In this document: piece by piece, positions 1-64,000 of the stretch
Layout of the letters: each line of letters starts with the position of its first letter
Position numbering within the stretch: the first letter of the stretch is position 1
NCBI RefSeq assembly: GCF_000379825.1
Contig: NZ_KB903825.1
Location: 356,584 to 420,583 of the forward strand
Origin: Longispora albida DSM 44784
GTDB lineage: Bacteria > Actinomycetota > Actinomycetes > Mycobacteriales > Micromonosporaceae
Length of the DNA stretch: 64,000 nucleotides
Direction: 5' to 3'
The notes under the pieces: model-generated
Told to the model about the DNA's origin: nothing
Database searches by the model: none
Seen by the model: the letters and a program-made list of their open reading frames with translations, nothing else
Program-made: the position numbers and the translations under genes

Positions 1-2376
1 CCGGGGATCGCCGAGCGAGGCAGCGATCGCCGCGGCCTCCTCGGCAGCCCGCAGCGCCCGCGGGTCGCCCTCGCCGGACAGCTCGTCGGCGTAGGAGCAC
101 AGCAGCAGGCACCTGGCCGCCGGGCTGAGGTCCTGGCGCGCTGTCAGGCGAGTGAGCAGGGCGATCAGCCGCTCGTCGGGTACGCCGTACGGCCGGGTCT
201 GCCAGGGCGTCGGCTCGGTCCACGCGGTGAAGGCCGCCACCACCAGCTCCTCCCGGTCCCCGGCGCGGTCGATGGCGAGCTGGCGGGTGGCCCGGGCTGC
301 GGCCACCGCACCAGCGCGGATCTGCGCCCGGAGTAACCGCCCGAGCAGCTCGACCCGGCGCGCGTCCCGGTCACCGGCGAACCCGGCACGCTCGAAGCTC
401 TCGACTGCGCCGGTCAGCAGGGAGACGGCCGCGTCATGGGCGTATCGGCGCTCGGCCAGTTCGGCAGCCCGCACGCCGTAGTCCACTGCCTTGGCTGCCG
501 TCGCGGATGACGCGGCCAGTGTGTAGTGGTGCGCGAGCGCGGCGACGTCGTCGGGCGAGTGGCGTTCGAGCGCTGCCGCGAGGCGGGCGTGCATGCGAGC
601 GGCGCGCAGCCCGCTGAGGTCGGCGACCAGCGTCTCCCGCACGAGCGCGTGCGTGAACGCGACCCGGCCCGGTCCCGGTTCGGTGAGCAGCCCGGTGAGC
701 ACGCCGGCGTCGAGCGCGTCGAGCACCCCGTCCTCATTCGCGTCGGCGGCTTCGACGAGTACCTCGACGTCGACCACTTCCCGGGCCAGCGCGGCCAGCC
801 GCAGCACCGCCACCGCCGCGTCGGGCAGCCGTGCGAACCGGCGCCGCAGCACGTCCCGCACGCCCTCAGGCACGTCACACGAACGGCCCTCGCTGGCGAG
901 AAGACGCGCGAGTTCCCGTGCGAAGAAAGGGTTACCGCCCGAGCGCTGCGCCACGGAGGACACGGTGGGATCGTCGGCGGCGTACTCGGCGCGCACCAGC
1001 TCGGCCACCGCCGTCTCGGGCAGCCCCGCCAGCGCGAGCCGCAGCGGTTCACGCCGGGCGAGTCCGGCAGGCACAGTGAACTCCTCGGCCCGGAACGCGG
1101 CCACCACCAGTACCGGGACATCGCTGGGCAGGCTCGCGAGCAGCGCCAGCGTCGGCTCGTCCGCCCAGTGCAGGTCGTCGAGCACGATCACGACAGGCCG
1201 CTCACGAGCCACCGAACCGAGCCAGTGCCAGACGGCCTGGTGCAGCCGGTACCGGCCGGCGGCCGCATCCGTGTCGGGATGGTCGCCGGCGTCGTCCAGC
1301 AGCGGCTTCAGCGGCGCAGGGTCGGCGGGCGGTACGGTCGCCGCGATCGTGCGCAACGCCTGCACCCAGGCCAGCGCCGGCGGGACTCCGGCCGCTTCGG
1401 AACAGCTACCGGCCGCGACGAGCCAGCCCTCGGCCGCCGCCCGCTGCCCGAACACCCGCAGCAGCGCCGACTTCCCCAGTCCAGCCTCGCCGGTCACGAG
1501 CGCGACGCGGGGCCGGGTACCGCCGCGCGTCGCGACCGCCTCCGCACGCAGCGCGTCGGCCTCCTGCGCCCGCCCGACGAACAGTTCCGGGTTCCCGGCT
1601 GATGGCCCGGGGATGGGGTCATGGTCGCGTCCACTCAGGATGTCGCGTTCCAGCTCCGTCAGGCGCGGGCCGGGGTCGAGACCCAGCTCCGTCACGAACG
1701 TCTCCCGCGCCAGCCGCAGCGTCGCCAGCGCGTCGGCCTGCCGCCCGCCCCGCCACAGCGCGAGCGCCGCCAGCCGCCAGCCTTCTTCCCGCAACGGCTG
1801 GTCCCTGGTGAGCGTCCCGGCCTCGGCCACAACGTCCACTCCGGACACGACTGCCGTTGAGGGTGCCGACGAGAGCGCAGCCGAGACACGGAGTTCCCTG
1901 GCGGCGTACCGGAGTTCCTCCAGGCGCGCCACCTCGGCCACGGCCCACTCTTCGGCTGCGTACGCTGGCCCGCGCCACAGGGCCAGCGCCTCGTCCAGGA
2001 GCTTGACCGCCGCCACGGGAGAGGCTGACCGCGCGTCCCGTACCAGCCGCTCGAACCGCCACACGTCCACCGCGTCCTCGGGCAGCCGCAGCGCGTAGCC
2101 GGGCGGTGCGCTGACGAGGACGCGGGCCGGAGTACGCGGAGGACGGCCCGGTTCCAGGAGCCGCCTGAGGTTGGACACGTAGGCCTGCAACGACACCAGG
2201 GCCCGGGCCGGTGGCTCGCCGTGCCAGAGATCTTCGATCAGCCGGTCAACGGACACCGTGCTGCCCCGGGCCGCCACCAACCGCGCGAGCACCGCACGCT
2301 GGCGCGGCCCGCCGAGCGGCACCGCCGCCCCCGCGACCTCGGCCGTGACCGGCCCCAGAACCTGTACCCGCAGCAT
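1..2376 (-). CDS. BTAD/SARP-family transcriptional regulator with AAA ATPase domain (3' end cut by window edge)
   Basis: The reading frame is open from ATG at 2376 to the window edge, 792 codons without the C-terminus. The order is an OmpR-like winged helix (about residues 1-95, beginning MLRVQVLGPV), a bacterial transcriptional activation domain (about 95-240) and an AAA/NB-ARC-type ATPase with Walker A GEAGLGKS (about residue 292) and Walker B VVIVLDDLHW (about 399), then helical repeats. This is the AfsR-type architecture of a pathway-level or global activator. It diverges from the hemerythrin/DUF4267 pair, and three heptamers at 11-bp spacing lie just upstream, as expected for a SARP operator. 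What it activates is inferred from position only. Confidence 0.9.
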   Translation of the reverse strand, partial: MLRVQVLGPVTAEVAGAAVPLGGPRQRAVLARLVAARGSTVSVDRLIEDLWHGEPPARALVSLQAYVSNLRRLLEPGRPPRTPARVLVSAPPGYALRLPEDAVDVWRFERLVRDARSASPVAAVKLLDEALALWRGPAYAAEEWAVAEVARLEELRYAARELRVSAALSSAPSTAVVSGVDVVAEAGTLTRDQPLREEGWRLAALALWRGGRQADALATLRLARETFVTELGLDPGPRLTELERDILSGRDHDPIPGPSAGNPELFVGRAQEADALRAEAVATRGGTRPRVALVTGEAGLGKSALLRVFGQRAAAEGWLVAAGSCSEAAGVPPALAWVQALRTIAATVPPADPAPLKPLLDDAGDHPDTDAAAGRYRLHQAVWHWLGSVARERPVVIVLDDLHWADEPTLALLASLPSDVPVLVVAAFRAEEFTVPAGLARREPLRLALAGLPETAVAELVRAEYAADDPTVSSVAQRSGGNPFFARELARLLASEGRSCDVPEGVRDVLRRRFARLPDAAVAVLRLAALAREVVDVEVLVEAADANEDGVLDALDAGVLTGLLTEPGPGRVAFTHALVRETLVADLSGLRAARMHARLAAALERHSPDDVAALAHHYTLAASSATAAKAVDYGVRAAELAERRYAHDAAVSLLTGAVESFERAGFAGDRDARRVELLGRLLRAQIRAGAVAAARATRQLAIDRAGDREELVVAAFTAWTEPTPWQTRPYGVPDERLIALLTRLTARQDLSPAARCLLLCSYADELSGEGDPRALRAAEEAAAIAASLGDPR

Positions 2377-2379
2377 GCG

Positions 2380-2408
2380 CTCCAAGCTAGCTCCAAATGA
2401 TCTCCAAG
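2380..2408. promoter_or_regulatory. Candidate SARP operator: three direct heptamers at 11-bp spacing
   Basis: CTCCAAG (2380-2386), CTCCAAA (2391-2397) and CTCCAAG (2402-2408) begin exactly 11 bp apart in the 54-bp gap between the divergent SARP gene and the hemerythrin-like gene. SARP proteins are known to bind direct heptamers in 11-bp phase, so this is a likely binding site for the adjacent regulator. Confidence 0.7.
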
Positions 2409-2430
2409 CGGTACCGCCGATGCTCTGCTC

Positions 2431-3084
2431 ATGACACCGAACACCCACACGATGGTGGTGATCCACCGGGCCTTCCGCCGCGAGTCGCGGCTGCTCGCGG
2501 ACCTCGTCGACGCGGTAGAGCCCGGTGACACCGCCCGTGCCGGGACACTCGCCGCACACCTGCGCGACTACCTGCTCGGGCTGCACAACCACCACGTCGC
2601 CGAGGACAGGTACCTGTGGCCGCCGCTGCTGGCCCGGGTGGACCTCGACGCCGACATCGTGCTGCGCATGGCAGCCCAGCACGAACACCTGGCCGCCACG
2701 CTCGCCACGATCGGCGGCGCGCTGCCGGGCTGGGCGGCGACCGCCGGCGAGCACGAACGGGACAAGCTGGTGGCAGCACTCGTCGACCACCGGGCCGTCC
2801 TCATCGGACACCTCGACGACGAGGAGACCACGCTCCTGCCCCTCGCCGCCCGGCACCTGACCGTGGCGGAGTGGCGCGCCTGGGGACGCTACTTCCCTTC
2901 CGTGACACCGAAACCAGTACTGCTGACGTACCTCGGCCTCGTGCTGGAGGACGCCTCTCCGCAGGAGCGGGCCTCGTTCCTCGGCGAGCTGCCGTGGTAC
3001 GCCCGCGCGGTCTGGCACCTGGCCGGCCGGCCCCGCTACACCCACCACATCCGACGCATCCGAAACACCAGGGAGACCTCATGA
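2431..3084 (+). CDS. Hemerythrin-like HHE domain protein
   Basis: This 217-residue protein has helix-borne His/Glu motifs typical of the hemerythrin HHE cation-binding fold: IHRAFRRE, LHNHHVAEDRYLW, AQHEHL and HLDDEETTLLPL. Such proteins hold a diiron centre and bind or sense O2 or NO; the ligand here is unknown. A C-terminal extension after residue 150 lacks the motifs. The stop codon overlaps the next start (ATGA at 3081-3084), so the two genes are translationally coupled. Start ATG 2431 sits directly after the SARP-type operator, suggesting control by the divergent regulator. Confidence 0.85.
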   Translation: MTPNTHTMVVIHRAFRRESRLLADLVDAVEPGDTARAGTLAAHLRDYLLGLHNHHVAEDRYLWPPLLARVDLDADIVLRMAAQHEHLAATLATIGGALPGWAATAGEHERDKLVAALVDHRAVLIGHLDDEETTLLPLAARHLTVAEWRAWGRYFPSVTPKPVLLTYLGLVLEDASPQERASFLGELPWYARAVWHLAGRPRYTHHIRRIRNTRETS

Positions 3085-3476
3085 AGAAGACCGGCATCGT
3101 CCTCGCCACGCTCATCACCCTCTTCATCCTCTACTTCGGCACCGGTTACCTCCTGGACGGGCAGGGCAACGCCGCCGGCTTCGGCCTGCCGAACCCGCCG
3201 GCCGGCGACGCGGGCGGCTTCTACACCGTCAAGGGAGTACGCGACCTCGGTTTCGCGCTCGCGTACGGCGTGCTGCTGGTGACCCGGCAGTTCCGGGCGC
3301 TGGGCTGGGTGCTGCTGGTGACCGCGCTCGTGGCGGTCGGCGACATGACGAACGTGCTCACGAACAGCGGCAAGACGGCGACTGCACTGGGCGTCCACGG
3401 TTTCACCGCCGTGCTCGTGGCACTCGCGGGCGGGCTGCTGCTGGCGGGGACCCGCACGGAACGTTCCGCAGCCTGA
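3081..3476 (+). CDS. Small integral membrane protein, DUF4267-like
   Basis: This 131-residue protein has about four hydrophobic segments: an N-terminal one (TGIVLATLITLFILYFGTG), two central ones around LGFALAYGVLL and LGWVLLVTALV, and a C-terminal one (AVLVALAGGLLLAG). The motif VKGVRDLGFALAYG and the overall pattern resemble DUF4267 membrane proteins, whose function is unknown. It overlaps the hemerythrin gene by 4 bp, so both are made from one transcript. A strong hairpin follows. Confidence 0.75.
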   Translation: MKKTGIVLATLITLFILYFGTGYLLDGQGNAAGFGLPNPPAGDAGGFYTVKGVRDLGFALAYGVLLVTRQFRALGWVLLVTALVAVGDMTNVLTNSGKTATALGVHGFTAVLVALAGGLLLAGTRTERSAA

Positions 3477-3478
3477 AA

Positions 3479-3522
3479 CCACCGCGCCGCGCGCATCCCG
3501 GGGATGCAGCGCGGCGCGGTGG
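3479..3522. terminator. Bidirectional hairpin terminator
   Basis: A perfect 14-bp inverted repeat (arms 3479-3492 and 3509-3522, CCACCGCGCCGCGC and its complement) with an inner GCATCC/GGATGC stem lies between the convergent DUF4267-like gene and the minus-strand gene ending at 3537. There is no U-tract. Confidence 0.7.
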
Positions 3523-3536
3523 AATGTCCTACCTGG

Positions 3537-3956
3537 TCAGACGGCGTCGAGCGCTTCGGTGACCTTGCGGACCATGCTGGTGACGGCGGGGCTGGGCTCG
3601 CGCTTGTGGAGGGCGGCTTCCATCGCGGTGACGACGGTGCCGCGGAAGTTGGCTTCCTCCCCCGGTACCTGCGTCTTGAGCAGGGTCATGGCGGCGGTCA
3701 GTGCCGGCAGCACGCTGTCGGCGATCTCGGCCACGGACTTGGCGTTCAGCTCAGCGACCTTGGGGTGCTCGGCGAGCACGTGCCCGGTCAGGCCGGTCGC
3801 GGAACCCAGCGCGATGCTGCCCTGCGTGGCGATCTTGTGGGGCGAGCCACCGGCGGCACCAGCGGCGGTCAGCAGGGTGACGGCACCGTACGCGGCGACC
3901 CGCAGGGTGTGCTTGTCCTGGTCGGAGAGGTTGATGTGAGCGCTGTTGTTTGTCAT
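3537..3956 (-). CDS. Conserved hypothetical protein, 139 residues
   Basis: The protein starts MTNNSAHINLSDQDKHTLR at ATG 3956; an in-frame upstream ATG at 4019 would add 21 residues of poor quality that run into the preceding gene. It is mostly helical and alanine-rich with a small glycine-rich segment (TAAGAAGGSPHK), with no signal peptide and no recognised catalytic motif. It lies 25 bp downstream of a frameshifted small gene on the same strand and may share its transcript. I do not recognise the family. Confidence 0.65.
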   Translation of the reverse strand: MTNNSAHINLSDQDKHTLRVAAYGAVTLLTAAGAAGGSPHKIATQGSIALGSATGLTGHVLAEHPKVAELNAKSVAEIADSVLPALTAAMTLLKTQVPGEEANFRGTVVTAMEAALHKREPSPAVTSMVRKVTEALDAV

Positions 3957-3981
3957 GCGCCTACTGTCGGCGGCCCGGCTG

Positions 3982-4289
3982 TCACCGGCCTGCCACCGCC
4001 CTGACACAGCCGCTGACACGCGTCACGGGGACCCAGGCGCGCCGGGTGAGGCGGCCGCCGCCGTTACGGAAGCACGCCTTTCCGTCCCGGATGTCGTGGT
4101 AGGACACCAGCAGCAGCCGCAGGTACCCGTCGAACGCCTCCAGCGGATAGCCGGCCGGGCCGGATCGCCACGAGGCGCTGCGGCGGGGGCGGAGGTCGCA
4201 CCGCCGGCGAACTCGGTGAAGAACCGTTCCTGCGTCGCGTCGGCCGTGCGCAACGCGCGGCTGTACTCGGGCTGCGTGGGGTGAGACAT
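3982..4289 (-). pseudogene. Small gene with apparent frameshift
   Basis: From ATG 4289 (AGGA 11 bp upstream) the frame encodes MSHPTQPEYSRALRTADATQ and continues to about TSAPAAAPR. The coding signal then moves to another minus-strand frame that reads GYPLEAFDGYLRLLLVSYHD and on to a stop at 3982. Both halves look like real protein, while each frame becomes arginine- and proline-rich junk on the other side of the break near 4165-4180. Either the gene is inactivated or one base was miscalled in this GC-rich stretch. Function is unknown. Confidence 0.5.
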
Positions 4290-4529
4290 CTGGGAGTTTC
4301 CTTTGTGCGCTGGTACCGGTCTGCCGTTCGACGCTCCCGGCTTGTGCGGCAAACACTGCGCCGCTGCCGACACCGCTCTGACGATGCGCTACCAGGTCCT
4401 CTCAGCGGCTGTCAGCGCCCGCACAGCCCCCATGCTGGTGCTCGCCGGTGCCGGTCGTGGCCGAGCCGGGGGCAGTCCGCCACCAGGCAGCCCGCGCACA
4501 GCCGATGAACCGATCACAGGCGGACAAGC
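4290..4529. other. Intergenic stretch without recognisable gene
   Basis: About 240 bp between the small frameshifted gene and the tRNA-cluster terminator. No frame shows coding character and I see no repeat. It would hold the promoter of the small minus-strand genes. Confidence 0.4.
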
Positions 4530-4566
4530 AAAAGGCCAGCCCCTGATTTTCAGGAACTGGCCTTTG
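4530..4566 (-). terminator. Terminator of the tRNA cluster
   Basis: Read on the minus strand, AAAGGCCAG (4557-4565) pairs with CTGGCCTTT (4531-4539) around an inner CCTGA/TCAGG stem, and a run of T follows. It lies just downstream of tRNA-Val(GAC) and ends the three-tRNA transcript. Confidence 0.75.
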
Positions 4567-4579
4567 TCGTGCTACTTGC

Positions 4580-4654
4580 TGGTGGGCGTAACAGGGATTG
4601 AACCTGTGACCCCTTCCGTGTCAGGGAAGTGCTCTCCCGCTGAGCTATACGCCC
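4580..4654 (-). tRNA. tRNA-Val (GAC)
   Basis: The minus strand begins GGGCGTATAGCTCAG and ends TACGCCCA followed by an encoded CCA at 4580-4582. The anticodon arm CTTCC-CTGACAC-GGAAG shows anticodon GAC. The acceptor stem is fully paired and the T-arm has TTCAATC. It is last in a Gly-Cys-Val transcript. Confidence 0.95.
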
Positions 4655-4686
4655 TTGCTGTACTGCTGTTTGTTGCTGTGGTGCAG

Positions 4687-4757
4687 AGGTGGAGACGGGA
4701 TTTGAACCCGTGTACACGGCTTTGCAGGCCGTTGCCTCGCCTCTCGGCCACTCCACC
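4687..4757 (-). tRNA. tRNA-Cys (GCA)
   Basis: Acceptor stem GGTGGAG/CTCCACC with discriminator U, anticodon GCA within CTGCAAA, and T-loop TTCAAAT. U73 is the known cysteine identity base. No CCA is encoded. It lies between tRNA-Gly and tRNA-Val on the same strand. Confidence 0.95.
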
Positions 4758-4787
4758 GGGTGGGCCCGGAAGCCCCCACTTCTGTCG

Positions 4788-4860
4788 AGCGGACGACGAG
4801 ACTCGAACTCGCGACCCTCACCTTGGCAAGGTGATGCGCTACCAACTGCGCTACGTCCGC
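4788..4860 (-). tRNA. tRNA-Gly (GCC)
   Basis: Acceptor stem GCGGACG pairs across the fold, anticodon loop TTGCCAA gives GCC, T-loop TTCGAGT, discriminator U. It is first in the transcript. A -10-like TAAAGT lies about 60 bp upstream (near 4920 on the minus strand) with TTTGCG 18 bp further up. Confidence 0.95.
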
Positions 4861-4995
4861 ACTATCTTGAGTTATCTGTCCGCTTGTCCGCCTTGCGGCG
4901 TCCCTGCTGACTGGAGAAACTTTAGCCGAGGGCTCCCCGGCTCGCAAACCGGGGGCCGGCCCTGCCGCGCCACAAGGCCGGGAAACACCCTCTGA

Positions 4996-6087
4996 TCAGG
5001 CCGCCGGTGCCGCCGCGAGGCCGGTACAGCCGCGGAGTTTGGCGTACTTGGCCGCGATCCGGTCCTTCTCGGCCCCCGTGACCGGGACGGGCTGGCCGGT
5101 GGTGCGGGAGATGGAGGCGGGGACGAACTCGGTCCTGCTGACCTTGCCGGCCCGTACGGTCACCTTGAGGACGCCGGTGTCGTTGCTCATCGCGTCGTCG
5201 CGGTACCAGAGGAAGTTGCTCAGCCCGTACGCCACGTAGGTCTTGCCCAGGTATCCGTCGCCGTGCAGGACGTGGCTGTGCGTGCCCACGATGATGTCGG
5301 CGCCCGCGTCGGAGAGCTTCTTCGCGAAGGTCTTCTGGTCGCTGATCGCGCACTGGTTGCCTTCCTGGCCCCAGTGCATGTACACGACCACGAGGTCCGC
5401 CTGGGCCTTCGCGGCCTTGACGGCGTCGACGGAGCGCTGGACGTCGCTGGCGATGGCCAGGCCCGGCCGGTTGTCCTTGGCGATCCAGGTGGAGGCGAGT
5501 TCCCAGACCTGGGAGATGCCGATGAAGGCGACCTTGTGGCCCTTCACGTCCGCGATGTACGGCGCCCAGGCCTCTGCGGCGTTCTTGCCGGCTCCGACCA
5601 TCGGCAGCCCGGCCGACTTGATGTTGGCGAGGGTGTCCGAAAGGCCCGTCTGCCCGTAGTCGAGGGTGTGGTTGTTGGCGCTGGACACGATGTCGACCCC
5701 GGCGGCCTTGACCGCTTCGAGGGCCGTGGGCGGGGTCCGGAAGTGGTACTGCTTGGGTTCGGCCTTCCCGCCGGTCGTGACGGCGGTCTCCAGGTTCACC
5801 ATCGCGTAGTCAGCGGACTTGAAGACCTCAGCGACCGGGCCGAACGCGGTCGCCGGGTTCGCGAGCAGGCGCGCGGTCCGCTCGGTGAAGTGCACGTCCC
5901 CGGCGAAGGCGAGGGTGATCTCCTCGGCCTTGGCCGGCGCCGCGGGCGACGGCTCGGCGGCAGGGCCGGTCTGGCCAGCGGCTGGCGGCTGGGAGCCCGC
6001 CGGCTCGTCACCGGAGCAGCCAGCCACGGCCAGCGGCCCGGCCAGGAGAGCCGCAGCCATGAGTCCCCGTAGATATTTCCTGTTCAC
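4996..6087 (-). CDS. CapA-family lipoprotein (PGA_cap metallophosphatase fold)
   Basis: This 363-residue protein has a lipoprotein signal with lipobox LAVAGC at about residues 19-24, a Pro/Ala linker to residue 55, then a CapA/PGA-capsule-type calcineurin-like phosphoesterase fold. Visible motifs are FAGDVHF, VNLETAV, SSANNHTLDYG, YMHWGQEG and GTHSHVL, which match the family's metal-binding positions. In firmicutes CapA belongs to a poly-gamma-glutamate system. No capB or capC partner is present here, so a cell-envelope role is likely but the substrate is unknown. It is a single gene followed by the tRNA cluster. Confidence 0.85.
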   Translation of the reverse strand: MNRKYLRGLMAAALLAGPLAVAGCSGDEPAGSQPPAAGQTGPAAEPSPAAPAKAEEITLAFAGDVHFTERTARLLANPATAFGPVAEVFKSADYAMVNLETAVTTGGKAEPKQYHFRTPPTALEAVKAAGVDIVSSANNHTLDYGQTGLSDTLANIKSAGLPMVGAGKNAAEAWAPYIADVKGHKVAFIGISQVWELASTWIAKDNRPGLAIASDVQRSVDAVKAAKAQADLVVVYMHWGQEGNQCAISDQKTFAKKLSDAGADIIVGTHSHVLHGDGYLGKTYVAYGLSNFLWYRDDAMSNDTGVLKVTVRAGKVSRTEFVPASISRTTGQPVPVTGAEKDRIAAKYAKLRGCTGLAAAPAA

Positions 6088-6142
6088 GCCGCCGAGGATA
6101 ACCGGAGGCGTGTCGCGAGCCTGCGTCCGCCGTTATCCGGAC

Positions 6143-6835
6143 ATGGAACTTTTCAGCCCGGAACTGGAGCGGCTCGCCGCCGCCCGATCCGCGATCATGA
6201 TCGAGCAACTGGAGACGCTGAACGCCTACCTGCCGGGCGGCGAGTGGTCGGTCGACCTCGAGACCTGTGTGTTCCAGATGGGGGCTGCCCAGCTGCGCTG
6301 TGGCCTGATCGGCAGCTTCGCCGGGCACGACAACAGCTTCCTGTGGTCGTGGGGCAACCCGGGATACGGGCTCGACCACGCGGCGACGCAGCCGGTACTG
6401 CGGCTGACCGACATCGGCAGGATCTGGGAGATCCCCGAGCTGACCGAGAACCGGCTCGATCTGAGCACACAGGACGATCCCGTGATGTGCGCGGAACGGC
6501 TCGTGATGGCCGCCACGGCGCTGCTGGAGTGCCGGGGGTACCTCGGCCTGCCCTACGAGGGCGGGAAGTTCTACGTCGCGTTCAACGACGACCGGGTACC
6601 GACCGGCCGCTTCGACCCGGTCAGCGCCTCGCGCCGGCTCACGCACGGGATCGGGGTGTTCCCCGCCGACCACCGGCTGACGGTGACCAGGTACCTGGAG
6701 CACCACGGGATCGTGTACCGGGAGGTGCCGGAGGGGCTGCTCGCCGACCTCGGGTCGGGGGCCAGCGCGCTGGCGATGTTCACGGCCGACGGCAGGTTCG
6801 GCGGCTGGCAGTCCTCGGTGACCGCGGCAGCCTGA
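6143..6835 (+). CDS. DUF6882-like hypothetical protein
   Basis: This 230-residue cytoplasmic protein starts MELFSPELERLAAAR at ATG 6143; the frame extends further upstream but without coding character. The segments QLLGS-like LIGSFAGHDNSFLWSWGN and MAATALLECRGYLGLPYEGG fit the DUF6882 pattern as I remember it. The function is unknown; such proteins are often described as immunity-like or stress-related, without proof. It diverges from the CapA gene and is followed by a strong hairpin. Confidence 0.7.
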   Translation: MELFSPELERLAAARSAIMIEQLETLNAYLPGGEWSVDLETCVFQMGAAQLRCGLIGSFAGHDNSFLWSWGNPGYGLDHAATQPVLRLTDIGRIWEIPELTENRLDLSTQDDPVMCAERLVMAATALLECRGYLGLPYEGGKFYVAFNDDRVPTGRFDPVSASRRLTHGIGVFPADHRLTVTRYLEHHGIVYREVPEGLLADLGSGASALAMFTADGRFGGWQSSVTAAA

Positions 6836-6868
6836 CGGCAACGAACCGGCCGCCCGACGGCATGGAAA

Positions 6869-6902
6869 ACGGGGCCCGCACCTCACACGGTGCGGGCCCC
6901 GT
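6869..6902. terminator. Bidirectional hairpin terminator
   Basis: A perfect 14-bp inverted repeat (6869-6882 and 6889-6902, ACGGGGCCCGCACC) with a 6-base loop lies between convergent genes ending at 6835 and 6911. Confidence 0.8.
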
Positions 6903-6910
6903 CCCGTCGT

Positions 6911-7342
6911 TCAGCGGGCCTGGAGGAGGCGGGCCACTGCCGCGTCCACGTCCAGATGGTCGCTCTCCTTGCCGCGGGGCACGACGACGTACGTGCGGCG
7001 GAGGAAGCGGACCAGGACGCTCCTGGGCACCTCGAAGAGCGCGTTGCCATCCGGTGAGGACAGCGCGAGCGCCACGAACTCACCGCGCGGCGTCGACCAA
7101 GGCCAGACGCGGACATCGCCGATCCCCGCAGGCTCGTCCAGCCCCTTGACCAGCAGATCCCTGGCGAACGACCAGCTCACTGGCTCGCCGCCCACGGCTT
7201 CCGCGTGGAACAGGACATGAACGGCGTACGGATCCAGCGGGTCATACCGCAGACTCGCGCGGACCGGCAACGCCGTCGCATCCGGCGCGACGAGCCGCAG
7301 AGACGTTTCGACCTCCACGGTCGCGGGACGGAGAACACCCAT
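6911..7342 (-). CDS. SsgA/SsgB-like sporulation and cell-division regulator (SALP)
   Basis: The protein is about 143 residues from ATG 7342, the choice favoured because GGGGG sits 8 bp upstream; GTG 7351 is an in-frame alternative adding MRS. The pattern LPVRASLRYDPLDPYAVHVLF, WSFARDLLVKGL, VRVWPW, FEVPRSVLVRFLRRTY and VVVPRGKES matches the SsgA-like family. These proteins are confined to morphologically complex actinomycetes, where SsgA/SsgB localise division septa and recruit FtsZ. Which paralogue this is cannot be told from sequence alone. It diverges from the PGPGW membrane protein. Confidence 0.85.
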   Translation of the reverse strand: MGVLRPATVEVETSLRLVAPDATALPVRASLRYDPLDPYAVHVLFHAEAVGGEPVSWSFARDLLVKGLDEPAGIGDVRVWPWSTPRGEFVALALSSPDGNALFEVPRSVLVRFLRRTYVVVPRGKESDHLDVDAAVARLLQAR

Positions 7343-7450
7343 CGACCTCACCCCCAGGCACCGGCGACGAGACGCCCCGCGCGTCCCGCAATTCTCACAC
7401 TCGGGTGATACCCCCCGTCACACTTCGTCATACGCTGGTCTCGACCCGTA

Positions 7451-7954
7451 GTGGAGTCCGCTTTGAATGTAGAGCCTCCGGGACCCCAGCGGGGGCTGGA
7501 AGAGGAAAACTTATCGGGTACCTTCGGCGGCGTGGAGAGTGGCGCGAACAGCGAAGTGAAAGAGTCCCAGCGGCATACCGGGCAACACTGGCTCGACCGG
7601 GTCAGAGCAGCGCCCGGGGGCCGGATCGCCGTCAAGATCACGGTCACCGTGCTCGGGGTGGCGACCATCGCGCTGGGCGCGTTCCTGATCCCGCTGCCCG
7701 GCCCAGGATGGCTGATCGTGCTGGCCGGCCTGGCGATCCTGGCGATCGAGTTCCACTGGGCGCGGCGGCTGCTGACCTTCACGCGGCGGCACCTGCACAA
7801 CTGGACCGAGTGGATCAAGCGGCAGTCGCTGCTGGTCCGGGCACTGATCGGCATCGTGGGCCTGGTGTTCGTGTCGTTCGTCGTGTGGGCCTCGGTGAAG
7901 TACAGCCTTGATATCGATCTATGGGACAAGGCGATGGGCTTCGTGAGGAAGTGA
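7451..7954 (+). CDS. PGPGW/TIGR02611-type transmembrane protein
   Basis: The frame from GTG 7451 gives 167 residues; GTG 7532 (VESGANSEVKES) is an equally likely start because the first 27 residues look poorly conserved and neither start has a strong ribosome binding site. The hallmark LIPLPGPGWLIVLAGLAIL (PGPGW motif) follows a first membrane helix, and a second hydrophobic pair surrounds ALIGIVGLVFVSFVVWASV. This is a conserved actinobacterial membrane protein of unknown function. It ends just before tRNA-Val(CAC). Confidence 0.8.
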   Translation: MESALNVEPPGPQRGLEEENLSGTFGGVESGANSEVKESQRHTGQHWLDRVRAAPGGRIAVKITVTVLGVATIALGAFLIPLPGPGWLIVLAGLAILAIEFHWARRLLTFTRRHLHNWTEWIKRQSLLVRALIGIVGLVFVSFVVWASVKYSLDIDLWDKAMGFVRK

Positions 7955-8013
7955 GCCCGCGACCCCCGATTCGGCGGATCCGGGGATGGTCGGGTACAGT
8001 TACCTCTCGTTGC

Positions 8014-8085
8014 GGGCGTATAGCTCAGTGGGAGAGCACTTCGTTCACACCGAAGGGGTCGCAGGTTCAAACCCTGCTACGCCCA
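8014..8085 (+). tRNA. tRNA-Val (CAC)
   Basis: It begins GGGCGTATAGCTCAGTGG and ends TACGCCCA. The anticodon loop TTCACAC gives CAC. Its acceptor matches the tRNA-Val(GAC) at 4583-4654. CCA is not encoded. A -10-like TACAGT (7995-8000) precedes it. Confidence 0.95.
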
Positions 8086-8104
8086 CCGCAGTAAGAGCAG
8101 TTCA

Positions 8105-8138
8105 GGGCCGGTTCTCCTTTGTGGAGAACCGGCCTTAA
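8105..8138 (+). terminator. Rho-independent terminator of tRNA-Val
   Basis: A 12-bp perfect stem GGCCGGTTCTCC (8106-8117) pairs with 8123-8134 across a 5-base loop and is followed by TTAAAT. It lies 20 bp after the tRNA and also faces the convergent VOC gene. Confidence 0.8.
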
Positions 8139-8155
8139 ATCGTTTCCAGGACGGT

Positions 8156-8560
8156 CTACGAGGCCGCGTACTCGCCGGTCATCGGGATCTCGGTGATGAC
8201 GTCGATCAGGACTCCGCCGGGGGCTGCGACGATGAAGTGCCGCTGGCCGAACTCCTCGGTGCGGATGTCCAGCTCGGGCTTGAGACCTTCCTTGACGACC
8301 AGCCGCTGGTACTCGGCGTCCACGTCGGCGACCTCGACGTTCAGCAGCAGCCCCCGGGCTGGTACCCGGTAACCGGCCGGCACCGTGGGGTGCTCCGGGT
8401 TCAGCAGGGCCAGCTCGAACTGCGGCTGCTCGCCGTGCCGGAGGCTGACGTACCAGTCGGCCTCGAAGACGGTCTCGAAGCCGAACAGCCGGGTGTAGAA
8501 GTCGTGGGCGGCGGGGATGTCCTCGACGCCGAGGACCGGGTAGAAGCTGCTCAGGTTCAT
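8156..8560 (-). CDS. VOC/glyoxalase-fold family protein
   Basis: This 134-residue protein starts [20 protein letters not shown] at ATG 8560 with GGGGG upstream; a longer frame to 8611 would run through the operator and is rejected. The beta-alpha-beta-beta-beta pattern with [11 protein letters not shown] and the end [13 protein letters not shown] is typical of the vicinal-oxygen-chelate superfamily (glyoxalase/bleomycin-resistance-like). The substrate cannot be told. It diverges from a TetR regulator, and two palindromic operators lie between them, so it is the probable target of that repressor. Confidence 0.85.
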
Positions 8561-8577
8561 GGTTGCCCCCAGTTCGC

Positions 8578-8623
8578 GTACCATCGGTATGTGAACTAGG
8601 CTAGATCGCATACCAGCGGTATG
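8578..8623. promoter_or_regulatory. Twin palindromic operators between VOC and TetR genes
   Basis: CATACCAGCGGTATG (8609-8623) is a perfect 6+3+6 palindrome, and GTACCATCGGTATG (8578-8591) is a close second copy. Their centres are about 31 bp apart, close to three helical turns. They sit between the divergent VOC and TetR starts and probably bind the TetR protein. Confidence 0.75.
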
Positions 8624-8641
8624 TCAATCCTGGAGATCAAC

Positions 8642-9238
8642 ATGGACCGACGAGCCCGGCAGCGGGACCAGACCCGTGCCACCCTGGTCGCCCAGGCTCG
8701 AAGATTGTTCGCCGAGCGGGGCTACGCCGAGGTCAGCCTGGCCGAGATCGCCGCCGCCGCCTCGGTCACCAAGGGCGCGGTCTTCCACAACTTCGCCAGC
8801 AAGGCCGAGCTGTTCACGTCGGTCGCCGAGCAGGTACATGCCGAGGTCGCCGAGCGGGTCGCCGCCGCGGCCACCGGCGAGACCTGGCCAGCACTCCTGG
8901 CCGGCTGCCGGGCCTTCCTCGGCGTCGGGCGGGAGCCAGAGATCGCCCGGATCCTGCTGATCGACGGGCCGGTGGTGCTCGGCTGGGCCGCATGGCGGGC
9001 GATGGACCGGGCCGGCTCCGGCCAGCTGCTCGCCGAGGGTCTCACCGAGCTGATCACCGAGGGCGTGCTGCCGCCCCAGCCCGTCGAGCCGCTCGCCTGC
9101 CTGCTCTCCGGCGCGATGAACGAGGCAGCCCTGTGGCTGGCCACCGAGCCCGGTGCCGACCTGGCCGCGGTGGTCACCGCCTTCGAGGCCATGCTGGAAG
9201 GGCTGCGCCACGGACGCGATCGGAGGATTCCGGGATAG
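8642..9238 (+). CDS. TetR-family transcriptional regulator
   Basis: This 198-residue protein starts MDRRARQRDQTRATL at ATG 8642, chosen because TGGAG lies 7 bp upstream; the earlier in-frame ATG at 8621 is inside the operator palindrome. The helix-turn-helix reads EVSLAEIAAAASVTKGAVF (about residues 30-50), and HNFASKAELF is the usual TetR recognition-helix end. The C-terminal ligand domain is helical and of unknown specificity. It probably represses itself and the divergent VOC gene through the twin operators. Confidence 0.9.
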   Translation: MDRRARQRDQTRATLVAQARRLFAERGYAEVSLAEIAAAASVTKGAVFHNFASKAELFTSVAEQVHAEVAERVAAAATGETWPALLAGCRAFLGVGREPEIARILLIDGPVVLGWAAWRAMDRAGSGQLLAEGLTELITEGVLPPQPVEPLACLLSGAMNEAALWLATEPGADLAAVVTAFEAMLEGLRHGRDRRIPG

Positions 9239-9242
9239 AGGC

Positions 9243-9797
9243 CTAGCCGAGGCTTTCCATGGCCTTGGTGAGACGGCTCGCGCGGGTCTGCGGGGTGCGG
9301 GCTTTGAGCAAGGGCAGGATCAGCGTGTACCTGGCGGTCTTGCCGAGCTGGCCGAACGCGGCGGCCGCCGCGGGGTTCGCGTCGAGCGCGGCCTGGAAGT
9401 CCGGCGGGACGGCCGCGTCCTTCTGGGACTCGTACGCGGCCGCCCAGCGCCCGTCAGCCTTGGCTGCTTCGATCGCGGCCTGACCGGGTGGCCGTATCCG
9501 GCCTGCGGCGGCGAGCTGCTCGGCGCGGTGGACGTTGACCTGCGACCACGAGCCCCGGGGCCTGCGGGGTGAGTACTTCTGGAGAAAGTAGTTCTCGTCG
9601 AAACTCCGCCGGACGCTGTCGATCCAGCCGTAGCAGAGCGCGCCGTCGAGGGCGTCGGAGAGGGCGAGCGCCGGGTACCGGCAGCCCTTGCGGCCCAGCT
9701 TGAGCCATGCCCCGCCAGGCTCGTCGTGGTGGGCGGCCAGCCAGGCCTCCCACTCTGCCGGGGTGGTGAAGGTCAGGACGTCCGGTGTCTCGGTCAT
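9243..9797 (-). CDS. YdeI/OmdA-like family protein
   Basis: This 184-residue protein starts MTETPDVLTFTTPAEWEAWL at 9797. The hallmark is ALCYGWIDSVRRSFDENYFLQKYSPR-type sequence (here split by ALDGALCYGWIDS and FLQKYSPRRPRGSWS), the YdeI/OmpD-associated pattern. A C-terminal segment VPPDFQAALDANPAAAAAF is also typical. Family members are linked to bacteriocin or peptide tolerance in proteobacteria, but the role in actinomycetes is unproven. It is convergent with the TetR gene, 4 bp apart. Confidence 0.8.
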   Translation of the reverse strand: MTETPDVLTFTTPAEWEAWLAAHHDEPGGAWLKLGRKGCRYPALALSDALDGALCYGWIDSVRRSFDENYFLQKYSPRRPRGSWSQVNVHRAEQLAAAGRIRPPGQAAIEAAKADGRWAAAYESQKDAAVPPDFQAALDANPAAAAAFGQLGKTARYTLILPLLKARTPQTRASRLTKAMESLG

Positions 9798-9879
9798 GCC
9801 TCCACGGTAGGACGACTTGCGGAACGTCCGGTTCCTCAAGCATCGGGCGGGTGGCGTGGTTGTGGCAGTATCCGGTCGC

Positions 9880-10284
9880 ATGGGCGACTTCGACCTCCTG
9901 ACGCACGCGGTCCCGCTTGTGATCGGGCTCCTGATGCTCGGCGGAGCGATCTGGGCGGCTGCGACGATCCACATCAACGGCAAGAACTCGGTGTTCGCAC
10001 TCCTGGGGACGTTGTCGCTGATGTGCAGCGCGCTGATCTGGGCCTTCGGGTACGACCTGATGCACGAGCTGCTCGGCCACAGCGACGGGCTGGAACCGCG
10101 CGACGCGATGGCGGTACTCCTCGGGCTGAGCGTGGTGGCAGGGCTGCTGTTCCTGCTGCTGGGCGCGCTGCTCCCCCGCACGGCGAAGCCGGCCCGGGTG
10201 CTCCAGCCTCCGCCGCCGCCCCCGCCGGGGATGTACCCGCCACCGCCGCCACCACCGCAGCAGCAGCAGCCCTACGCCGGCTAG
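9880..10284 (+). CDS. Small membrane protein with proline-rich tail
   Basis: This 134-residue protein has three hydrophobic segments (VPLVIGLLMLGGAIWAA, FALLGTLSLMCSALIWAFG, VLLGLSVVAGLLFLLLGALL) and a tail of two polyproline runs and a QQQQ stretch. No family is recognised. Start ATG 9880 is chosen because hydrophobicity begins directly after it. Its stop overlaps the stop of the convergent GH1 gene in a CTAG palindrome at 10281-10284. Confidence 0.6.
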   Translation: MGDFDLLTHAVPLVIGLLMLGGAIWAAATIHINGKNSVFALLGTLSLMCSALIWAFGYDLMHELLGHSDGLEPRDAMAVLLGLSVVAGLLFLLLGALLPRTAKPARVLQPPPPPPPGMYPPPPPPPQQQQPYAG

Positions 10285-11603
10285 CTCTTGCCGGTGATCA
10301 GGTCGCGGTACCAGGAGTAGGAGGACTTCGGGGTGCGCCGCTGGGTGTCGTAGTCGACGTGCACGAGCCCGAAGCGCTTGGTGTACCCCTCGGCCCACTC
10401 GAAGTTGTCGAGCAGTGACCAGACGAAGTAGCCCCGGACGTCCACCCCGTCGGCGATGGCGTCACGGACGGCGTTGATGTGCCCGTCGAGGTACGTGACG
10501 CGGGCCGGGTCGGCGCACTCGCCTGCCGCGTCGACGGTGTCGTTGTAGGCGCAGCCGTTCTCGGTGACGTAGAGGGGCGGGAGCGCGTCGCCGTAGCGGT
10601 CCCTGAGCGCCGTCAGGGTCTCGCGGAGGCCGTCGGGGACGACGGACCAGCCGAAGGCCGTCTGCGGGTACCCGGGCGGCGAGGCGATGTCGAAGGGCAG
10701 CGGGCCGTCGGAGGTGGCCCGGACGGTGTGGGGCTGGTAGTAGTTCACGCCGAGGTAGTCGAGGGGCTGGGCGATGGTGGCCAGGTCGCCGTCGGCGACG
10801 AAGGGCAGCTCCCCCAGTTCCGCCGGGTAGGAGCCCAGGAGGACGGGGTCGGTGAGCAGCCGGTTCTGGAGCAGGTCGTACATGCCTGCCGCGAAGATGT
10901 CGGCCTCGTCGTCGCTGGCAGGGCGGGCCGGTGAGTAGCTGTTGATCAGCATGACGGGTGCCGGGCTGGTCTCGCTGAGTACCTGGACGGCGAGGCCGTG
11001 CGCCAGGAGCTGGTGGTGGCCGGCCGGCAGGGCTTCGAGGGCGAGCGTGCGGCCCGGGGCGTGGACGCCGAGGGCGTGGCCGAGGGCCATGTGCTCGAAG
11101 GGTTCGTTGAGGGTGGACCAGAGGGCGACGCGGTCGCCGAGTGCCTGGGACGCGATCCGGGCGTAGTCGGCGAAGCGGGCGGCCGTGTCCCGGTTCAGCC
11201 AGCCGCCGGTGTCCTCGAGGGCCTGGGGCAGGTCCCAGTGGTACAGGTTCACGACGGGCTGGATGCCCCGGCTGAGGAGCTCGTCGGTGAGCCGGTCGTA
11301 GAAGGCCAGGCCGGCCGGGTTGGCCAGGCCGCTGCCGTCCGGCTGGATCCGGGACCACGACAGGGAGAACCGGTAGGCGCCGATGCCCAGGTCCGCCATC
11401 AGGGCGACGTCTTCCGGGTACCGGTGGTAGTGGTCGCAGGCGTGGTCCCCAGTGGAGCCGTCGGCGATCCGGCCGGGCTGGCTCGTGAAGGTGTCCCAGA
11501 CGCTCGGGCCCCGGCCGTCGGCGGTCGCCGCGCCCTCGATCTGGTACGCGGCCGTGGAGGCCCCCCAGACGAAACCCTCGGGGAAACCCTGGACACCAGC
11601 CAT
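10281..11603 (-). CDS. GH1 family beta-glucosidase
   Basis: This 440-residue enzyme is a full-length glycoside hydrolase family 1 protein. It starts MAGVQGFPEGFVWGASTAAY, has the acid/base glutamate in TLNEPFEH (about residue 165) and the nucleophile glutamate in YVTENG (about 346), and ends NFEWAEGYTKRFGLVHVDY as usual. It hydrolyses beta-glucosides or related beta-glycosides in the cytoplasm (no signal peptide). It is last of three same-strand genes after the KAS III-diiron fusion and the DUF6999-like gene, 63 bp from the latter. It could act on a glycosylated product of that operon, which is inference. Confidence 0.92.
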   Translation of the reverse strand: MAGVQGFPEGFVWGASTAAYQIEGAATADGRGPSVWDTFTSQPGRIADGSTGDHACDHYHRYPEDVALMADLGIGAYRFSLSWSRIQPDGSGLANPAGLAFYDRLTDELLSRGIQPVVNLYHWDLPQALEDTGGWLNRDTAARFADYARIASQALGDRVALWSTLNEPFEHMALGHALGVHAPGRTLALEALPAGHHQLLAHGLAVQVLSETSPAPVMLINSYSPARPASDDEADIFAAGMYDLLQNRLLTDPVLLGSYPAELGELPFVADGDLATIAQPLDYLGVNYYQPHTVRATSDGPLPFDIASPPGYPQTAFGWSVVPDGLRETLTALRDRYGDALPPLYVTENGCAYNDTVDAAGECADPARVTYLDGHINAVRDAIADGVDVRGYFVWSLLDNFEWAEGYTKRFGLVHVDYDTQRRTPKSSYSWYRDLITGKS

Positions 11604-11666
11604 GACGCCTCCTCAGTCGATGGCGTGGACAGTACTGCGGGAGTACGGAAAATGAAAGGTTTTCAG

Positions 11667-12488
11667 TTACTGCTGGCTGAGTTCGAGGAGGCGGGCGTGG
11701 GCGTGCTCGCAGTAGACGGCGTGCTCGTAGACGGCGCGGGGGACGTCCATCGTGGAGTCGACCCGGATCGCGGTGCCCGCCGGGCGCCACGCGAGGAAGG
11801 ACGGGTCGCCGGTCGCGGCGGACAACAGCGCCATCAGCGGCTCGTCGAGCCGGAGGGAGTGCACGGCCCTGCGGTACTCCGAGCTGGTCAGGCAGAGGGC
11901 GAACGGGATGTTCATCAGGCACAGCGCTGTCTGGATGTCGAGCCGGAGGAAGCGGCGGGTACCAGGTTCGGCGTCGATGGGCGGCACGGTGAGCATGCTG
12001 AAGTCGAGGGCGGCCGGACGACCGCCGTGCCCGGTTCTGCCGAGGGCGATCAGGACGGCGTACACGTTGATGTCGTGCTCGATGACGGCGTGGTCGCCGA
12101 GCTGGCGCAGGGTCGTGGGGACCAGCGTGACCGGCGGCAGTTTCCCGGCGCCCGCGCTGTTGGCGATCAGGAAGTTGAGCAGGTTGGTCTCTATGACGAA
12201 GTGCCGGATGAGGAGCGCGCCGGCCTCGGGTGCCACGAACCTGCGCAGGAACCAGACACACAGCCGGTCCATGAGCCTGTGCGCGGTGAACTGGAACGGG
12301 AGGAGACGTTTTCCGAGGACGATGGCCGCCACGGCGAGGCGGGAGAACAGCCGGGCGGCCGGGTAGAGCCAGGCCCTCGTCCAGCGGCGCTGGTCGCGGA
12401 CGACCGCCTGGAGGGTCGCCGGGTCGAAGGGCAGGGCGTGGTTGTCAAGGATGGCTTCCCAGAGGGCGGGGCCAGCGCGATCAGACAT
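11667..12488 (-). CDS. DUF6999-like conserved protein
   Basis: This 273-residue protein has an N-terminal region LPFDPATLQAVVRDQRRWTR, amphipathic or weakly hydrophobic helices around LYPAARLFSRLAVAAIVLG, conserved-looking RHFVIETNLLNFLIANS and VIEHDINVY, and a helical C-terminal half. It fits the DUF6999 family from memory; no catalytic function is known. Its start overlaps the end of the KAS III-diiron fusion gene by 8 bp, so the two are translationally coupled and very likely work in one pathway. Confidence 0.7.
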   Translation of the reverse strand: MSDRAGPALWEAILDNHALPFDPATLQAVVRDQRRWTRAWLYPAARLFSRLAVAAIVLGKRLLPFQFTAHRLMDRLCVWFLRRFVAPEAGALLIRHFVIETNLLNFLIANSAGAGKLPPVTLVPTTLRQLGDHAVIEHDINVYAVLIALGRTGHGGRPAALDFSMLTVPPIDAEPGTRRFLRLDIQTALCLMNIPFALCLTSSEYRRAVHSLRLDEPLMALLSAATGDPSFLAWRPAGTAIRVDSTMDVPRAVYEHAVYCEHAHARLLELSQQ

Positions 12489-14238
12489 TGTTCAGCTCCG
12501 CCAGCTGGAGGGCGTAGAGCCGGGCGGTCACCTTGGCGGTCTTGACGATCCGGGCCGCCGTCGCCCGGTCGATCAGCCCGGAACGGAGCACGTCGCGGAG
12601 CTTGGCGAAGTGGTCGTCGTCGTTGGCCCCGTGGTACCGGAGGAAGGTCGTCTGGTCCTCGCCGAGCCCGAGCTGCTCCGAGAGGAGGCCGGCCCAGTGC
12701 AGCGCCTTCGCCGTACCGAGGCCCTCGATCACGAACATCGCGCCGAGCAGGTCGACCGGGTCGGGCTGACCGGCCTGGTGGAACATGAAAGCCGACAAGG
12801 CCTCCGAGCCGATGTTCTTCGGTGCCGTGCGGATCACGTCCGGGTCGCCGCCGGTCGCCACATAGTCGGCTTCGAGCAGGCGGAAGTCGCGGTGTTCCTC
12901 CGCGGCGTGGCCGATCGCGAGGCTGCGCAGCTCGAAGTACTCGGCGGAGAACTGCGAGGCGGCCCGCGCGATCCACCGGCCGCCCTCGATGACCTGCTGG
13001 CGGAGGTTGACCAGGAGGTCGCGGTAGTCGGCCAGGGTCGCGGTACCCGACTCGATGCGGCGGACGACGGGCACCCTGGCCAGCTCGGCCTCCAGGCCCG
13101 ACCAGACCTGGGCGAGCTGCTGGACCGTCCAGCTGACGGTGTCGGAGTCGTCGGGCCGCGGGGCGCCCAGCGGGGACTGCGTGGTGTGGCGTGAGGCCGG
13201 GGCGACGCAGGTCAGGTGGGCGAAGGCGTAGGTGAAGCGGCCTGATTCCGGTACAACCACAAGGATTTTCTGGTCCGGGGTGAACCTTCCGGACCGCAGG
13301 CACTCGTCGAGCATCACGAAGATGCTGGCCGCGCCGGTGTTGCCTGCCGAGGGCAGATTGCTGAACCAGCGGCTCTCGTCCACTGTGGTGCCCGCCTGGC
13401 CGAGCAGCCGGAAGATGGTCTGGCGGAAGTGGTCGGCGCTGTAGTGGCAGAGGATGTGGTCGAGAGCAGCCGGGTCGGTGCTCGCCAGGAACTCGCGGAG
13501 GCCGAGCCTGGCGAGAGCTGGGAGTGCCCGCATGTCCTGCCGGAGCTGAAAGAGGCCGTCGGCGGCCGCTTCGGGGATCGTCGGGTAGTCCTGCCAGGTC
13601 TGGCCGGTGGCCTGATTGAGGCCGGCGCTCATGCAGACCGGGTGGTCGTGCGCGTGGGAGGTGACGCGGACCCAGTCGAGGCGGAGAGACGGCCGGTCGG
13701 GATGCGGGGACGATTCGAGAACGACGGCACCGGCCCCGTCCGACAGCGTCCAGCGCAGGAACTCGGTGTCGGCCGTGCCGCCGGAGTGAAGAAGTGAGCG
13801 GCTGACGAGTTCCGAACCCGCGACGACAGCGGTGTCATGCTCACCGAGCCGGATCTGGGCCGCAGCGGCCTTGAGCGCCGCCATGCTGGAGGCACAGACA
13901 CCGGCGGCGGAGAGGGTCTCCATCGGGCCGCCGCCGATCCGGCCGTGCACCATCGAGGCGAACCCGGGGACGAGCAGATCGGGCTGCGTCGTACCGGTGG
14001 CGAGCATGCCGACATCGGACGGGGTGATACCGCGAGCGGTCAGAGCCTGGGTGATGGCTTCGGCGGCCAGGTGCTCGTTGAGCACGCCGGGCGCGGCGTA
14101 GTGGCGGGTCTTTATGCCGTTGGCGGCGAGAACCTTCTCGCGGAACGGGTTGTCGCCGAAACGGTCCGCGAGAGCGTGGTTGTCGACGGGCGCGCCGGGC
14201 AGGTACGAGCCGGTCGCGGTGATGAAGACTTCTCTCAT
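12481..14238 (-). CDS. Fusion: KAS III-like ketosynthase with C-terminal heme-oxygenase-like diiron domain
   Basis: This 585-residue protein has two domains. Residues 1 to about 345 are thiolase-fold and FabH-like: MREVFITATGSYLPG, nucleophile Cys in AAGVCASSMAAL (about 115), His in ILCHYSADHF (about 266) and Asn in LPSAGNTGAAS (about 294). Residues from about 355 to the end form an all-helical PqqC/heme-oxygenase-like domain with EGGRWIARAA, HAAEEHRDFRLLEADY and YHGANDDDHFAKL, metal-ligand spacings seen in iron-containing redox enzymes such as UndA-type oxidases. A condensation followed by an oxidative step on the same acyl chain is the natural reading. The product is unknown. Confidence 0.8.
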   Translation of the reverse strand: MREVFITATGSYLPGAPVDNHALADRFGDNPFREKVLAANGIKTRHYAAPGVLNEHLAAEAITQALTARGITPSDVGMLATGTTQPDLLVPGFASMVHGRIGGGPMETLSAAGVCASSMAALKAAAAQIRLGEHDTAVVAGSELVSRSLLHSGGTADTEFLRWTLSDGAGAVVLESSPHPDRPSLRLDWVRVTSHAHDHPVCMSAGLNQATGQTWQDYPTIPEAAADGLFQLRQDMRALPALARLGLREFLASTDPAALDHILCHYSADHFRQTIFRLLGQAGTTVDESRWFSNLPSAGNTGAASIFVMLDECLRSGRFTPDQKILVVVPESGRFTYAFAHLTCVAPASRHTTQSPLGAPRPDDSDTVSWTVQQLAQVWSGLEAELARVPVVRRIESGTATLADYRDLLVNLRQQVIEGGRWIARAASQFSAEYFELRSLAIGHAAEEHRDFRLLEADYVATGGDPDVIRTAPKNIGSEALSAFMFHQAGQPDPVDLLGAMFVIEGLGTAKALHWAGLLSEQLGLGEDQTTFLRYHGANDDDHFAKLRDVLRSGLIDRATAARIVKTAKVTARLYALQLAELNNV

Positions 14239-14334
14239 GCCTCCATCTCCCCACGGCGGGGAGGACGGGACATCGGGAGCGGTACTCAGACCGGGCGGGA
14301 CCGATACTCAGGGGCGGGTGAGTACGGGGAGAGA

Positions 14335-14805
14335 TCAGGCTGGGCGGAAGCCGAGGGCGGTGTAGAGGAGGATGGCCGGCTCGTTGGCCGGGTCGACGCG
14401 CAGGGCGACCCGGGGGCGGTCCGTTCCGGCTGCCAGGCTCAGCACCTCGCCGAGGAGGCGGCTCGCGAGACCCTGGCGGCGGTACGCCCGGCTGACGTGC
14501 AGGTCGATCACGAACGGGCAGTCAGGAGTGTCCGGCCATGGCGCGCGGTGCACGGTATAGACCGCCGCTACCGGGCGGCCGTCGGCCTCCGCGAACAGGG
14601 TCGCCTCCGGCCACAGTGGACCGTATCCGCCGTCGAACCCGAGCCGGATGTCCGCGATGGCCTCGGCTTCGGTGGCCCAGGCGACGCCCGGCTCGTAGCA
14701 CTCGAAGTACAGCTGGCCCAGCCGCTCGGCCTCCGGGGCGGTGGCCAGGGTGAGCGGCGGTCCGGGGAAGGAGACGCGGGTGGCTTCGGCGACGAATACC
14801 GTCAT
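14335..14805 (-). CDS. GNAT-family N-acetyltransferase
   Basis: This 156-residue protein starts MTVFVAEATRVSFPG at ATG 14805; a longer frame to 14853 lacks coding character. Motif A is visible as IDLHVSRAYRRQGLASRLL (acetyl-CoA binding R-x-x-G-x-A), followed by VALRVDPANEPAILLYTALGF. It transfers an acetyl group to an unknown amine. It stands alone between the KAS III operon and a divergent lipoprotein gene. Confidence 0.85.
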   Translation of the reverse strand: MTVFVAEATRVSFPGPPLTLATAPEAERLGQLYFECYEPGVAWATEAEAIADIRLGFDGGYGPLWPEATLFAEADGRPVAAVYTVHRAPWPDTPDCPFVIDLHVSRAYRRQGLASRLLGEVLSLAAGTDRPRVALRVDPANEPAILLYTALGFRPA

Positions 14806-14864
14806 GAGGGGCAGCTTAGAGGTCAGGTGGGGGCGGGGTTGCCCCGAGCGCATAGTGTGCTCGC

Positions 14865-15299
14865 GTGCGAACCAAGATCATGTCGATGGCGCTGGCGGCT
14901 GTGGGGGCTGCGGCTCTCACTGGGTGTTCCGGGCGGGGTGAGCTGCCGGAGGCCGTGAGCCGCTTGGGCAGCAGTTCCCCGGGTGGCGGCAGCAGTTCGT
15001 CTCCTGCGGGTAGCAGCCCGCGTGCCGAAGCCGCGTGCCCCAGTGACAAGGAAGTCCTGGAGGCGGCGGCAGCCAGCAACACCGGGCTGCCGGGCGGCGT
15101 GACCGTCCAGCCAGGAATGGTGTGCTCGTCCGGCTGGGCAGTGGCCTCCCTGTACGCGCCCAGCGCCGGGCCGGCCCGCGCCGTCCTCCAGAAGACCGGC
15201 GGCCGGTGGATCGTGCTCACCCTGGGCAGCGCGGAACTCTGCACTGCTCCGGGTGTGCCTGCGGCACCTGAGGCGATCCGCCGGGAGCTGCGCTGCTAG
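14865..15299 (+). CDS. Small secreted lipoprotein, unknown function
   Basis: This 144-residue protein from GTG 14865 has a lipoprotein signal ending AAALTGC (lipobox Cys about residue 21), a Ser/Gly-rich linker, and a compact C-terminal domain with CPSDKEVLEAAAAS, MVCSSGWAVASLY and a terminal RRELRC. Four cysteines after the lipobox may form disulphides. No family is recognised. Its stop overlaps that of the convergent acetyltransferase by 4 bp. Confidence 0.7.
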   Translation: MRTKIMSMALAAVGAAALTGCSGRGELPEAVSRLGSSSPGGGSSSSPAGSSPRAEAACPSDKEVLEAAAASNTGLPGGVTVQPGMVCSSGWAVASLYAPSAGPARAVLQKTGGRWIVLTLGSAELCTAPGVPAAPEAIRRELRC

Positions 15300-16066
15300 C
15301 AGCAGGAGGTCACGGCCATCTCGCGGTACTCGGCCGTGATCTCGAAGCCGAGCCGCTGGTAGAGGGAGACGGCGGCGGTGTTGTCAGCCTGCACGTTCAG
15401 GCCGATATGGTCCACCGTGGACAGCAGGGTGCGGCACAGCGCCGACGCCGCCACCGCCGCCAGCCCCTGCCCTCGGAGTTCGGGCAGGGTGGTCACGTTC
15501 CCGAGGGCGGCGATCCGGCGCGACCGCGAATGGATGTGCACCCCGGCGACCGCCACGAGCCGGCCGTCCCGCCTGATCCCGGCGTACTCCCCCGCGCCCA
15601 GCATGCGCGGATCGAAAGAATTGTCCGGATAGGCGGCTGCGTAGAGTTCCTGCAGCTCGGTCAGGTCGTCAGGCCCCAGCCGCACCACCGGCTCCCCGCT
15701 GGCCGGAGCAAAACCCTTCAAGAGCATTTTCAGATGTACTCCGTGATCACTCACCCGGTAGTCCGACAGCACGTCCTCGGCACCGTTCGTCACGTGGGCA
15801 TAGAAGCTCCGGGGCAGCACTGGCTGGAGCGCCGACAGGAGTTCCCGCTGCTCGGCGGCAGTATCGGGGCGGCCGAGCGCGAGGAGCAGCGGGCCGAACG
15901 CCGCACCGGTGTAGACCAGCGCCGCCGTCCGGCCGGCCGGCATCCGGTAGCAGGTCGTGTACGGCCAGAAGTAGTCGTCGAGATCGCCCAGCTCGTAGAG
16001 GTGCAGGCCGGGGTCCGGCTCGAAGAGGGCGGCCAGCTCCTGCCGGTCGTGAACGGTACGCAGCAT
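15296..16066 (-). CDS. GNAT-family N-acetyltransferase (two-lobe type)
   Basis: This 256-residue protein has an N-terminal lobe (HLYELGDLDDYFWPYTTCYR) and a C-terminal GNAT domain with LGNVTTLPELRGQGLAAVAA (acetyl-CoA loop) and LNVQADNTAAVSLYQRLGFE. The layout matches actinobacterial GNATs in which a degenerate lobe precedes the active one. The substrate is unknown. The protein ends in CC. It is convergent with the lipoprotein gene. Confidence 0.85.
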   Translation of the reverse strand: MLRTVHDRQELAALFEPDPGLHLYELGDLDDYFWPYTTCYRMPAGRTAALVYTGAAFGPLLLALGRPDTAAEQRELLSALQPVLPRSFYAHVTNGAEDVLSDYRVSDHGVHLKMLLKGFAPASGEPVVRLGPDDLTELQELYAAAYPDNSFDPRMLGAGEYAGIRRDGRLVAVAGVHIHSRSRRIAALGNVTTLPELRGQGLAAVAASALCRTLLSTVDHIGLNVQADNTAAVSLYQRLGFEITAEYREMAVTSCC

Positions 16067-16079
16067 GTGGTCAAGGCTA

Positions 16080-16185
16080 GGGCCTGTCCGGTCGATCTTG
16101 CCGGTGCGAGGCGAGTCTCAGAAGCGGCGCATGCAGGCGGCTTCTGAGGCCGCCGCAGCCCGGCAAAGATCTGCCGGACAGGCCC
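16080..16185. repeat. Palindromic intergenic element, about 106 bp
   Basis: Outer arms GGGCCTGTCCGG (16080-16091) and its exact complement (16174-16185) enclose a second pair of matching segments (GATCTT near 16094 with AAGATC near 16166) and an inner stem CTCAGAAGC/GCTTCTGAG (16117-16125/16140-16148). The whole folds into a long imperfect hairpin without coding capacity. It may be a REP-like or MITE-like element; no clear target-site duplication is visible. Confidence 0.6.
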
Positions 16186-16302
16186 CAGGGCGGGGTGGCA
16201 GAACGGGCGGGGGCGGTGGTCCACTGGTGGCGTGTTTCATGAACGCGCGGCACCCGACGGCGTGCCGGTAACAGTCAGAAGCGAAGCGACGGGGGTAGGG
16301 CG

Positions 16303-16890
16303 ATGAGCAGCGCCGAGGTGGGCGAGAGCGAGGTGGCGGCGGAGATCGCGGCTGCTGTCCTGAGCCGCGAGCCGGTCAACGGGATCCGGCTCGTCGGCGT
16401 CGACGGGCCGAGCGGGTCGGGCAAGAGCTACCTGGCGGCCCGGCTGGCCACGGCACTCGGGGCACCCATCATCGAGATCGACGACTTCGTGTCCTGGGAC
16501 TGTTTCAGCGGGTGGTGGCCCCGGTTCGAGGCCCAGGTACTGGAGCCGCTGCTCGCCGGGCGCGAGGCGCGGTACCAGGCCAGGGACTGGCAGGACTGGT
16601 ACGGGTCGTCCCTCGGCGACTGGAAGACGCAGCCCTGGAGCCCGGTGATCGTCCTCGAAGGAGTGACCTGCACCCGGCAGGCCACCGCCGGACGGCTCGC
16701 CTGCTCGGTGTGGGTCGAGGCACCGGCGGACATGCGCCTCGCACGCGGCCTCGCCCGGAACTCGACGCACGAGGGCAAGGAAGAACTGTGGAAACGGTGG
16801 ATGAAGGAGGAAGCGGAGTTCTTCACAGCCGACGGCACCCGGGAGCGGGCTGACTTCGTGGTGGACACGACGCGGCACGGGGTGGGGTAA
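16303..16890 (+). CDS. Uridine-kinase-like P-loop NTPase
   Basis: This 195-residue protein has Walker A GPSGSGKS at about residues 35-42, an acidic IIEIDDFVSWD following strand 2 as in nucleoside kinases, and VIVLEGVTCTR plus a lid-like region LARGLARNSTHEGKEELW. This is the pattern of the uridine kinase/(d)NMP kinase group, though short and with an unproven substrate. Start ATG 16303. It is convergent with the tricorn gene, with a hairpin-rich gap between. Confidence 0.75.
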   Translation: MSSAEVGESEVAAEIAAAVLSREPVNGIRLVGVDGPSGSGKSYLAARLATALGAPIIEIDDFVSWDCFSGWWPRFEAQVLEPLLAGREARYQARDWQDWYGSSLGDWKTQPWSPVIVLEGVTCTRQATAGRLACSVWVEAPADMRLARGLARNSTHEGKEELWKRWMKEEAEFFTADGTRERADFVVDTTRHGVG

Positions 16891-17103
16891 GGACTCTTGC
16901 GTTTCGTTGCTGGGGCGGTGAACCCGGCCGGGTGAAGCACTCTGGACGGCAAGCCGCACCGCGCCCTCTGCCGGGCACCGAACCCAGATCGGCAAGCCGG
17001 GGACGGCGAACCCGGCCGCGCGAAGAACCCTGGACGGGAAGGCAAACGCGGCTTCCCCTCCAGGGTTCTTCACGCGGCCGTCCAGCCACGACCTGGCGCG
17101 AGA
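16891..17103. repeat. Intergenic repeat region with long hairpin
   Basis: Two related segments begin GAACCCGGCCG at 16920 and about 17008, each continuing with GAAG and CTGGACGG, as an imperfect direct repeat. The second copy forms the left arm of a long inverted repeat (about 17014-17042 against 17051-17079, including GAAGAACCCTGGA). The hairpin lies between two convergent genes and can stop transcription from both sides. Confidence 0.6.
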
Positions 17104-20100
17104 TCAGATCCCGACGCGGGGCGGCAGGGCCGGCCGGCCCAGGTGTGGCCGTTCGACGAACTTCGGCTCGTGGGCCGGTGCCGCCGACAGGGCGTCCAGT
17201 GCCACCTCGATCGCCCGGTCCAGCTGCGGGTCCGCGCCGCGGGCGTAGTCCTCCGGCCGGATCTCGACCTCGATGTCCGGGTCGGTGCCGTAGTTCTCCA
17301 CCTGCCAGCCGACGTCGTCGAAGACCAGGGAGAACTCCGGCTGGGTGGTCACCGTCCCGTCCGCCAGCCCGTGGTTGACCGTGATGCCCACGACGCCGCC
17401 CCAGGTCCGGGTGCCGATCAGCGGGCCGAGCTTGTACATCTTGAACGCGTGGCTGAACATGTCGCCGTCCGAGCCGGCGTGCTCGTTCGTGATCGCGACC
17501 AGCGGGCCACGCGGCGACTCGTCCGGGTACGGGATCGGCGCCGACCAGCGTGGCACGTCGTAGCCGAGCCGCCGCCGGGAGAGCTTCTCCAGGAGCAGGC
17601 CCGAGACGTGCCCGCCGCCGTTGAACCGCACGTCGACGACCAGCCCCTCCCGGTCGAACTCGGCCAGGAAGCCCCGGTGGAACTCGGCGTACCCGTCCGG
17701 CCCCATGTCGGGGATGTGCAGGTAGCCGAGCCTGCCGCCGGACCGCTCGTGCACGGCTGCCCGGTTCGCCTCGACCCAGTCCCGGTACCGTGCGGGCAGC
17801 TCGTCGCCGGTGGCCTTCACGCTCACCACGCGCTGCTCGCCGCCGCCGGCCGGGCGGACGGTCAGCTCGACCTCGCTGCCGGCCAGGTTCACCAGGCGTT
17901 CCGCCGGCGTCACCGCGCCTCCGACCGGCAGCCCGTTGATCGCGAGGACGGCGTCGCCGGGGGCGAGGTTCACGCCCGGCCGGTTCAGCGGGGACGTGGC
18001 GACCTCGTCCCACACGTCGCCGCCGAGGATCCGCTCGATCCGGTACTCACCGTCCACACAGGACCAGTCGGCCCCCAGGAAGCCCTGCGGGTGGTAGGGC
18101 CGGTCGGGGTACGCTCCGCCGATCTCGTAGGCGTGGGACGTGCCGAGCTCGCCCTGCATCTCGCCGATCAGGTCGGACAGCTCCGTGCGCGTGCTGATCC
18201 GGTCGACCAGCGGCGAGTAGCGCTCGTACACCTCCGGCCAGTCGATGCCGAGCATGTCCTCGGCCCAGAAGTGCTCGCGCTGGAGCCGCCACGCCTCACG
18301 GAACATCTGCCGCCACTCCGCGGCCGGGCGGACGGAGACCTTCACCCGGCCGAAGTCGATCCAGCCGCCCGCCCGGTCCGTGCCGTCCTCGTCGGAGGGC
18401 TTCTCGCCGGCCTTGACGACCCGGAGCCGCTCACCGGACTGGTACAGGAGGGTGGTGGCGCCGGCGCCGGCCGTCAGCCAGTTGATGCCGCTCGCGAGCT
18501 GCTCGGTCTTGCCGGTGGCGAAGTCGAAGGACTCCAGGATGCCGGTACCGGGTGCCTTGGTGTCGAACCAGCGGTGCCGGCGGCTGCCCTTCACCGGATG
18601 CGACAGCAGCAGCGCCTTGCCCTTGAGCCCGATGACGTCGGTGAACCGGGCCTCGTCGACCGGGAACGCGACGACCCGCCGCTCGATCCCCTCGAAGTCG
18701 ATGTCGTCGGACGGCTCGGTGCCGCCGTCGTCCTTCTTGTCCTCCAGCGGACGCGGCTGCTGGACGAACGGCGAGCCGACATCCCTGCGGAGCGCCACGG
18801 CGTACGGCTTGCAGCCCTGCGGGAAGCCCAGGTCGAACTGCATCTCGTCGTAGACGGGGTTGAACTCGCGCTGGCCGATGAAGTACAGGTACTGCCCGGC
18901 CGGGTCGAACGACGGCGAGAAGTCGCGCAGCACGGGCTTCGTGACGGCCCGGTGCACGCCCATGCCGGCCTCGTACACGTGGATCTCGGCGGTGTTGGCG
19001 CTGGCCGGGCGGCTGTACGCGAGCCATCGGCCACTCGCCGACCAGGTCAGGCCGGTGATCGCGCCGTGCTCGCTCTGGTCGGCCAGCTGCGGCCCCGCCG
19101 GGTCGTCGAGATCGGCCAGCCACAGCTCGTTGCGGTGGTTCGTGAGGGCGACGCGGGCGCCGGACGGGGACGGGACCACACTGGTGATCCGGCCGAGTTC
19201 GGTGGCGATCCGGGTGGACACGCCGTCCGGGTGCAGGACGACCAGCGCCTCCTGGTCGCTGTCGTCGCTCGCCGCAGCCACGAGCCGCTCGTTGTCGGCG
19301 AGGTAGGACAGCAGCCGGTACCGGACGCCCTCCGGCTCGCCGTGCTGGCGGACCGGCCCCTCCCAGTGGCCGAACGAGAACGCCTTGCCCCGGGTGGTGA
19401 TCGCCAGGCCCGAGCCGTCCGGCTTGAGCGAGGCGGTGTCGAGGTGAGCGGCCGCGTCGGCGAAGATGCGTACCCGCTGGGCGCGCGAGCTGCCGAGCTG
19501 GATGTCCACCTTGCGGCTCTCGCCGTCCTCCAGCAGGTAGATGTCGCCGCCGCTGTGGTACGTGAGGCGCCGGCCGTCGCCGGTCAGGTTCCGCGCGTAG
19601 TACTCGAAGTGGTCGGTGTGCCGCTGGACGTCCTCGCCCTCGGCCGTGCAGGAGTAGACGTTGCCCGTGCCCTCGTGGTCGGACACGAAGTGCAGCCGGT
19701 CGCCCAGCCAGACCGGCGAGGCGAGGTTGCCGGGCAGGCTCAGCAGCCGCCGGTCCTCCCGCCACAGGTCACCGGCCGTGCCGCCCCGGTACCGCTTCCA
19801 CATCTGGAGCTCGCCGGTGTTGCGGCCGAGCACGACGACGGGGCCGTAGGCGATGGTCCGCGCGTCCCCGTACGGGAGCGTCTCTGGCAGGCCGCCGTCC
19901 GGGGACACGGCGAAGAGGCGGTGGCGGCGGTGCGGGTGGCCTGCCGAGGACTGGTAGACGATCCGGCCGTCCGGGGTCCAGCCGGCCACTGTGCAGTGTG
20001 CGCTCTGGAAGGTCAGCCGGCGGGCCTCACCGCCCTCGGCAGGCATCACGTACACCTCGCGGGGCCCGTCGGCCGAGCCGGTGAAGGCCAGCTGTGTCCC

Positions 20101-20253
20101 GTCCGGGGACAGCCTCGGATGGCTGGCCTCGTCGACGCCCGCGGTCAGCCGGATGGCCCGGCCACCGGCGGCGGGGACCGTCCACAGGTCGTCCTCACAC
20201 GCGAAGAAAAGGGTGTCACCGTGCAGCGTCGGATAACGCAGGTACCCAGTCAT
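17104..20253 (-). CDS. Tricorn protease homologue (S41 family)
   Basis: This 1,049-residue protein starts MTGYLRYPTLHGDTLFFACE at ATG 20253. N-terminal beta-propellers carry repeated SPDG/ADG-type blades (for example SHPRLSPDGTQLAFTGS), followed by a C1 domain, a PDZ domain (about 740-830, NLAPGDAVLAINGLPVGG) and the C2 catalytic part. The catalytic His is in GTSHAYEI (about 706) and the nucleophile Ser in HAGSDGDMFS (about 927). Tricorn processes proteasome-released peptides in the cytosol together with aminopeptidase factors. It is a single gene, full length for the family. Confidence 0.95.
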   Translation of the reverse strand: MTGYLRYPTLHGDTLFFACEDDLWTVPAAGGRAIRLTAGVDEASHPRLSPDGTQLAFTGSADGPREVYVMPAEGGEARRLTFQSAHCTVAGWTPDGRIVYQSSAGHPHRRHRLFAVSPDGGLPETLPYGDARTIAYGPVVVLGRNTGELQMWKRYRGGTAGDLWREDRRLLSLPGNLASPVWLGDRLHFVSDHEGTGNVYSCTAEGEDVQRHTDHFEYYARNLTGDGRRLTYHSGGDIYLLEDGESRKVDIQLGSSRAQRVRIFADAAAHLDTASLKPDGSGLAITTRGKAFSFGHWEGPVRQHGEPEGVRYRLLSYLADNERLVAAASDDSDQEALVVLHPDGVSTRIATELGRITSVVPSPSGARVALTNHRNELWLADLDDPAGPQLADQSEHGAITGLTWSASGRWLAYSRPASANTAEIHVYEAGMGVHRAVTKPVLRDFSPSFDPAGQYLYFIGQREFNPVYDEMQFDLGFPQGCKPYAVALRRDVGSPFVQQPRPLEDKKDDGGTEPSDDIDFEGIERRVVAFPVDEARFTDVIGLKGKALLLSHPVKGSRRHRWFDTKAPGTGILESFDFATGKTEQLASGINWLTAGAGATTLLYQSGERLRVVKAGEKPSDEDGTDRAGGWIDFGRVKVSVRPAAEWRQMFREAWRLQREHFWAEDMLGIDWPEVYERYSPLVDRISTRTELSDLIGEMQGELGTSHAYEIGGAYPDRPYHPQGFLGADWSCVDGEYRIERILGGDVWDEVATSPLNRPGVNLAPGDAVLAINGLPVGGAVTPAERLVNLAGSEVELTVRPAGGGEQRVVSVKATGDELPARYRDWVEANRAAVHERSGGRLGYLHIPDMGPDGYAEFHRGFLAEFDREGLVVDVRFNGGGHVSGLLLEKLSRRRLGYDVPRWSAPIPYPDESPRGPLVAITNEHAGSDGDMFSHAFKMYKLGPLIGTRTWGGVVGITVNHGLADGTVTTQPEFSLVFDDVGWQVENYGTDPDIEVEIRPEDYARGADPQLDRAIEVALDALSAAPAHEPKFVERPHLGRPALPPRVGI

Positions 20254-20330
20254 GGAGGCGAATGTACCCGCCGGACCCTGCAAAATTCAGTCCCTTAAAC
20301 CGGTGGGGCGGGTCGGCCGGTCAAGGCCGG

Positions 20331-21050
20331 TCAGGAGGCGAGCGCCTCGTCCACACCGGTCTCCCGCCGGCCCAGGAAGGCCGGCTGCGCGCCGGTCACC
20401 ACCTCGAACATGGCCTTCACGCAGGCGACCTTGTCCCGCGCCGCCCCGGTGTACCAGGGCTTCGGCCACTTCTTCATCGTCTCGTCCCCGACACCGACCG
20501 CGTCGATCCCTGCCTCGCGGCACAGCGCGACCGCCCGGTCGATGTGGAAGCCCTGCGTCACCACGGTCGCCGACTTCACCCCGAACACCTTCACGGCCCG
20601 GACGCACGACTGCCGGGTGTCGAAGCCGGCGTGGTCCTTGACGACCTTCTTCTCCGGTACGCCGCGGTGGACGAGCCAGTCGCGCATCGGGTCGACCTCG
20701 TTGTACTCCGGCTGGCCGTCGTCCCCGGACACCAGGATGGCCCGGACCTTGCCCGCCTCGTACAGCTGCCGGGCCAGCTCCAGCCGGGCGGCGAGGAAGT
20801 CCGAGGGCTGCCCGTCCGGGTTGACCTGCGCGCCGAGCACCAGGGCCACGGGCCGCTCCGGTACCCCGGCGACGGTGTAGACGTGCCCGCTGGCCGCGAC
20901 GGTCACCCAGGTCACCGCGGTGGCGAGCAGGACGGCCGGCACTGCGGCGAGCGCGAGCAGTGTCAGCACGACGCGCTTCCGGCTGACGTTCCTGATCGCG
21001 CCGAGCCGTCGCCTGAGCGCTGACCTGAGAGGAGACATGGCAGCCAGCAT
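20331..21050 (-). CDS. YdcF/SanA-like (DUF218) membrane-anchored protein
   Basis: This 239-residue protein has one N-terminal membrane segment (VVLTLLALAAVPAVLLATAV) after a basic stretch and a DUF218 fold with VALVLGAQVNPDGQPSDFLA, ILVSGDDG, DPMRDWLVHRGVP and VVTQGFHIDRAVALCREAG. It closely follows the SanA pattern, a protein linked to envelope integrity and vancomycin exclusion in E. coli. The activity is unproven. ATG 21050 is used; ATG 21038 is an in-frame alternative. Confidence 0.85.
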   Translation of the reverse strand: MLAAMSPLRSALRRRLGAIRNVSRKRVVLTLLALAAVPAVLLATAVTWVTVAASGHVYTVAGVPERPVALVLGAQVNPDGQPSDFLAARLELARQLYEAGKVRAILVSGDDGQPEYNEVDPMRDWLVHRGVPEKKVVKDHAGFDTRQSCVRAVKVFGVKSATVVTQGFHIDRAVALCREAGIDAVGVGDETMKKWPKPWYTGAARDKVACVKAMFEVVTGAQPAFLGRRETGVDEALAS

Positions 21051-21125
21051 GCCTGAGCCGGGCGGGGAGCTGCCACTACCGGTCAGCCGGTCCAGCTGGC
21101 ACCCTGAGGTACAAAATCAAAGAAA

Positions 21126-21151
21126 CCGCCCCAGGTCGAAACCTGGGGCGG
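21126..21151 (-). terminator. Rho-independent terminator of the mshC operon
   Basis: A perfect 11-bp stem CCGCCCCAGGT/ACCTGGGGCGG with a 4-base loop is followed, on the minus strand, by TTTCTTTGATTTT. It begins 25 bp after the mshC stop. Confidence 0.9.
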
Positions 21152-21175
21152 CGTCTTCGGCGATGAGTGCAACGG

Positions 21176-22402
21176 TTAGAGCTTGACGCCCAGCAGTGCG
21201 TCGACAGCGGCCGCGACCAGGGCGGGAGCGCTCTCGTCCGTGCCGTCGGCCTCGGCCCACGCGTCGACGGCCGCCAAAGCGCCCGTCGTGTCGAGGTCGC
21301 TGGTCAGCAGCTCGCGCAGGGCCTGGACCAGCGGCTCAGCCGGGGCACCCGAACGGCGCGCGACAGCCGAACGCCAGCGGTCGAGCCGGTCCTCGCCGGC
21401 CTTGCCCACCGTGTCCGTCCACTGACGATCCGTGCGGTAGTGGTCGGCGAGCAGGGCCAGCCGGATGGCCATCGGGTCCACGCCGATGCCGCGCAGCTTC
21501 GAGACGAAGACCAGGTTGCCCTTGCTCTTGCTCATCTTCTCGCCGTCGAGGCCGATCATGCCCGCGTGCGTGTAGTGCGTGGCGAACGGGTGCGTGCCGG
21601 TCAGGCACTCGGCGTGCGCTGCGGACATCTCGTGGTGCGGGAAGAGCAGGTCGTTGCCGCCGCCCTGCACGTCGATCCGGTCGCCGAGCAGGCTCAGCGC
21701 GATCACGGCACACTCGATGTGCCAGCCCGGGCGGCCGTCGCCGAGCGACCTGCCGTCCCACGAGGGCTCGCCGGCCCGGACGCCCCGCCACAGCAGCGGG
21801 TCGAGGGCGTCACGCTTGCCAGCCCGCTCCGGGTCGCCGCCGCGCTCGGCGAAGAACCCGAGCATGGCCGCCCGGTCCAGCCTGGACTCGTAGCCGAAGG
21901 CCGGGGCGGCTGTCACGTCGAAGTAGACGTCGCCGGTGCCGTCCTCCAGCCGGTACGCCGCGCCGCTGGCCACCAGCCGCTCGATCTCGGTGACGATCGC
22001 CGGGATGGACTCGACGGCGCCGACATAGTGGTCGGGCGGCAGGATGCGCAGCGCCTCCATGTCCTCCCGGAACAGCGCGGTCTCCAGCATGCCGAGCACG
22101 ATCCAGTCCTGCCCGTCGCGCGTGGCGCGCTCCAGCAGCGGGTCGTCGATGTCGGTCACGTTCGACACGTAGTTCACGTCGTGCCCCGCGTCCCGCCACA
22201 GCCGGTTGATCAGGTCAAACGTGATCATGGTGGCGGCGTGGCCGAGGTGCGCGGCGTCGTAGGGGGTGATCCCGCAGACGTACATCTTCGCCGCGCCCGA
22301 CGGCTCCGTCGGCCGCACCTGGCCACTGGACGAGTCGAACAGGGAGAGCTTCAGGCCCTTTCCGGGCAGTGTGGGCAGCTCAGGTGCCAGCCAGGAGTCC
22401 AT
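21176..22402 (-). CDS. mshC: L-cysteine:1D-myo-inositol 2-amino-2-deoxy-alpha-D-glucopyranoside ligase
   Basis: This 408-residue enzyme joins cysteine to glucosaminyl-inositol in mycothiol synthesis, using ATP. It is a class I cysteinyl-tRNA-synthetase relative with [14 protein letters not shown] (zinc Cys plus the HIGH-like motif), HIECAVIA, a second zinc region and KMSKSKGN. The opening [13 protein letters not shown] and the short C-terminal part distinguish MshC from CysS. Its place after the SCO1664-like, DUF3090 and phosphomutase genes is the standard actinobacterial order. Mycothiol may also serve as reductant for the ArsC near the right end, which is inference. Confidence 0.95.
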
Positions 22403-22503
22403 CCCGCCAGCCTATCCAGCCCGTCTCCGCCACGAACCGTCGGGAAAATCACAAGAGCGAAGGGAATTCATCTCGTACCGGCGGGAGCGGCCGGCCAGTG
22501 TGT

Positions 22504-23283
22504 TCAGAGCGCCGGCCACGGGAGCGGGGGCCACTCTTCTGACGGCAGCGGATAGCGCCCTGAGGCCAGCAGGCGTTCCACCCGGGACGCCGCGGCCTGG
22601 ACCTCGGCCGGGGTCAGGTGCCGGGCCAGTTCCGTGCCGAGGTCACCGGTCAGGCCGGTCCGCAGCAGCTGGAGGACGCCGGTGACCTCCCCGGGGAGTT
22701 CCTGGCCAGCCCAGCCCCACAGCACCGTGCGGAGCTTGTCCTCGGCGTGGAAGCAGATCCCGTGGTCGATGCCGTAGACATGGCCGCCTGCCGCCCGGAG
22801 CAGGTGCCCGCCCTTGCGGTCCGCGTTGTTGATCACGGCGTCGTACGCGGCGAGCTTGGCCAGGCCCGGCTCGTCAGCGTGCCCGAGCACCCCGCCCCGC
22901 GCCGAGGCGATCGGGTGCCACCCGGCGGGCAGCTCCGGCACGAAGTCGACCAGCGGCGGAGCGACCTCCTCGATCCACAGCTGGCAGGAACCGGGGCCGA
23001 ACGGGCCGTCGCGCAGCACGGTCGGCGGCACGCACTCCCAGCCGGTGGCCTCGCTGACCAGGTACGCGGCGACCTCGCGGCCCGCCAGCGTGCCGTCGGG
23101 GAAGTCCCACAGCGGGCGCTCCCCCGCCACCGGCTTGTACACGCACCGTGCCGTCTCGCCGTCCAGCGTGATGTAGGCGCGCAGGGTGGCGTTGGAGGCG
23201 TCGGTGAGCCGGCCCTCGAGTTCGAGGTCGCCGTGCCGGAGCAGTTCCAGCGGGTCGACGGCGGCGTCCTTGGCTGCGTCCAT
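22504..23283 (-). CDS. SCO1664 family protein (TIGR03843, PI3/4-kinase-like)
   Basis: This 259-residue protein starts MDAAKDAAVDPLELLRHGDL at ATG 23283, 11 bp after the DUF3090 stop; a longer frame overlaps that gene. The motifs CVYKPVAGERPLWDFPDGTL, AAYDAVINNADRKGGHLL and YGIDHGICFH resemble kinase-like catalytic and metal loops (D-x-x-x-N-N-A-D). The family is universal in mycothiol-making actinobacteria near mshC; its substrate is unknown. Confidence 0.9.
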   Translation of the reverse strand: MDAAKDAAVDPLELLRHGDLELEGRLTDASNATLRAYITLDGETARCVYKPVAGERPLWDFPDGTLAGREVAAYLVSEATGWECVPPTVLRDGPFGPGSCQLWIEEVAPPLVDFVPELPAGWHPIASARGGVLGHADEPGLAKLAAYDAVINNADRKGGHLLRAAGGHVYGIDHGICFHAEDKLRTVLWGWAGQELPGEVTGVLQLLRTGLTGDLGTELARHLTPAEVQAAASRVERLLASGRYPLPSEEWPPLPWPAL

Positions 23284-23294
23284 GAGCGCGCCGG

Positions 23295-23846
23295 TCAGGT
23301 CTGCCGGTGGTAGCCGTTGTGCCGGGGGCACAGGTGGCCGGACGGGTCCAGCGGCTGGCCGCACAGCGGGCACGGCGGGCGCCCGGCGGCGACGACCCGG
23401 CGGGCCCGGTCGATGAAGCCGCGGGTCGCCACCGGGCTGATCCGGACCCGGAGCCGGTCGAGGCCAGGGCCGGGCTCTGCGCCCTGCTCGCCCTCGGTCT
23501 CCTGCTCGCCGGCCTCCACGGCCTCGATCACCACGGTGGTGGTGTCGGAGTCCCAGGCCAGGCCCAGTGTCCCGACCCGGAACTCCTCGTCGACCGGGGT
23601 GTCCAGCGGCCCGTTGTCGGCGGGCGGGACACCCGGCAGGTCCAGGCCGAACCTGGCGTGTACCTCGTCGAGCAGCTCGTCGAGCTTGTCGGCCAGCAGC
23701 GAGACCTGCACCTTCTCCAGCGCGACGCTGACCAGCCTGCCGCCGCCGCGCGCCTGGAGGTAGAAGGTGCGGTCACCGGGCGGGCCGACCGTACCGGCCA
23801 CGAACCGCTCCGGCGGCTCGAACGAGTAAACGTTCATCATCGGCAT
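23295..23846 (-). CDS. DUF3090 family protein (SCO1665-like)
   Basis: This protein has about 183 residues. ATG at 23846, 23840 and 23837 are all possible starts; GAGGGG spacing slightly favours 23840. The segment FEPPERFVAGTVGPPGDRTF is the family signature. The C-terminus has a zinc-ribbon-like CPLCGQPLDPSGHLCPRHNG. Function is unknown. It lies in the phosphomutase - DUF3090 - SCO1664 - mshC operon. Confidence 0.9.
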   Translation of the reverse strand: MPMMNVYSFEPPERFVAGTVGPPGDRTFYLQARGGGRLVSVALEKVQVSLLADKLDELLDEVHARFGLDLPGVPPADNGPLDTPVDEEFRVGTLGLAWDSDTTTVVIEAVEAGEQETEGEQGAEPGPGLDRLRVRISPVATRGFIDRARRVVAAGRPPCPLCGQPLDPSGHLCPRHNGYHRQT

Positions 23847-23892
23847 CGCCCCTCGGTGAACAGCACCATCACAGCCTAGCCCCGGCGGCCGT

Positions 23893-24573
23893 TCAGGCCC
23901 CGGCCCCGCCACCGACCACGGCGTCGGACGCCGTGGCCTCGGTACCCTTCGGCACGAGCCCGGCCAGGTCCCCGCCGACGTCGTTCAGCCGGAGCAGGAA
24001 CGGCCTGGTCTCGGTGTAGCGGATCACGGTCAGCGACGCCGGGTCCACGACGATCCGCTGGAACTGGTCGAGGTGCAGCCCGAGCGCGTCAGCCGTCACC
24101 GCTTTGATCACGTCGGCGTGACTGCACGCCACCCACAGCGCGTCGGGCCCGTGCTCCGCGCTGATCCGCGTGTCCCAGTCGCGGATGGCCGCCACGCCAC
24201 GGGCTGCCATCGCCGCCATCGCCTCCCCGCCAGGGAAGACCGCCGCGGACGGGTGCCGCTGCACGACCCTCCACAGTGGCTCGGAGTTCAGCTCGGAGAT
24301 GAGCCTGCCGGTCCAGTCGCCGTACCCGGCCTCGGCCAGCCTCCCGTCCAGCGAAGGCTTCTCCCCCGGCGCGCAGATCGCCTGGGCCGTCTGGCGGCAG
24401 CGCTCGACCGGGCTGCTGACCACGGCCGCGAGCGGCAGGGCCTTCAGCCGGGCCGCGACGTCGGCCGCCTGGCGCTCGCCGGTCTCGTCGAGCGGCACGG
24501 GGAGATCACCAGCGAGGATCCCAGCGCTGTTGGCGGTGCTCCGGCCGTGCCGGAGCAGCAGTACGGTGGCCAC
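23893..24573 (-). CDS. Histidine-phosphatase-fold phosphomutase-like protein (MSMEG_4193 family)
   Basis: This 226-residue protein has the phosphohistidine motif LLLRHGRST at residues 5-13, the second arginine in SSPVERCRQT, the acid in LAEAGYGDWTG and the second histidine in VACSHADVIKAV. This is the MSMEG_4193/TIGR03848 group of actinobacterial histidine phosphatases. The substrate is unknown. It is 46 bp upstream of the DUF3090 gene and 49 bp downstream of uppP. Confidence 0.9.
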   Translation of the reverse strand: MATVLLLRHGRSTANSAGILAGDLPVPLDETGERQAADVAARLKALPLAAVVSSPVERCRQTAQAICAPGEKPSLDGRLAEAGYGDWTGRLISELNSEPLWRVVQRHPSAAVFPGGEAMAAMAARGVAAIRDWDTRISAEHGPDALWVACSHADVIKAVTADALGLHLDQFQRIVVDPASLTVIRYTETRPFLLRLNDVGGDLAGLVPKGTEATASDAVVGGGAGA

Positions 24574-24622
24574 GGAGAGTCATTCTCCCAGACGGCTGCC
24601 GGTGTACCCGATCAGGCCGGGC

Positions 24623-25447
24623 TCACGTGGCGGTGATCGTGCCGGCGATCAGCAGGCCGATGACGCCGAGGCCGAGGAACAGCCGGTACGTGACGAAGGT
24701 GTTCATCGAGTGCTTGGCGACGAACTTGAGCAGCCAGGCGATCGACACGTAGCCGACGATGAAGCTCGCGACCGTTCCGACCAGCACCGGCGGCCAGCCG
24801 ATCGAGCCGTCGAGCGCGTCGGGCAGCTCGTAGATCCCGGCGGCGGTCAGCGCGGGGATGCCGAGGAAGAACGACAGCCGGGTCGCGGTGACCCGGTCGA
24901 GGTCGCGGAGCAGGCCGGCGGTGATGGTCGCGCCGGAGCGGGACACGCCGGGCACGAGGGCCAGGCACTGCGCGAAGCCGATCACGAGCACGTCGGTCAG
25001 CGTCACGTCCTTCTCGCCGCGCTGCTGGGGCCCGACCCGCTCGGCGAACCACATCGCGAAGCTCCACACGATCAGCGAGCCGGCCACGAACCACAGCGAG
25101 CGCAGCGGCCCGACGATCAGCGGCTTGCCGAGCAGGCCGACGACGCCGATCGGGATCGAGCCCGCCACGACGTACCAGCCGAACCGCCAGTCGTAACCGC
25201 GCTGCTCCTTGTTGAACAGGCCACGGAGGATGCCGCCGCCGAACCGGATGATGTCGGCCCGGAAGTAGATGATGGCCGCGAGGATCGCGCCGATCTGGAT
25301 GACGGCGGTGAACGCGGTCACAGCCGGGTCGTCCACCTTCATCTTCATCAGCTTCTCGGCGATGGTGAGGTGCCCTGTGGACGACACCGGCAGGAACTCG
25401 GTGATTCCCTCGATGATTCCGAGGACTACTGCCTGCCAGATCTCCAC
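24623..25447 (-). CDS. uppP: Undecaprenyl-diphosphate phosphatase
   Basis: This 274-residue integral membrane enzyme (BacA/UppP type) removes a phosphate from undecaprenyl diphosphate so the lipid carrier can be reused in wall synthesis. Motifs are EGITEFLPVSSTGHL near the N-terminus and PGVSRSGATI in the second half, with about eight membrane helices. GTG 25447 is chosen because GGGAG lies 7 bp upstream. It is the first gene of the operon that ends with mshC. Confidence 0.95.
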   Translation of the reverse strand: MEIWQAVVLGIIEGITEFLPVSSTGHLTIAEKLMKMKVDDPAVTAFTAVIQIGAILAAIIYFRADIIRFGGGILRGLFNKEQRGYDWRFGWYVVAGSIPIGVVGLLGKPLIVGPLRSLWFVAGSLIVWSFAMWFAERVGPQQRGEKDVTLTDVLVIGFAQCLALVPGVSRSGATITAGLLRDLDRVTATRLSFFLGIPALTAAGIYELPDALDGSIGWPPVLVGTVASFIVGYVSIAWLLKFVAKHSMNTFVTYRLFLGLGVIGLLIAGTITAT

Positions 25448-25865
25448 AGTCACCGCTCCCGTTGCTCTCGCCCGAGTGTTTGACGGACAGCGTAGCCACC
25501 CCGCCCTGAGCCGGAGCTGAGAGGCACCGGGCGGCGCCGGGCGGGCACCGGACAGGTGACGGCGCGGGTCCACAGCGGACGGGCAGGACCGCAGCGCGCC
25601 CCATGATCAACTTGAACCGCTCGCCGGCTACCGGTGGAGCCCCAGCACGACCACCCCGCACGGCATCCAGGATGCGTTCGATCGCGGCCGGCCGGGTCTG
25701 GCTGGGCTGATTCCGGTTCGTGCCCGCCTGCCCGGTTGGCATCCAACCCTGGTTGTACTGGCCCTATGACCAGGGTTGGAACTCTTCCCGTAACCCGGGC
25801 CAGGCGGTGCCCAGGGGTGCTACTCGTTACGGAGTAGAACCGCACCCCTGACGCAAGGAACTGAC
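25448..25865. other. Intergenic region with inverted repeat upstream of aquaporin
   Basis: About 420 bp between the divergent uppP and aquaporin genes. A perfect inverted repeat CCAACCCTGGT (25743-25753) / ACCAGGGTTGG (25769-25779) with a 15-base spacer lies about 90 bp before the aquaporin start and could be an operator or a leader hairpin. A minus-strand frame from 25742 starts plausibly (MPTGQAGTNRNQPSQTRPAA) but soon loses coding character, so no gene is called. Confidence 0.5.
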
Positions 25866-26669
25866 ATGCGCAGATTCATCGCCGAGTTCGCCGGCACGTT
25901 CATCCTGGTCCTCTTCGGGGTTGGCAGCGCGGTGTTCGGCTACGAGACCATCGGCCCGGTCGGCGTGGCGCTGGCGTTCGGCTTCGTGCTGCTCGCCCTC
26001 GCGTACACGATCGGCCCCATCTCCGGCGCCCACGTCAACCCGGCCGTGACCATCGCCCTGGTGGTCGCCAGGAAGATCAGCCCGCGGGACGCTGGCGGGT
26101 ACATCGTGGCGCAGTTCCTCGGCGGTATCGCCGCGGCCGGGGTACTGAAGTGGTTCACGACCGGCGGCGGGGTGAAGGACCAGACCGGCGGGCTCGGTTC
26201 CAACGGCTGGGGCGACTCGATCAACGGCCCCGGTGCCTTCGTCGCCGAGGTACTGCTGACGTTCCTGCTGGTCTTCGTCGTCCTCGCCGTCATCAACCGC
26301 ACGCTGGGCGACTTCGACGGCCTGGCGATCGGTCTCGCGCTCGCCGTGATCCACCTGGTCGGCATCCCGCTCACCGGCACGTCGGTCAACCCGGCGCGTT
26401 CGCTGGGGCCCGCGCTGTTCGCCGGTGGCGAGTCGCTGAGCCAGGTCTGGCTGTTCCTGGTCGCGCCGATCGTCGGTGCGGGACTGGCCACAGTGGTCTG
26501 GCCGCTGATCCGTGGTTCCTTCCGGACGGCCGACACCGTCGTCGTGCAGGCCGACGGGGAGATGGTCGAGGAACTGGACGACGCCGAACCGGCGGCCAGG
26601 GAGATGACCACCGTGGCGCTGGACGCCGCCGAACTCAGCGCGGCCGGCCCTCGTCACGCCCGCAACTGA
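25866..26669 (+). CDS. Aquaporin (MIP family, AqpZ-like)
   Basis: This 267-residue channel has six membrane helices and both pore motifs, GAHVNPAVT (about residue 57) and GTSVNPARS (about 174). The start MRRFIAEFAGTFILVLFGVG is typical of AqpZ-type water channels. The arginine after the second NPA and the narrow-filter context favour water over glycerol. An acidic C-terminal tail of about 45 residues is extra. A possible regulatory inverted repeat lies upstream. Confidence 0.92.
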   Translation: MRRFIAEFAGTFILVLFGVGSAVFGYETIGPVGVALAFGFVLLALAYTIGPISGAHVNPAVTIALVVARKISPRDAGGYIVAQFLGGIAAAGVLKWFTTGGGVKDQTGGLGSNGWGDSINGPGAFVAEVLLTFLLVFVVLAVINRTLGDFDGLAIGLALAVIHLVGIPLTGTSVNPARSLGPALFAGGESLSQVWLFLVAPIVGAGLATVVWPLIRGSFRTADTVVVQADGEMVEELDDAEPAAREMTTVALDAAELSAAGPRHARN

Positions 26670-26744
26670 GCGAACGGCCTGGCTTCATGAATTCCTCATG
26701 CGTGCAGCCATCGTGCCGACAGGCACCCGGGACAGCATGGGCGC

Positions 26745-27233
26745 ATGGCTAAGCGATTCCTCACCAAGCTGCTCCTGGCCGCCACGACGCTGACCGCGGT
26801 CGTGTTCGGCAGTTCCGCTCCGGCGAACGCCGGCCTGTACGAGCAGGGCTACGGGTACCACGGCGTCGTCACGCTGCACAGCATCCACACCAACAACTAC
26901 CTCGACGCCAACGACCGCGGGAACGGCTACGGCGACGCCTACGCGATCCCCGCCAACGGCGGCATCTACCAGACCTGGCAGAACTGGTACCGGCCCAGCG
27001 ACCAGACGTTCGTGCTCATCAACGCGGCCACGGGCCTGGTGCTGGACAGCAACTCCAGTGGCTCGGTTTACGTGATGGCCTCCAACTTCGGCAACTACCA
27101 GAAGTGGAAGAAGTCCTACTCCAATGGCGGCTGGGAGTTCAGGAACGCCGCCACCAACCTGTGCATGGGCAACTACGGCAGCACGCTCAAGACGTGGAAC
27201 TGCGACGGCACCCGCGCCCAGCGCTGGCTCTGA
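26745..27233 (+). CDS. Secreted ricin-type beta-trefoil lectin-like protein
   Basis: This 162-residue protein has an N-terminal signal peptide (KLLLAATTLTAVVFG ... APANAG) and a single ricin-B-like beta-trefoil domain whose repeats end in Q-x-W-type motifs: IYQTWQNW, NYQKWKKS and RAQRWL. Such domains bind sugars outside the cell. It carries no enzymatic domain. It ends at a strong hairpin shared with the convergent LysR gene. Confidence 0.85.
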   Translation: MAKRFLTKLLLAATTLTAVVFGSSAPANAGLYEQGYGYHGVVTLHSIHTNNYLDANDRGNGYGDAYAIPANGGIYQTWQNWYRPSDQTFVLINAATGLVLDSNSSGSVYVMASNFGNYQKWKKSYSNGGWEFRNAATNLCMGNYGSTLKTWNCDGTRAQRWL

Positions 27234-27247
27234 TCCCTCGTTACCGG

Positions 27248-27280
27248 CCGCTGGCCGCGCCGATCCGGCGCGGCCAGCGG
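27248..27280. terminator. Bidirectional hairpin terminator
   Basis: A perfect 15-bp stem (27248-27262 / 27266-27280, CCGCTGGCCGCGCCG) with a 3-base loop is followed by TGTTTC between convergent genes. Confidence 0.85.
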
Positions 27281-27284
27281 TGTT

Positions 27285-28136
27285 TCACGTCAGGATCTCG
27301 CGGGCGAGGGCGAGCAGGTCCGGGATCGCCGGGTGTGCGGGGCCATAAGGCCAGACAAGGTGTACCGGCACAGCCGGCACCCCAGCCAGCGGCCGATACA
27401 CGAGCGACGGGTGCGTGTGGTTGCTCGGAGTGGCCGAAGTGGACACTCCGGCCGCCCGGCCCGCAGCGATCACGACGAGCCACTCGTCGGTGTTGGTGAC
27501 CTCGATGACCGAGGCTGGCCGGGCGTCCAGCGGCCAGAGATCCAGCGTCGTCGTACCAGAGACCGTGTTGAGCGCGAGCGGATGCGCGGCGAGGTCCGAG
27601 GGCGTGACGATGGGCAACGCGGCCAGCGGGCTGTCGGCCGCCATGACGGCCACCCGCTCCTCCACCGTCAGCAGCTCGGCACGGAACCCGTCCGGCACGG
27701 CGCCCCCGCGCAGCAGAGCCGCGTCCGCCCGGCCCTGGGTGAGCCCGGCTGTGCGGTCGTCGATCCGGAGCAGGTCCAGCGGGGTACCGGGATGGCGTTC
27801 GTCCCAGCGGCGCAGGAGCGGGATCGTGTGATCCCCGAGGGCGGGCCAGGTGTGGCTCAGCCGGAGCGGCCAGGCGCGCAGCCCGCGCGGGTCGAGAGCC
27901 GACTCGACGGCGGACACGGCGGCGAGAGCCTTGTCCCGGAAGGTCCTGCCCTCCGTCGTCAGTACAAAGTGGTGGGTTGAGCGGTCTGCCAGCCTGGCAC
28001 CGAGGTGGTCTTCCAGCTGGCGCAGGATGCGCGACAGCGCGGGCTGGCTCAGGTGCAGCCGCGCGGCGGCCCGGGTGACATTGTCCTCCTCGGCGATCGC
28101 GAGGAACGCCCGCAGATGCCGGAGCTCGATGGTCAT
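27285..28136 (-). CDS. LysR-family transcriptional regulator
   Basis: This 283-residue protein starts MTIELRHLRAFLAIAEEDNV with the LysR winged helix-turn-helix (AARLHLSQPALSRILRQLED), followed by a periplasmic-binding-like effector domain (residues about 90-283). It diverges from an EamA-type exporter with 69 bp between starts, the usual regulator-target arrangement. The intergenic repeat TTCGGCA...TGTTCGG may be part of its site. Its ligand is unknown. Confidence 0.9.
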   Translation of the reverse strand: MTIELRHLRAFLAIAEEDNVTRAAARLHLSQPALSRILRQLEDHLGARLADRSTHHFVLTTEGRTFRDKALAAVSAVESALDPRGLRAWPLRLSHTWPALGDHTIPLLRRWDERHPGTPLDLLRIDDRTAGLTQGRADAALLRGGAVPDGFRAELLTVEERVAVMAADSPLAALPIVTPSDLAAHPLALNTVSGTTTLDLWPLDARPASVIEVTNTDEWLVVIAAGRAAGVSTSATPSNHTHPSLVYRPLAGVPAVPVHLVWPYGPAHPAIPDLLALAREILT

Positions 28137-28205
28137 GCGTCCAGAGCATAACCGCAGCTGTTTCGGCATTTCACGCCATGTTCGGCGGTCCATAGCGTCA
28201 GCGGC

Positions 28206-29096
28206 ATGACCATGACGATCCAGAACCCTCCGCTGGTACTCCGCACCGGACAGCACCTCGGCGGCGCGGGGCTCGTCCTCGCCGGGGCTGTGTCCGGCCA
28301 GTTCGGAGCGGCCTTCGCGGCGCTGCTGTTCCCCCGGGCCGGCGCGCTCGGTACCGTCGCGCTGCGCGTGACCTTCGCCGCGCTCCTGCTGCTCGCCGTC
28401 GCCCGGCCCCGGCTGCGCGGGTACTCCCGGGCCGACTGGGCGGTGGCCGCCGCTTTCGGGCTGGCGCTCGCAGGCATGAACAACCTCTTCTACCTGTCGA
28501 TCAGCCACATCCCGCTCGGGGCTGCCGTGACCATCGAGTTCCTCGGGCCGCTGCTGCTGGCCGTGGTCACGTCTCGCAGGCCGGCCGGGCTGCTGTGGGC
28601 TGCCCTCGCGCTGGCCGGCGTCGGGCTGCTCGGCCTGTCCGGGCTCGGGCAGCTGAACACCGCCGGTGTGGCCTTCGCGCTGGGCGCCGGGGTGATGTGG
28701 GCGGCGTACATCGTGCTCAGCGCGCGGGCCGGGGCCAGGTTCCCCCGGCTCGACGGGCTGGCGATCGCGATGACGGTCGCGGCGCTGGTCAGCTTCCCGC
28801 TCGGTACTGTCTCCGCTGGCCGGGCACTGGCCGACCCCCCGGTGCTCCTGCTGGGCCTGGCCATCGCCGTACTCAGCTCCGGCGTCCCCTACGCCCTCGA
28901 ACTCCTCGCGCTGCGCAGGCTGCCCGCAGCCACGATGGCCGTGCTGACCAGCCTGGCCCCGGCGCTGGGCGCCGTCGCCGGGTACCTCGTCCTCGGCCAG
29001 GAACTGTCCCCGGCCCAGGGCCTCGCGATCCTCCTGGTGGTCACGGCCAGCGCGGGCGCGGTCCGGACAGGCAGGGCTGCGGGTAGGGTGGCGTGA
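28206..29096 (+). CDS. EamA/DMT-superfamily exporter (RhtA-like)
   Basis: This 296-residue protein has ten hydrophobic segments in two EamA repeats, with NNLFYLSISHIPLGAAVTIE, VMWAAYIVLSARAG and SLAPALGAVAGYLVLGQ typical of RhtA-type amino-acid and metabolite exporters. It is likely controlled by the divergent LysR protein. The substrate is unknown. Confidence 0.88.
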   Translation: MTMTIQNPPLVLRTGQHLGGAGLVLAGAVSGQFGAAFAALLFPRAGALGTVALRVTFAALLLLAVARPRLRGYSRADWAVAAAFGLALAGMNNLFYLSISHIPLGAAVTIEFLGPLLLAVVTSRRPAGLLWAALALAGVGLLGLSGLGQLNTAGVAFALGAGVMWAAYIVLSARAGARFPRLDGLAIAMTVAALVSFPLGTVSAGRALADPPVLLLGLAIAVLSSGVPYALELLALRRLPAATMAVLTSLAPALGAVAGYLVLGQELSPAQGLAILLVVTASAGAVRTGRAAGRVA

Positions 29097-29107
29097 GGTC
29101 GATCGAT

Positions 29108-29220
29108 GTGTGGCTAGGGTTCCGCCGGAGGGTCCGGGGCTGGTCCGAGCGCCACGACCGCTCCCGAGGGCGTTCCCGAGGGCAGCGGCCACCTCGAAGG
29201 ACAAAAGCCTGGGGGGTTAC
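29108..29220 (+). ncRNA. ykkC-class riboswitch, probably guanidine-I
   Basis: The conserved blocks appear in order: CTAGGGTTCCG (29114-29124), GGCTGGTCCGAGCGCC (from about 29138), CACG, paired CTCCCGAGGGC-type stems, and GGACAAAAGCCTGGGG (to about 29214). These match the ykkC aptamer core as known for guanidine-I. The 3' block CCTGGG (29208-29213) is complementary to CCCAGG (29251-29256), which overlaps the AGGAG ribosome binding site of the MFS gene, so translation control is plausible. Subtype 2 ligands (ppGpp, PRPP) cannot be excluded without modelling. Confidence 0.85.
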
Positions 29221-29264
29221 GTCGGCACGTTTCTTCGTGTCCGCGTACAGCCCAGGAGTCTCTC

Positions 29265-30380
29265 GTGCTCAGTTCTCTCGTCCGTGTCGCACGGCTGCCG
29301 CACGTCGGTGCCGTCGCCGGGTTCTCGCTGCTGGCCCGGCTGCCAAAGGGGATCGCCCCGCTGGCTGTCGTCCTGCTGGAACACCACAGATCCGGTTCGT
29401 ACGCCGCTGGCGGCCTCGCCGTCGCGGCACTCGCCATCGGTGACGCCGTCACGACTCCCGTCCAGGGGCTGCTGATCGACCGTCTCGGGCGCGCGGCTGT
29501 CCTGCTGCCGTCCGCTGCGGTCTACGTCCTCGCGCTGGCCGGACTCGTCGCCGCTCCGGGGCTGCTGGCGGCTGTGCTGTGCGCGTTCGCCGCAGGGGCC
29601 GGGTTCCCGCCGATCTCCGGGAGCATGAAGGCCGCCTGGCCCGTACTCGTCACCGACAGGAGCCTGCTGCGCGCCGCGTACGCCTTCGAGTCCCTGATCC
29701 AGCAGGTACTCCTGCTCGCCGGGCCGATCGTGGTCGCCGGGCTCACCGCAGCCGCCAGCCCGGCCGCCGCTGTGCTGGCAGGCGCGGGGGCGGCCGCGCT
29801 GGGTACAGGCGGATTTGTTCTTGCCGCAGGCCGCGCGGGGCAGTCCCGGCGAGTCACGGCGGTCAGCCGGGGCTTGGCCCTGCGCGTGCGTGAAGTGCGG
29901 ATTCTCGTGCTGGCCACGGGCGTGCAGGGCTTGGTCTTCGGTGCCCTGCCGGTGGCGGTCCCGGCGGCGGTGGGCTCGGCGACCGTGGCTGCGGTCGTGC
30001 TGTCCGTGTGGATCGGCGGCGGCCTGCTCGGAACCCTGATCCCGGCCCGGTCCAGCTACGCCCGGCTGATGGCTGGCTTCGCTGTCGCGCTGGTACCCGT
30101 CGCGCTCGTCCCCGGCACCTTTCTCGCCCTGCCGCTCGGGATCGCCGGGCTGTTCCTCACCCCGATCGCCGCCACGAGTTACCTGGTCATCGACACGGTC
30201 GCGCCCCCGGAGAACCGCACGGAAGCCTTCACCTGGCTCTCGACGGCACTCGCCGCCGGGCTGGCCGGCGGTTCCGCACTGGCCGGCGTACTCGCCGATC
30301 ATGGCGGGCCACTGGCGGCACTGGTCATCCCGGCCGCGTCGGCAGCCGTCGCCGCACTGATCTGCGCCCGCCGGCTCTGA
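29265..30380 (+). CDS. MFS transporter under riboswitch control
   Basis: This 371-residue protein from GTG 29265 has AGGAG 6 bp upstream. It has about 11-12 hydrophobic segments and an MFS loop 2-3-like DAVTTPVQGLLIDRLGRAA. The ykkC-class RNA in its leader suggests a drug/guanidinium-type exporter, although known guanidine exporters are mostly SMR or MATE proteins, so an MFS member would be a less common carrier. No other gene is in the transcription unit; a hairpin follows the stop. Confidence 0.85.
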   Translation: MLSSLVRVARLPHVGAVAGFSLLARLPKGIAPLAVVLLEHHRSGSYAAGGLAVAALAIGDAVTTPVQGLLIDRLGRAAVLLPSAAVYVLALAGLVAAPGLLAAVLCAFAAGAGFPPISGSMKAAWPVLVTDRSLLRAAYAFESLIQQVLLLAGPIVVAGLTAAASPAAAVLAGAGAAALGTGGFVLAAGRAGQSRRVTAVSRGLALRVREVRILVLATGVQGLVFGALPVAVPAAVGSATVAAVVLSVWIGGGLLGTLIPARSSYARLMAGFAVALVPVALVPGTFLALPLGIAGLFLTPIAATSYLVIDTVAPPENRTEAFTWLSTALAAGLAGGSALAGVLADHGGPLAALVIPAASAAVAALICARRL

Positions 30381-30384
30381 CCGG

Positions 30385-30420
30385 AGGCAGGAAGTGCCGG
30401 GGCCCGGCACTCCACTGCCT
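30385..30420. terminator. Hairpin terminator
   Basis: AGTGCCGG (30393-30400) pairs with CCGGCACT (30404-30411), extended by outer AGGCAG/CTGCCT. It lies between the convergent MFS and LLM genes. Confidence 0.7.
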
Positions 30421-30433
30421 CAAGGCCACGTGA

Positions 30434-31486
30434 CTACTCTGAAACGCCCGCCAGCTCGAACGCCTTCGCCGCCCCGCGCAGCGTCTCGATGCCGTCCTCG
30501 ACGTCGGAGTCGAACGACACGACAGACAGCGTCGTGACCCCCGCCTCGGCATACGCCTTCAGGCGCTCGGCGATCCGCTCGACCGGGCCGAGCAGCGACG
30601 TGCGGTCCACGAACTCGAACGGGACGGCGGCCATCGCCTCGCGGTACCGCTTGTTGAGGAAGTGCTCCTGGATCTCGTCGGCGGCGTCGCCGTAACCCAT
30701 CCGGGTGGCCAGGGCGTGGTAGAAGTTGTGCTCCTTGCTGCCCATGCCTCCGATGTAGAGGGACGCGTAGCCCTTCACCATCTCCGCGCACATCTCCGGG
30801 TCCTCGCCGATGACGATCGGCACGGCCGGGGCGATGTCGAAGCCCTCAAGGGTCTTGCCGACCTTGGCGCGGCCCTTCGCGAGGTGCGCGAGGTGCTCGG
30901 CGGCGGCCTCCGGCTCCAGGAAGATGGCCAGCCAGCCGTCGGCCAGTTCGCCGGTCAGCTCCAGGTTCTTCGGGCCGATCGAGGCGAGGTACACCGGGAT
31001 GTCGGTGCGGTGCGGGTGCAGCGACAGCTTGAGCGCCTTGCCCGGGCCGTCCGGCAGCGGGAGCGTGTAGTGCTTGCCCTCGTATGTGACGGTCTTGCGG
31101 CTGAGCACCTTCTTGACGATGTCGATGTACTCGCGCGTCCGGGCCAGCGGCTTGCTGAACGGCACGCCGTACCAGCCCTCGGAGACCTGCGGTCCGGACA
31201 CGCCCAGCCCGAGCCGGAACCGGCCGCCGGACAGGGTGTCGATCGTCGCGGCGGTCATCGCGGTCGCGGCCGGCTGGCGGGCCGGGATCTGCATGATGGC
31301 GCTGCCGAGCTCGATCCGCTCGGTCTGGGCGGCCAGCCAGGCCAGCGTGGCCGGGTTGTCCGAGCCGTAGGCCTCGGCGGCCCAGACCACGGAGTAGCCG
31401 AGCCGCTCGGCCTCCTGGGTGTACGCCAGGTTGCGCTGGGCCTGCTCGGCATTCGCCCAGTAGCCGAGGTTGAGTCCGAGCCGCAT
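30434..31486 (-). CDS. LLM-class F420-dependent oxidoreductase
   Basis: This 350-residue protein has the luciferase-like TIM-barrel. It starts MRLGLNLGYWANAEQAQRNL and carries VVWAAEAYGSDNPATLAWLA, IPARQPAATAMTAATIDTLS, GRFRLGLGVSGPQVSEGWYG and LASIGPKNLELTGELADGW, which are typical of the actinobacterial F420-dependent subgroup. The substrate is unknown. It is a single gene convergent with the MFS transporter. Confidence 0.9.
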   Translation of the reverse strand: MRLGLNLGYWANAEQAQRNLAYTQEAERLGYSVVWAAEAYGSDNPATLAWLAAQTERIELGSAIMQIPARQPAATAMTAATIDTLSGGRFRLGLGVSGPQVSEGWYGVPFSKPLARTREYIDIVKKVLSRKTVTYEGKHYTLPLPDGPGKALKLSLHPHRTDIPVYLASIGPKNLELTGELADGWLAIFLEPEAAAEHLAHLAKGRAKVGKTLEGFDIAPAVPIVIGEDPEMCAEMVKGYASLYIGGMGSKEHNFYHALATRMGYGDAADEIQEHFLNKRYREAMAAVPFEFVDRTSLLGPVERIAERLKAYAEAGVTTLSVVSFDSDVEDGIETLRGAAKAFELAGVSE

Positions 31487-31580
31487 CGAGCCCTCCGCAT
31501 ATTACTCGTGAGTAGGTTGTGACCATCCTAGCGCCCGGCGGGGATACCGTCACGCCTGCCGAGCCGGTACCGTCGCCAGG

Positions 31581-32531
31581 ATGCAGCAGCGACCCCTCGG
31601 CCGGAGCGGTCTCCACGTCTCCCGGATCGGCCTCGGCACCATGACCTGGGGCAGGGACACCGACGCTGACGACGCGGCAGACCAGCTCCGCACCTTCCTG
31701 GACGCCGGGGGCAACCTGATCGACACCGCCGACGTGTACGGGGAGAGCGAGGCCGTGATCGGCTCGCTGCTCGGCGGCCTGGTCGCCAGGGACGAGGTCG
31801 TGATCGCGACGAAGGCCGGGCTGCGGCCGGGGTACTTCCGCCGGCACGACAACTCCCGCCTGCACCTGCTGCGCTCACTCGAAGCCTCGCTGCGCCGCCT
31901 CGGTACCGACTACGTGGACGTCTGGCAGGTCAACGGCTGGGACCCCGTGACCCCGCTGACCGAGACGCTGTCCGCTGTGGAGGCCGCGATCAGCGCCGGG
32001 AAGGCACGGTACGCGGGCATCTCCAACTTCTCCGGCTGGCAGACGGCGCTGGCCGCCGGCGCCACCAGCTCACCGATCGTGGCGACCCAGGTCGAGTACT
32101 CGCTGCTCGAACGCGGCACCGAGCGCGAGGTCTTCCCCGCCGCCGGCGCGCTCGGGCTGGGCGTGCTGGCCTGGTCGCCCCTCGGGCGCGGGGTGCTGAC
32201 CGGCAAGTACCGGCACGGCGTGCCCGCCGACTCGCGGGCCGGCTCCGAGCAGTTCGAGCGGTTCGTCGCCCCGTACCTCGACAAGCGGGCCGCAGGGATC
32301 GTGGAGGCCGTGGCGACCGCCGCCGACGGGCTCGGCTGCTCGCCGCTCGCCGTCGCGCTCGCCTGGGTCCGCGACCGGCCGGGGGTGACGGCTCCGCTGG
32401 TCGGGGCACGGACGGCCGCCCAGCTCCTCGGCGCGCTCGACGCCGAGAAGATCACCCTGCCGGCCCAGATCCGCCGGGCGCTCGACGACGTTTCCGCACT
32501 GACTCTGGGCTATCCGGAGCTGGCGGTTTAA
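31581..32531 (+). CDS. Aldo/keto reductase-fold protein with altered catalytic site
   Basis: This 316-residue AKR barrel starts MQQRPLGRSGLHVSRIGLGT. Tetrad residues Asp and Tyr are in NLIDTADVYGESE (about 48 and 53) and Lys in VIATKAG (about 80), but the usual His is replaced: the strand reads YVDVWQVNGWD where family members have Q-x-H-x-x-D. Asn is also found at this place in the Kv-beta subunits. NADPH binding elements near the C-terminus (APLVGARTAAQLLGAL) look normal. The enzyme may be slow or have a changed reaction. Confidence 0.85.
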   Translation: MQQRPLGRSGLHVSRIGLGTMTWGRDTDADDAADQLRTFLDAGGNLIDTADVYGESEAVIGSLLGGLVARDEVVIATKAGLRPGYFRRHDNSRLHLLRSLEASLRRLGTDYVDVWQVNGWDPVTPLTETLSAVEAAISAGKARYAGISNFSGWQTALAAGATSSPIVATQVEYSLLERGTEREVFPAAGALGLGVLAWSPLGRGVLTGKYRHGVPADSRAGSEQFERFVAPYLDKRAAGIVEAVATAADGLGCSPLAVALAWVRDRPGVTAPLVGARTAAQLLGALDAEKITLPAQIRRALDDVSALTLGYPELAV

Positions 32532-32590
32532 CCCCTTCACTTTGTGAACGCAGGGTGGCACGGAGCACAACAGATGGCCAGAATGAGGTC

Positions 32591-32782
32591 ATGGACTACG
32601 AATACGTGCCGCTCCGCCTGCCCCCTGGCACCGATCGGCTTACCACCCAGGCACAGCTGACGATCCAGGCCGAGTACGGCGGCTGGGAGCTCGCCCGGCT
32701 CCTGCTCTTCGGAGACGGCACGCGGAAGGTCATCCTGCGCCGCCGGGTCACCGGCGGGCCGCTGCCAGCCTTGTCGTCCTGA
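32591..32782 (+). CDS. DUF5703-like small protein
   Basis: This 63-residue protein reads MDYEYVPLRLPPGTDRLTT and has AEYGGWELARLLLF and KVILRRRV, fitting DUF5703, a small actinobacterial family of unknown function often found near an M20 peptidase gene. Here an M20 gene lies 1.3 kb away on the other strand. Confidence 0.75.
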   Translation: MDYEYVPLRLPPGTDRLTTQAQLTIQAEYGGWELARLLLFGDGTRKVILRRRVTGGPLPALSS

Positions 32783-32906
32783 CCAGGCTCTTTTCTCGCG
32801 CGGCACCCAGGGCTGGTCCCGCGCCGGTCACGCGTGCCACGTCCCTCCCGAGGGCTGCCAGCGGCACCGGGGCAAAAATGTCAGAGGGTGCCGTCACGAT
32901 GACCAC
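32783..32906. other. Short leader region before the Phd-like gene
   Basis: This 124-bp gap contains GGGCTGGTCC, CTCCCGAGGGC and GGGGCAAAAATG in an order that recalls the ykkC RNA at 29108, but the CTAGGGTTCCG block is missing and the closing part does not fit. It may be a structured leader of unknown kind. Confidence 0.3.
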
Positions 32907-33329
32907 ATGACGAAGACTCTCCATACGTTCGAGGTCTCGCTCGCTGAGGCCCGCACCCGGTTTCCGCAGCTCGTCTCGTTCGCGGAGCTGTCAGGCCAGA
33001 CCACGCTGATCTGGCGCGACGGCAGAGCGATCGCCGCGATCGTCCCCGCCCGGCAGGCGCAGGCACCCCAGGCTCCGGCACCGGCTCCGCGAGCCCCGGT
33101 CCAGCCCTCACCGGCGCCCGCTCCCCCGGCCGCGGCCGCCGCCGGCTGGGAGAAGCGGCTGACGCAGCTCCGCGACCAGCTGCACGCCCGGCACCGCGCC
33201 GAGATGCACGACGTGCTGGCTGCCCTCGGCCAGGCGTGGGAGGAGCTGTCCCGGCTCAGCCCGCCCGGCACCGACCGGAGCGTCGACCGGCTCCGTGCCG
33301 CCCACCAGCACCTGCTGGGCCGGTCCTGA
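32907..33329 (+). CDS. Phd/YefM-like domain protein with proline-rich linker (orphan)
   Basis: This 140-residue protein has an N-terminal segment FEVSLAEARTRFPQLVSFAE followed by LIWRDGRAIAAIVPA, which matches the N-terminal half of Phd/YefM antitoxins. A Pro/Ala linker (about residues 50-75) then leads to a helical C-terminal domain WEKRLTQLRDQLHARHRAEM. No toxin gene lies beside it, so it may be a regulator derived from an antitoxin. A hairpin follows at 33339. Confidence 0.6.
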   Translation: MTKTLHTFEVSLAEARTRFPQLVSFAELSGQTTLIWRDGRAIAAIVPARQAQAPQAPAPAPRAPVQPSPAPAPPAAAAAGWEKRLTQLRDQLHARHRAEMHDVLAALGQAWEELSRLSPPGTDRSVDRLRAAHQHLLGRS

Positions 33330-33338
33330 ACAGACGAA

Positions 33339-33366
33339 CAGCGGGCGGCTGACCTGCCGCCCGCTG
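33339..33366. terminator. Bidirectional hairpin terminator
   Basis: CAGCGGGCGGC (33339-33349) pairs perfectly with GCCGCCCGCTG (33356-33366) between convergent genes ending at 33329 and 33380. Confidence 0.8.
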
Positions 33367-33379
33367 TGCTCCGAGGCTG

Positions 33380-34006
33380 CTAGTCCTCGTCCTCGTCCTC
33401 TTCGTAGGGGTGCTCGTCGAACCGGCCGACCAGCTTCTCGGTCGGGGCCGGGGCGAACAGGCTGTTCACGTCGTCCTCCGGCCCGGCGTCGAGGTCCACG
33501 GCGGCCTGGATCTCGCTGACCGTGACGACGCCCTCCAGCGGCTCCAGCTCCGGGATGTCCAGCGGGGCCAGCGAGCCGTCCCCGGCCTGGAGCAGCTCCA
33601 GCACCGCCTCGCCGACCGACTCGACGTCCGTGGTGTCCTGGGTGTCCTGCCGGAGCCGCTGGGCGGCCTTGAGCAGGGCGGCAGCGTTCGGCACCAGGTA
33701 GTCACGGCGCTGCCGGACGGCGATCAGCACCGGCTCGGCGTCCCGCTCGATCGTCACCGCCGCGAACTCGGCGTCGGCGGCGTCCGGGTCGATCGGCTGC
33801 ACGTCCCACGGCGTGACCTCGCCGAAGCTGGCGAGCATCTCGTCGTCGTAGGCCACGGCCGCGTTGTTCAGCGCGACATAGGCCGCCCAGACGGCGTCGT
33901 CGTCGGGCTTGCCGTCGGCAGCCTGCACCGCTTTGAGGTGTACCCGCGCTGCGGTGACCACCTTCTCCAGTGCGGCTTCGAGCTCGGCGTGCCGGTCGTC
34001 GGTCAT
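33380..34006 (-). CDS. Conserved hypothetical acidic protein
   Basis: This 208-residue protein is strongly acidic, ending EEDEDED. It has an N-terminal helical part (HAELEAALEKVVTAARVHLK) and a central ADAEFAAVTIERDAEPVLIAVRQRRDYLV. It has no signal peptide and no known catalytic motif. It lies 33 bp downstream of the M20 peptidase gene on the same strand, which suggests co-expression. The family is not recognised. Confidence 0.7.
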   Translation of the reverse strand: MTDDRHAELEAALEKVVTAARVHLKAVQAADGKPDDDAVWAAYVALNNAAVAYDDEMLASFGEVTPWDVQPIDPDAADAEFAAVTIERDAEPVLIAVRQRRDYLVPNAAALLKAAQRLRQDTQDTTDVESVGEAVLELLQAGDGSLAPLDIPELEPLEGVVTVSEIQAAVDLDAGPEDDVNSLFAPAPTEKLVGRFDEHPYEEDEDED

Positions 34007-34039
34007 GGCTAGGCGCCTTTCAGCACAGGTGGCGTTGAT

Positions 34040-35353
34040 TCAGCAACGCCGGAGGAAACGGTCAAGGACCTGCGTGCCGAACCGGAGCCCGTCGAGCGGT
34101 ACCCGCTCGTCGATCCCGTGGAACAGCGCCGCGAAGTCCAGGTCGGCGGGCAGCTTCAGCGGGGCGAAGCCGAAACAGCGGATCCCGAGCCTGCTGAACG
34201 CCTTCGCGTCGGTACCCCCCGACAGCATGTACGGTACCGGCCGCGCGCCCGGGTCCACCGCGCGCAGTGCGCCGGCCATCGCGTCGACGAGCTCGCCATC
34301 GAAGCTGGTCTCCAGGCCCGGCTGCCGGTGGATGTAGTCGATGTCGATGTCCGGCCCGACGATCGCGCGCAGCTGCTCCTCCAGTTCCTCCGAAAGACCT
34401 GGGAGGCTGCGGCAGTCGATCGTCGCACTGGCCCTGCTGGGAATGACATTGTCCTTGTACCCGGCATCGAGCCGCGTCGGGTTCGCCGTGTGCCGCAGCG
34501 TCGCGCCGACGAGCCGGGCGATCGGGCCGAGCTTGGCGACCGCCGCCTCCGGGTCCTCCGGGTCGAACTCGATGCCGAGCACCTCGGATGACCGCTCCAG
34601 GAACTCCTTCACGGTCGGCGTCATCGTCACGGGGAAGCGGTGCGCCCCGATCCGCGCGACGGCCTCACACAGCGCCGTGACGGCGTTGTCGTCGTGGATC
34701 ATCGAGCCGTGGCCTGGGCGGCCCTTCGCGGTCAGGCGCAGCCAGTCGAGGCCCTTCTGGGCTGTCTCGATCAGGTACAGCCGGAGGTCGTTGCCAGCGT
34801 CCACAGAGAACCCGCCGACCTCACCGATCGCCTCGGTGCAGCCGTCGAGCAGGTCGCGGTGGTTGTCGACGAGGTGGTGCGCGCCGTACGTCGAGCCGGC
34901 CTCCTCGTCGGCCACGAAGGCCAGCACGAGATCGCGGGGCGGGACGACGCCCTCACGCTTCCACTGGCGGACCGTCGCCAGCACCATCGCGTCGAAGTCC
35001 TTCATGTCGACGGCGCCGCGGCCCCACAGGTACCCGTCCTTGATCTCACCGCCGAAGGGGTGCGTCGACCACTCGGTCGGGTCGGCGGGCACCACGTCGA
35101 GGTGACCGTGGATCAGCAGGGCGCCGCGCGAGGAATCCGAGCCCTCGTACCGCGCGACCACGCTGGCCCGGCCCGGCTCGCTCTCTGTGATCACCGGGTC
35201 GAGGCCCACCTCGGCGAGCAGCGCGGCCACATGCTCGGCGGCGGCACGCTCCCCTGCGCTGGTCGCGTTGTCACCGGTGTTCGTCGTGTCGATCCTGATG
35301 AGGTCGCGGCAGATGTCGACGACCTCGTCCGCGGCCAGGGGGTGGGAAGTCAT
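34040..35353 (-). CDS. M20/M25/M40 family metallopeptidase
   Basis: This 437-residue enzyme has zinc and catalytic motifs LLIHGHLDVVP (His about 82), WGRGAVDMKDFDAM (bridging Asp), FVADEEAGS (Glu pair about 150) and a C-terminal FHGIDERVP. The dimerisation domain lies between. The family includes dipeptidases, carboxypeptidases and deacylases; the sequence is closest in pattern to the uncharacterised actinobacterial M20 dipeptidase-like group. It lies between the SGNH lipoprotein gene and an acidic hypothetical in a three-gene run. Confidence 0.92.
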   Translation of the reverse strand: MTSHPLAADEVVDICRDLIRIDTTNTGDNATSAGERAAAEHVAALLAEVGLDPVITESEPGRASVVARYEGSDSSRGALLIHGHLDVVPADPTEWSTHPFGGEIKDGYLWGRGAVDMKDFDAMVLATVRQWKREGVVPPRDLVLAFVADEEAGSTYGAHHLVDNHRDLLDGCTEAIGEVGGFSVDAGNDLRLYLIETAQKGLDWLRLTAKGRPGHGSMIHDDNAVTALCEAVARIGAHRFPVTMTPTVKEFLERSSEVLGIEFDPEDPEAAVAKLGPIARLVGATLRHTANPTRLDAGYKDNVIPSRASATIDCRSLPGLSEELEEQLRAIVGPDIDIDYIHRQPGLETSFDGELVDAMAGALRAVDPGARPVPYMLSGGTDAKAFSRLGIRCFGFAPLKLPADLDFAALFHGIDERVPLDGLRFGTQVLDRFLRRC

Positions 35354-35380
35354 GCGCCCTTTCTACCACTCATTCCGGGT

Positions 35381-36232
35381 CTACCACTGGTACCCGGAAG
35401 CGTTCGTGACCCTGGCCAGCTCGGCCTGCCCGGCAGCGCTCGGATGGAAGAAGTCGATCGCGCTGACATGCTCCGGCTTGAACGCGAACCGGAACACCGC
35501 CCCGCCGTCCGTCTTACACGCGCTCCCGTACGCCTTGCACGCGCCGGCGATCTCCGCGTTGTAGGCGATCACCCGGTCCCGGACGGTCTTCCGGCGGGCC
35601 TGGTCTGCTGGCGCGTCGGAGGCCGGGTTCGCCAGCATCGCCTGGCACAGCCCCAGATCCCACCGGCTGACAGCCGTACTGTCCGCGCGCCCGATCTGCC
35701 AGAGCTGCTGGAGGTCGGGGATGCTGACCATGAGTACCTTCGCGCCCGGCGCGCCCTGCTTCAGCCTCGTCAGCGCGGTGTCCAGCCGCCGGCGGAAGTC
35801 AGCTGCCGAGGTCATCTGGCCGGTCGTGTTCCGGCAGGCGTCGTTGGCCCCGATCAGCACCGTCACATACGCCGGCTTGAGCGGCACGGCGTTGGCCACC
35901 TGGTCAGCCAGGTCCGAGACCCGGGCACCCGACTCGGCGAGATTCGTCCCCGCCTGCCCGACCAGCTGCGCGTGACTGCCGCCGAACGTACCCGTCGACC
36001 ACGAGGCCTCCGGGCAGTCACCGAACCGGACCAGGCACGCGTTCATCCCCCGCGTGATCGAGTCGCCCAGCGCGACGACTCCGCCGGGCAGCTTCGGCGG
36101 GCGGGAACTCGGCGCGGCCGTCGGGCCAGGGCTGGCCACACCGGTCGCGGCAGGGGTGTCCACCCCCTCCGCAGAGGTACCGCAAGCAGCCAGAACAAGG
36201 GTGGTGAGCAGGGCGAGGAGGGGCCGGCGCAT
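35381..36232 (-). CDS. SGNH/GDSL-hydrolase lipoprotein
   Basis: This 283-residue protein has lipobox LVLAACG at about residue 17, a Pro/Ser linker to residue 48, and an SGNH fold: block I VALGDSITRG (Ser), block III VLIGANDAC (Asn) and the final DFFHPSAAGQ (Asp/His). It would be an esterase or deacylase anchored outside the membrane. It is first of a three-gene run with the M20 peptidase gene 27 bp downstream. Confidence 0.88.
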   Translation of the reverse strand: MRRPLLALLTTLVLAACGTSAEGVDTPAATGVASPGPTAAPSSRPPKLPGGVVALGDSITRGMNACLVRFGDCPEASWSTGTFGGSHAQLVGQAGTNLAESGARVSDLADQVANAVPLKPAYVTVLIGANDACRNTTGQMTSAADFRRRLDTALTRLKQGAPGAKVLMVSIPDLQQLWQIGRADSTAVSRWDLGLCQAMLANPASDAPADQARRKTVRDRVIAYNAEIAGACKAYGSACKTDGGAVFRFAFKPEHVSAIDFFHPSAAGQAELARVTNASGYQW

Positions 36233-36344
36233 GCGACGACGGTAGCCGATTACGCCTCCGCGAAGGTTCCGTGTACAGTTACTCCCCGTGCGGCGGTCAC
36301 GGCGAGGGAAACCTCCCGGGATGGCCGGATAACTACATATGCAA

Positions 36345-36429
36345 GTCCGAGTGGCGGAATGGCAGACGCGCTAGCTTGAGGTGCTAGTGTCCTTTATCGG
36401 ACGTGGGGGTTCAAGTCCCCCCTCGGACA
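36345..36429 (+). tRNA. tRNA-Leu (GAG), integration site
   Basis: This 85-nt tRNA has a long variable arm. It begins GTCCGAGTGGCGGAATGG, has the anticodon loop TTGAGGT (GAG) between CTAGC/GCTAG, T-loop GTTCAAG and acceptor end CTCGGAC with discriminator A. CCA is not encoded. Its 3' end (36409-36430) is duplicated at 50378-50399, and a serine recombinase gene lies right beside it, marking it as an attachment site. Confidence 0.95.
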
Positions 36430-36430
36430 C
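36409..36430 (+). repeat. Left att repeat (tRNA-Leu 3' end)
   Basis: These 22 bp (GTTCAAGTCCCCC then CTCGGACAC) match the copy at 50378-50399 with one mismatch. Similarity continues past the repeat (CCCC...GATCTTGGG...TACAG...CGGCAGGG) into the 3' ends of two recombinase genes. Confidence 0.8.
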
Positions 36431-36456
36431 ACAAACACCCCAAGGCGATCTTGGGA

Positions 36457-37887
36457 CTACAGGCCGGGCAGGGCTACCTGTCCGGCCGTGCTGTATCCAG
36501 GCGAGCCTTGCGGGACGGTGATTGTCACGGTTTCCCGGTCCACGGTGATCATCACATCGCGGCGGCGCAGCTCTGCGGCTACCTCAGATGCCGTGGCCGT
36601 AGCCATGCCAGGCACCTCGTCCCGGACGATGTTGATAATCATGTCCTCCCTGGCGTACAGGTTCCGGATGCGATCTGTATCCCGATCCCGCCGCTTGGCG
36701 CTGGAGTGCCCATGGCGGCAGCGATAGGCGGGCCGGCTCCTGCCCCAATGCGCTGCCATCCGCCGGCCGCATAGCCCGCACACGACCAGGCCGGTGAGCA
36801 GATACGTCCGGGGTTTCTTCCCGCCATGCTCCGGCTTCACTCGCGTTTCCTGTGCCGCGACGAAGTCTTCCTGCGACACCAGTGCCGGGTGCGCCTGCTT
36901 GCGCGACATCACCCAGTCCGCGGCCGGGTTCCAGTGACGCTTGGCTTCAGTCTCACCCGACCCATCGTCGCCTGTCTCATGGTCGCCGCCTTGCCTGTTC
37001 CAGACTTCCCAGCCGGTGTAGCGCGGGTTCTCCAGGATCGACGCCACCGTGCGCAGGATCCACCCGCCCCCGGTGCGATGACGGTTACGGTCAGGGTCCG
37101 CCCCCGCCGGGCACGGCACGCCAGCACTATTCAGCTCTCTGGAGATCCTCGACAGCGTCCAGCCGTCCAGGCGCCGCTGGAACATCCACGTCACCCACGG
37201 CCCGGTCACGGGATCAGGCTCCAGACGCCGCAGCCTCCTCCCCCACGCGGCGTGCACACTGTTCGGATGCGGGCCAGCATCTACCAGCCGGTACCCGAAC
37301 GGCGGCCGTCCTCCCTGGAACCGCCCCTGCAGATGTACCTGCTCGCGCATCGCCGCCGTTGTCCGGAACCTCGCCCGTTCTACCTCACGGCGTGCCTTGC
37401 TTCCCAGCCATAACACCAGCGCCACGTGCGCCGGATCGTCCAAATCGACAGGACCAAGCGTCTCGGGAAGCCATATCTGAACACCACTCCGCGCCAGCAG
37501 CGGCCCGAGCTGGACGAGCTGACGGCCGCAGAAAGCCCTGTCAGCCTCCCCTACCACGATCGCGTCGAACCCCCGGTCATCGCGTTCCAGATCCCTCAGC
37601 AACCGGCCAGCCTCCGGCCGCGACCACAACGCGACCCGGCGCGAGCATCCGACATCGAAATACCGCGCGACTATCACGCCCTGATTCCCGATCAGTTCCT
37701 GTGCACTGTGGAGCTGCCACGCCAGAGACGACTCCGGATCCTGGTACCCATGCGTGGACACCCGGCCAAGAAACGCAAACCGTATTCGCTGCTCAACGCC
37801 CTGCGCCGGTGAGCAGTGCCCCGAGCGCCGGGTGGCCATCCAGTTCCCCAGCGTGCTCCCGACAGCGGTGCTGCCGCTCGTCGTCAT
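36457..37887 (-). CDS. Large serine recombinase (integrase)
   Basis: This protein has about 476 residues from ATG 37887 (ATG 37839 is an alternative; the frame stays open to 37905). The N-terminal resolvase-type domain has the catalytic serine in LGRVSTHGYQDPESS (about residue 44) and IVVGEADRAFCGRQL. Then come a recombinase domain (PPFGYRLVDAG ... ILENPRYTGWEVWNR) and a zinc ribbon CGLCGRRM ... CRHGHSSAK with a C-terminal tail. It catalyses site-specific integration and excision; its 3' end lies 27 bp from the tRNA-Leu att site. The tail QVALPGL resembles that of the decayed recombinase at 50426. Confidence 0.88.
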   Translation of the reverse strand: MTTSGSTAVGSTLGNWMATRRSGHCSPAQGVEQRIRFAFLGRVSTHGYQDPESSLAWQLHSAQELIGNQGVIVARYFDVGCSRRVALWSRPEAGRLLRDLERDDRGFDAIVVGEADRAFCGRQLVQLGPLLARSGVQIWLPETLGPVDLDDPAHVALVLWLGSKARREVERARFRTTAAMREQVHLQGRFQGGRPPFGYRLVDAGPHPNSVHAAWGRRLRRLEPDPVTGPWVTWMFQRRLDGWTLSRISRELNSAGVPCPAGADPDRNRHRTGGGWILRTVASILENPRYTGWEVWNRQGGDHETGDDGSGETEAKRHWNPAADWVMSRKQAHPALVSQEDFVAAQETRVKPEHGGKKPRTYLLTGLVVCGLCGRRMAAHWGRSRPAYRCRHGHSSAKRRDRDTDRIRNLYAREDMIINIVRDEVPGMATATASEVAAELRRRDVMITVDRETVTITVPQGSPGYSTAGQVALPGL

Positions 37888-38306
37888 GGCAGCCACCCAG
37901 ACCACCCCCTACCGCAGACAGGCCCTGAGTACAGAAGAGGGGAAACTGCGCGCCCTTTCCAGCAGCTGTTCCGTTCACCCGATCATCGGCACCCAGCGGG
38001 GCAGATAGCGGGCGCCTGGCCTGGCAACACAGCTAACGGTGGGCGAGCAAGAGCACTTCCCCTTCAGCTCGCGTCCGCTCGCTCGTGCGGATGGGCCGGA
38101 CGCATGATCAGCGCAACTGAAGCGCCCCGGGTCCTTCTGCTTTTTCAGGGGGAGGGTTCTCCGGCCCGATGCCGGTCTGGGCACTGTTAGCGGTCACGGA
38201 GATTTCCGGCTGGGCGGAGAGTGATCTCCGGTTCGGCGGACAGTTGAGCCCCGGGGGCTGCCACGTCGTGACACAGGATGATCTGCTGTGGGGATCGCTG
38301 GTCGTC
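37888..38306. other. Intergenic region in the mobile element
   Basis: About 420 bp upstream of the recombinase. A minus-strand frame (37975-38184) starting MPRPASGRRTLPLKKQKDPG has weak coding character; an excisionase is expected in such a place but none is convincing. I see no repeat. Confidence 0.3.
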
Positions 38307-38918
38307 CTACGGCGCGGCAGGAAAGTAGCGCACCTTGCCGTGCCGGGGGACCAGGTAGCCCATGCCCTGACAAGGTGCTGGATCGCCGGTGAGATCTGCG
38401 GCGTACGTGTCCCCGGAGACCTCCCAGCCGATCAACCCGAGCTGGTAGCCGACCGCGGTGTACACGCCGGCGCCCACTTCGGCGAGCCAATCATCGATCG
38501 GGCGGCGCCAGGCAAACGAACCTGCGGCAGTGTCGGACGGATCGCCCGGGAGGTAGGTGTTCACGCGCGGGTCGGCGTGGCCGAGGGCTCCCAGTGGCAG
38601 GTAGAAGTCCAGCCAGTCAGGGCCGTCGTCCTCGCGTATCGCCACCACGCCGCATACCGTCTTGGCTCCGTTGGGCAGCTGGACAATGCCGTGTAGATGG
38701 CCGTGCTCGTTCAACGAGGCCAGCGTGCAGGCGACCGGATGTTGCGCATCAGGCTCGGCACTCCGGTCGGCGAAGCATCCCTCGACGCCGGCCACAGCCC
38801 ACGCGGATCTGAGGGCTCGCTCCAGTCGCTCGTCGCTGCGGTCGCCCAGCTCGAGTGCCAGCTCGTAGAAGCCGCCGGCCCAGTTATCGGTAATGGTGAA
38901 CTTCGAGGAATCGGCCAC
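38307..38918 (-). CDS. Hypothetical protein of the mobile element
   Basis: This 203-residue protein starts VADSSKFTITDNWAGGFYEL at GTG 38918; the frame runs on to 39191 without coding character. It is a mixed alpha/beta protein with LYLPLGALGH-like FYLPLGALGHADPRVNTYLP and GIVQLPNGAKTVCGVVAIRE. It has no signal peptide or known motif. It lies between the recombinase and a frameshifted gene on the opposite strand, probably element cargo. Confidence 0.6.
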   Translation of the reverse strand: MADSSKFTITDNWAGGFYELALELGDRSDERLERALRSAWAVAGVEGCFADRSAEPDAQHPVACTLASLNEHGHLHGIVQLPNGAKTVCGVVAIREDDGPDWLDFYLPLGALGHADPRVNTYLPGDPSDTAAGSFAWRRPIDDWLAEVGAGVYTAVGYQLGLIGWEVSGDTYAADLTGDPAPCQGMGYLVPRHGKVRYFPAAP

Positions 38919-39107
38919 CGGCCGATCATCCACTACTGCCGGCCCGCACCGCCCGGATTTCACCGCGCCAATGCTCTGCTCACAGTAGCCGTGACCAGCA
39001 GCCGACTTGGTGTCCGCGTACCCGGGGATTCTGCTGTGCCGCTGGCAGGCGTCGCCGGAGACGCCTGCCCCGCCGTCCCGCAGCCTGCCGCCGTCGCTGA
39101 GCCTGTC

Positions 39108-39754
39108 GCGTACACGCTGACGACCAAAGTCCCGGCCCTGCTTCCACGTCCGCGTGTTCTCGTCCTCCAGTTGCCCGGTGGCCCGGTACACGTGATCATC
39201 ACTGACCGGCTTCCGTCGTTCCCCGGCTCCCTGCGTCGTGTCTTCGCGTCCCGGGCCCCGGAGCGGCTCGTGGCGTTCCTCGGTTTTCGCACGTGGCCAG
39301 AGCTCGTCCCCAGGTACCCGTGGGCTGGTCTGTCGGCCAGGGACCCGTTCGAGCCGCTGGAGACGGTGGACCTGTTCAGCATAGGCTGGGTGCTCGACGC
39401 GTCCTGCGAGCTGAGCTCCCAGCCTGTGTGCCGCGACGTGTGCGGTGTGTGGGTGCCCGTACCGGACGTCTCCACCAGCGCCCTCCCGGCCGGCAGCCTG
39501 GACACGGCGATCCTGCTGTTCGGGGCGCTGTTCGCGAGCCGGGGCAGCAACTCGCAGCTCGCGACCCCGCAGCGGATCGCCAACTCGTCCGGCCCGTCGC
39601 AGGCGCCATCACTCAGGCGAGGTGGCTGCCCGCCGACGTGCTCCGGCATCACCTATGCGAGCAGCACCGGTACCGCTCCGCAAGCTGGTGGTGGCAGTTC
39701 CTCGACACCCTCGAACGCCGCTTTAAATTATGTTCGTGGCGGGTGTTCCTAGGA
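39108..39754 (+). pseudogene. Frameshifted gene of unknown function in the mobile element
   Basis: One plus-strand frame shows good codon use from about 39110 (TKVPALLPRPRVLVLQLPGG, VDLFSIGWVLDASCELSS, LDTAILLFGALFASRGSNSQ) up to about 39600. Coding character then jumps to another frame reading GAITQARWLPADVLRHHLCE and SWWWQFLDTLERRF up to a 40-bp palindrome. No clean start is seen. The single shift near 39600 suggests a decayed gene, or a base error. The family is not recognised. Confidence 0.5.
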
Positions 39755-39770
39755 ACACCCGCCACGAACA
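39731..39770. terminator. Perfect 40-bp palindrome, likely bidirectional terminator
   Basis: The left half 39731-39750 (TGTTCGTGGCGGGTGTTCCT) is exactly the reverse complement of 39751-39770. It lies between the end of the frameshifted plus-strand gene and the stop of the convergent DNRLRE/FG-GAP gene. Confidence 0.7.
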
Positions 39771-39779
39771 TGAGTATCT

Positions 39780-42700
39780 CTATCCGAAAACTAACCGGTT
39801 CCAGTCGAGCTTTCCGCTGCCGCTCCGCCAGCCGATGCTTGAAGCGCCGTTGAAGCTGGTACCGGTAGACGGGTGGGTCCAGATGCCAGTGTCGCTGTTG
39901 TCGTAGTTGTAGTAGGCGACGATGTCAGCCTTGCCGTCGCCGTTGTAGTCAGAAGCCGTGATCTTCATTCGGGCCGGGTCCGCGTACCAGGCGGGGTGGT
40001 CATGCCAGCTGACAGGAGATCTCCATGTGTTACGGACCGCGCCAGCCGTCGGCTTGTTGCTGATGAACGTCCAGATCTTCCAGGACTGGTCGGCATAACC
40101 AGTGAGATGAGCAAGGTCAGTGGTGCCGTTGCCGTCGAAGTCGCCAGTCACGACCTTGACGTTGTCCAGGTACCAGCCGGTCTTCTGTTCCCAGAACTTG
40201 TCCATGGCACTGAACCCACCGGCACCGTCGGAAATCCATTCCCACAGGGCGGCGTGGCCGCCACCGTAGTTGTAGAAGGCTGCGATGTCGGCCTTGCCGT
40301 CTCCGTTGAAGTCGCCCGCGATCGGGGTGGCCGCCTTCATGTCCCAGTATCCGGCGGTGGCCTGGGACCACACCTGCTTGGCCAGGCCGAGGCTGGTGCC
40401 GCCGGACAGCCACATCCAGGCGCTGGCGCTGGCGTTGCCGTAGTCGAAGAACATGGCGGCGTCGCTTTTGCCGTCCGCGTTGAAGTCCCCAGCGATGAAC
40501 TTCATCTGGCTGATCGGCGAGGAGGCCAGACCTGCATCGGTTTCGGGTAAAGACGTGTAGCCGTTGCTGTTGGACTGCAGGATGGAGACGTAGAGCTTGC
40601 CTGCGGCCTCACGGAATATCGCCACGTCAGATCGTCCATCGCCGGTGAAGTCCCCGGTGACGTGCCGGATCTTGCTGGCGTCGTATCCGGCATCCTTGCC
40701 GCTGGTCCAGGACTGGACAGGGTCGTACACGCCGTCCGGTTTGGAGATCCAGTCCAGCGTCGTCGCAGCACCATTGGCAGGGTCGGTGTAGCGGGCGGTG
40801 ATGTCGGCAACGCCGTTGCCGTTAACGTCTCCGGGCTTCTTCGAGAGTTCAGCCTCCGGTTCCGAGGCGGTGAAGTGATATTTCCTGCTACCAGCGTGGA
40901 TATTGCCTGCCTTGTCTCTCGCCCGGACGTAGAGATCCTGTGGACCGGGCGCGGTCATGTCCGGAGACCAGACGGTCACTGGCACGTCAGCCGTGCCGTC
41001 GCTGCGAGCCTTGACACTGGTGGCCGGCGGGTCGCTGAGGCCGTAGACGTATTCGGCGACGTCGGTGTCGCCGTCGGGCCTGAAAGTGAAGGTGGCGGTC
41101 TTGCGTGTCAGCCCGGGACCATAGTCGTCTTCGATGAAGTCCGGCGAGGTGACAATCGGGGCCTTGGGCGGAGTTCTGTCGACGACGAAATCGCACCAGC
41201 CGGACCATGGCCCAGTGGCGCCCGAGGCGTCAGTGGCCTTGACCCGCCACGAGATCCATTCGCCGTCCCTCAACGCTGTGGCTGGGATTGTGGTGGTTAC
41301 CGGGGTTCCTGATGGCTTGTAGGCGGTATCAACCTCGGCGATGAATCCGCCGTTGGTGTAGGACCAGCCGAAGGTCGCCTTGACGTTCTCACCCGTAACG
41401 CTCGCATCAGGGTCACTGATGGTAGCACCCAAGCTGATTCCCTGACTGCCGTTGAAGTGCGGGCGCTGGCTGGCGGGCAGGCCGCTGACGCACTGGAAAT
41501 TGCCCTCAGCCGACAGACCAGCGGGGATGTTCGGGCTGGTGTTGTAGTTGATGACAATGGCTGGGTTGTTGTCGAATTTCTTCCAGCCAAATGCGTCAGA
41601 TTCGTTGCTGGCTTTCAGGCCGACAGCGACCGTGTTCCAGCCGCCCGACGCGGCGGATTGGAACAGGCTGGTGAGGTTCCATTCGAGCGGGAGCGCAGGG
41701 CAGTCGCCGCTGTAGCCGCTGGCGGCCCAGAGGGTTCCCTGGTTGCTGTACCACGCGGGCTGTTTGGTCCAGGTCGTGCTGCCGTCGATGACCCCGGTGT
41801 GCCACAGCTCGACGGGCCGGGCGTTGCAGGACCAGGAGTAGGTTTCGCTGATCTTGAAGGTCGCCGACAGGATCTGCTTGCCGGCCACAGATCCGACGCC
41901 GAACTGGAAGAACGACCGGTTTGTCTGACCTGTATCCGATTCGTAGCCGACCCGGGCGATGTCGTTGGCATTGAGGTAGTTGGTGCCGGGGTATTGCTTC
42001 CACACCGACGTCCAGCTACCCCGGTTGAGGGTGATCCAGGGGTCGATGTGGACCGGGTAGACGGTGTCCGGCCCAGTGAGGAGTTTCTGATCCGGGACCA
42101 GAGACAGTTCACCCGGCTTGAGCTCGATGCCCAGCGGGGCGTGCCTGGCGCCCGCAGGTGCTGTTTCAGCGGGAGCCGCAGTTGCTGCACGGAGCTTGGT
42201 GGCGTTGCCGGAACCAGCTGCCGAGGAATCCCACATCTTCGGTGTCGGGCCGCGGAAGACCACGCTTCCGGCCGCGTCGGTGGCTGTGAGATTGCCCGCT
42301 GGGTCGGAGGCCAGCGTGAGGCCCTGGGTCCTGGTGGTGAACTTCACCTTGGCCAAGGCGGGATTGCTGGCGGCCTCGCGGGTCTTGACGACGAGAACCT
42401 CGGAGAAGCCCTCGGCATCGGCTCGGACGCGCAGGTCGACGCCGGGCATCACTTCGGGGTAAGTCGCGGTGTCCCCTGTCAGGGTCGGCTTGGGCAGTTT
42501 GCCCGGCCACCCCAGGGTGAACGAGGTACTGGTGCGGCTGGCTGTCGCAAGTGGCTGCTCTCCACCGCCGGAGAAGCTCAGGTCAACGGTGGTGGCCTTC
42601 GGCGCGACAGTACCGTCCGGACGGGTGGCCAAGGTCGTGTCAACGGGTACCCAGCCGTCGCCTCTGGCCACCCTGATGGGGCGGACATGCTGCTCCTCCG

Positions 42701-42941
42701 ACAGGGTGCCATCGGGATTAGCCCAGCGCGTGGTGGTCTCGGAGCGCTTGCTGGTGACTTCCACCCGAGTCTTCAGGGTGCGGGCGGCGGCGACGGCGCT
42801 CACCTCGCTGGGCTGTTCCGCAGCCGGAGGGGCTGCCATGGCTGGTGGAGCTGAGAGCAGCGGCACTGGCACAGCAGCGGCAACCGCGAAGACGAGTAAG
42901 TGTGGCGCGCGGTTCCGCCAACGCCGGTTACTTCGAGTCAC
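39780..42941 (-). CDS. Secreted DNRLRE-domain / FG-GAP (VCBS-like) repeat protein
   Basis: This 1,053-residue protein uses GTG 42941, chosen because AAAGG lies 7 bp upstream; the frame extends to 43025. A signal peptide (HLLVFAVAAAVPVPLLSAPP, AMAAPPA) is followed by a beta-rich region, a DNRLRE-type domain (around residues 310-480, NARPVELWHTG, SLFQSAASGGW) and a fibronectin-like part. From about 700 there are six calcium-binding FG-GAP loops: DVNGNGVAD, DFTGDGRSD, DFNADGKSD, DFNGDGKAD, DFDGNGTTD and DYNGDGKAD. It is divergent from the RHS toxin, so it is probably a surface partner of it. Confidence 0.85.
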   Translation of the reverse strand: MTRSNRRWRNRAPHLLVFAVAAAVPVPLLSAPPAMAAPPAAEQPSEVSAVAAARTLKTRVEVTSKRSETTTRWANPDGTLSEEQHVRPIRVARGDGWVPVDTTLATRPDGTVAPKATTVDLSFSGGGEQPLATASRTSTSFTLGWPGKLPKPTLTGDTATYPEVMPGVDLRVRADAEGFSEVLVVKTREAASNPALAKVKFTTRTQGLTLASDPAGNLTATDAAGSVVFRGPTPKMWDSSAAGSGNATKLRAATAAPAETAPAGARHAPLGIELKPGELSLVPDQKLLTGPDTVYPVHIDPWITLNRGSWTSVWKQYPGTNYLNANDIARVGYESDTGQTNRSFFQFGVGSVAGKQILSATFKISETYSWSCNARPVELWHTGVIDGSTTWTKQPAWYSNQGTLWAASGYSGDCPALPLEWNLTSLFQSAASGGWNTVAVGLKASNESDAFGWKKFDNNPAIVINYNTSPNIPAGLSAEGNFQCVSGLPASQRPHFNGSQGISLGATISDPDASVTGENVKATFGWSYTNGGFIAEVDTAYKPSGTPVTTTIPATALRDGEWISWRVKATDASGATGPWSGWCDFVVDRTPPKAPIVTSPDFIEDDYGPGLTRKTATFTFRPDGDTDVAEYVYGLSDPPATSVKARSDGTADVPVTVWSPDMTAPGPQDLYVRARDKAGNIHAGSRKYHFTASEPEAELSKKPGDVNGNGVADITARYTDPANGAATTLDWISKPDGVYDPVQSWTSGKDAGYDASKIRHVTGDFTGDGRSDVAIFREAAGKLYVSILQSNSNGYTSLPETDAGLASSPISQMKFIAGDFNADGKSDAAMFFDYGNASASAWMWLSGGTSLGLAKQVWSQATAGYWDMKAATPIAGDFNGDGKADIAAFYNYGGGHAALWEWISDGAGGFSAMDKFWEQKTGWYLDNVKVVTGDFDGNGTTDLAHLTGYADQSWKIWTFISNKPTAGAVRNTWRSPVSWHDHPAWYADPARMKITASDYNGDGKADIVAYYNYDNSDTGIWTHPSTGTSFNGASSIGWRSGSGKLDWNRLVFG

Positions 42942-43202
42942 GACCGAACCTTTCCCCGTGTGGTTCTGCCCAGCGGTCCCCAGGGCAGCGGCCGTGACTC
43001 TACGTGCACTTTCACTGGCGTCCAAACCCGAAGCAGTGATACATAGCGGGTAAATGGCCGAGGGGTGATGTTAAGGAACTGTGAATATCACGGCTCGGTC
43101 ACGTTTGATTCGAAGGCTGGTGTGCGGTTTGACACCGCTTCCGAAAGCGCAGTTAGGGTGCCCGTCGACACGCAGCGTATTCATAACCTCGGGGGAGGAA
43201 CC
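42942..43202. promoter_or_regulatory. Divergent promoter region of the DNRLRE and RHS genes
   Basis: This 261-bp gap holds a plus-strand promoter with TTGACA (43129-43134), an 18-base spacer and TTAGGG (43153-43158), about 45 bp before the RHS start. GGGGGAGG lies 5-10 bp before the GTG at 43203. A minus-strand candidate -10 is TATGTA near 43040. Confidence 0.5.
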
Positions 43203-46200
43203 GTGCACTTGTACGGCCGCTGGAAGGCGACCTCAAGCAAACGCGCGATCATCACGGCATTGAGCACGATGCTGGTGACTGGCCTGCTGGGGCCAGCACC
43301 AGCCTTGGCTGCGCCTTTCACGCCATCGGCGCCTCAGCGGGATAAATCCGTCCGAGTGACGAACGTGAAACCCAGCCCACGGACGTCCGATGAAGGCGCC
43401 AAGCGGGCCCTGCGTGCTTCTCCCAAGGTCACTTGGCCGAGTGCCGGAGCCGCGGAATTGGAAGTTCCCGGACCTGGAGCTGGGAAGGTCAAGGCAGGAT
43501 CGCTTCCTGTCGAAGTCAGCACACCCGCCGAGGCCGGAAGCCCCGCGGCGCCACCGTCTGCTGGCAAGCGCAAGGCCAGGGTCGAGATCCTCGACCGCAA
43601 GGTAGCCGAGCGAGCCAAGCAGCACGGCGTCCTCCTGCGCGTCGACAGCCCCGCGTCTGGCAAGGTGCGGCTCGACCTCGACTACTCCACGTTCCGCGAC
43701 GCGTTCGGCGCCGATTGGGGCTCACGGCTGCGGCTGGTCAGCCTGCCGGAATGCGCACTGGTAACGCCTGACAAGCCTGGGTGCGAGGGCGTGCCAGTGC
43801 CCTCAAAGAACGATGCCAAGAGCAGCAAGCTGTCAGCTGATGTCGAGGTCTCCGCGACGGGGGCGATGCCACGTAGTGCCGGCTCCGCGCCGATGCTCTT
43901 CGCCGCTGCCGCAGCCCCGACCGGAGGCAGCGGTGACTACACGGCCACCTCTCTGTCGCCCTCGGCCACCTGGAACTCTGGCGGCTCGGCCGGCGACTTC
44001 ACCTGGAACTATGACCTGAGCACTCCGCCCGTCCCCGGCAACCTGGTACCGAAGCTGAGGTTCTCGTACTCCTCCGCCAGCGTTGACGGCCGGACATCGG
44101 CGACCAATAACCAGCCTTCCTGGCTTGGTGAGGGCTTCGACTTCTGGCCTGGGTTCATCGAGCGCCGCTACAAGCCGTGCATGGATGACATGACCGGCGG
44201 CAACAACACCACCAAGACCGCCGACCAGTGCTGGTACGCCGACAACGCCACGATGACGCTCAACGGATCGGCGACGGAACTGGTCCGCGACGATGCAACC
44301 GGTGTATGGCGTCCGAAGAACGACAACGGCGCCCGGGTCGAGAAGATCACGGGCGCGGTCAACGGCGACAACGACGGTGAACACTGGAAGGTCACCACTG
44401 TAGACGGGACGCAGTACTACTTTGGCCTGCAGCGCCTGCCCGGCTGGGCGGCAGGCAAGCCGGAGACGAAATCGGTGTTCACCATGCCGGTCTTCGGTAA
44501 CCACACTGGTGAGCCGTGCAAGGCCGGTGCTTTTGACCTCTCGTGGTGCCAGCAGGGATGGCGATGGAACCTCGACTACATCGTCGACACCCACGGCAAC
44601 GCGATGAGCTACTACTACGAGCAGGAAACCAACAACTACGGGCGTAACCTCGACTCCGCCAAGGCTACTGGCTACACCCGGGGTGGATACCTGGCCCGCG
44701 TGGACTACGGCATGCGCTCGGGCGAGGAGTACCTTGGCGCTCCGGCGCGGGTGGTGTTCGGCTCAGCCGATCGTTGCATCCCCGGAACCAGTTGCGACAA
44801 GAGCCAGCCTGCGAACGCCCCGGACATCCCGTGGGACCAGAACTGCGACAGCGGTACCTGCGCGAAGTTCGCCCCAACCTTCTGGACCACCAAGCGACTG
44901 GCCAAGGTAACCACACAGATCTGGGGCGGATCCGCCTACCGTGATGTGGATTCCTGGACACTCGAACACAGCTTCCCAGCCAGCGGCGACGTAACCAAGC
45001 CCGTGCTGTGGCTGGACTCGATCACCCGCGCCGGTCACGTCGGTGGCACCGCGGTGATGCCCAAGGTGACCTTTGCCGGCACGCAGATGCCCAACCGCGT
45101 CGTCGCGGCCGATGGCATCGACCCTATGATCCGCCGCCGCATCAACGCGATCTTCAACGAGACCGGCGGATCCATCGCGGTGAACTACTCAGCCGCCGAA
45201 TGCAGCGCAGACACGAAGCCCACTCCTGAAACCAATACGACCCGGTGTATGCCGGTCTATTGGACCCCGCAAGGTTTCACTGAGCCGACTCTGGACTGGT
45301 TCAACAAGTACGTGGTCACGTCTGTGTCCGAAAGTGACAACACAGGTGGTTCGCCCGGCACCGTCGTCCGCCACGAATATATCGGGAATCCGGGCTGGGC
45401 CTACGACGACAACGACCTGACCAAAGACAAGCATCGCACCTGGGGCGTCTGGCGCGGATACCAGAAGGTTCGCACCACCACTGGCGAGGCATGGGAACCA
45501 CAGGGCCTGACCGAGACCTCCTACTACCGAGGTATGCACGGCGACAAACTGTCCTCGGGAACCCGGACCGCTACGATCACCGACTCCGAAGGTGCCGTCG
45601 TCAACGACGACAAGTGGCTGACCGGCAGGTTGCGTGAAAGCATCACCTACAACGGTCCCAGCGGTTCAGCGGTAGCCAAGACCATTACCGACCCGTACAC
45701 CTCCGCACCGACCGCGAGCCGGACCTATAACGGCCGCACCAGCGAGGCCCGGGTCGTGGCAACCGGCAAGTCCCGCAGCTACACAGCCCTTGCTGGTGGT
45801 ACCTGGCGCGTCACCGAACTCGCCAGCACCTACGACGCCCAGGGCCTCGTCACCCAGGTGGACGACCTCGGAGACATCAAGGTCGACAACGACAACAAGT
45901 GCACCCGGACCACCTATGCCCGCAACGACGCCAAGTGGATCCTGAACAAGCCCAGCAGGATCGAAACCGTTGGCTCCGCATGCGGCCAAACTCCGGCCTT
46001 CCCCGGTGACGCATTGACGGACCTGCGCACCTACTACGACGGCAACGCAACGCTCGGCCCGGTTGACAAGGGCGACGCGACCCAGGTTGACGCCATCTCC
46101 GGCTGGAGCAACGGCCAGCCTGTCTACACCGTTACCGCAACGTCGACCTTCGACGCCTACGGCCGCGCCCTGACCATCCGCGATGTGCTCGGCCGGACCA

Positions 46201-49200
46201 TCACCACCGAGTACACCCCTCAGATGGGGCTTGTCACCAGCACCAAGGCGACCAACGCAGCCGGGATGAGCAGCACAACGACTGCAGACCCGGCTACTGC
46301 GCTTCCCACCTCCAAAATCGACACCAACGGCAAGCGCACCGACCTGGCATACGACCCTCTGGGCAGACTTCTCAAGGTCTGGCTGCCCGGCCGGAACAAG
46401 GCCACGGACACCCCCAACATCGAGTACGAGTATCTTGTCCGCACCGACGGGCCGATCACCGTGACGTCGAAGAACCTGATGGCAGACGGTACCTACCGGT
46501 CCACGTTCGCTCTCTATGACGGGCTCATGCGCCCTCGGCAGACCCAGACCGCCAGCCCCAACGGCGGACGCCTGATCACTGAGACCAAGTACAACAGCCG
46601 CGGCCAGGCATTCAAGAAGAACGGCCCGTACTACAACACCGCAGCACCTGGAAACAGTCTGGTCACGGCGAACGACAATGAGGTGCCCGGCCAGACCGTC
46701 GTCACCTTCGATGGCGCGGGCCGGGCCATCGCCGAGACGTTCTGGGTTTACGCCACCGAGAAATGGCGCACCACAACCGCGTACTTCGGTGACCATGTCG
46801 ACGTGACTCCGCCCCAGGGTGGCGCTGCGGCCAGTACGTACACCGACGCGCGTGGGCGGACTTCCGAAGTCCGGCGGTACAGATCCGGCTCGCCGTCGGG
46901 AACCTATGACACCACCAAATACACCTACACCAAGCAGGACGCGCTCGCCACGGTCACCGACCCGGCCGGAAATACCTGGACCTACGGTTATGACATCCGG
47001 GGTCGGCTGATCTCCTCGACCGATCCCGACAAGGGCGCCAGCACCAGCACCTACGACGACGCCGCCCAGTTGCTAACCACCACTGACGCACGCGGCAAGA
47101 CCCTCGCGTTCAACTACGACACTCTGGGGCGTAAGACGTCGGTCCGAGCCGGCTCGCAGACCGGCCAGCTGCTGGCCAAATGGACATACGACACCCTCTA
47201 CAAGGGCCTTGCCACATCCAGCACCATCTTCAACAACGGCAACGCCTACACAACTGAGACCACGGGCTACGACGAGGCCTACCGGCCCACCGGTACCAAG
47301 GTCACCATTCCGGCCTCGGAAGGCAAACTCGCCGGGACCTACGCCTTCGGCTCCACCTTCAACATCGACGGCTCCGTGGCCACGCAAAGCCTGCCAGCAG
47401 CTGGCGACCTGCCAGCAGAAACTCTCACGTTCGGCTACACGCCCCTCGGCCTGCCGCTGAAGACGACCGGGCAGACGCCGTACGTCACCAACACCACCTA
47501 CACCAGCTACGGCGAGCAAACCCAGCTCGAACTCACCACGACAACCAACGCCACCAAGCGCTTGTGGCTGTCCTCCTACTACGAAGACGGCTCACGCCGA
47601 CTGCAGCAGACCCTGGCCGAACGTCAGGCCACCGGCATGCAGCAGGGCAAGACCACATACACCTACAACCCGATCGGCAACATCACACAGATCTCGGAGG
47701 CCCCCAAGGCAGCTGCAGCCGAGACCCAGTGCTTCCGGTACGACCACGCCCGCCGTCTTACCGACGCATGGACGCTTGGAAGCACCACGCCCGACTGCAG
47801 CCAGGCACCTGGCAACACCACAATCGGCGGGCCTGCACCGTACTGGCACAGCTGGACCTTCGACACCACTGGTAACCGGCTCAGCGAGACCCGGCACGCC
47901 AGCACCGGTGACACAACCAGGACGTACGTCTACGCTGCTGCGGGCCAAGCCCAGCCTCACGCCGCCCGTTCGGTGCGCACCACCGGCCCTGGCGCAGACC
48001 GGACCGACGCCTACGGCTACGACGTCACCGGCAACACGACCACCCGGCCCAATGGGACCAGTACCCAGGCACTGGAGTGGAACATCTTCGGCAAGCTCGC
48101 CAAGCTCACCGAAGGTAGTGCGACCCACAGCTTCGTGTACGCAGCCGACGGCACGCGCATCCTCCGGCGTGACACGACGGGTACGACTCTTTATCTCGGC
48201 TCCAGCGAAGTGCGCCTGGACAACTCTTCACAGGCCCTGACCGGAACCCGGTACTACACGCACGGCGGAGCCACCGTCGCAGTCCGCACCGTGGCTGGGG
48301 TGACGTGGCTGGCAACTGATCACCATGGCACCAACACCATGGCCTTCAAGGCATCGGACCTGTCGGTGCAGTTCCGCCGGGCCTCGCCGTACGGCGAAAG
48401 CCGAGGCACCGCGCCGACCGCATGGCCAGGCGACAAGGGCTTCGTCGGAGGTACCAACGACCCGACTGGCCTCGTCCACATCGGAGCGCGCGAGTACGAC
48501 CAAACCGCCGGACGGTTCATCTCCGTTGACCCGATCCTTGACACCAAGGATCCCCAGCAGATGAATGGCTACACCTACGCCAACGGCAATCCCATCAGCA
48601 TGAGTGATCCCACTGGACTCCGGCCCGAATGTGGCGATGGAAACATGTGGGATAAGTGTGACAACTCGCAGAGCCCCGACGAAGCTCCTGACGGCTGCGA
48701 GGGTATGGGTTGTAGTGGCTGGGACGACAACAACTCCAACCATGGCCGGCCCATCGACGTCAGCCCCGGCAACCCGCTCACTGAGATCCAAGTCGCCACG
48801 TTCCTGTATCCGACCAGGCACGTCGACTCGCTGAGCCGCAACGAGCGAGCTTCTGTCAGGCAGTCCTTCATTCAGCACAACTTCCCCAAGGAATACAGGA
48901 AGTGGGCCGAGGCTGAACTCAAGAAGCAAGACGAGGAGTTCCATGAACTCTTCAGCTGGATTCCGGTCATTGGAATCCCATCTGCACTCATCGTTGCGAA
49001 GCGCGACGCCAGCAAGGGCCACTACGTGGCTGCCACTCTCGGCGCTGCAGGCATTATTCCGGCCGGTAAGGTGGGAAAGGTCTTGGCTGGCGCTGGGGAT
49101 CTGGCGAAAGCCGGCAAGGCTGCCGACGTATTTGTGCAAGTTGAGAAAGGTGGAACTCGCTACAGATACGCAAGCCGCGGGGAGACGCAGTTCGAGTTCA

Positions 49201-49454
49201 AGACTGGCCACGGCTTCGATCGAGCGCACACAGGTCCTGGCGGCGTGAAGCGGGACTTTGGCGGCTCGGGCCTTACCCCAGACGATATCGAATCCAGTAT
49301 CATGGATGATCTGATGACAAAGCTCGACAGCCTTCCTGCTTCCAGACCACATGAAGGTGCTGTCGTCATCAACGGACAGTATGCTGTCGGATATCGCGTG
49401 ATCAGCCTGCCTGGCAAAGTAAGTGTAGCGACCTATTGGCCAGCTGGGTCATAG
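43203..49454 (+). CDS. Secreted RHS/YD-repeat polymorphic toxin
   Basis: This 2,083-residue protein from GTG 43203 has a strong ribosome binding site. A signal peptide ends near ALAAPF (about residue 38). Then come a SpvB-like shell region, many YD repeats (for example YDPLGRLLKVW, YDIRGRLISSTDPDKG, YNPIGNITQ) and the RHS core end YTYANGNPISMSDPTGL (about 1,800). The 280-residue variable C-terminus has a pretoxin helix pair (FSWIPVIGIPSALIV, GIIPAGKVGKVL) and a terminal domain (GHGFDRAHTGPGG, RDFGGSGLTPDDIE, AVGYRVISLPGK) that resembles BECR-type RNases by pattern only. The next gene is its probable immunity protein. Confidence 0.88.
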   Translation: MHLYGRWKATSSKRAIITALSTMLVTGLLGPAPALAAPFTPSAPQRDKSVRVTNVKPSPRTSDEGAKRALRASPKVTWPSAGAAELEVPGPGAGKVKAGSLPVEVSTPAEAGSPAAPPSAGKRKARVEILDRKVAERAKQHGVLLRVDSPASGKVRLDLDYSTFRDAFGADWGSRLRLVSLPECALVTPDKPGCEGVPVPSKNDAKSSKLSADVEVSATGAMPRSAGSAPMLFAAAAAPTGGSGDYTATSLSPSATWNSGGSAGDFTWNYDLSTPPVPGNLVPKLRFSYSSASVDGRTSATNNQPSWLGEGFDFWPGFIERRYKPCMDDMTGGNNTTKTADQCWYADNATMTLNGSATELVRDDATGVWRPKNDNGARVEKITGAVNGDNDGEHWKVTTVDGTQYYFGLQRLPGWAAGKPETKSVFTMPVFGNHTGEPCKAGAFDLSWCQQGWRWNLDYIVDTHGNAMSYYYEQETNNYGRNLDSAKATGYTRGGYLARVDYGMRSGEEYLGAPARVVFGSADRCIPGTSCDKSQPANAPDIPWDQNCDSGTCAKFAPTFWTTKRLAKVTTQIWGGSAYRDVDSWTLEHSFPASGDVTKPVLWLDSITRAGHVGGTAVMPKVTFAGTQMPNRVVAADGIDPMIRRRINAIFNETGGSIAVNYSAAECSADTKPTPETNTTRCMPVYWTPQGFTEPTLDWFNKYVVTSVSESDNTGGSPGTVVRHEYIGNPGWAYDDNDLTKDKHRTWGVWRGYQKVRTTTGEAWEPQGLTETSYYRGMHGDKLSSGTRTATITDSEGAVVNDDKWLTGRLRESITYNGPSGSAVAKTITDPYTSAPTASRTYNGRTSEARVVATGKSRSYTALAGGTWRVTELASTYDAQGLVTQVDDLGDIKVDNDNKCTRTTYARNDAKWILNKPSRIETVGSACGQTPAFPGDALTDLRTYYDGNATLGPVDKGDATQVDAISGWSNGQPVYTVTATSTFDAYGRALTIRDVLGRTITTEYTPQMGLVTSTKATNAAGMSSTTTADPATALPTSKIDTNGKRTDLAYDPLGRLLKVWLPGRNKATDTPNIEYEYLVRTDGPITVTSKNLMADGTYRSTFALYDGLMRPRQTQTASPNGGRLITETKYNSRGQAFKKNGPYYNTAAPGNSLVTANDNEVPGQTVVTFDGAGRAIAETFWVYATEKWRTTTAYFGDHVDVTPPQGGAAASTYTDARGRTSEVRRYRSGSPSGTYDTTKYTYTKQDALATVTDPAGNTWTYGYDIRGRLISSTDPDKGASTSTYDDAAQLLTTTDARGKTLAFNYDTLGRKTSVRAGSQTGQLLAKWTYDTLYKGLATSSTIFNNGNAYTTETTGYDEAYRPTGTKVTIPASEGKLAGTYAFGSTFNIDGSVATQSLPAAGDLPAETLTFGYTPLGLPLKTTGQTPYVTNTTYTSYGEQTQLELTTTTNATKRLWLSSYYEDGSRRLQQTLAERQATGMQQGKTTYTYNPIGNITQISEAPKAAAAETQCFRYDHARRLTDAWTLGSTTPDCSQAPGNTTIGGPAPYWHSWTFDTTGNRLSETRHASTGDTTRTYVYAAAGQAQPHAARSVRTTGPGADRTDAYGYDVTGNTTTRPNGTSTQALEWNIFGKLAKLTEGSATHSFVYAADGTRILRRDTTGTTLYLGSSEVRLDNSSQALTGTRYYTHGGATVAVRTVAGVTWLATDHHGTNTMAFKASDLSVQFRRASPYGESRGTAPTAWPGDKGFVGGTNDPTGLVHIGAREYDQTAGRFISVDPILDTKDPQQMNGYTYANGNPISMSDPTGLRPECGDGNMWDKCDNSQSPDEAPDGCEGMGCSGWDDNNSNHGRPIDVSPGNPLTEIQVATFLYPTRHVDSLSRNERASVRQSFIQHNFPKEYRKWAEAELKKQDEEFHELFSWIPVIGIPSALIVAKRDASKGHYVAATLGAAGIIPAGKVGKVLAGAGDLAKAGKAADVFVQVEKGGTRYRYASRGETQFEFKTGHGFDRAHTGPGGVKRDFGGSGLTPDDIESSIMDDLMTKLDSLPASRPHEGAVVINGQYAVGYRVISLPGKVSVATYWPAGS

Positions 49455-49471
49455 GGGAAGGTGTGTGGGTG

Positions 49472-49822
49472 ATGAGTGTGGACCCCCTTGACATTGCGGC
49501 TCGGCAACTGACTGGGCAGCTTCAGTCGGATGGTGACCCGCGCATCGGTGCGCTCGCGGTTGAATACATCGAAACAATCGCTTACGCCGACGCGGACGCC
49601 ATTCTCCATATGCTGCATGTCAGTCTTGAAGAGCGTGGCTGGTACTTGCCCGTCTGGGCTCGATTGCTGGCCTACCGCCTCGCTTGTCTTCAGCGACCAC
49701 AAGACGCTGAACTCCTGCGTGAGGCCGCCAATGATCTCGTGCTGCACGGCCCGGACTGGGATGACATAGCTGCGCAGTTGATGGATAGGGCTCTAGCGGT
49801 CGAAGGTCGCGAGTCTTCGTAG
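49472..49822 (+). CDS. Probable immunity protein of the RHS toxin
   Basis: This 116-residue acidic all-helical protein reads MSVDPLDIAARQLTGQLQSD, with ILHMLHVSLEERGWYLPVWA and a C-terminal WDDIAAQLMDRALAV. It starts 18 bp after the toxin stop and is the last gene before a hairpin. Small, acidic, non-secreted proteins in this place are usually cognate immunity proteins. No Pfam immunity family is recognised, so the role rests on position. Confidence 0.7.
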   Translation: MSVDPLDIAARQLTGQLQSDGDPRIGALAVEYIETIAYADADAILHMLHVSLEERGWYLPVWARLLAYRLACLQRPQDAELLREAANDLVLHGPDWDDIAAQLMDRALAVEGRESS

Positions 49823-50377
49823 ACAGCTAGACATAGGTGCCCTATAGGGCTGAATGCAATGTGCATCGATACGAGGGATCGCCTGTATAGCAGGCGGTCC
49901 CTCGGCTGGTGGTCCGCTAGTTCTGGCTGCAATGGCTGTAGCACTGATGGCGGCATCGCCATCGTGGCCACCGATGCCCGGGACGTTCTGGGTGGCTCTA
50001 CTTTCCCCGTTGCCGTCCTGCATGGATGTTCGTTGTGATTGGCGTGAATGAGATCGCGGGGTAGTCGCTGGGGCTGGATGATCTCATAGCGCGGGTGGCT
50101 GGCCGGTTCGGGCAGCCTGAACCGCTGCGGCGGCCCCGTCGTACGTGCCGGGTTTGCTGCCGCCTGCGCAGGGGAAGAATGACTGGATTCTTGAGCCATC
50201 ACATCACGTAAGTAGGCCAATCTCCGCAGTGAAATCTCGCCAGCCCTGCAACGACCATACAACCGGCTGGATCGGCGAAGTGAATCGTCGCGTCCAGTCC
50301 ATATTTGACAGTCGCGGAAGTATCAGCTAGTTTGACCACATGAACACCTGTGTGTGGCACAGGTGCTACTGGGGCGC
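49823..50377. other. Right end of the first element, no intact gene
   Basis: About 555 bp. CGAGGGATCGCCTG (49872-49885) pairs with CAGGCGGTCCCTCG (49891-49904) across TATAG with one G-T pair, a likely terminator of the toxin/immunity unit. CACCTGTG/CACAGGTG near 50345-50365 forms a second small hairpin just before the att copy. The minus frame over 49690-50262 has weak coding character and is not called. Confidence 0.5.
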
Positions 50378-50399
50378 GTTCAAGTCCCCCTTCGGACAC
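50378..50399 (+). repeat. Right att repeat (copy of tRNA-Leu 3' end)
   Basis: GTTCAAGTCCCCC followed by TTCGGACAC is a copy of the tRNA-Leu 3' end at 36409-36430 with one mismatch. The rest of the tRNA is absent. The sequence beyond it resembles that beyond the left copy and leads into the 3' end of a second recombinase. Confidence 0.8.
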
Positions 50400-50425
50400 T
50401 CAATTACCCCATATAGATCTTGGGG

Positions 50426-50797
50426 TTACAGTCCCGGCAGGGTCGGTTGTAGCGGTTTTGCAGCTGATCTGGTCGGGGCTTTCTGCTTCTCCTCCTCTCT
50501 GGGCGAGAGCTCCCACCGGCCTCGGTGACAGACGACGACCGCTTCCTGGGGGCGCAGGTAAGCAGCCGGGTCAGCAACCTCCTGAAGTAAGCCGCGGAGC
50601 CACTCGAGAATCCGGTCCCCTCGTTGGTACAGATTCCTGATTCTGTCTTCAGCAGATTTGGCTGAGCTGGTGCGGCCGTGCTGGCAACGGCAGCCTGCCC
50701 GGCCGTTGACCCAGTGCGCGTCCATCCGCCGACCGCACGGCCCGCACGTCACCAGCCCCGTCAGCTTGCAGGTCCTCACTGAACCGTCCGGGCACGG
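50426..50797 (-). pseudogene. Serine recombinase, 3' remnant
   Basis: About 120 codons remain of the C-terminal zinc-ribbon part: CKLTGLVTCGPCGRRMDAHW, CRCQHGRTSSAKSAEDRIRN, LYQRGDRILEWLRGLLQEV and the tail KPLQPTLPGL. They align with the intact recombinase (YLLTGLVVCGLCGRRMAAHW, DRIRNLYARED, AGQVALPGL). The N-terminal catalytic and recombinase domains are missing, so it is inactive. It is in the same orientation and distance from an att copy as the intact gene. Confidence 0.8.
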
Positions 50798-50808
50798 CCG
50801 GGCGGACG

Positions 50809-51137
50809 CTACTCCTTCATCACTTTCACGAATCTGAAGAACTCCTCGTCGTCGATCGGGGGGTGGCCGCCGTGGCGGCTGGCTTCGACTGTGTGGGGGT
50901 CGGGGTGGTGTTTGCTGAAGTACTCGACGATGTGGAATCCGCATTTGTTGACGTAGCCCGCCTCCATAGGCGACTTGATCTTCTCGCTCGCCGCGCCCGG
51001 CGGCAGCGCCGGCGTGCGCCACAACGGGGCCTGGCGCCTCGGGCGGAAACATCGACCAGACCCATGTCCAGCGAGGCCCGCAACGGTACCTGGGCCTCCG
51101 GCTCCGCCTCCACGGCCGAACCCGGCAGGATCGACAC
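50809..51137 (-). pseudogene. Degraded gene fragment, frameshifted
   Basis: One frame reads VSILPGSAVEAEPEAQVPLR at its start, then coding character moves to another frame reading SEKIKSPMEAGYVNKCGFHI, EYFSKHHPDPHTVEASRHGG and a stop at 50809. The end has a faint GNAT-like look (NKCGFHIVEYF). It has replaced the 5' part of the second recombinase gene. Confidence 0.35.
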
Positions 51138-51299
51138 CTGAGCACTGACGGTGGCTTGATCGGCAGTTCGGCTCAGAAGACGCAGCCTGATTACGCTCTC
51201 TGATCCGAACTCGCGATCACCGCAGAATAGCGGTCAAGAAGTGACCGGAATCCCGCATAGCGTGAGCGCATGCCGATCAACTGCCACGTCCTCAACCGC

Positions 51300-51531
51300 A
51301 CCTGGTCCGGAGCCGGATCATCTCCGACGCCGACCGGGCGCTGGTGATGCCGGGTGGCTCGATCATGCGGCCGGCGTTCCTGGTCACGGGTTCGTGCAGG
51401 GGGTGCGGGAACTGCCCGGCGGCCGGGTGCTGCTCACTCCGGCCCGCCCGCTGAGCCCGGCCCAGGCCACCGAGACGGAGTCGCTCGCCGCGTTCGTAAA
51501 GGTGGATGCGGCCGTAGCGTTCGCACGTTAG
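51300..51531 (+). pseudogene. C-terminal fragment of a winged-helix DNA-binding (AlkZ/YcaQ-like) protein, frameshifted
   Basis: One frame reads VRSRIISDADRALVMPGGSI then MRPAFLVTG, and a second frame continues GHGFVQGVRELPGGRVLLTP, ARPLSPAQATETESLAAFV to a stop at 51531. The pattern fits the C-terminus of winged-helix DNA-glycosylase-like proteins (DR-VIP, FLVDGFV-G, F-PLS). The 5' part is missing and the frame is broken near 51395. Confidence 0.45.
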
Positions 51532-51566
51532 CTTCAAGATCAACATCGAAGTAAAGGACACTCCTT

Positions 51567-52808
51567 ATGAGATTGACCTCCCGTCTGCTCGCCGTGGCGG
51601 TCCTCGCCGCCGCCGTCGCCGTGCCCGGCACCGCCGGCGCGGCTCCGGCCCGGCCATGGGTCGCCGGCTGGGCCACGGCGCCGCAGCACCCGATGCCGGG
51701 CGCCGATTGGCAGGGACCGAACTGGTCCATGGAGGGCTTCGCCGACCAGTCGGTCCGGCAGGTCGTCCGGGTTACCGCCGCTGGCTCCCGGGTCCGGATC
51801 CGGCTGTCCAACCAGTACGGCACCGCACCGCTCCGGCTGGCCGGGGCGACCGTTGCTAAGGCCGGCGACGGCCCTGCGGTGCTGCCCGGTACGGTCCGGC
51901 GGCTCACCTTCGGCCGTTCCGCGTCGACGGTGATCTCTGCCGGCGGATCGCTGGCCAGTGACGACGTCCATCTCAAGGTCGACGCGCTCGACAAGCTGAC
52001 CGTCACGCTGTACTTCGCGGTCCCCACCGGCCCGGCGACGTTCCACGAGACCGGCCTGACCACCACCTGGCGGGCGGCCGGCGACCACCTGTTCGACCAG
52101 GGCGGGTTCACCGACGGCGGCAGCCACTCGTGGTACTTCCTGTCCGGCGTCGACGTCAGCGGCGGCTCGCGCGGCACCGTGGTCGCGTTCGGCGACTCGA
52201 TCACCGACGGCGTGTTCTCCACCGCGAACACCGACCGGCGCTACCCCGACCGGCTCGCCGCCCGCCTCGCCGGCACCCACCGCAGGCTCGGCGTCGTCAA
52301 CGCCGGGATCAGCGGGAACCGGGTGCTCAGCGACACGACCTGCTTCGGCGAGAGCGCGCTGCACCGGTTCCGCCGGGACGCGCTCGACCAGCCGGGTGTG
52401 CGGACCGTGATCGTGCTGGAGGGCATCAACGACATCGGAACGGCCGGCACCGACTTCGGCTGCGGACCGTCCCCGGTGATCACCGCCGACGACCTGATCG
52501 CCGGGCACCGCCGGCTGATCCGGGCGGCGCACGAGCGCGGCGTCCGGGTGCTGGGCGCGACGATGACCCCGGTCAAGGGCAACCAGTACGGCTACGACAC
52601 ACCGGAGAAGGAAGCGATCCGCGACGCGGTGAACACGTGGATTCGCACCTCGGGCGAGTACGACGGGGTCGTAGACCTCGACCGGGCGCTCTCCGACCCA
52701 GCCGACCCGGACGCGATGCGGACCGAGTACGACGGCGGCGACGGGCTGCACCCGAAAGACGCCGGCATGCAGGCCATAGCCGACGCGGTGGACCTCGCGC
52801 TGCTCTGA
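51567..52808 (+). CDS. Secreted SGNH/GDSL-family hydrolase
   Basis: This 413-residue protein has a signal peptide (LLAVAVLAAAVAVPGTAGA) and then a beta-rich region AGWATAPQHPMPGADWQGPN. The SGNH fold has block I VVAFGDSITDGVFST (Ser about 211), block II GISGNR, block III EGINDIG and the final GLHPKDAGM (Asp/His about 394). It belongs to the larger secreted actinobacterial esterase group; substrates are likely acyl groups on polysaccharides or lipids. A ribosome binding site (AAAGGA) precedes ATG 51567. Confidence 0.9.
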   Translation: MRLTSRLLAVAVLAAAVAVPGTAGAAPARPWVAGWATAPQHPMPGADWQGPNWSMEGFADQSVRQVVRVTAAGSRVRIRLSNQYGTAPLRLAGATVAKAGDGPAVLPGTVRRLTFGRSASTVISAGGSLASDDVHLKVDALDKLTVTLYFAVPTGPATFHETGLTTTWRAAGDHLFDQGGFTDGGSHSWYFLSGVDVSGGSRGTVVAFGDSITDGVFSTANTDRRYPDRLAARLAGTHRRLGVVNAGISGNRVLSDTTCFGESALHRFRRDALDQPGVRTVIVLEGINDIGTAGTDFGCGPSPVITADDLIAGHRRLIRAAHERGVRVLGATMTPVKGNQYGYDTPEKEAIRDAVNTWIRTSGEYDGVVDLDRALSDPADPDAMRTEYDGGDGLHPKDAGMQAIADAVDLALL

Positions 52809-52820
52809 CCCGCTCGACCC

Positions 52821-52856
52821 GGACGGGGCGACGCCACAGCTGGCGCCGCCCCGTCC
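52821..52856. terminator. Hairpin terminator
   Basis: GGACGGGGCG (52821-52830) pairs perfectly with CGCCCCGTCC (52847-52856) with an inner GCCA/TGGC stem, just after the SGNH hydrolase gene. Confidence 0.75.
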
Positions 52857-52876
52857 CGCGTTCCCAGCCGCCGCCC

Positions 52877-53129
52877 GCACCGTACCGCCCATGGCGCGAC
52901 CTCGGTTTACGGCGACGTCATGGGTGATACGGCGTAGCTCTCGCAGTGCGGCGTTGCGCAGGCCGGGGGTGGTGTCTGGTGCGGCGGCGAGGATGCCCAG
53001 TGCCTCGCGCAGGTCGCCGGTGTCAGGCGATTGGGGGTAGGCGAAGACGACGGCATCGATGCCGTCGGGGTGCGAGCGACAGCCGTGCCAGGCATGAGCG
53101 CCTTGTCCATGACTCGTCATCGACGACAT
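52877..53129 (-). pseudogene. Truncated reading frame, N-terminal fragment
   Basis: The frame from 53129 reads MSSMTSHGQGAHAWHGCRSH, then IDAVVFAYPQSPDTGDLREA and LRNAALRELRRITHDVAVNR with good codon use. After about 52877 it runs on antisense into the SGNH gene without coding character, so the 3' part is missing. The family is not recognised. Confidence 0.4.
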
Positions 53130-53441
53130 CCGCTCAGCTACTCCGCAGCCAACAGCACGGTTGGCATCCTTGAATGCCTCCCAGGACCGTGTCGCCGGAC
53201 TCGGAGGTTATGAGCCGTCCGATTTGCCGTCAGGTATGCAGGAGACGCCGGTCGCCGGGCACGTCCTCCCGCACTAGGCACACTGCCTGCGACGGCGTAC
53301 CCGCTAAGATGATCTTCATGTGCTCAGTCATCCACAACTGGCAGGCCACTCGCACCCGGTCGGCGCGCTGACCCGGTGCTGGCCTCGCCGGCGTCCCGGG
53401 TCCCACGTCCACCGTTGGTCTCCGGATGACAAGGATTCACC
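53130..53441. other. Intergenic stretch, no clear gene
   Basis: About 310 bp. A short minus-strand frame (stop near 53230) reads MTEHMKIILAGTPSQAVCLV and could be a gene fragment. Otherwise only the promoter region of the alpha/beta hydrolase gene is expected here. Confidence 0.3.
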
Positions 53442-54302
53442 ATGCGCGCATCTTCGCGCCCCACTTTCGTACTCGTGCACGGCGGTTCCAGTAACGCGCG
53501 GGCCTGGGGTCCGCTGCAGAACGAGCTGGCCCTGCTCGGCCACCGCTCCTACGCTGTCGATCTGCCAGGGCACGGCGACACCGCCGGCGGCCCCGCCAGC
53601 TACTTCCGCCAACCCCAGGACGCGGCGGCACTGGCCGCCGAACCATCCCCGATGCGTGGCATCACCTTGCAGGACAACGTGCGGCATGTGGAACGGATCG
53701 TGCGCCGGCTTTCCGGGCACGGGCCGGTCGTGCTGGTCGGCAACAGCCTCGGCGGCCTGACGATCAGCGCCGTCGCCAACGCGGTTCCGGAGCTGCTCGA
53801 CCGCGTCGTCTACCTGTCCGCACTGTGCCTCAGTGACCCGGCCATGCTGACCGAGCCGTGGGGCGTGGCCGACGACAACCTGCTGGACGCGGCGGCGGCC
53901 CGGATCGCCGTGCCGGTGACGGAACCAGGAGTGGCCCGGCTGAACTGGCGGGCCGGGCACACCGATCCAGAGCTGTTCGCCGTTCTGAAGGCCGCGATCA
54001 TGGCGGACGGCACCGATCACCAGTTCCGGGCGCTGCTGGACTCGCTGGACCCGGACGAGAACTACTCGGTGCTGGAGCCGGCGGCGCTGGTCCGGGCCGA
54101 GGGCTGGGGACGGGTCCCGCACAGCTTCGTCCGGCTCACCGCCGACCAGGGCATCGCGCTGGCCGTGCAGGATCACATGATCGCCAGGGCGGACGCGCTC
54201 ACCCCAGAAAACCCCTTCGAGGTGTACACCTTGGACAGTTCGCACGTCGGCTACTTCAGCCGACCGCAGCCCTTCGCAGAGTTGCTGGTCAGCTTGGTCT
54301 GA
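53442..54302 (+). CDS. Alpha/beta-hydrolase family protein
   Basis: This 286-residue protein has the oxyanion motif LVHGGSSNARAWGPL, nucleophile elbow VGNSLGGLT (Ser about 107), and a C-terminal His in DSSHVGYFSRP (about 270). It resembles the EstC-like/methylesterase group of soluble alpha/beta hydrolases, esterase or lyase-like in action. The substrate is unknown. It ends at a hairpin shared with the convergent zinc-ribbon gene. Confidence 0.88.
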   Translation: MRASSRPTFVLVHGGSSNARAWGPLQNELALLGHRSYAVDLPGHGDTAGGPASYFRQPQDAAALAAEPSPMRGITLQDNVRHVERIVRRLSGHGPVVLVGNSLGGLTISAVANAVPELLDRVVYLSALCLSDPAMLTEPWGVADDNLLDAAAARIAVPVTEPGVARLNWRAGHTDPELFAVLKAAIMADGTDHQFRALLDSLDPDENYSVLEPAALVRAEGWGRVPHSFVRLTADQGIALAVQDHMIARADALTPENPFEVYTLDSSHVGYFSRPQPFAELLVSLV

Positions 54303-54309
54303 CGTGAAG

Positions 54310-54347
54310 CCGGCCGGGTTCGTGCCCCAGGGGGCGGGCCCGGCCGG
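54310..54347. terminator. Bidirectional hairpin terminator
   Basis: CCGGCCGGG (54310-54318) pairs with CCCGGCCGG (54339-54347) between convergent genes ending at 54302 and 54348. Confidence 0.65.
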
Positions 54348-54923
54348 TCAGTCGGCGTCGTCTGCGTCCCAGTGCCCGCAGCGCCGGCAGCGATGGCTGA
54401 AATCCGTGGACTCCGGGTCGTGCTGCTGGAATGTGGCGATGTCGCAGTTGCCGCAGTCAACGCAGATCTCGACGACGTCGCAGGCCTCGACCGTCCTCCA
54501 CGCCGGGATCCGGCTGCGGTCCTCGCCGTCGAGGTCCGCTCCGAGAACCGCTCTGACCCGGTGGTCGGTGTCGCGGCGTTCATCGCCACATCGGCGGCAC
54601 ACGGCGATCCGTACGCACGACGGGTCCTTCCCACCGGCTGGGCCGTGATCGTGGATCAACCCGGCCGACCCCAGCCGGCCGCAGCTTGCGCACCGCCATT
54701 CGTACCGGCACGGGTCCGTCGCGGACTCCAGCTGGGAATGCCGTCCTGCGGGCGTGTGCTGGCCTACCCGGCACAGCCACCTCCAGCCACGAGGCCAGGA
54801 CCTGCGACCAGCGCGCAGGCGTTTCAGTACTCGATCCACCGTTGCCCCGAGGACCGCCAGGAGGGCGACAGCCAGGAGGATCATCGCGCCCGGGTGGTCC
54901 AGCGCCCACTTCACCCCGCCCAT
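54348..54923 (-). CDS. Membrane-anchored multi-zinc-ribbon protein, unknown function
   Basis: This 191-residue protein starts MGGVKWALDHPGAMILLAVA at ATG 54923, with GGAGG 5 bp upstream. One N-terminal membrane helix is followed by a basic stretch and a cytosolic part with four CxxC-type knuckles: WRCASCGRLG, VCRRCGDE, CVDCGNCD and HRCRRCGHWD. This points to two zinc ribbons. No known family. Confidence 0.7.
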   Translation of the reverse strand: MGGVKWALDHPGAMILLAVALLAVLGATVDRVLKRLRAGRRSWPRGWRWLCRVGQHTPAGRHSQLESATDPCRYEWRCASCGRLGSAGLIHDHGPAGGKDPSCVRIAVCRRCGDERRDTDHRVRAVLGADLDGEDRSRIPAWRTVEACDVVEICVDCGNCDIATFQQHDPESTDFSHRCRRCGHWDADDAD

Positions 54924-55033
54924 TGCGCCTCCGAAGTCCGGTCCACTGTGGAGACATTGCTCACCGTCCATCATGGCCCGGGGAGCAATGCTTCGGTACC
55001 ACGGCGGGCTTCATGATCTATTAGAGTCGCTTG

Positions 55034-55657
55034 GTGCATGACATCACCCATCGCGTTCAGGCGGCCTATGACCGCGTCGCCGGGGAGTACGCCGAAGCCA
55101 GGGCCGTCGCACCGCCGCCGATCGCGGCGATGATGGACGACGTCGCCGCGGCCGGCGGAGCGGACGGCCTGGTGCTCGACCACGGTTGCGGCGCCGGCCG
55201 GGACCTGGCCGCCTGGCATGCCCGAGGCGCTCGCGCGGTCGGGCTGGACGTCTCGGCGGGGATGCTGGCTCAGGCCGCGCGTCGTTCGGCGGGGTCGCTC
55301 CTGCGTGCGGACCTGCTCCATTTGCCGTTCGCCGCCGCGACCTTCACCGCGGTGTGGTCGGTGGCCGTCATGCAGCATCTGCCCAGGACCTTGGTCGAGC
55401 CCGCACTGGTGGAGGTCGCGCGGGTCCTGCGGCCCGGTGGTGTCCTCGCGCTGGTTGTCCGCGAGGGCCACGGTGAAGGCTGGGAGACCGACGGCGACCA
55501 CACCCAGTTCACCGCCCGGCACTCGCCCGAGGAGATCGCGGCTCTGCTGGAACGCTGCGGCTTCCACCTGCGCTGGCAGGCCGTCGGGCGTGGTGGCTGG
55601 CTGCGGCAGCTAGCGATACGACCTGACGCCGGCCCGAGTGGCGCTCCAAGTACATAA
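55034..55657 (+). CDS. Class I SAM-dependent methyltransferase
   Basis: This 207-residue protein uses GTG 55034 (TTG 55031 is in frame just before). The SAM-binding motif is LVLDHGCGAGRDLAAW, with acidic end VGLDVSAGML, DLLHLPFAAATFTAVWSVAV and VLRPGGVLALVVREG as motifs II-III. The methyl acceptor is unknown. TATTAG lies 8 bp upstream, so the transcript could be leaderless. Confidence 0.88.
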   Translation: MHDITHRVQAAYDRVAGEYAEARAVAPPPIAAMMDDVAAAGGADGLVLDHGCGAGRDLAAWHARGARAVGLDVSAGMLAQAARRSAGSLLRADLLHLPFAAATFTAVWSVAVMQHLPRTLVEPALVEVARVLRPGGVLALVVREGHGEGWETDGDHTQFTARHSPEEIAALLERCGFHLRWQAVGRGGWLRQLAIRPDAGPSGAPST

Positions 55658-55813
55658 CGCAAGAGGGCCGTCGATCGACGCTGGCGAGGGCCGGTACCCG
55701 ATGCAGGTGACACGCTGGTGCTCGATCAAGGTGATGAAATCCATGCTGGCACCACCGGAGTCGAGTCGGCCAGCCTGCTGGGCATCCTCGCCGGCGTTCG
55801 CGGCCGCTCCCAC
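55610..55813 (-). CDS. Short hypothetical reading frame
   Basis: This 67-codon frame reads MGAAANAGEDAQQAGRLDSG, then MDFITLIEHQRVTCIGYRPS. Codon use is good for the first 50 codons and then weakens, and the end overlaps the methyltransferase gene. It may be a truncated gene or chance. Confidence 0.3.
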   Translation of the reverse strand: MGAAANAGEDAQQAGRLDSGGASMDFITLIEHQRVTCIGYRPSPASIDGPLALCTWSATRAGVRSYR

Positions 55814-55824
55814 CTGCGGTGTCG

Positions 55825-57063
55825 TTAGCCTGCTGGCTGCCTGGCGGTGAACAAGCAGACGGCGGCGAGGACGCAGGCCCCGGCGGCCGCAGCGGGAACG
55901 GTGCTGTAACCGCTAGCCGCCGCGACTCCAGCTGCGGCGAGGGGTGCGGCGGCTTTGGCGAGGGTGATGGGCAAGGCCTGCGCGCCGGAAAGAGTGGCGT
56001 AGGCCGTGGTCCCGTAACGGGCGGCGAGGATGGCGGACCGTGCGATGGCGGCGACACCGAACCCGAGGCCGAAGGCTGTCACGCAGATGATCGCCCCGGC
56101 CCTCGTCCCTCCGAGCGCTGGGAGGGCTGCGGCGGCTGCGGCTTGCAGCGCGAACACGGCGGCGGTGACCAGGCCGATGGGCAGCCGGCGGGTGACGCCG
56201 GTGGTGAGGATGCGGCCGGTCACGGACAGAACGCCGAGCAGGCCGGCGGTGGTGGCGGCGAAAGCGGGGCTGTGGCCACGACTGGTGAGGTAGGCGATCA
56301 GGTGTACCGAGATCGCGGCGACGGCTGCGCCCTGGGCCAGGAAGGCGAGAGTGAGCAGCCAGAAACCCCTTTCGCGGAGCGCGGTGTGCACGATCTGCCG
56401 CCGCTGACCGTCGCCGGGCTCCGTGCTGGTCTTCGGTTGCACGGTGTGCCGCTTGGGGACGGCGAAGGCGTGCAACGGAATGGTGACGGCGAGGATGGCC
56501 GCGAGTACTACAACGGCGTTGCGCCAGCCGAGGTGGATTTCGAGTTGCCCGGCGAGGGGCAGGAAGATGCTGCTGGCGAATCCGGCGACGAGCGTGACGG
56601 CGAGAAGTGCGCCCTGGCGGCGGGACTGCGCGAAGTGGCGGATGACGACGGCGAAAGCCGGCTCGTACAGCACCATCGCCGAGGCCAGGCCGATCAGCGC
56701 GAACACCGCGTAGAGCTGTGCCGGGGTACGGACCTGTGACCAGGCCAGCACGCTGATGACGGCGAGCACCGAACCCGCGGTCATGAGGGCGCGCCCGCCG
56801 TGCCGGTCCAGCCATCGCCCGGCGGGTACGGACGCTGCGGCGGTGACGAGGATTCCGAGGGTGAGTGCCCCGGTGACGACGGCGGGTGTGGTGTGCAGGT
56901 CGCGGGTGACGGAGGTGAGGAAGACGGCGAAGACGTAGAACAGGACGCCGTACCCGATGGTCTGGGTGACGGCGAGCGCGCCGATCAGGGCCAGGCCCTC
57001 CCGGGTGTGGTGCTGGCCGCCGCCCGGGGTACGGGTGGCGGCCAGCGGTGCGGGGTGGGTCAT
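55825..57063 (-). CDS. MFS transporter of the arsenic cluster
   Basis: This 412-residue protein has 12 hydrophobic segments, with GRWLDRHGGRALMTAG as the MFS loop 2-3 motif and a central basic loop. Its start overlaps the stop of the ArsO-like gene (ATGA at 57060-57063), so it is translationally coupled to it. Export of an arsenical or its conjugate is the likely role from context; the family alone does not show it. Confidence 0.85.
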   Translation of the reverse strand: MTHPAPLAATRTPGGGQHHTREGLALIGALAVTQTIGYGVLFYVFAVFLTSVTRDLHTTPAVVTGALTLGILVTAAASVPAGRWLDRHGGRALMTAGSVLAVISVLAWSQVRTPAQLYAVFALIGLASAMVLYEPAFAVVIRHFAQSRRQGALLAVTLVAGFASSIFLPLAGQLEIHLGWRNAVVVLAAILAVTIPLHAFAVPKRHTVQPKTSTEPGDGQRRQIVHTALRERGFWLLTLAFLAQGAAVAAISVHLIAYLTSRGHSPAFAATTAGLLGVLSVTGRILTTGVTRRLPIGLVTAAVFALQAAAAAALPALGGTRAGAIICVTAFGLGFGVAAIARSAILAARYGTTAYATLSGAQALPITLAKAAAPLAAAGVAAASGYSTVPAAAAGACVLAAVCLFTARQPAG

Positions 57064-58532
57064 GAGCCGCAGCAGCCGCTGCTGCTGGCCGGGGCGGTAC
57101 TGACGTCGATGAGGTTGATCGGTGCGGCGAGCAGGCCGCCGGAGATGCCGGTGGCCAGGCCACGCTTCGGCTCAGCCGGCGCCGGGGTGCCGCATCCGGA
57201 GCTGGCCTCGGTACCGCAGCCGGCGGCCTGCTCGGCCGGGGCCGGGCCGCAGCAGCCGGAGTCCGCGGTGTCTTCTTCGCCGCCGTAGACGAGGTTGGTG
57301 GAGCACACACCGGTCTCGGGCAGGTCGAGTTCGACGTTGCGGGCGGCTTCCCAGTCGCCGGCCAGTGCCGCGACGACGGAGCGTGCCTGCTCGTAGCCGG
57401 TGGCCATCAGGAACGTCGGGGCGCGGCCGTAGGACTTCACGCCGATCGCGTAGTAGCCGGGTTCGGGGTGGGACAGCTCGGCTTCGCCGTGCGGGGGGAC
57501 GGTGCCACAGGAGTGCTCGTTGGGGTCGATCAACGGGGCCAGCTCCCGGGCCGAGCCCATGACGGAGTCGAGGTCCAGGCGCAGCTCGGTGGCGATCGAG
57601 TGGTCCGGGCGGAAACCGGTGGCGGACACGACCTTGTCGACGGTCACGGCCTGCCCGCCGGCACTCTCCACAGTCACCTGTGTACCGGCCTTCCGGACCG
57701 CCCGGGTGGAGAACCCGGTCAGCAGCTCGACCTTGCCCTCGGTGACCAGGTTGCGCAGCCGGGTACCGAGCGCGCCACGGGCCGGTAGGGCGTCGGCGTC
57801 GCCGCCTCCGTACGAGCGGGAAGCGTTGGACGCGCGGATCGCCCAGGTGACCCGCGTGCCCGGTTCCTCCTCCGCGAGCTGGGCAAGCGCGAGGAGGGTG
57901 TTGGCTGCCGAGTGCCCGGCCCCTGCGACGAGGGTGTGCTGGCCGGCGTACTGCTCGCGGTCCGCGCCGAGGACGTCCGGGAGGGCGTGGTCGATGAACG
58001 CGCCCAGCTCGTGCTCACCGTGCGCTGGCAGGCCGGAGGCGCCCAGGACGTTGGGGGTGCGCCAGGTACCAGAAGCGTCCACAATGGCCCGGGCCGTGAT
58101 CTCCTCACCGGTGGCGAGGCGGATCAGGAACGGGGTGTTCTCGCGGCCGGCGGTGCGGACCCGGTCGATACCGAGGCGGCTGATCGCGGTGACCTGCGCG
58201 TCGTAGCGGATGTACGGAGCCAGGGCTGGCAGCTTCGCGAGCGGCGCGAGGTAGTTCTCGACGAGCTCGGCGCCGGTCGGCAGGCCCGCGGGGTCCGGGG
58301 CGGTCCAGCCGTCCGCCTCCAGGAGACGGCGGGCGGCCGGGTCGATGTCGAAGCGCCACGGGCTGAACAGCTTCACGTGCCCCCACTGGCTGATCGACGC
58401 ACCGGCGGCGGGGCCTGCTTCCAGTACCAGGAAGTCCTGGCCGCGCTCTGCGAGATTCGCGGCGGCTGCGAGGCCGACGGGGCCTGCGCCGATGACGACG
58501 ACGGGGTGGGTGGCGGCCGGGATGCTGCTCAT
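57060..58532 (-). CDS. arsO: ArsO-like flavin-dependent monooxygenase with Cys-rich C-terminal tail
   Basis: This 490-residue protein has FAD-binding VVIGAGPVGLAAAANLAERG at residues 12-31 and a second NAD(P)H-binding HTLVAGAGHSAANTLLAL at about 200, the two-dinucleotide layout of ArsO-type flavoproteins found in Streptomyces ars operons. After about residue 405 there is an 85-residue tail rich in Cys: SGCCGP, AGCGTE, SGCGTP and a terminal SSGCCGS. Paired Cys could bind As(III). Its exact reaction is unproven. It is upstream of and coupled to the MFS gene. Confidence 0.8.
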   Translation of the reverse strand: MSSIPAATHPVVVIGAGPVGLAAAANLAERGQDFLVLEAGPAAGASISQWGHVKLFSPWRFDIDPAARRLLEADGWTAPDPAGLPTGAELVENYLAPLAKLPALAPYIRYDAQVTAISRLGIDRVRTAGRENTPFLIRLATGEEITARAIVDASGTWRTPNVLGASGLPAHGEHELGAFIDHALPDVLGADREQYAGQHTLVAGAGHSAANTLLALAQLAEEEPGTRVTWAIRASNASRSYGGGDADALPARGALGTRLRNLVTEGKVELLTGFSTRAVRKAGTQVTVESAGGQAVTVDKVVSATGFRPDHSIATELRLDLDSVMGSARELAPLIDPNEHSCGTVPPHGEAELSHPEPGYYAIGVKSYGRAPTFLMATGYEQARSVVAALAGDWEAARNVELDLPETGVCSTNLVYGGEEDTADSGCCGPAPAEQAAGCGTEASSGCGTPAPAEPKRGLATGISGGLLAAPINLIDVSTAPASSSGCCGS

Positions 58533-58568
58533 CGTGGTACTGCCTTTCGGGTTCGGGACGGGAGGGTT

Positions 58569-58736
58569 CTAGAACCGGAAGCCGGCGGTGACGGCCTTCT
58601 CGTGGGCGCAGGCCAGGCGGGCCTCGGCGCGCTGGGAGGCGGTGGTGACGCCCTCCGAGCAGGTCTCGCAGAACTGGACGCCTGCGGCGATGGCTGCGGT
58701 GCGGTGGGCGGCGATGCGGTGCAGCAGGGCGAACAT
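58569..58736 (-). CDS. 55-residue Cys-containing protein of the arsenic cluster
   Basis: This small gene reads MFALLHRIAAHRTAAIAAGV, then FCETCSEGVTTASQRAEARL, ACAHEKAVTAGFRF. AAGGAG lies 8 bp before the ATG, a strong site. The FCETC pair and a third Cys could bind a metal. It lies between arsR and the ArsO-like gene, 36 bp before the latter. Similar small proteins occur in actinobacteria; the role is unknown. Confidence 0.7.
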   Translation of the reverse strand: MFALLHRIAAHRTAAIAAGVQFCETCSEGVTTASQRAEARLACAHEKAVTAGFRF

Positions 58737-58778
58737 GATCGCGCTCCTTGATTCGACGTTTCTCTAACTCGTTGCCTG

Positions 58779-58796
58779 ATTAGACTCTCGCCTAAT
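58779..58796. promoter_or_regulatory. Candidate ArsR operator before the ArsO operon
   Basis: ATTAG (58779-58783) and CTAAT (58792-58796) form an AT-rich inverted repeat within the 97-bp gap between arsR and the 55-residue gene, in otherwise GC-rich surroundings. It is a plausible ArsR/SmtB-type site. Confidence 0.4.
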
Positions 58797-58833
58797 TTGA
58801 TGATTGTCAAGGCAGCTCGGCCGGTGGCCCCGG

Positions 58834-59166
58834 TCACACTTCAGGGCAGGCATCCCCGGCATCCGGCGCAGGCCTGCCCATGACCACGTCGGCCGCGCTC
58901 GGGAACCGGCTCAGGCAACGCTCGTTGACCCGGTACATGCGGGCGTTGCCATCCGGCTCGACCAGCAGGAACCGCACGCCCGCCAGGATCTTGAGGTGCT
59001 GGGAGACCGTCGACTGCGCCAGCCCGACCGCGGCGACGATCTCCCCCACGCTCAGCGGACGGTCCTCGCGGGCAAGGAGCTCGAGGATCTGCACCCGGGT
59101 CGGGTCCGACAGCGCCCTGAACCACGTCGCGTACGTCTCGGCCTCACTCCGGTCGAGGAGTTCCAT
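58834..59166 (-). CDS. arsR: ArsR/SmtB-family regulator
   Basis: This 110-residue winged-helix protein reads MELLDRSEAETYATWFRALS, DPTRVQILELLAREDRPLSV and GLAQSTVSQHLKIL as recognition helix. It lacks the ELCVCDL-type Cys motif in helix alpha-3; Cys residues occur only at RCLSR and near the C-terminus (DACPEV), so sensing would differ from classical ArsR. A near-perfect palindrome lies just upstream. Confidence 0.88.
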   Translation of the reverse strand: MELLDRSEAETYATWFRALSDPTRVQILELLAREDRPLSVGEIVAAVGLAQSTVSQHLKILAGVRFLLVEPDGNARMYRVNERCLSRFPSAADVVMGRPAPDAGDACPEV

Positions 59167-59186
59167 CCGCCCGCACCTCCAGGATA

Positions 59187-59209
59187 ATCGTTTATCGCCG
59201 ATAGACGAT
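59187..59209. promoter_or_regulatory. Palindromic operator upstream of arsR
   Basis: A 23-bp palindrome (ATCGTTTATCG to CGATAGACGAT) matches its reverse complement at all but three positions, the central base and one mismatched pair. It lies 20 bp before the arsR start and is likely bound by that protein. Confidence 0.65.
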
Positions 59210-59238
59210 GAAGACTATCCCGCCGATCCCCCGCGCGG

Positions 59239-60443
59239 CTACCGCGCCGCCATGCCCGCCAGCCGCCTCACCGTCGCGAGGACCAGCCGGGTTGCCGCGA
59301 CCAGGGTCTCCGGCTGGACACGATCGATCGTCTCGGCGGGGGTCTGGTAGCCGGGCATTCCCATTCCGATCCCTGCCGAGGGCAGCCCGGCGGCGGCGTA
59401 GCGGCGGTTGTCCGAGGGCATGGGCGCTGCCCGTAGCGGCACTCCCGCCTGCCGCCCTGCCGCGTCGAGCGCGGCCAGCAGCGGCCCGGCCGGGCCCCCG
59501 CCTCCACGGCAGCGGCGTCCGCCAGTTCTGCCGCGCCGTCCACATTGATCACGTACGTGCCTGCCGTCACCTGCGGCGCGTGATGGGCGGAACCCCAGGC
59601 GCCAGCTTCCTCGGCGTCCAGGAACGCCACCGCCAGCCCCGTCCCGGCCGGTAGCACGGATGCGAGGATGCGGGCGGCTTCCAGGATCACCGCGCAGCCG
59701 GAGGCGTTGTCCCCAGCTGCCGGGAAGCGCTGCTGAGGGTCGTCGCCGACGCCGTCGTAGTGCGCGGTCAGCAGTACTGAGACCCCGCCAGGAGCGGGGT
59801 CCGCCAACACACCGTGCACGTTCGTGCCCGTGACAGCGACGGTGCGGACCGGGGCCGAGGCGGACAGTTCCCCGCGCTCGGCGAGCATCCGCTGGTGCAG
59901 GTCGTGGCGGATGCCGAGTATCGGGACCGGGGCCGTGGCGGGGCCGGCGATCATCTTCGGCATCCACCCGGCCTCGTCCGTCCCGCGTGGTACCAGCAGC
60001 CCAGCGCCGGCCGCCTGGGCCTGCGAGATCACTTCCGGTGTCAAGGCGGGTACGAGCACCCAGCGGCCCGTCCAGCCGGGATCTGTCCCGGCGGCGAGCG
60101 GGCCAGGGCGCAGGCCGGGAACGTCTGCGGTGGCGAGGTGTTCGGCGAAGTCCCGCCGATGGGCCAGCGTGTGCGACGCGCCGTCTGGAGTGGTCCACAC
60201 GGCAGCGGGGGTCGCGTACAACTCCCGCACCGCCGGCACCGCGAACTCCTCCAGGGACGCCCGGGCCCGGGCCTGCCGTAGCTGCCCGGCCAGGTACTCC
60301 CGGGCGGAGCGCCCGCCGGGGGTTCCCGTTCGCCGGCCGGTGAACTCCGGCGCGGCGAGGGCAGCGACGGTGGCGGTGAGGCGCTCAGCAGAAGGGGCGC
60401 CGGGGCCGGCGGTAACCGGCCCCGGCGCTTGCACGTTGGTCAT
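59239..60443 (-). pseudogene. M28-family metallopeptidase with frameshift
   Basis: From ATG 60443 the frame reads MTNVQAPGPVTAGPGAPSAE with M28 zinc motifs LLTAHYDGVGDDP, AAGDNASGCAVILEA, AFLDAEEAGAWGS and YVINVDGA. Near 59490-59505, in a C/G-rich run, coding moves to another frame that continues PLLAALDAAGRQAGVPLRAA and GMGMPGYQTPAETIDRVQPE to a stop at 59239. Where the last zinc His is usual (H-T-P-x-D-T) there is QTPAET. A base error or real inactivation are both possible. It overlaps the Cys-repeat gene by 4 bp (ATGA). Confidence 0.7.
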
Positions 60444-60679
60444 CCGCAGCAGCCGGTACCGGCCGCGACGGCCTCCGCCTTGGCCTCAGACCCGCAGCAC
60501 GACCCTTCGGCCTTCGCCTCGGCGACCGTGCCGCAACAGGTACTGACCGGCTCGGCGACCGCCGTGGCCGTGGCGGAGGGGGCACTGCCACAGCAGCCGC
60601 CGGTCGCGGCAGGCGGGTTGAGGGCCTCGGCCGGGTCGCCGAGGAAACCGCCGGTGCTGATCGTGGGTTCGGTACGCAT
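60440..60679 (-). CDS. Cys-rich CCG-repeat small protein of the arsenic cluster
   Basis: This 79-residue protein starts at ATG 60679 (ATG 60682 and GTG 60685 precede it). It has no signal peptide. It contains four double-Cys units: TGGCCGSAP, VSTCCGTVA, EGSCCGSEA and GTGCCG, separated by Ala/Glu/Lys-rich spacers. The unit resembles the tail of the ArsO-like protein (SGCCGS). It looks like a metal- or arsenite-binding peptide. It overlaps the M28 gene by 4 bp and diverges from arsR at 60758. Confidence 0.7.
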   Translation of the reverse strand: MRTEPTISTGGFLGDPAEALNPPAATGGCCGSAPSATATAVAEPVSTCCGTVAEAKAEGSCCGSEAKAEAVAAGTGCCG

Positions 60680-60757
60680 CATCACTCCCTAGTTAGATGA
60701 ATCTCAAAGCAGTGACCCGAGCTTGCCGCCTGTTTCGAAATCTGTCAACCTAGAGGC

Positions 60758-61141
60758 ATGTCGAAGCAGGGGCCAGTCCTCACCCTCACGCCAGTCGCGG
60801 CCGAAGCGTGCTGCACGCCGCTGTCCAGCCAGGCGGTCTCCGCCGAGGCGGCAGCCGACCTCGCCCCGGCTTTCAAGGCCCTCGGGGACCCCGTCCGGCT
60901 GCGGCTGCTGTCGATGATCGCGTCGGCGGACGACGGCGAGATCTGCGTGTGCGACCTGACCCCGGCCTTCGACCTGTCCGGCCCGACCATCTCCCACCAC
61001 CTCAAGAGCCTGCGCGAGGCCGGCCTCATCGAAGGCGACCGGCGCGGCACCTGGGTCTGGTACCGGGCGGTGCCGGAGAAGCTCGCCGCCCTGTCCGCCC
61101 TGCTCAACGTCGGGACGTTCACGGCAGCGCGGGCACAGTGA
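60758..61141 (+). CDS. arsR: ArsR-family arsenic-responsive repressor
   Basis: This 127-residue protein has an N-terminal double Cys (AAEACCTPL, residues about 19-20), DPVRLRLLSMIASADDGE, then ICVCDLTPAFDLSGPTISHH with the C-x-C As(III)-binding motif in front of the recognition helix. This is the classical ArsR sensor type: arsenite binding releases it from DNA. It likely controls both its own transcript (with aqpS and arsC) and the divergent Cys-repeat gene. Confidence 0.92.
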   Translation: MSKQGPVLTLTPVAAEACCTPLSSQAVSAEAAADLAPAFKALGDPVRLRLLSMIASADDGEICVCDLTPAFDLSGPTISHHLKSLREAGLIEGDRRGTWVWYRAVPEKLAALSALLNVGTFTAARAQ

Positions 61142-61177
61142 GGATGCCGCCCGCCTGCGCCGGTACACCAGAAGTTC

Positions 61178-61531
61178 ATGATCAAGAATTTGACCGGGGG
61201 TGTGCCCTGCGGGTGTTATCAGCACATGGTGATATCAGCTGCCCCTGATCTGCTGCGGCTCCTCGCTGACCCGACCCGCGCGCAGATCATCGAGATCCTC
61301 GCCGCCGGGCCGGCCTGCACGTGCCACCTGGTCGAAGACCTCGGCACCACCCAGCCCAACGTCTCCAACCACCTGCGCGCCCTGCGGCAGGCGGGACTGG
61401 TGAAGGCCGAGCCGCACGGCCGGTTCACCTACTACCGGCTGATCCCCGAGCCCTTCGATGCCGCCGCAGGGACGCTCTCCGACCTGGGCGAACGGGCCCG
61501 GCAGTCGGCGGGTAACCGGAGGGAGTGCTGA
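61178..61531 (+). CDS. arsR: ArsR-family regulator (second copy)
   Basis: This 117-residue protein reads MIKNLTGGVPCGCYQHMVIS, then LADPTRAQIIEILAAG, PACTCHLVEDLGTTQPNVSN with a C-x-C motif (CTC) aligned with the As(III) site, and LRALRQAGLVKAEPHG. ATG 61226 (MVISAAPD) is an alternative start. Its stop overlaps the aqpS start (TGATG), so it is coupled to the resistance genes. Confidence 0.9.
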   Translation: MIKNLTGGVPCGCYQHMVISAAPDLLRLLADPTRAQIIEILAAGPACTCHLVEDLGTTQPNVSNHLRALRQAGLVKAEPHGRFTYYRLIPEPFDAAAGTLSDLGERARQSAGNRREC

Positions 61532-62262
61532 TGCAGGCCCTGCCCCGCCGCCTGTTCGCCGAATTCCTCGGTACGGCGCTGCTCGTCGCCGTTGTCGTCG
61601 GTTCCGGTGTCATGGCCCAGACCCTCTCCCCCGGCGACGTGGGCCTCCAGCTCCTGGAGAACTCCACCGCCACCGTCCTCGGCCTGACCGTGCTGATCCT
61701 GATCTTCGGCCCGGTATCCGGTGCCCATTTCAACCCGGTGGTGTCCATCGCGGACTGGTGGCTGCACAAGTCTGGCGGCGGCGGCCTCGCTGCCCGGGAT
61801 CTCGGCCCCTACATCGCAGCTCAGATCGGCGGCGCGATCGCGGGCGCGATCCTGGCCAACCTGACCTTCGGCCTGCCAGCGGTCACCATGTCGGCGAAGG
61901 ATCGCGACGACAGCCACCTGTGGCTCGGCGAAACACTGGCCACGGCGGGGCTCGTCCTGCTGATCTTCTCGCTCGTGCGTACCGGCCGGGCCGCCATCGC
62001 CGCTCCGGCCGTGGGTGCCTACATCGGAGCGGCGTACTGGTTCACCAGCTCCACCAGCTTCGCCAACCCCGCTGTCACCATCGGCCGTGCCTTCACTGAC
62101 ACCTTCGCAGGCATCAACCCCTCCTCTGTACCCGCATTCGCCGGCTTCCAGATCCTCGGCCTGCTGATCGGCCTGGCGGCCGTGGTCGCCCTGTACCCGC
62201 AGGCCGCCCCGGCCGCAGGTCACGAAGCCATCGACCCCGCACCCGCCCAGGAGACGTCATGA
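61531..62262 (+). CDS. aqpS: MIP-family channel of the arsenic operon (AqpS-like)
   Basis: This 243-residue protein has six hydrophobic segments. Pore motifs are GAHFNPVVS (about residue 68, NPV instead of NPA) and SFANPAVTI (about 180). GGAGG lies 8 bp before ATG 61531. In Sinorhizobium an AqpS between arsR and arsC lets arsenite made by ArsC flow out; the same order here (arsR-aqpS-arsC) supports that role. It has no separate arsB/acr3 partner in this cluster. The stop overlaps the arsC start (ATGA). Confidence 0.88.
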   Translation: MQALPRRLFAEFLGTALLVAVVVGSGVMAQTLSPGDVGLQLLENSTATVLGLTVLILIFGPVSGAHFNPVVSIADWWLHKSGGGGLAARDLGPYIAAQIGGAIAGAILANLTFGLPAVTMSAKDRDDSHLWLGETLATAGLVLLIFSLVRTGRAAIAAPAVGAYIGAAYWFTSSTSFANPAVTIGRAFTDTFAGINPSSVPAFAGFQILGLLIGLAAVVALYPQAAPAAGHEAIDPAPAQETS

Positions 62263-62672
62263 CAGCCAAGCCGTCCGTACTGTTCGTCTGCGTACACAAC
62301 GCCGGCCGCTCCCAGATGGCCGCAGGCTGGCTCCGTCACCTCGCAGGTGGCGCTGTGGAGGTCCGGTCAGCTGGATCGGCTCCCGCTGAGACCATCAACC
62401 CGGTGGCCGTCGAAGCCATGCGTGAGGTGGGCATCGACATCACCGCGAACAAGCCCCGCGTACTCGACTACGAAACCGCCGAAGCCTCCGACGTCATGAT
62501 CACGATGGGCTGCGGCGACGTCTGCCCCGTCTTCCCTGGCAAGCGGTACGAGGACTGGAAACTCGACGACCCGGCCGGCCAGGGCATCGAGCCGGTCCGC
62601 GTCATCCGCGACCAGATCAAGACCAAGGTGGAGGAACTCCTCGCGTCGCTGGGGATCACCGCAGTCGCCTAG
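62259..62672 (+). CDS. arsC: Arsenate reductase, low-molecular-weight phosphatase type
   Basis: This 137-residue enzyme reduces arsenate to arsenite. The phosphatase loop is FVCVHNAGRSQMA (Cys about 11, Arg about 17), with a second redox pair in TMGCGDVCPVF (about 85 and 89) and the catalytic Asp-Pro-like WKLDDPAG. The Cys pair suggests either thioredoxin or mycothiol as reductant; mshC in this window makes the latter available. It is translated together with aqpS. Confidence 0.93.
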   Translation: MTAKPSVLFVCVHNAGRSQMAAGWLRHLAGGAVEVRSAGSAPAETINPVAVEAMREVGIDITANKPRVLDYETAEASDVMITMGCGDVCPVFPGKRYEDWKLDDPAGQGIEPVRVIRDQIKTKVEELLASLGITAVA

Positions 62673-62820
62673 CGTTACCGTCCGTGACCGTTTCTCGGTG
62701 GGGTGGCTCACGGGCTGAGTACTATATGGAGGGTTGTTCTGGGGTTTGAGCTGGGGATCCGTTTCGGTGCCGTGATATTTGCCGCACTTCAAGATCTTTT
62801 AGGCTCCGCGATTCTGTGTA
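62673..62820. promoter_or_regulatory. Promoter region before the PKS gene
   Basis: A 148-bp gap with TACTAT (62720-62725) as a possible -10 about 95 bp before the PKS start, and an AT-richer stretch (GATATTTGCC, AAGATCTTTT). No strong ribosome binding site precedes the start. Confidence 0.4.
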
Positions 62821-64000
62821 ATGCTCGGCCACGTGATCGCCGTCGTTGGGCTCGCGTTCCGGCTCCCGGGGGCCGACCATCCAGGCCAGTTCTGGCACAA
62901 CATCCGGCACGGGGTGAACAGCGTCCGCCGGTTCAGCTCCGCCGAGCTCGACGCCGCCGGCGTGAAGCGGACCCCCGGGCTGGTGGCCGTTTCGGGCACT
63001 CTGGACGGCGTCGCCGACTTCGACGCCGGCTTCTTCGGGATGAGCCCCGCCGAGGCGGCCCGTACCGACCCGCAGCACCGGCTGTTCCTGGAAACCTGTT
63101 ACCAGGCCCTGGCCGACGGCGGCTACGCGTCGTCCCCCGGTACGCGGATCGGGGTGGTGGCCGGAGCCAGCTACCACCTGTATCCCCTGCACAACTACCT
63201 GCTCAACAACGTGCTCCCCGCCGGTGGGCCGGACGACACGGTCAGCACCCTGCAGTCCGCGATCGGCAACCATCCCGACTTCGTGGCCACCCGGGTCGCC
63301 TACCGGCTCGGGCTGACCGGGCCGGCGTTCAGCGTGCTGTCCGGCTGCTCCACGTCCGCGATGGCCGTGCACCTGGCCAGCCAGTCCCTGCTCACCGGCG
63401 AGAGCGACCTGATGCTGGCCGGCGCGGCCTCCGTGCACATCCCCCAGGTCACCGGCTACACGTACGTCAAGGGTTCGATCCTGTCCAAGACCGGCGTCTG
63501 CCGGCCCTTCGACGCGGCTGCCGACGGCACGGTCGGTGGCAACGGCGTCGCGGCAGTACTGCTCAAGCGGCTCGACCGGGCGCTGGCCGACGGCGACCGC
63601 ATCCACGCGGTGATCCGCGGCGTCGGGGTGGTCAACGACGGCGCAGACAAGCGGGCCTACGCCGCACCCAGCGCCGCCGGCCAGACCCGGGCCCTGCTGC
63701 GCGGCCTGGAAGTCGCGGGTGTCGACGCCGGGGACATCGGGTACCTGGAGACGCACGGCACGGGCACCCTCAAGGGCGACCCGATCGAGTTCGACGCCGC
63801 CGTCGCCGCGTACCGGGAGCACACCGGCCGGGTCGCGTACTGCGCGCTCGGCTCGACCAAGGCCAACATCGGGCACCTCGACTCCTGCTCCGGCATGGCC
63901 AGCCTGATCAAGGCGATCCTCGTACTCCAGCGCGCCGAGATCCCGCCGCTGGCCAACTTCACCCGGCCGAACCCGGCGCTCGCGCTGGACGGCAGCCCGT
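62821..64000 (+). CDS. Type I polyketide synthase, N-terminal ketosynthase (cut by window edge)
   Basis: About 393 residues are visible, from ATG 62821 (GTG 62833 is an alternative). The KS domain begins almost at the N-terminus (VIAVVGLAFRLPGADHPGQF) and has the active-site Cys in VLSGCSTSAMAVHLA, the first His in ETHGTGT and the second in NIGHLDSCSGM, so it should be active. The Cys context SGCSTS rather than DTACSSS is less common and fits KS domains of hybrid or iterative systems. Starting directly with KS, without docking or loading domains, suggests an internal or iterative module. The rest is outside the window. Confidence 0.9.
   Translation, partial: MLGHVIAVVGLAFRLPGADHPGQFWHNIRHGVNSVRRFSSAELDAAGVKRTPGLVAVSGTLDGVADFDAGFFGMSPAEAARTDPQHRLFLETCYQALADGGYASSPGTRIGVVAGASYHLYPLHNYLLNNVLPAGGPDDTVSTLQSAIGNHPDFVATRVAYRLGLTGPAFSVLSGCSTSAMAVHLASQSLLTGESDLMLAGAASVHIPQVTGYTYVKGSILSKTGVCRPFDAAADGTVGGNGVAAVLLKRLDRALADGDRIHAVIRGVGVVNDGADKRAYAAPSAAGQTRALLRGLEVAGVDAGDIGYLETHGTGTLKGDPIEFDAAVAAYREHTGRVAYCALGSTKANIGHLDSCSGMASLIKAILVLQRAEIPPLANFTRPNPALALDGSP

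Follow-up and report, generated by a model that had tools for sequence, protein, structure and literature searches.

A StlD/DarB-like ketosynthase, a heme-oxygenase-like domain and a DUF6999 protein form a conserved gene unit in Longispora albida and other bacteria

The analysed window is a stretch of 64,000 nucleotides from Longispora albida DSM 44784. It contains a gene that joins a type III ketosynthase (KAS) to a heme-oxygenase-like domain (HDO), followed by a gene of the family DUF6999 and a GH1 beta-glucosidase gene (Table 1). The coordinates, the strand and the 8 bp overlap of the fusion and DUF6999 genes were as claimed in the initial annotation. In Pfam, the fusion protein matches ACP_syn_III, ACP_syn_III_C and Haem_oxygenas_2, and its AF2 model has a mean pLDDT of 88.9 and a pTM of 0.71. 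As a rule, the genes for KAS, HDO and DUF6999 (hereafter the trio) are also overlapping or tightly spaced in relatives.

Table 1 Features of the locus, with window coordinates and the residues or analyses on which each assignment rests.
Feature	Position	Strand	Details
KAS III-HDO fusion gene	12481-14238	(-)	585 aa; translation, Pfam and NCBIfam, AF2 model
KAS domain, residues 1-350	13189-14238	(-)	Cys115, His265, Asn300; StlD match
HDO domain, residues 366-585	12484-13143	(-)	Haem_oxygenas_2; candidate ligands His444, Glu448, Asp451, Glu505, His536, Asp540, His543
DUF6999 gene (PF22523)	11667-12488	(-)	273 aa; His96, His138, Asp139, Asp184, Asp215, His256, Glu261
Overlap of fusion stop and DUF6999 start, 8 bp	12481-12488	(-)	Coordinates
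GH1 beta-glucosidase gene	10281-11603	(-)	440 aa; TIGR03356 587.7 bits

Among the NCBIfam models, StlD/DarB (NF005293) fitted the KAS domain best, with 290.1 bits. This lies under the curated cut-off of the model (290 versus 450), as does the score with the DarB model (243 versus 550), and three other trio ketosynthases also stay below the NF005293 cut-off of 450 (L124, 384.2 bits; L046, 372.2 bits; L123, 320.8 bits). The closest PDB match was StlD, whether searched by sequence (PDB 5gk0, phmmer E 7.4e-60), by Foldseek or by VIA-align. The comparison with StlD gave a Z of 38.8 and 37% identity over 341 residues, versus a Z of 35.3 for the best match other than StlD. The Cys/His/Asn triad is identical in all 98 aligned KAS domains. 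The initial description as a FabH-like KAS III with a complete active site thus holds for the active site and is refined as to type: StlD is a better match than FabH or OleA, and by sequence and predicted structure the domain is more precisely called StlD/DarB-like.

The proposed attachment of a heme-oxygenase-like domain to the KAS was borne out by Haem_oxygenas_2 (PF14518), which scores 33.2 bits in the window HDO against a gathering cut-off of 28.9; in the distant trio member L124 it reaches 24.5 bits, which is under the cut-off. Searched against the PDB, the HDO family profile matched 3dde with an E of 2.5e-9 and MboA with an E of 0.35. The AF2 model of the fusion is helical over residues 366-580, and both sets of listed fold matches are filled by KAS proteins. 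All seven ligand-type residues are present in each of the 97 aligned rows. They do not match the canonical set of three histidines and three carboxylates with ExxH on the first core helix: Asp451 stands at the position of the ExxH histidine in 97/97 trio rows, where four HDOs from outside the trio have His, and the additional invariant His444 lies four residues ahead of the metal-site Glu448. A loss of candidate iron ligands, named at the outset as a point to check, did not occur, and the domain keeps a full, non-canonical set of possible metal ligands.

The third protein is assigned to DUF6999 (PF22523) with 277.9 bits against a cut-off of 27. Three histidines and four acidic residues (Table 1) are conserved in 97 of 99 rows each, and the AF2 model has a mean pLDDT of 88.5 and a pTM of 0.87. 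No meaningful sequence match was found in the PDB (best E 0.5). Foldseek returned 129 matches with E values up to 10 and none at or below 0.001, the first having an E of 0.9 and the second, the HDO BesC, an E of 1.0; the best VIA-align match was a GPCR with a Z of 4.2. Such weak matches do not prove a new fold. The idea that DUF6999 is a hidden HDO was rejected, as the two family profiles aligned in hhalign with a probability of 0.6%. The protein also contains an H...HD...D string, a motif of HD domains; no HD-domain chain occurs among the fold matches listed, and an HD fold may still be present. No function is described for the family, and no paper in the open-licence literature searched mentions DUF6999. 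The family also has a match in Caulobacter vibrioides, which served as a control genome.

The linkage of the fusion and DUF6999, which had been suggested for a check by genome neighbourhoods, was found in most genomes examined. KAS, HDO and DUF6999 occur together in all 80 named loci, which were collected via DUF6999; 43 further confirmed relatives with weaker matches lie outside this kept sample. The three genes share one strand in 79 of the 80 loci. Thirty of the loci have KAS and HDO as one fused gene, and the other 50 have them as separate neighbours. Fusions were found in 15 of 15 same-family loci (at least nine of which are on the same contigs as named loci), in all seven Myxococcota loci L166-L172 and in L146, L147 and L176. 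The trio was seen in Gammaproteobacteria and Myxococcota as well, with a few exceptions. Exceptions to the linkage are G600 with DUF6999 and no trio KAS, G875 with KAS and DUF6999 and no HDO, and G936, where DUF6999 is distant from the fusion. The clustering of the trio is far beyond chance, and the link of DUF6999 to KAS and HDO looks obligate. Thus, a StlD/DarB-like KAS, an HDO oxidase and DUF6999 constitute a conserved unit that moves jointly among several bacterial groups.

A larger conserved cluster was rejected. We compared neighbouring families in 87 aligned regions, namely the window, the 80 named loci, L011-L015 and L046, of which L011 and L015 at least duplicate named loci, and the trio alone was present in all of them. 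Families counted in 85, 83 and 64 regions fall largely on frames that overlap the trio and are read as shadow frames. The next commonest, in 29 and 24 regions, resemble a regulator and a kinase by eye. Ligases and carrier proteins were not conserved with the trio in the 87 regions. In the 105 sequences searched, fatty-acid desaturases were located close to the trio at eight distinct places, four of them Pfam-confirmed, and none was found at most trio places or in the window. Where present, these desaturases are consistent with a fatty-acyl substrate.

Two KAS genes, L045 and L128, have no HDO nearby, and each is followed by a protein that we take to be DarA-like from a motif. These partner proteins matched nothing in Pfam, and NCBIfam offered only E values of 0.089 or above. 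Both ketosynthases group with the Myxococcota trio KAS (tree support 98/95 and 98/94), and the trees place them inside the trio KAS; a constrained single trio-KAS clade is nevertheless not rejected by the AU test (p-AU 0.059) in a tree that includes the long-branch L147. The genome of Longispora albida itself gave no match to the presumed DarA-like protein of L045, an empty result that alone shows nothing.

StlD/DarB ketosynthases act in the biosynthesis of stilbenes, cyclohexanediones and dialkylresorcinols, and they condense a beta-ketoacyl and an enoyl chain to a ring of the 2,5-dialkyl-cyclohexane-1,3-dione type. Our preferred reading, which we put forward tentatively, is a StlD/DarB-like condensation whose product would be oxidised by the HDO domain, with DUF6999 as a third component; the ring chemistry is proposed by analogy to StlD/DarB. 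An acyl chain would be loaded on Cys115 of the KAS and condensed with a second fatty-acyl thioester, the substrates being probably a beta-ketoacyl and an enoyl chain, to yield a 2,5-dialkyl-cyclohexane-1,3-dione or its acid. The attached HDO would then take over this product and oxidise it at a two-metal site using O2, for instance through hydroxylation or through a dehydrogenation leading toward a dialkylresorcinol. The all-helical DUF6999 may act as a second metalloprotein that contributes an additional step or assists the oxidase. HDO and DUF6999 would hence occupy the place of the aromatase DarA in the dialkylresorcinol pathway. In an excerpt of PMC3949708, darB and darA are named as DAR-cyclase and DAR-aromatase, and according to a passage of PMC3992019 their co-expression leads to dialkylresorcinol.

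The alternatives concern the type of condensation and the role of the HDO. It is unlikely that the KAS joins chains head-to-head as OleA does, giving a linear beta-keto acid from which the HDO would remove CO2 oxidatively to form an alkene or ketone. OleA is structurally related to the KAS (Z up to 33.4), and UndA is described as a fatty-acid decarboxylase of the HDO type in an excerpt of PMC13108848, but StlD is nearer in Z and in identity, which is only about 21% for OleA. Moreover, residues 77-106 of the window KAS contain no Glu at the base position of OleA and PpyS, as judged by spacing only (24-26 residues before Cys; residue numbers from a passage of PMC4578411), and no oleBCD genes stood out among the conserved neighbours when the 87 regions were compared by family rather than by gene name. 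Equally improbable is that the HDO acts ahead of or apart from condensation, desaturating or hydroxylating the acyl chain or forming an alkyne in it, and that the KAS joins the modified chain. Desaturation by an HDO is known from MboA (PMC13185094, in part), HDO relatives with 24-29% identity adjoin or are fused to AMP-binding proteins in the three regions inspected, and the membrane desaturases near some trios would also fit; the lack of a conserved ligase or carrier protein argues against it. More doubtful still is a purely structural HDO that binds one metal or none and aids the KAS. The invariant exchange of the ExxH histidine to Asp would agree with this, as do the single-iron HDOs described in a section of PMC13108848. 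However, the same section reports that these partly lose HxxxDxxH, whereas in the trio all seven ligand-type residues including this motif are invariant, and the HDO persists as a separate gene in 50 of 80 loci.

A wider operon, in which the GH1 glucosidase would process a glycosylated compound made by the set, is very improbable: the gene is co-stranded and lies 63 bp after DUF6999, and 10200-14900 showed no terminator-like site, but a GH1 relative was found in none of the 80 named and none of the 15 same-family loci. The beta-glucosidase (Glyco_hydro_1, 504.1 bits) follows in this genome as annotated, but it is ruled out as a member of the conserved unit, and the suggested glycosylated product is left unsupported.

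More speculatively, and rather doubtfully as a whole, the preferred ring-forming reading could be extended to a self-contained, widespread and undescribed O2-dependent pathway that turns two fatty-acyl thioesters into a lipid with a ring. An HDO with rearranged ligands (His444-Glu448-Asp451 replacing Glu-x-x-His) and DUF6999, a putative metalloprotein of an unseen fold, would replace DarA, and the fusion would channel the KAS product to the oxidase. Among the papers listed from the open-licence literature searched, none dealt with the trio or its product, as judged from titles and the openings of abstracts. No paper connected a dialkylresorcinol with a heme oxygenase or an 'iron-containing redox enzyme' with a 'ketoacyl-ACP synthase III', and the single one on a diiron enzyme, resorcinol and a ketosynthase concerned CylC. 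If the preferred reading is right, StlD/DarB-type ketosynthases would gain a new reaction partner, the HDO metal site would have a natural variant open to study by single mutations, and DUF6999 would receive its first functional context. As the unit comprises only two or three genes, its product could be found by expression in an ordinary host, and DUF6999 could guide searches, since any genome with it would be a candidate for making compounds of this class.

Compared with known systems, the window KAS shares with StlD/DarB the fold, a full-length match to StlD and the Cys/His/Asn triad, but it remains below the curated NCBIfam cut-offs and is fused to, or in relatives beside, an HDO instead of DarA. 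With OleA and PpyS it has in common a KAS III fold that joins two acyl chains, at lower structural and sequence similarity and without the Glu at the base spacing. A cyanobacterial parallel is given by the DarB-CylC clusters, in which, according to an excerpt of PMC8406957, DarA and DarB genes are clustered with a two-metal enzyme; there, however, DarA is not missing, and CylC is a halogenase from a different family. The HDO of the trio resembles the HDO superfamily (UndA, BesC, SznF, MboA) in Haem_oxygenas_2, the Glu of the first core helix, Glu505 and HxxxDxxH, and it differs in Asp451 for the canonical His, the extra His444, the attached ketosynthase and the DUF6999 alongside, the latter being a clear member of PF22523.

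The unit of KAS III-type ketosynthase (KAS), heme-oxygenase-like oxidase (HDO) and DUF6999 protein is real and conserved, and no description of it was found in the open-licence papers searched. The three window genes lie at the positions initially assigned to them, all on the minus strand, and their domains are backed by Pfam. The GC content of the unit (0.70-0.71) is similar to that of the flanking DNA. The KAS-HDO fusion is a single copy in its own genome, in which three further matches are KAS III-type proteins with ~30% identity. Elsewhere in the window, a stretch of lower GC content (0.60-0.67 compared to ~0.70 around it) is possibly acquired DNA.

Features of the window and of fetched loci (L-numbers) referred to in the text
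Feature	Location	Strand	Remarks
KAS-HDO fusion gene	window 12481-14238	minus	585 aa
DUF6999 gene	window 11667-12488	minus	273 aa; overlaps fusion by 8 bp
GH1 beta-glucosidase gene	window 10281-11603	minus	440 aa
Low-GC stretch	window 39000-51000
Upstream protein of ~185-193 aa	L046:9651-10208
Upstream protein of ~185-193 aa	L180:2958-3539
Fatty-acid desaturase gene	L168:7189-8061		between KAS-HDO fusion and DUF6999
Frames next to trio	L014:10282-12827		genome G094
Streptomyces plasmid cluster	L128:5712-13110		carrier protein, DarB-like KAS, hypothetical protein, FAD oxidoreductase, SCP2 protein, FabF, P450, second carrier protein
HDO relative	L129:3531-5690		match within AMP-binding protein gene
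HDO relative	L130:4938-5603
HDO relative	L131:4989-5654

DUF6999 proteins were aligned and the genome collection was scanned, which gave 180 matching stretches, 123 of them encoding a relative. We kept the best 80 of these 123 as the closest relatives to the query, leaving out 43 weaker ones. By title, 77 loci belong to Actinomycetota and three to other taxa (L124, Ectothiorhodospiraceae; L125, Myxococcota; L126, Bisbaumannia). KAS, HDO and DUF6999 matches were present in all of these best 80 loci, on the same strand in 79, with DUF6999 reversed in L125. The initial annotation had raised the question whether the fusion and DUF6999 constantly co-occur; the linkage of the three parts stands in the best 80 loci, of which 30 have KAS and HDO within a single open frame and 50 in separate frames, and genomes G600, G875 and G936 are exceptions. 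GH1, which had been counted as a member of the set, is dropped, as none of the 80 loci contained a GH1 match.

The linkage was also followed in samples chosen independently of that scan, which overlap with it (at least nine of 15 family loci and at least two of five class loci are already among the 80). In the family of L. albida, DUF6999 occurred in 16 of 101 genomes, and a fused gene followed by DUF6999 was found in all 15 other loci. In its class (6/296 genomes), KAS and HDO adjoined DUF6999 as separate genes in all five genomes besides that of the window, and in its order DUF6999 was detected in six of 298 genomes, the neighbourhoods of G1303 and G1342 being left out. Seven of 321 genomes of Gammaproteobacteria, the class of the Bisbaumannia genome G523, encode DUF6999; five contain the trio (G523, G545, G603, G750, G828), G600 has DUF6999 alone and G578 a fragmented DUF6999 with a KAS end piece close by. 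For Myxococcota, the phylum of G522, the corresponding number was 15 of 146 (14 above the cut-off), with the trio within the fetched neighbourhood in 11 of the 15. Here, G936 carries the fusion at another genome position than DUF6999, G875 has KAS and DUF6999 without an HDO match, and G891 and G969 show partial weak matches only and no trio. Among the 14 control genomes, that of Caulobacter vibrioides also gave a DUF6999 match, and a Pseudoalteromonas plasmid carries the trio as annotated neighbouring genes.

Fused genes were seen in Actinomycetota, Myxococcota (L166-L172, L176, L181), L146 and L147. The trees nest the unfused genes of Micrococcales-type genera within a group of fused ones (nine rows, support 100/100), which suggests that the fused gene was split there. 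KAS and HDO recur together, as one gene or as two, which is taken as good evidence for their acting in one pathway.

Besides the trio, no general neighbour was found among the aligned regions. A conserved protein of ~185-193 aa is encoded directly upstream of KAS in seven distinct places of Proteobacteria/Myxococcota type (L046, L124, L125/L180, L126, L149, L174, L175), and the two members tested had no Pfam match. Fatty-acid desaturase relatives occurred in eight distinct places (105 sequences searched); all four tested by Pfam matched FA_desaturase, one of them adjoining FA_hydroxylase, and L172 holds a relative of the L168 desaturase in the same position. These desaturases agree with a lipid chemistry, though they are not general. 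In L014, the frames next to the trio resemble, by eye, an aldehyde dehydrogenase and an amidohydrolase.

The DUF6999 model is of high confidence (mean pLDDT 88.5, pTM 0.87) and entirely helical, and no significant match was found by sequence or fold. His96, His138, Asp139, Asp184, Asp215, His256 and Glu261 are each kept in 97 of 99 rows. The two remaining rows are gaps, except that at Asp139, and likewise at Asp184, one is a gap and the other a substitution. Glu100 and Glu204 are variable (86/99 each). Judged from the alignment, the conserved His/acidic set has the make-up of a candidate metal site.

For HDO, the family profile matched the TENA/THI-4-type protein 3dde with E 2.5e-9, and MboA was a weak match at E 0.35. 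The iron ligands of MboA are Glu86, His89, Glu143, His172, Asp176 and His181 (PMC13185094); in a weak alignment with an inferred offset of 25, the first three map to Glu448, Asp451 and Glu505. His444, Glu448, Asp451, Glu505, His536, Asp540 and His543 are kept in 97/97 trio rows and His449 in 96/97. Four aligned outside HDOs (Vibrio, Citrobacter, Pseudoalteromonas, G969) share HxxxDxxH (His536/Asp540/His543) with the trio, whereas each of the four carries ExxH, in which His takes the place of Asp451, and has Tyr or Lys instead of His444. Superfamily sites mostly comprise three His and three carboxylates, about a quarter have a fourth carboxylate and some bind a single iron (PMC13108848, section 4). 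Given this variety and the invariant His444/Asp451 set, a site of three His and four carboxylates with one His relocated is possible. HDO relatives with 24-26% identity also occur in a repeated cluster (L129-L131), together with an AMP-binding protein, an SDR oxidoreductase and a protein annotated as thermostable hemolysin.

The predicted condensing (KAS) and oxidising (HDO) roles are well founded. Cys115, His265 and Asn300 are identical in 98/98 aligned KAS rows, which bears out the earlier description of an active-site-complete ketosynthase. The best solved structure was the ring-forming ketosynthase StlD, by sequence (7.4e-60), Foldseek and VIA-align (Z 38.8, 341 residues, 37% identity), compared to Z values of 35.3 for AbyA1, 34.3 for FabH and up to 33.4 for OleA. 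OleA and PpyS carry a Glu before the active Cys (E117, 26 residues before C143, which PDB titles also name, and E105, 24 residues before C129; PMC4578411), whereas residues 77-106 of the window protein contain no Glu, a comparison made by spacing and not by alignment. Thus, in fold and active site the window KAS is predicted to work like StlD/DarB, yet it falls outside this family by the curated cut-off, as StlD/DarB, its best NCBIfam model, scored 290.1 against 450.

A related KAS (45% identity) in G082 (L045) is followed by a protein which, from a motif, we take to be like DarA (the aromatase of the dialkylresorcinol pathway), and then by frames named by eye as PKS-like and ligase-like. On the Streptomyces plasmid (L128) there is a related pair (47.6% at 78% query coverage), and in the trees the KAS of both loci cluster with Myxococcota trio KAS. 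If the partner is DarA, one KAS type would work with DarA in some genomes, but with HDO and DUF6999 in others. This exchange, with the putative DarA identity as its weakest link, is the main reason for which the chemistry of the trio may be placed near the cyclohexanedione/resorcinol pathway.
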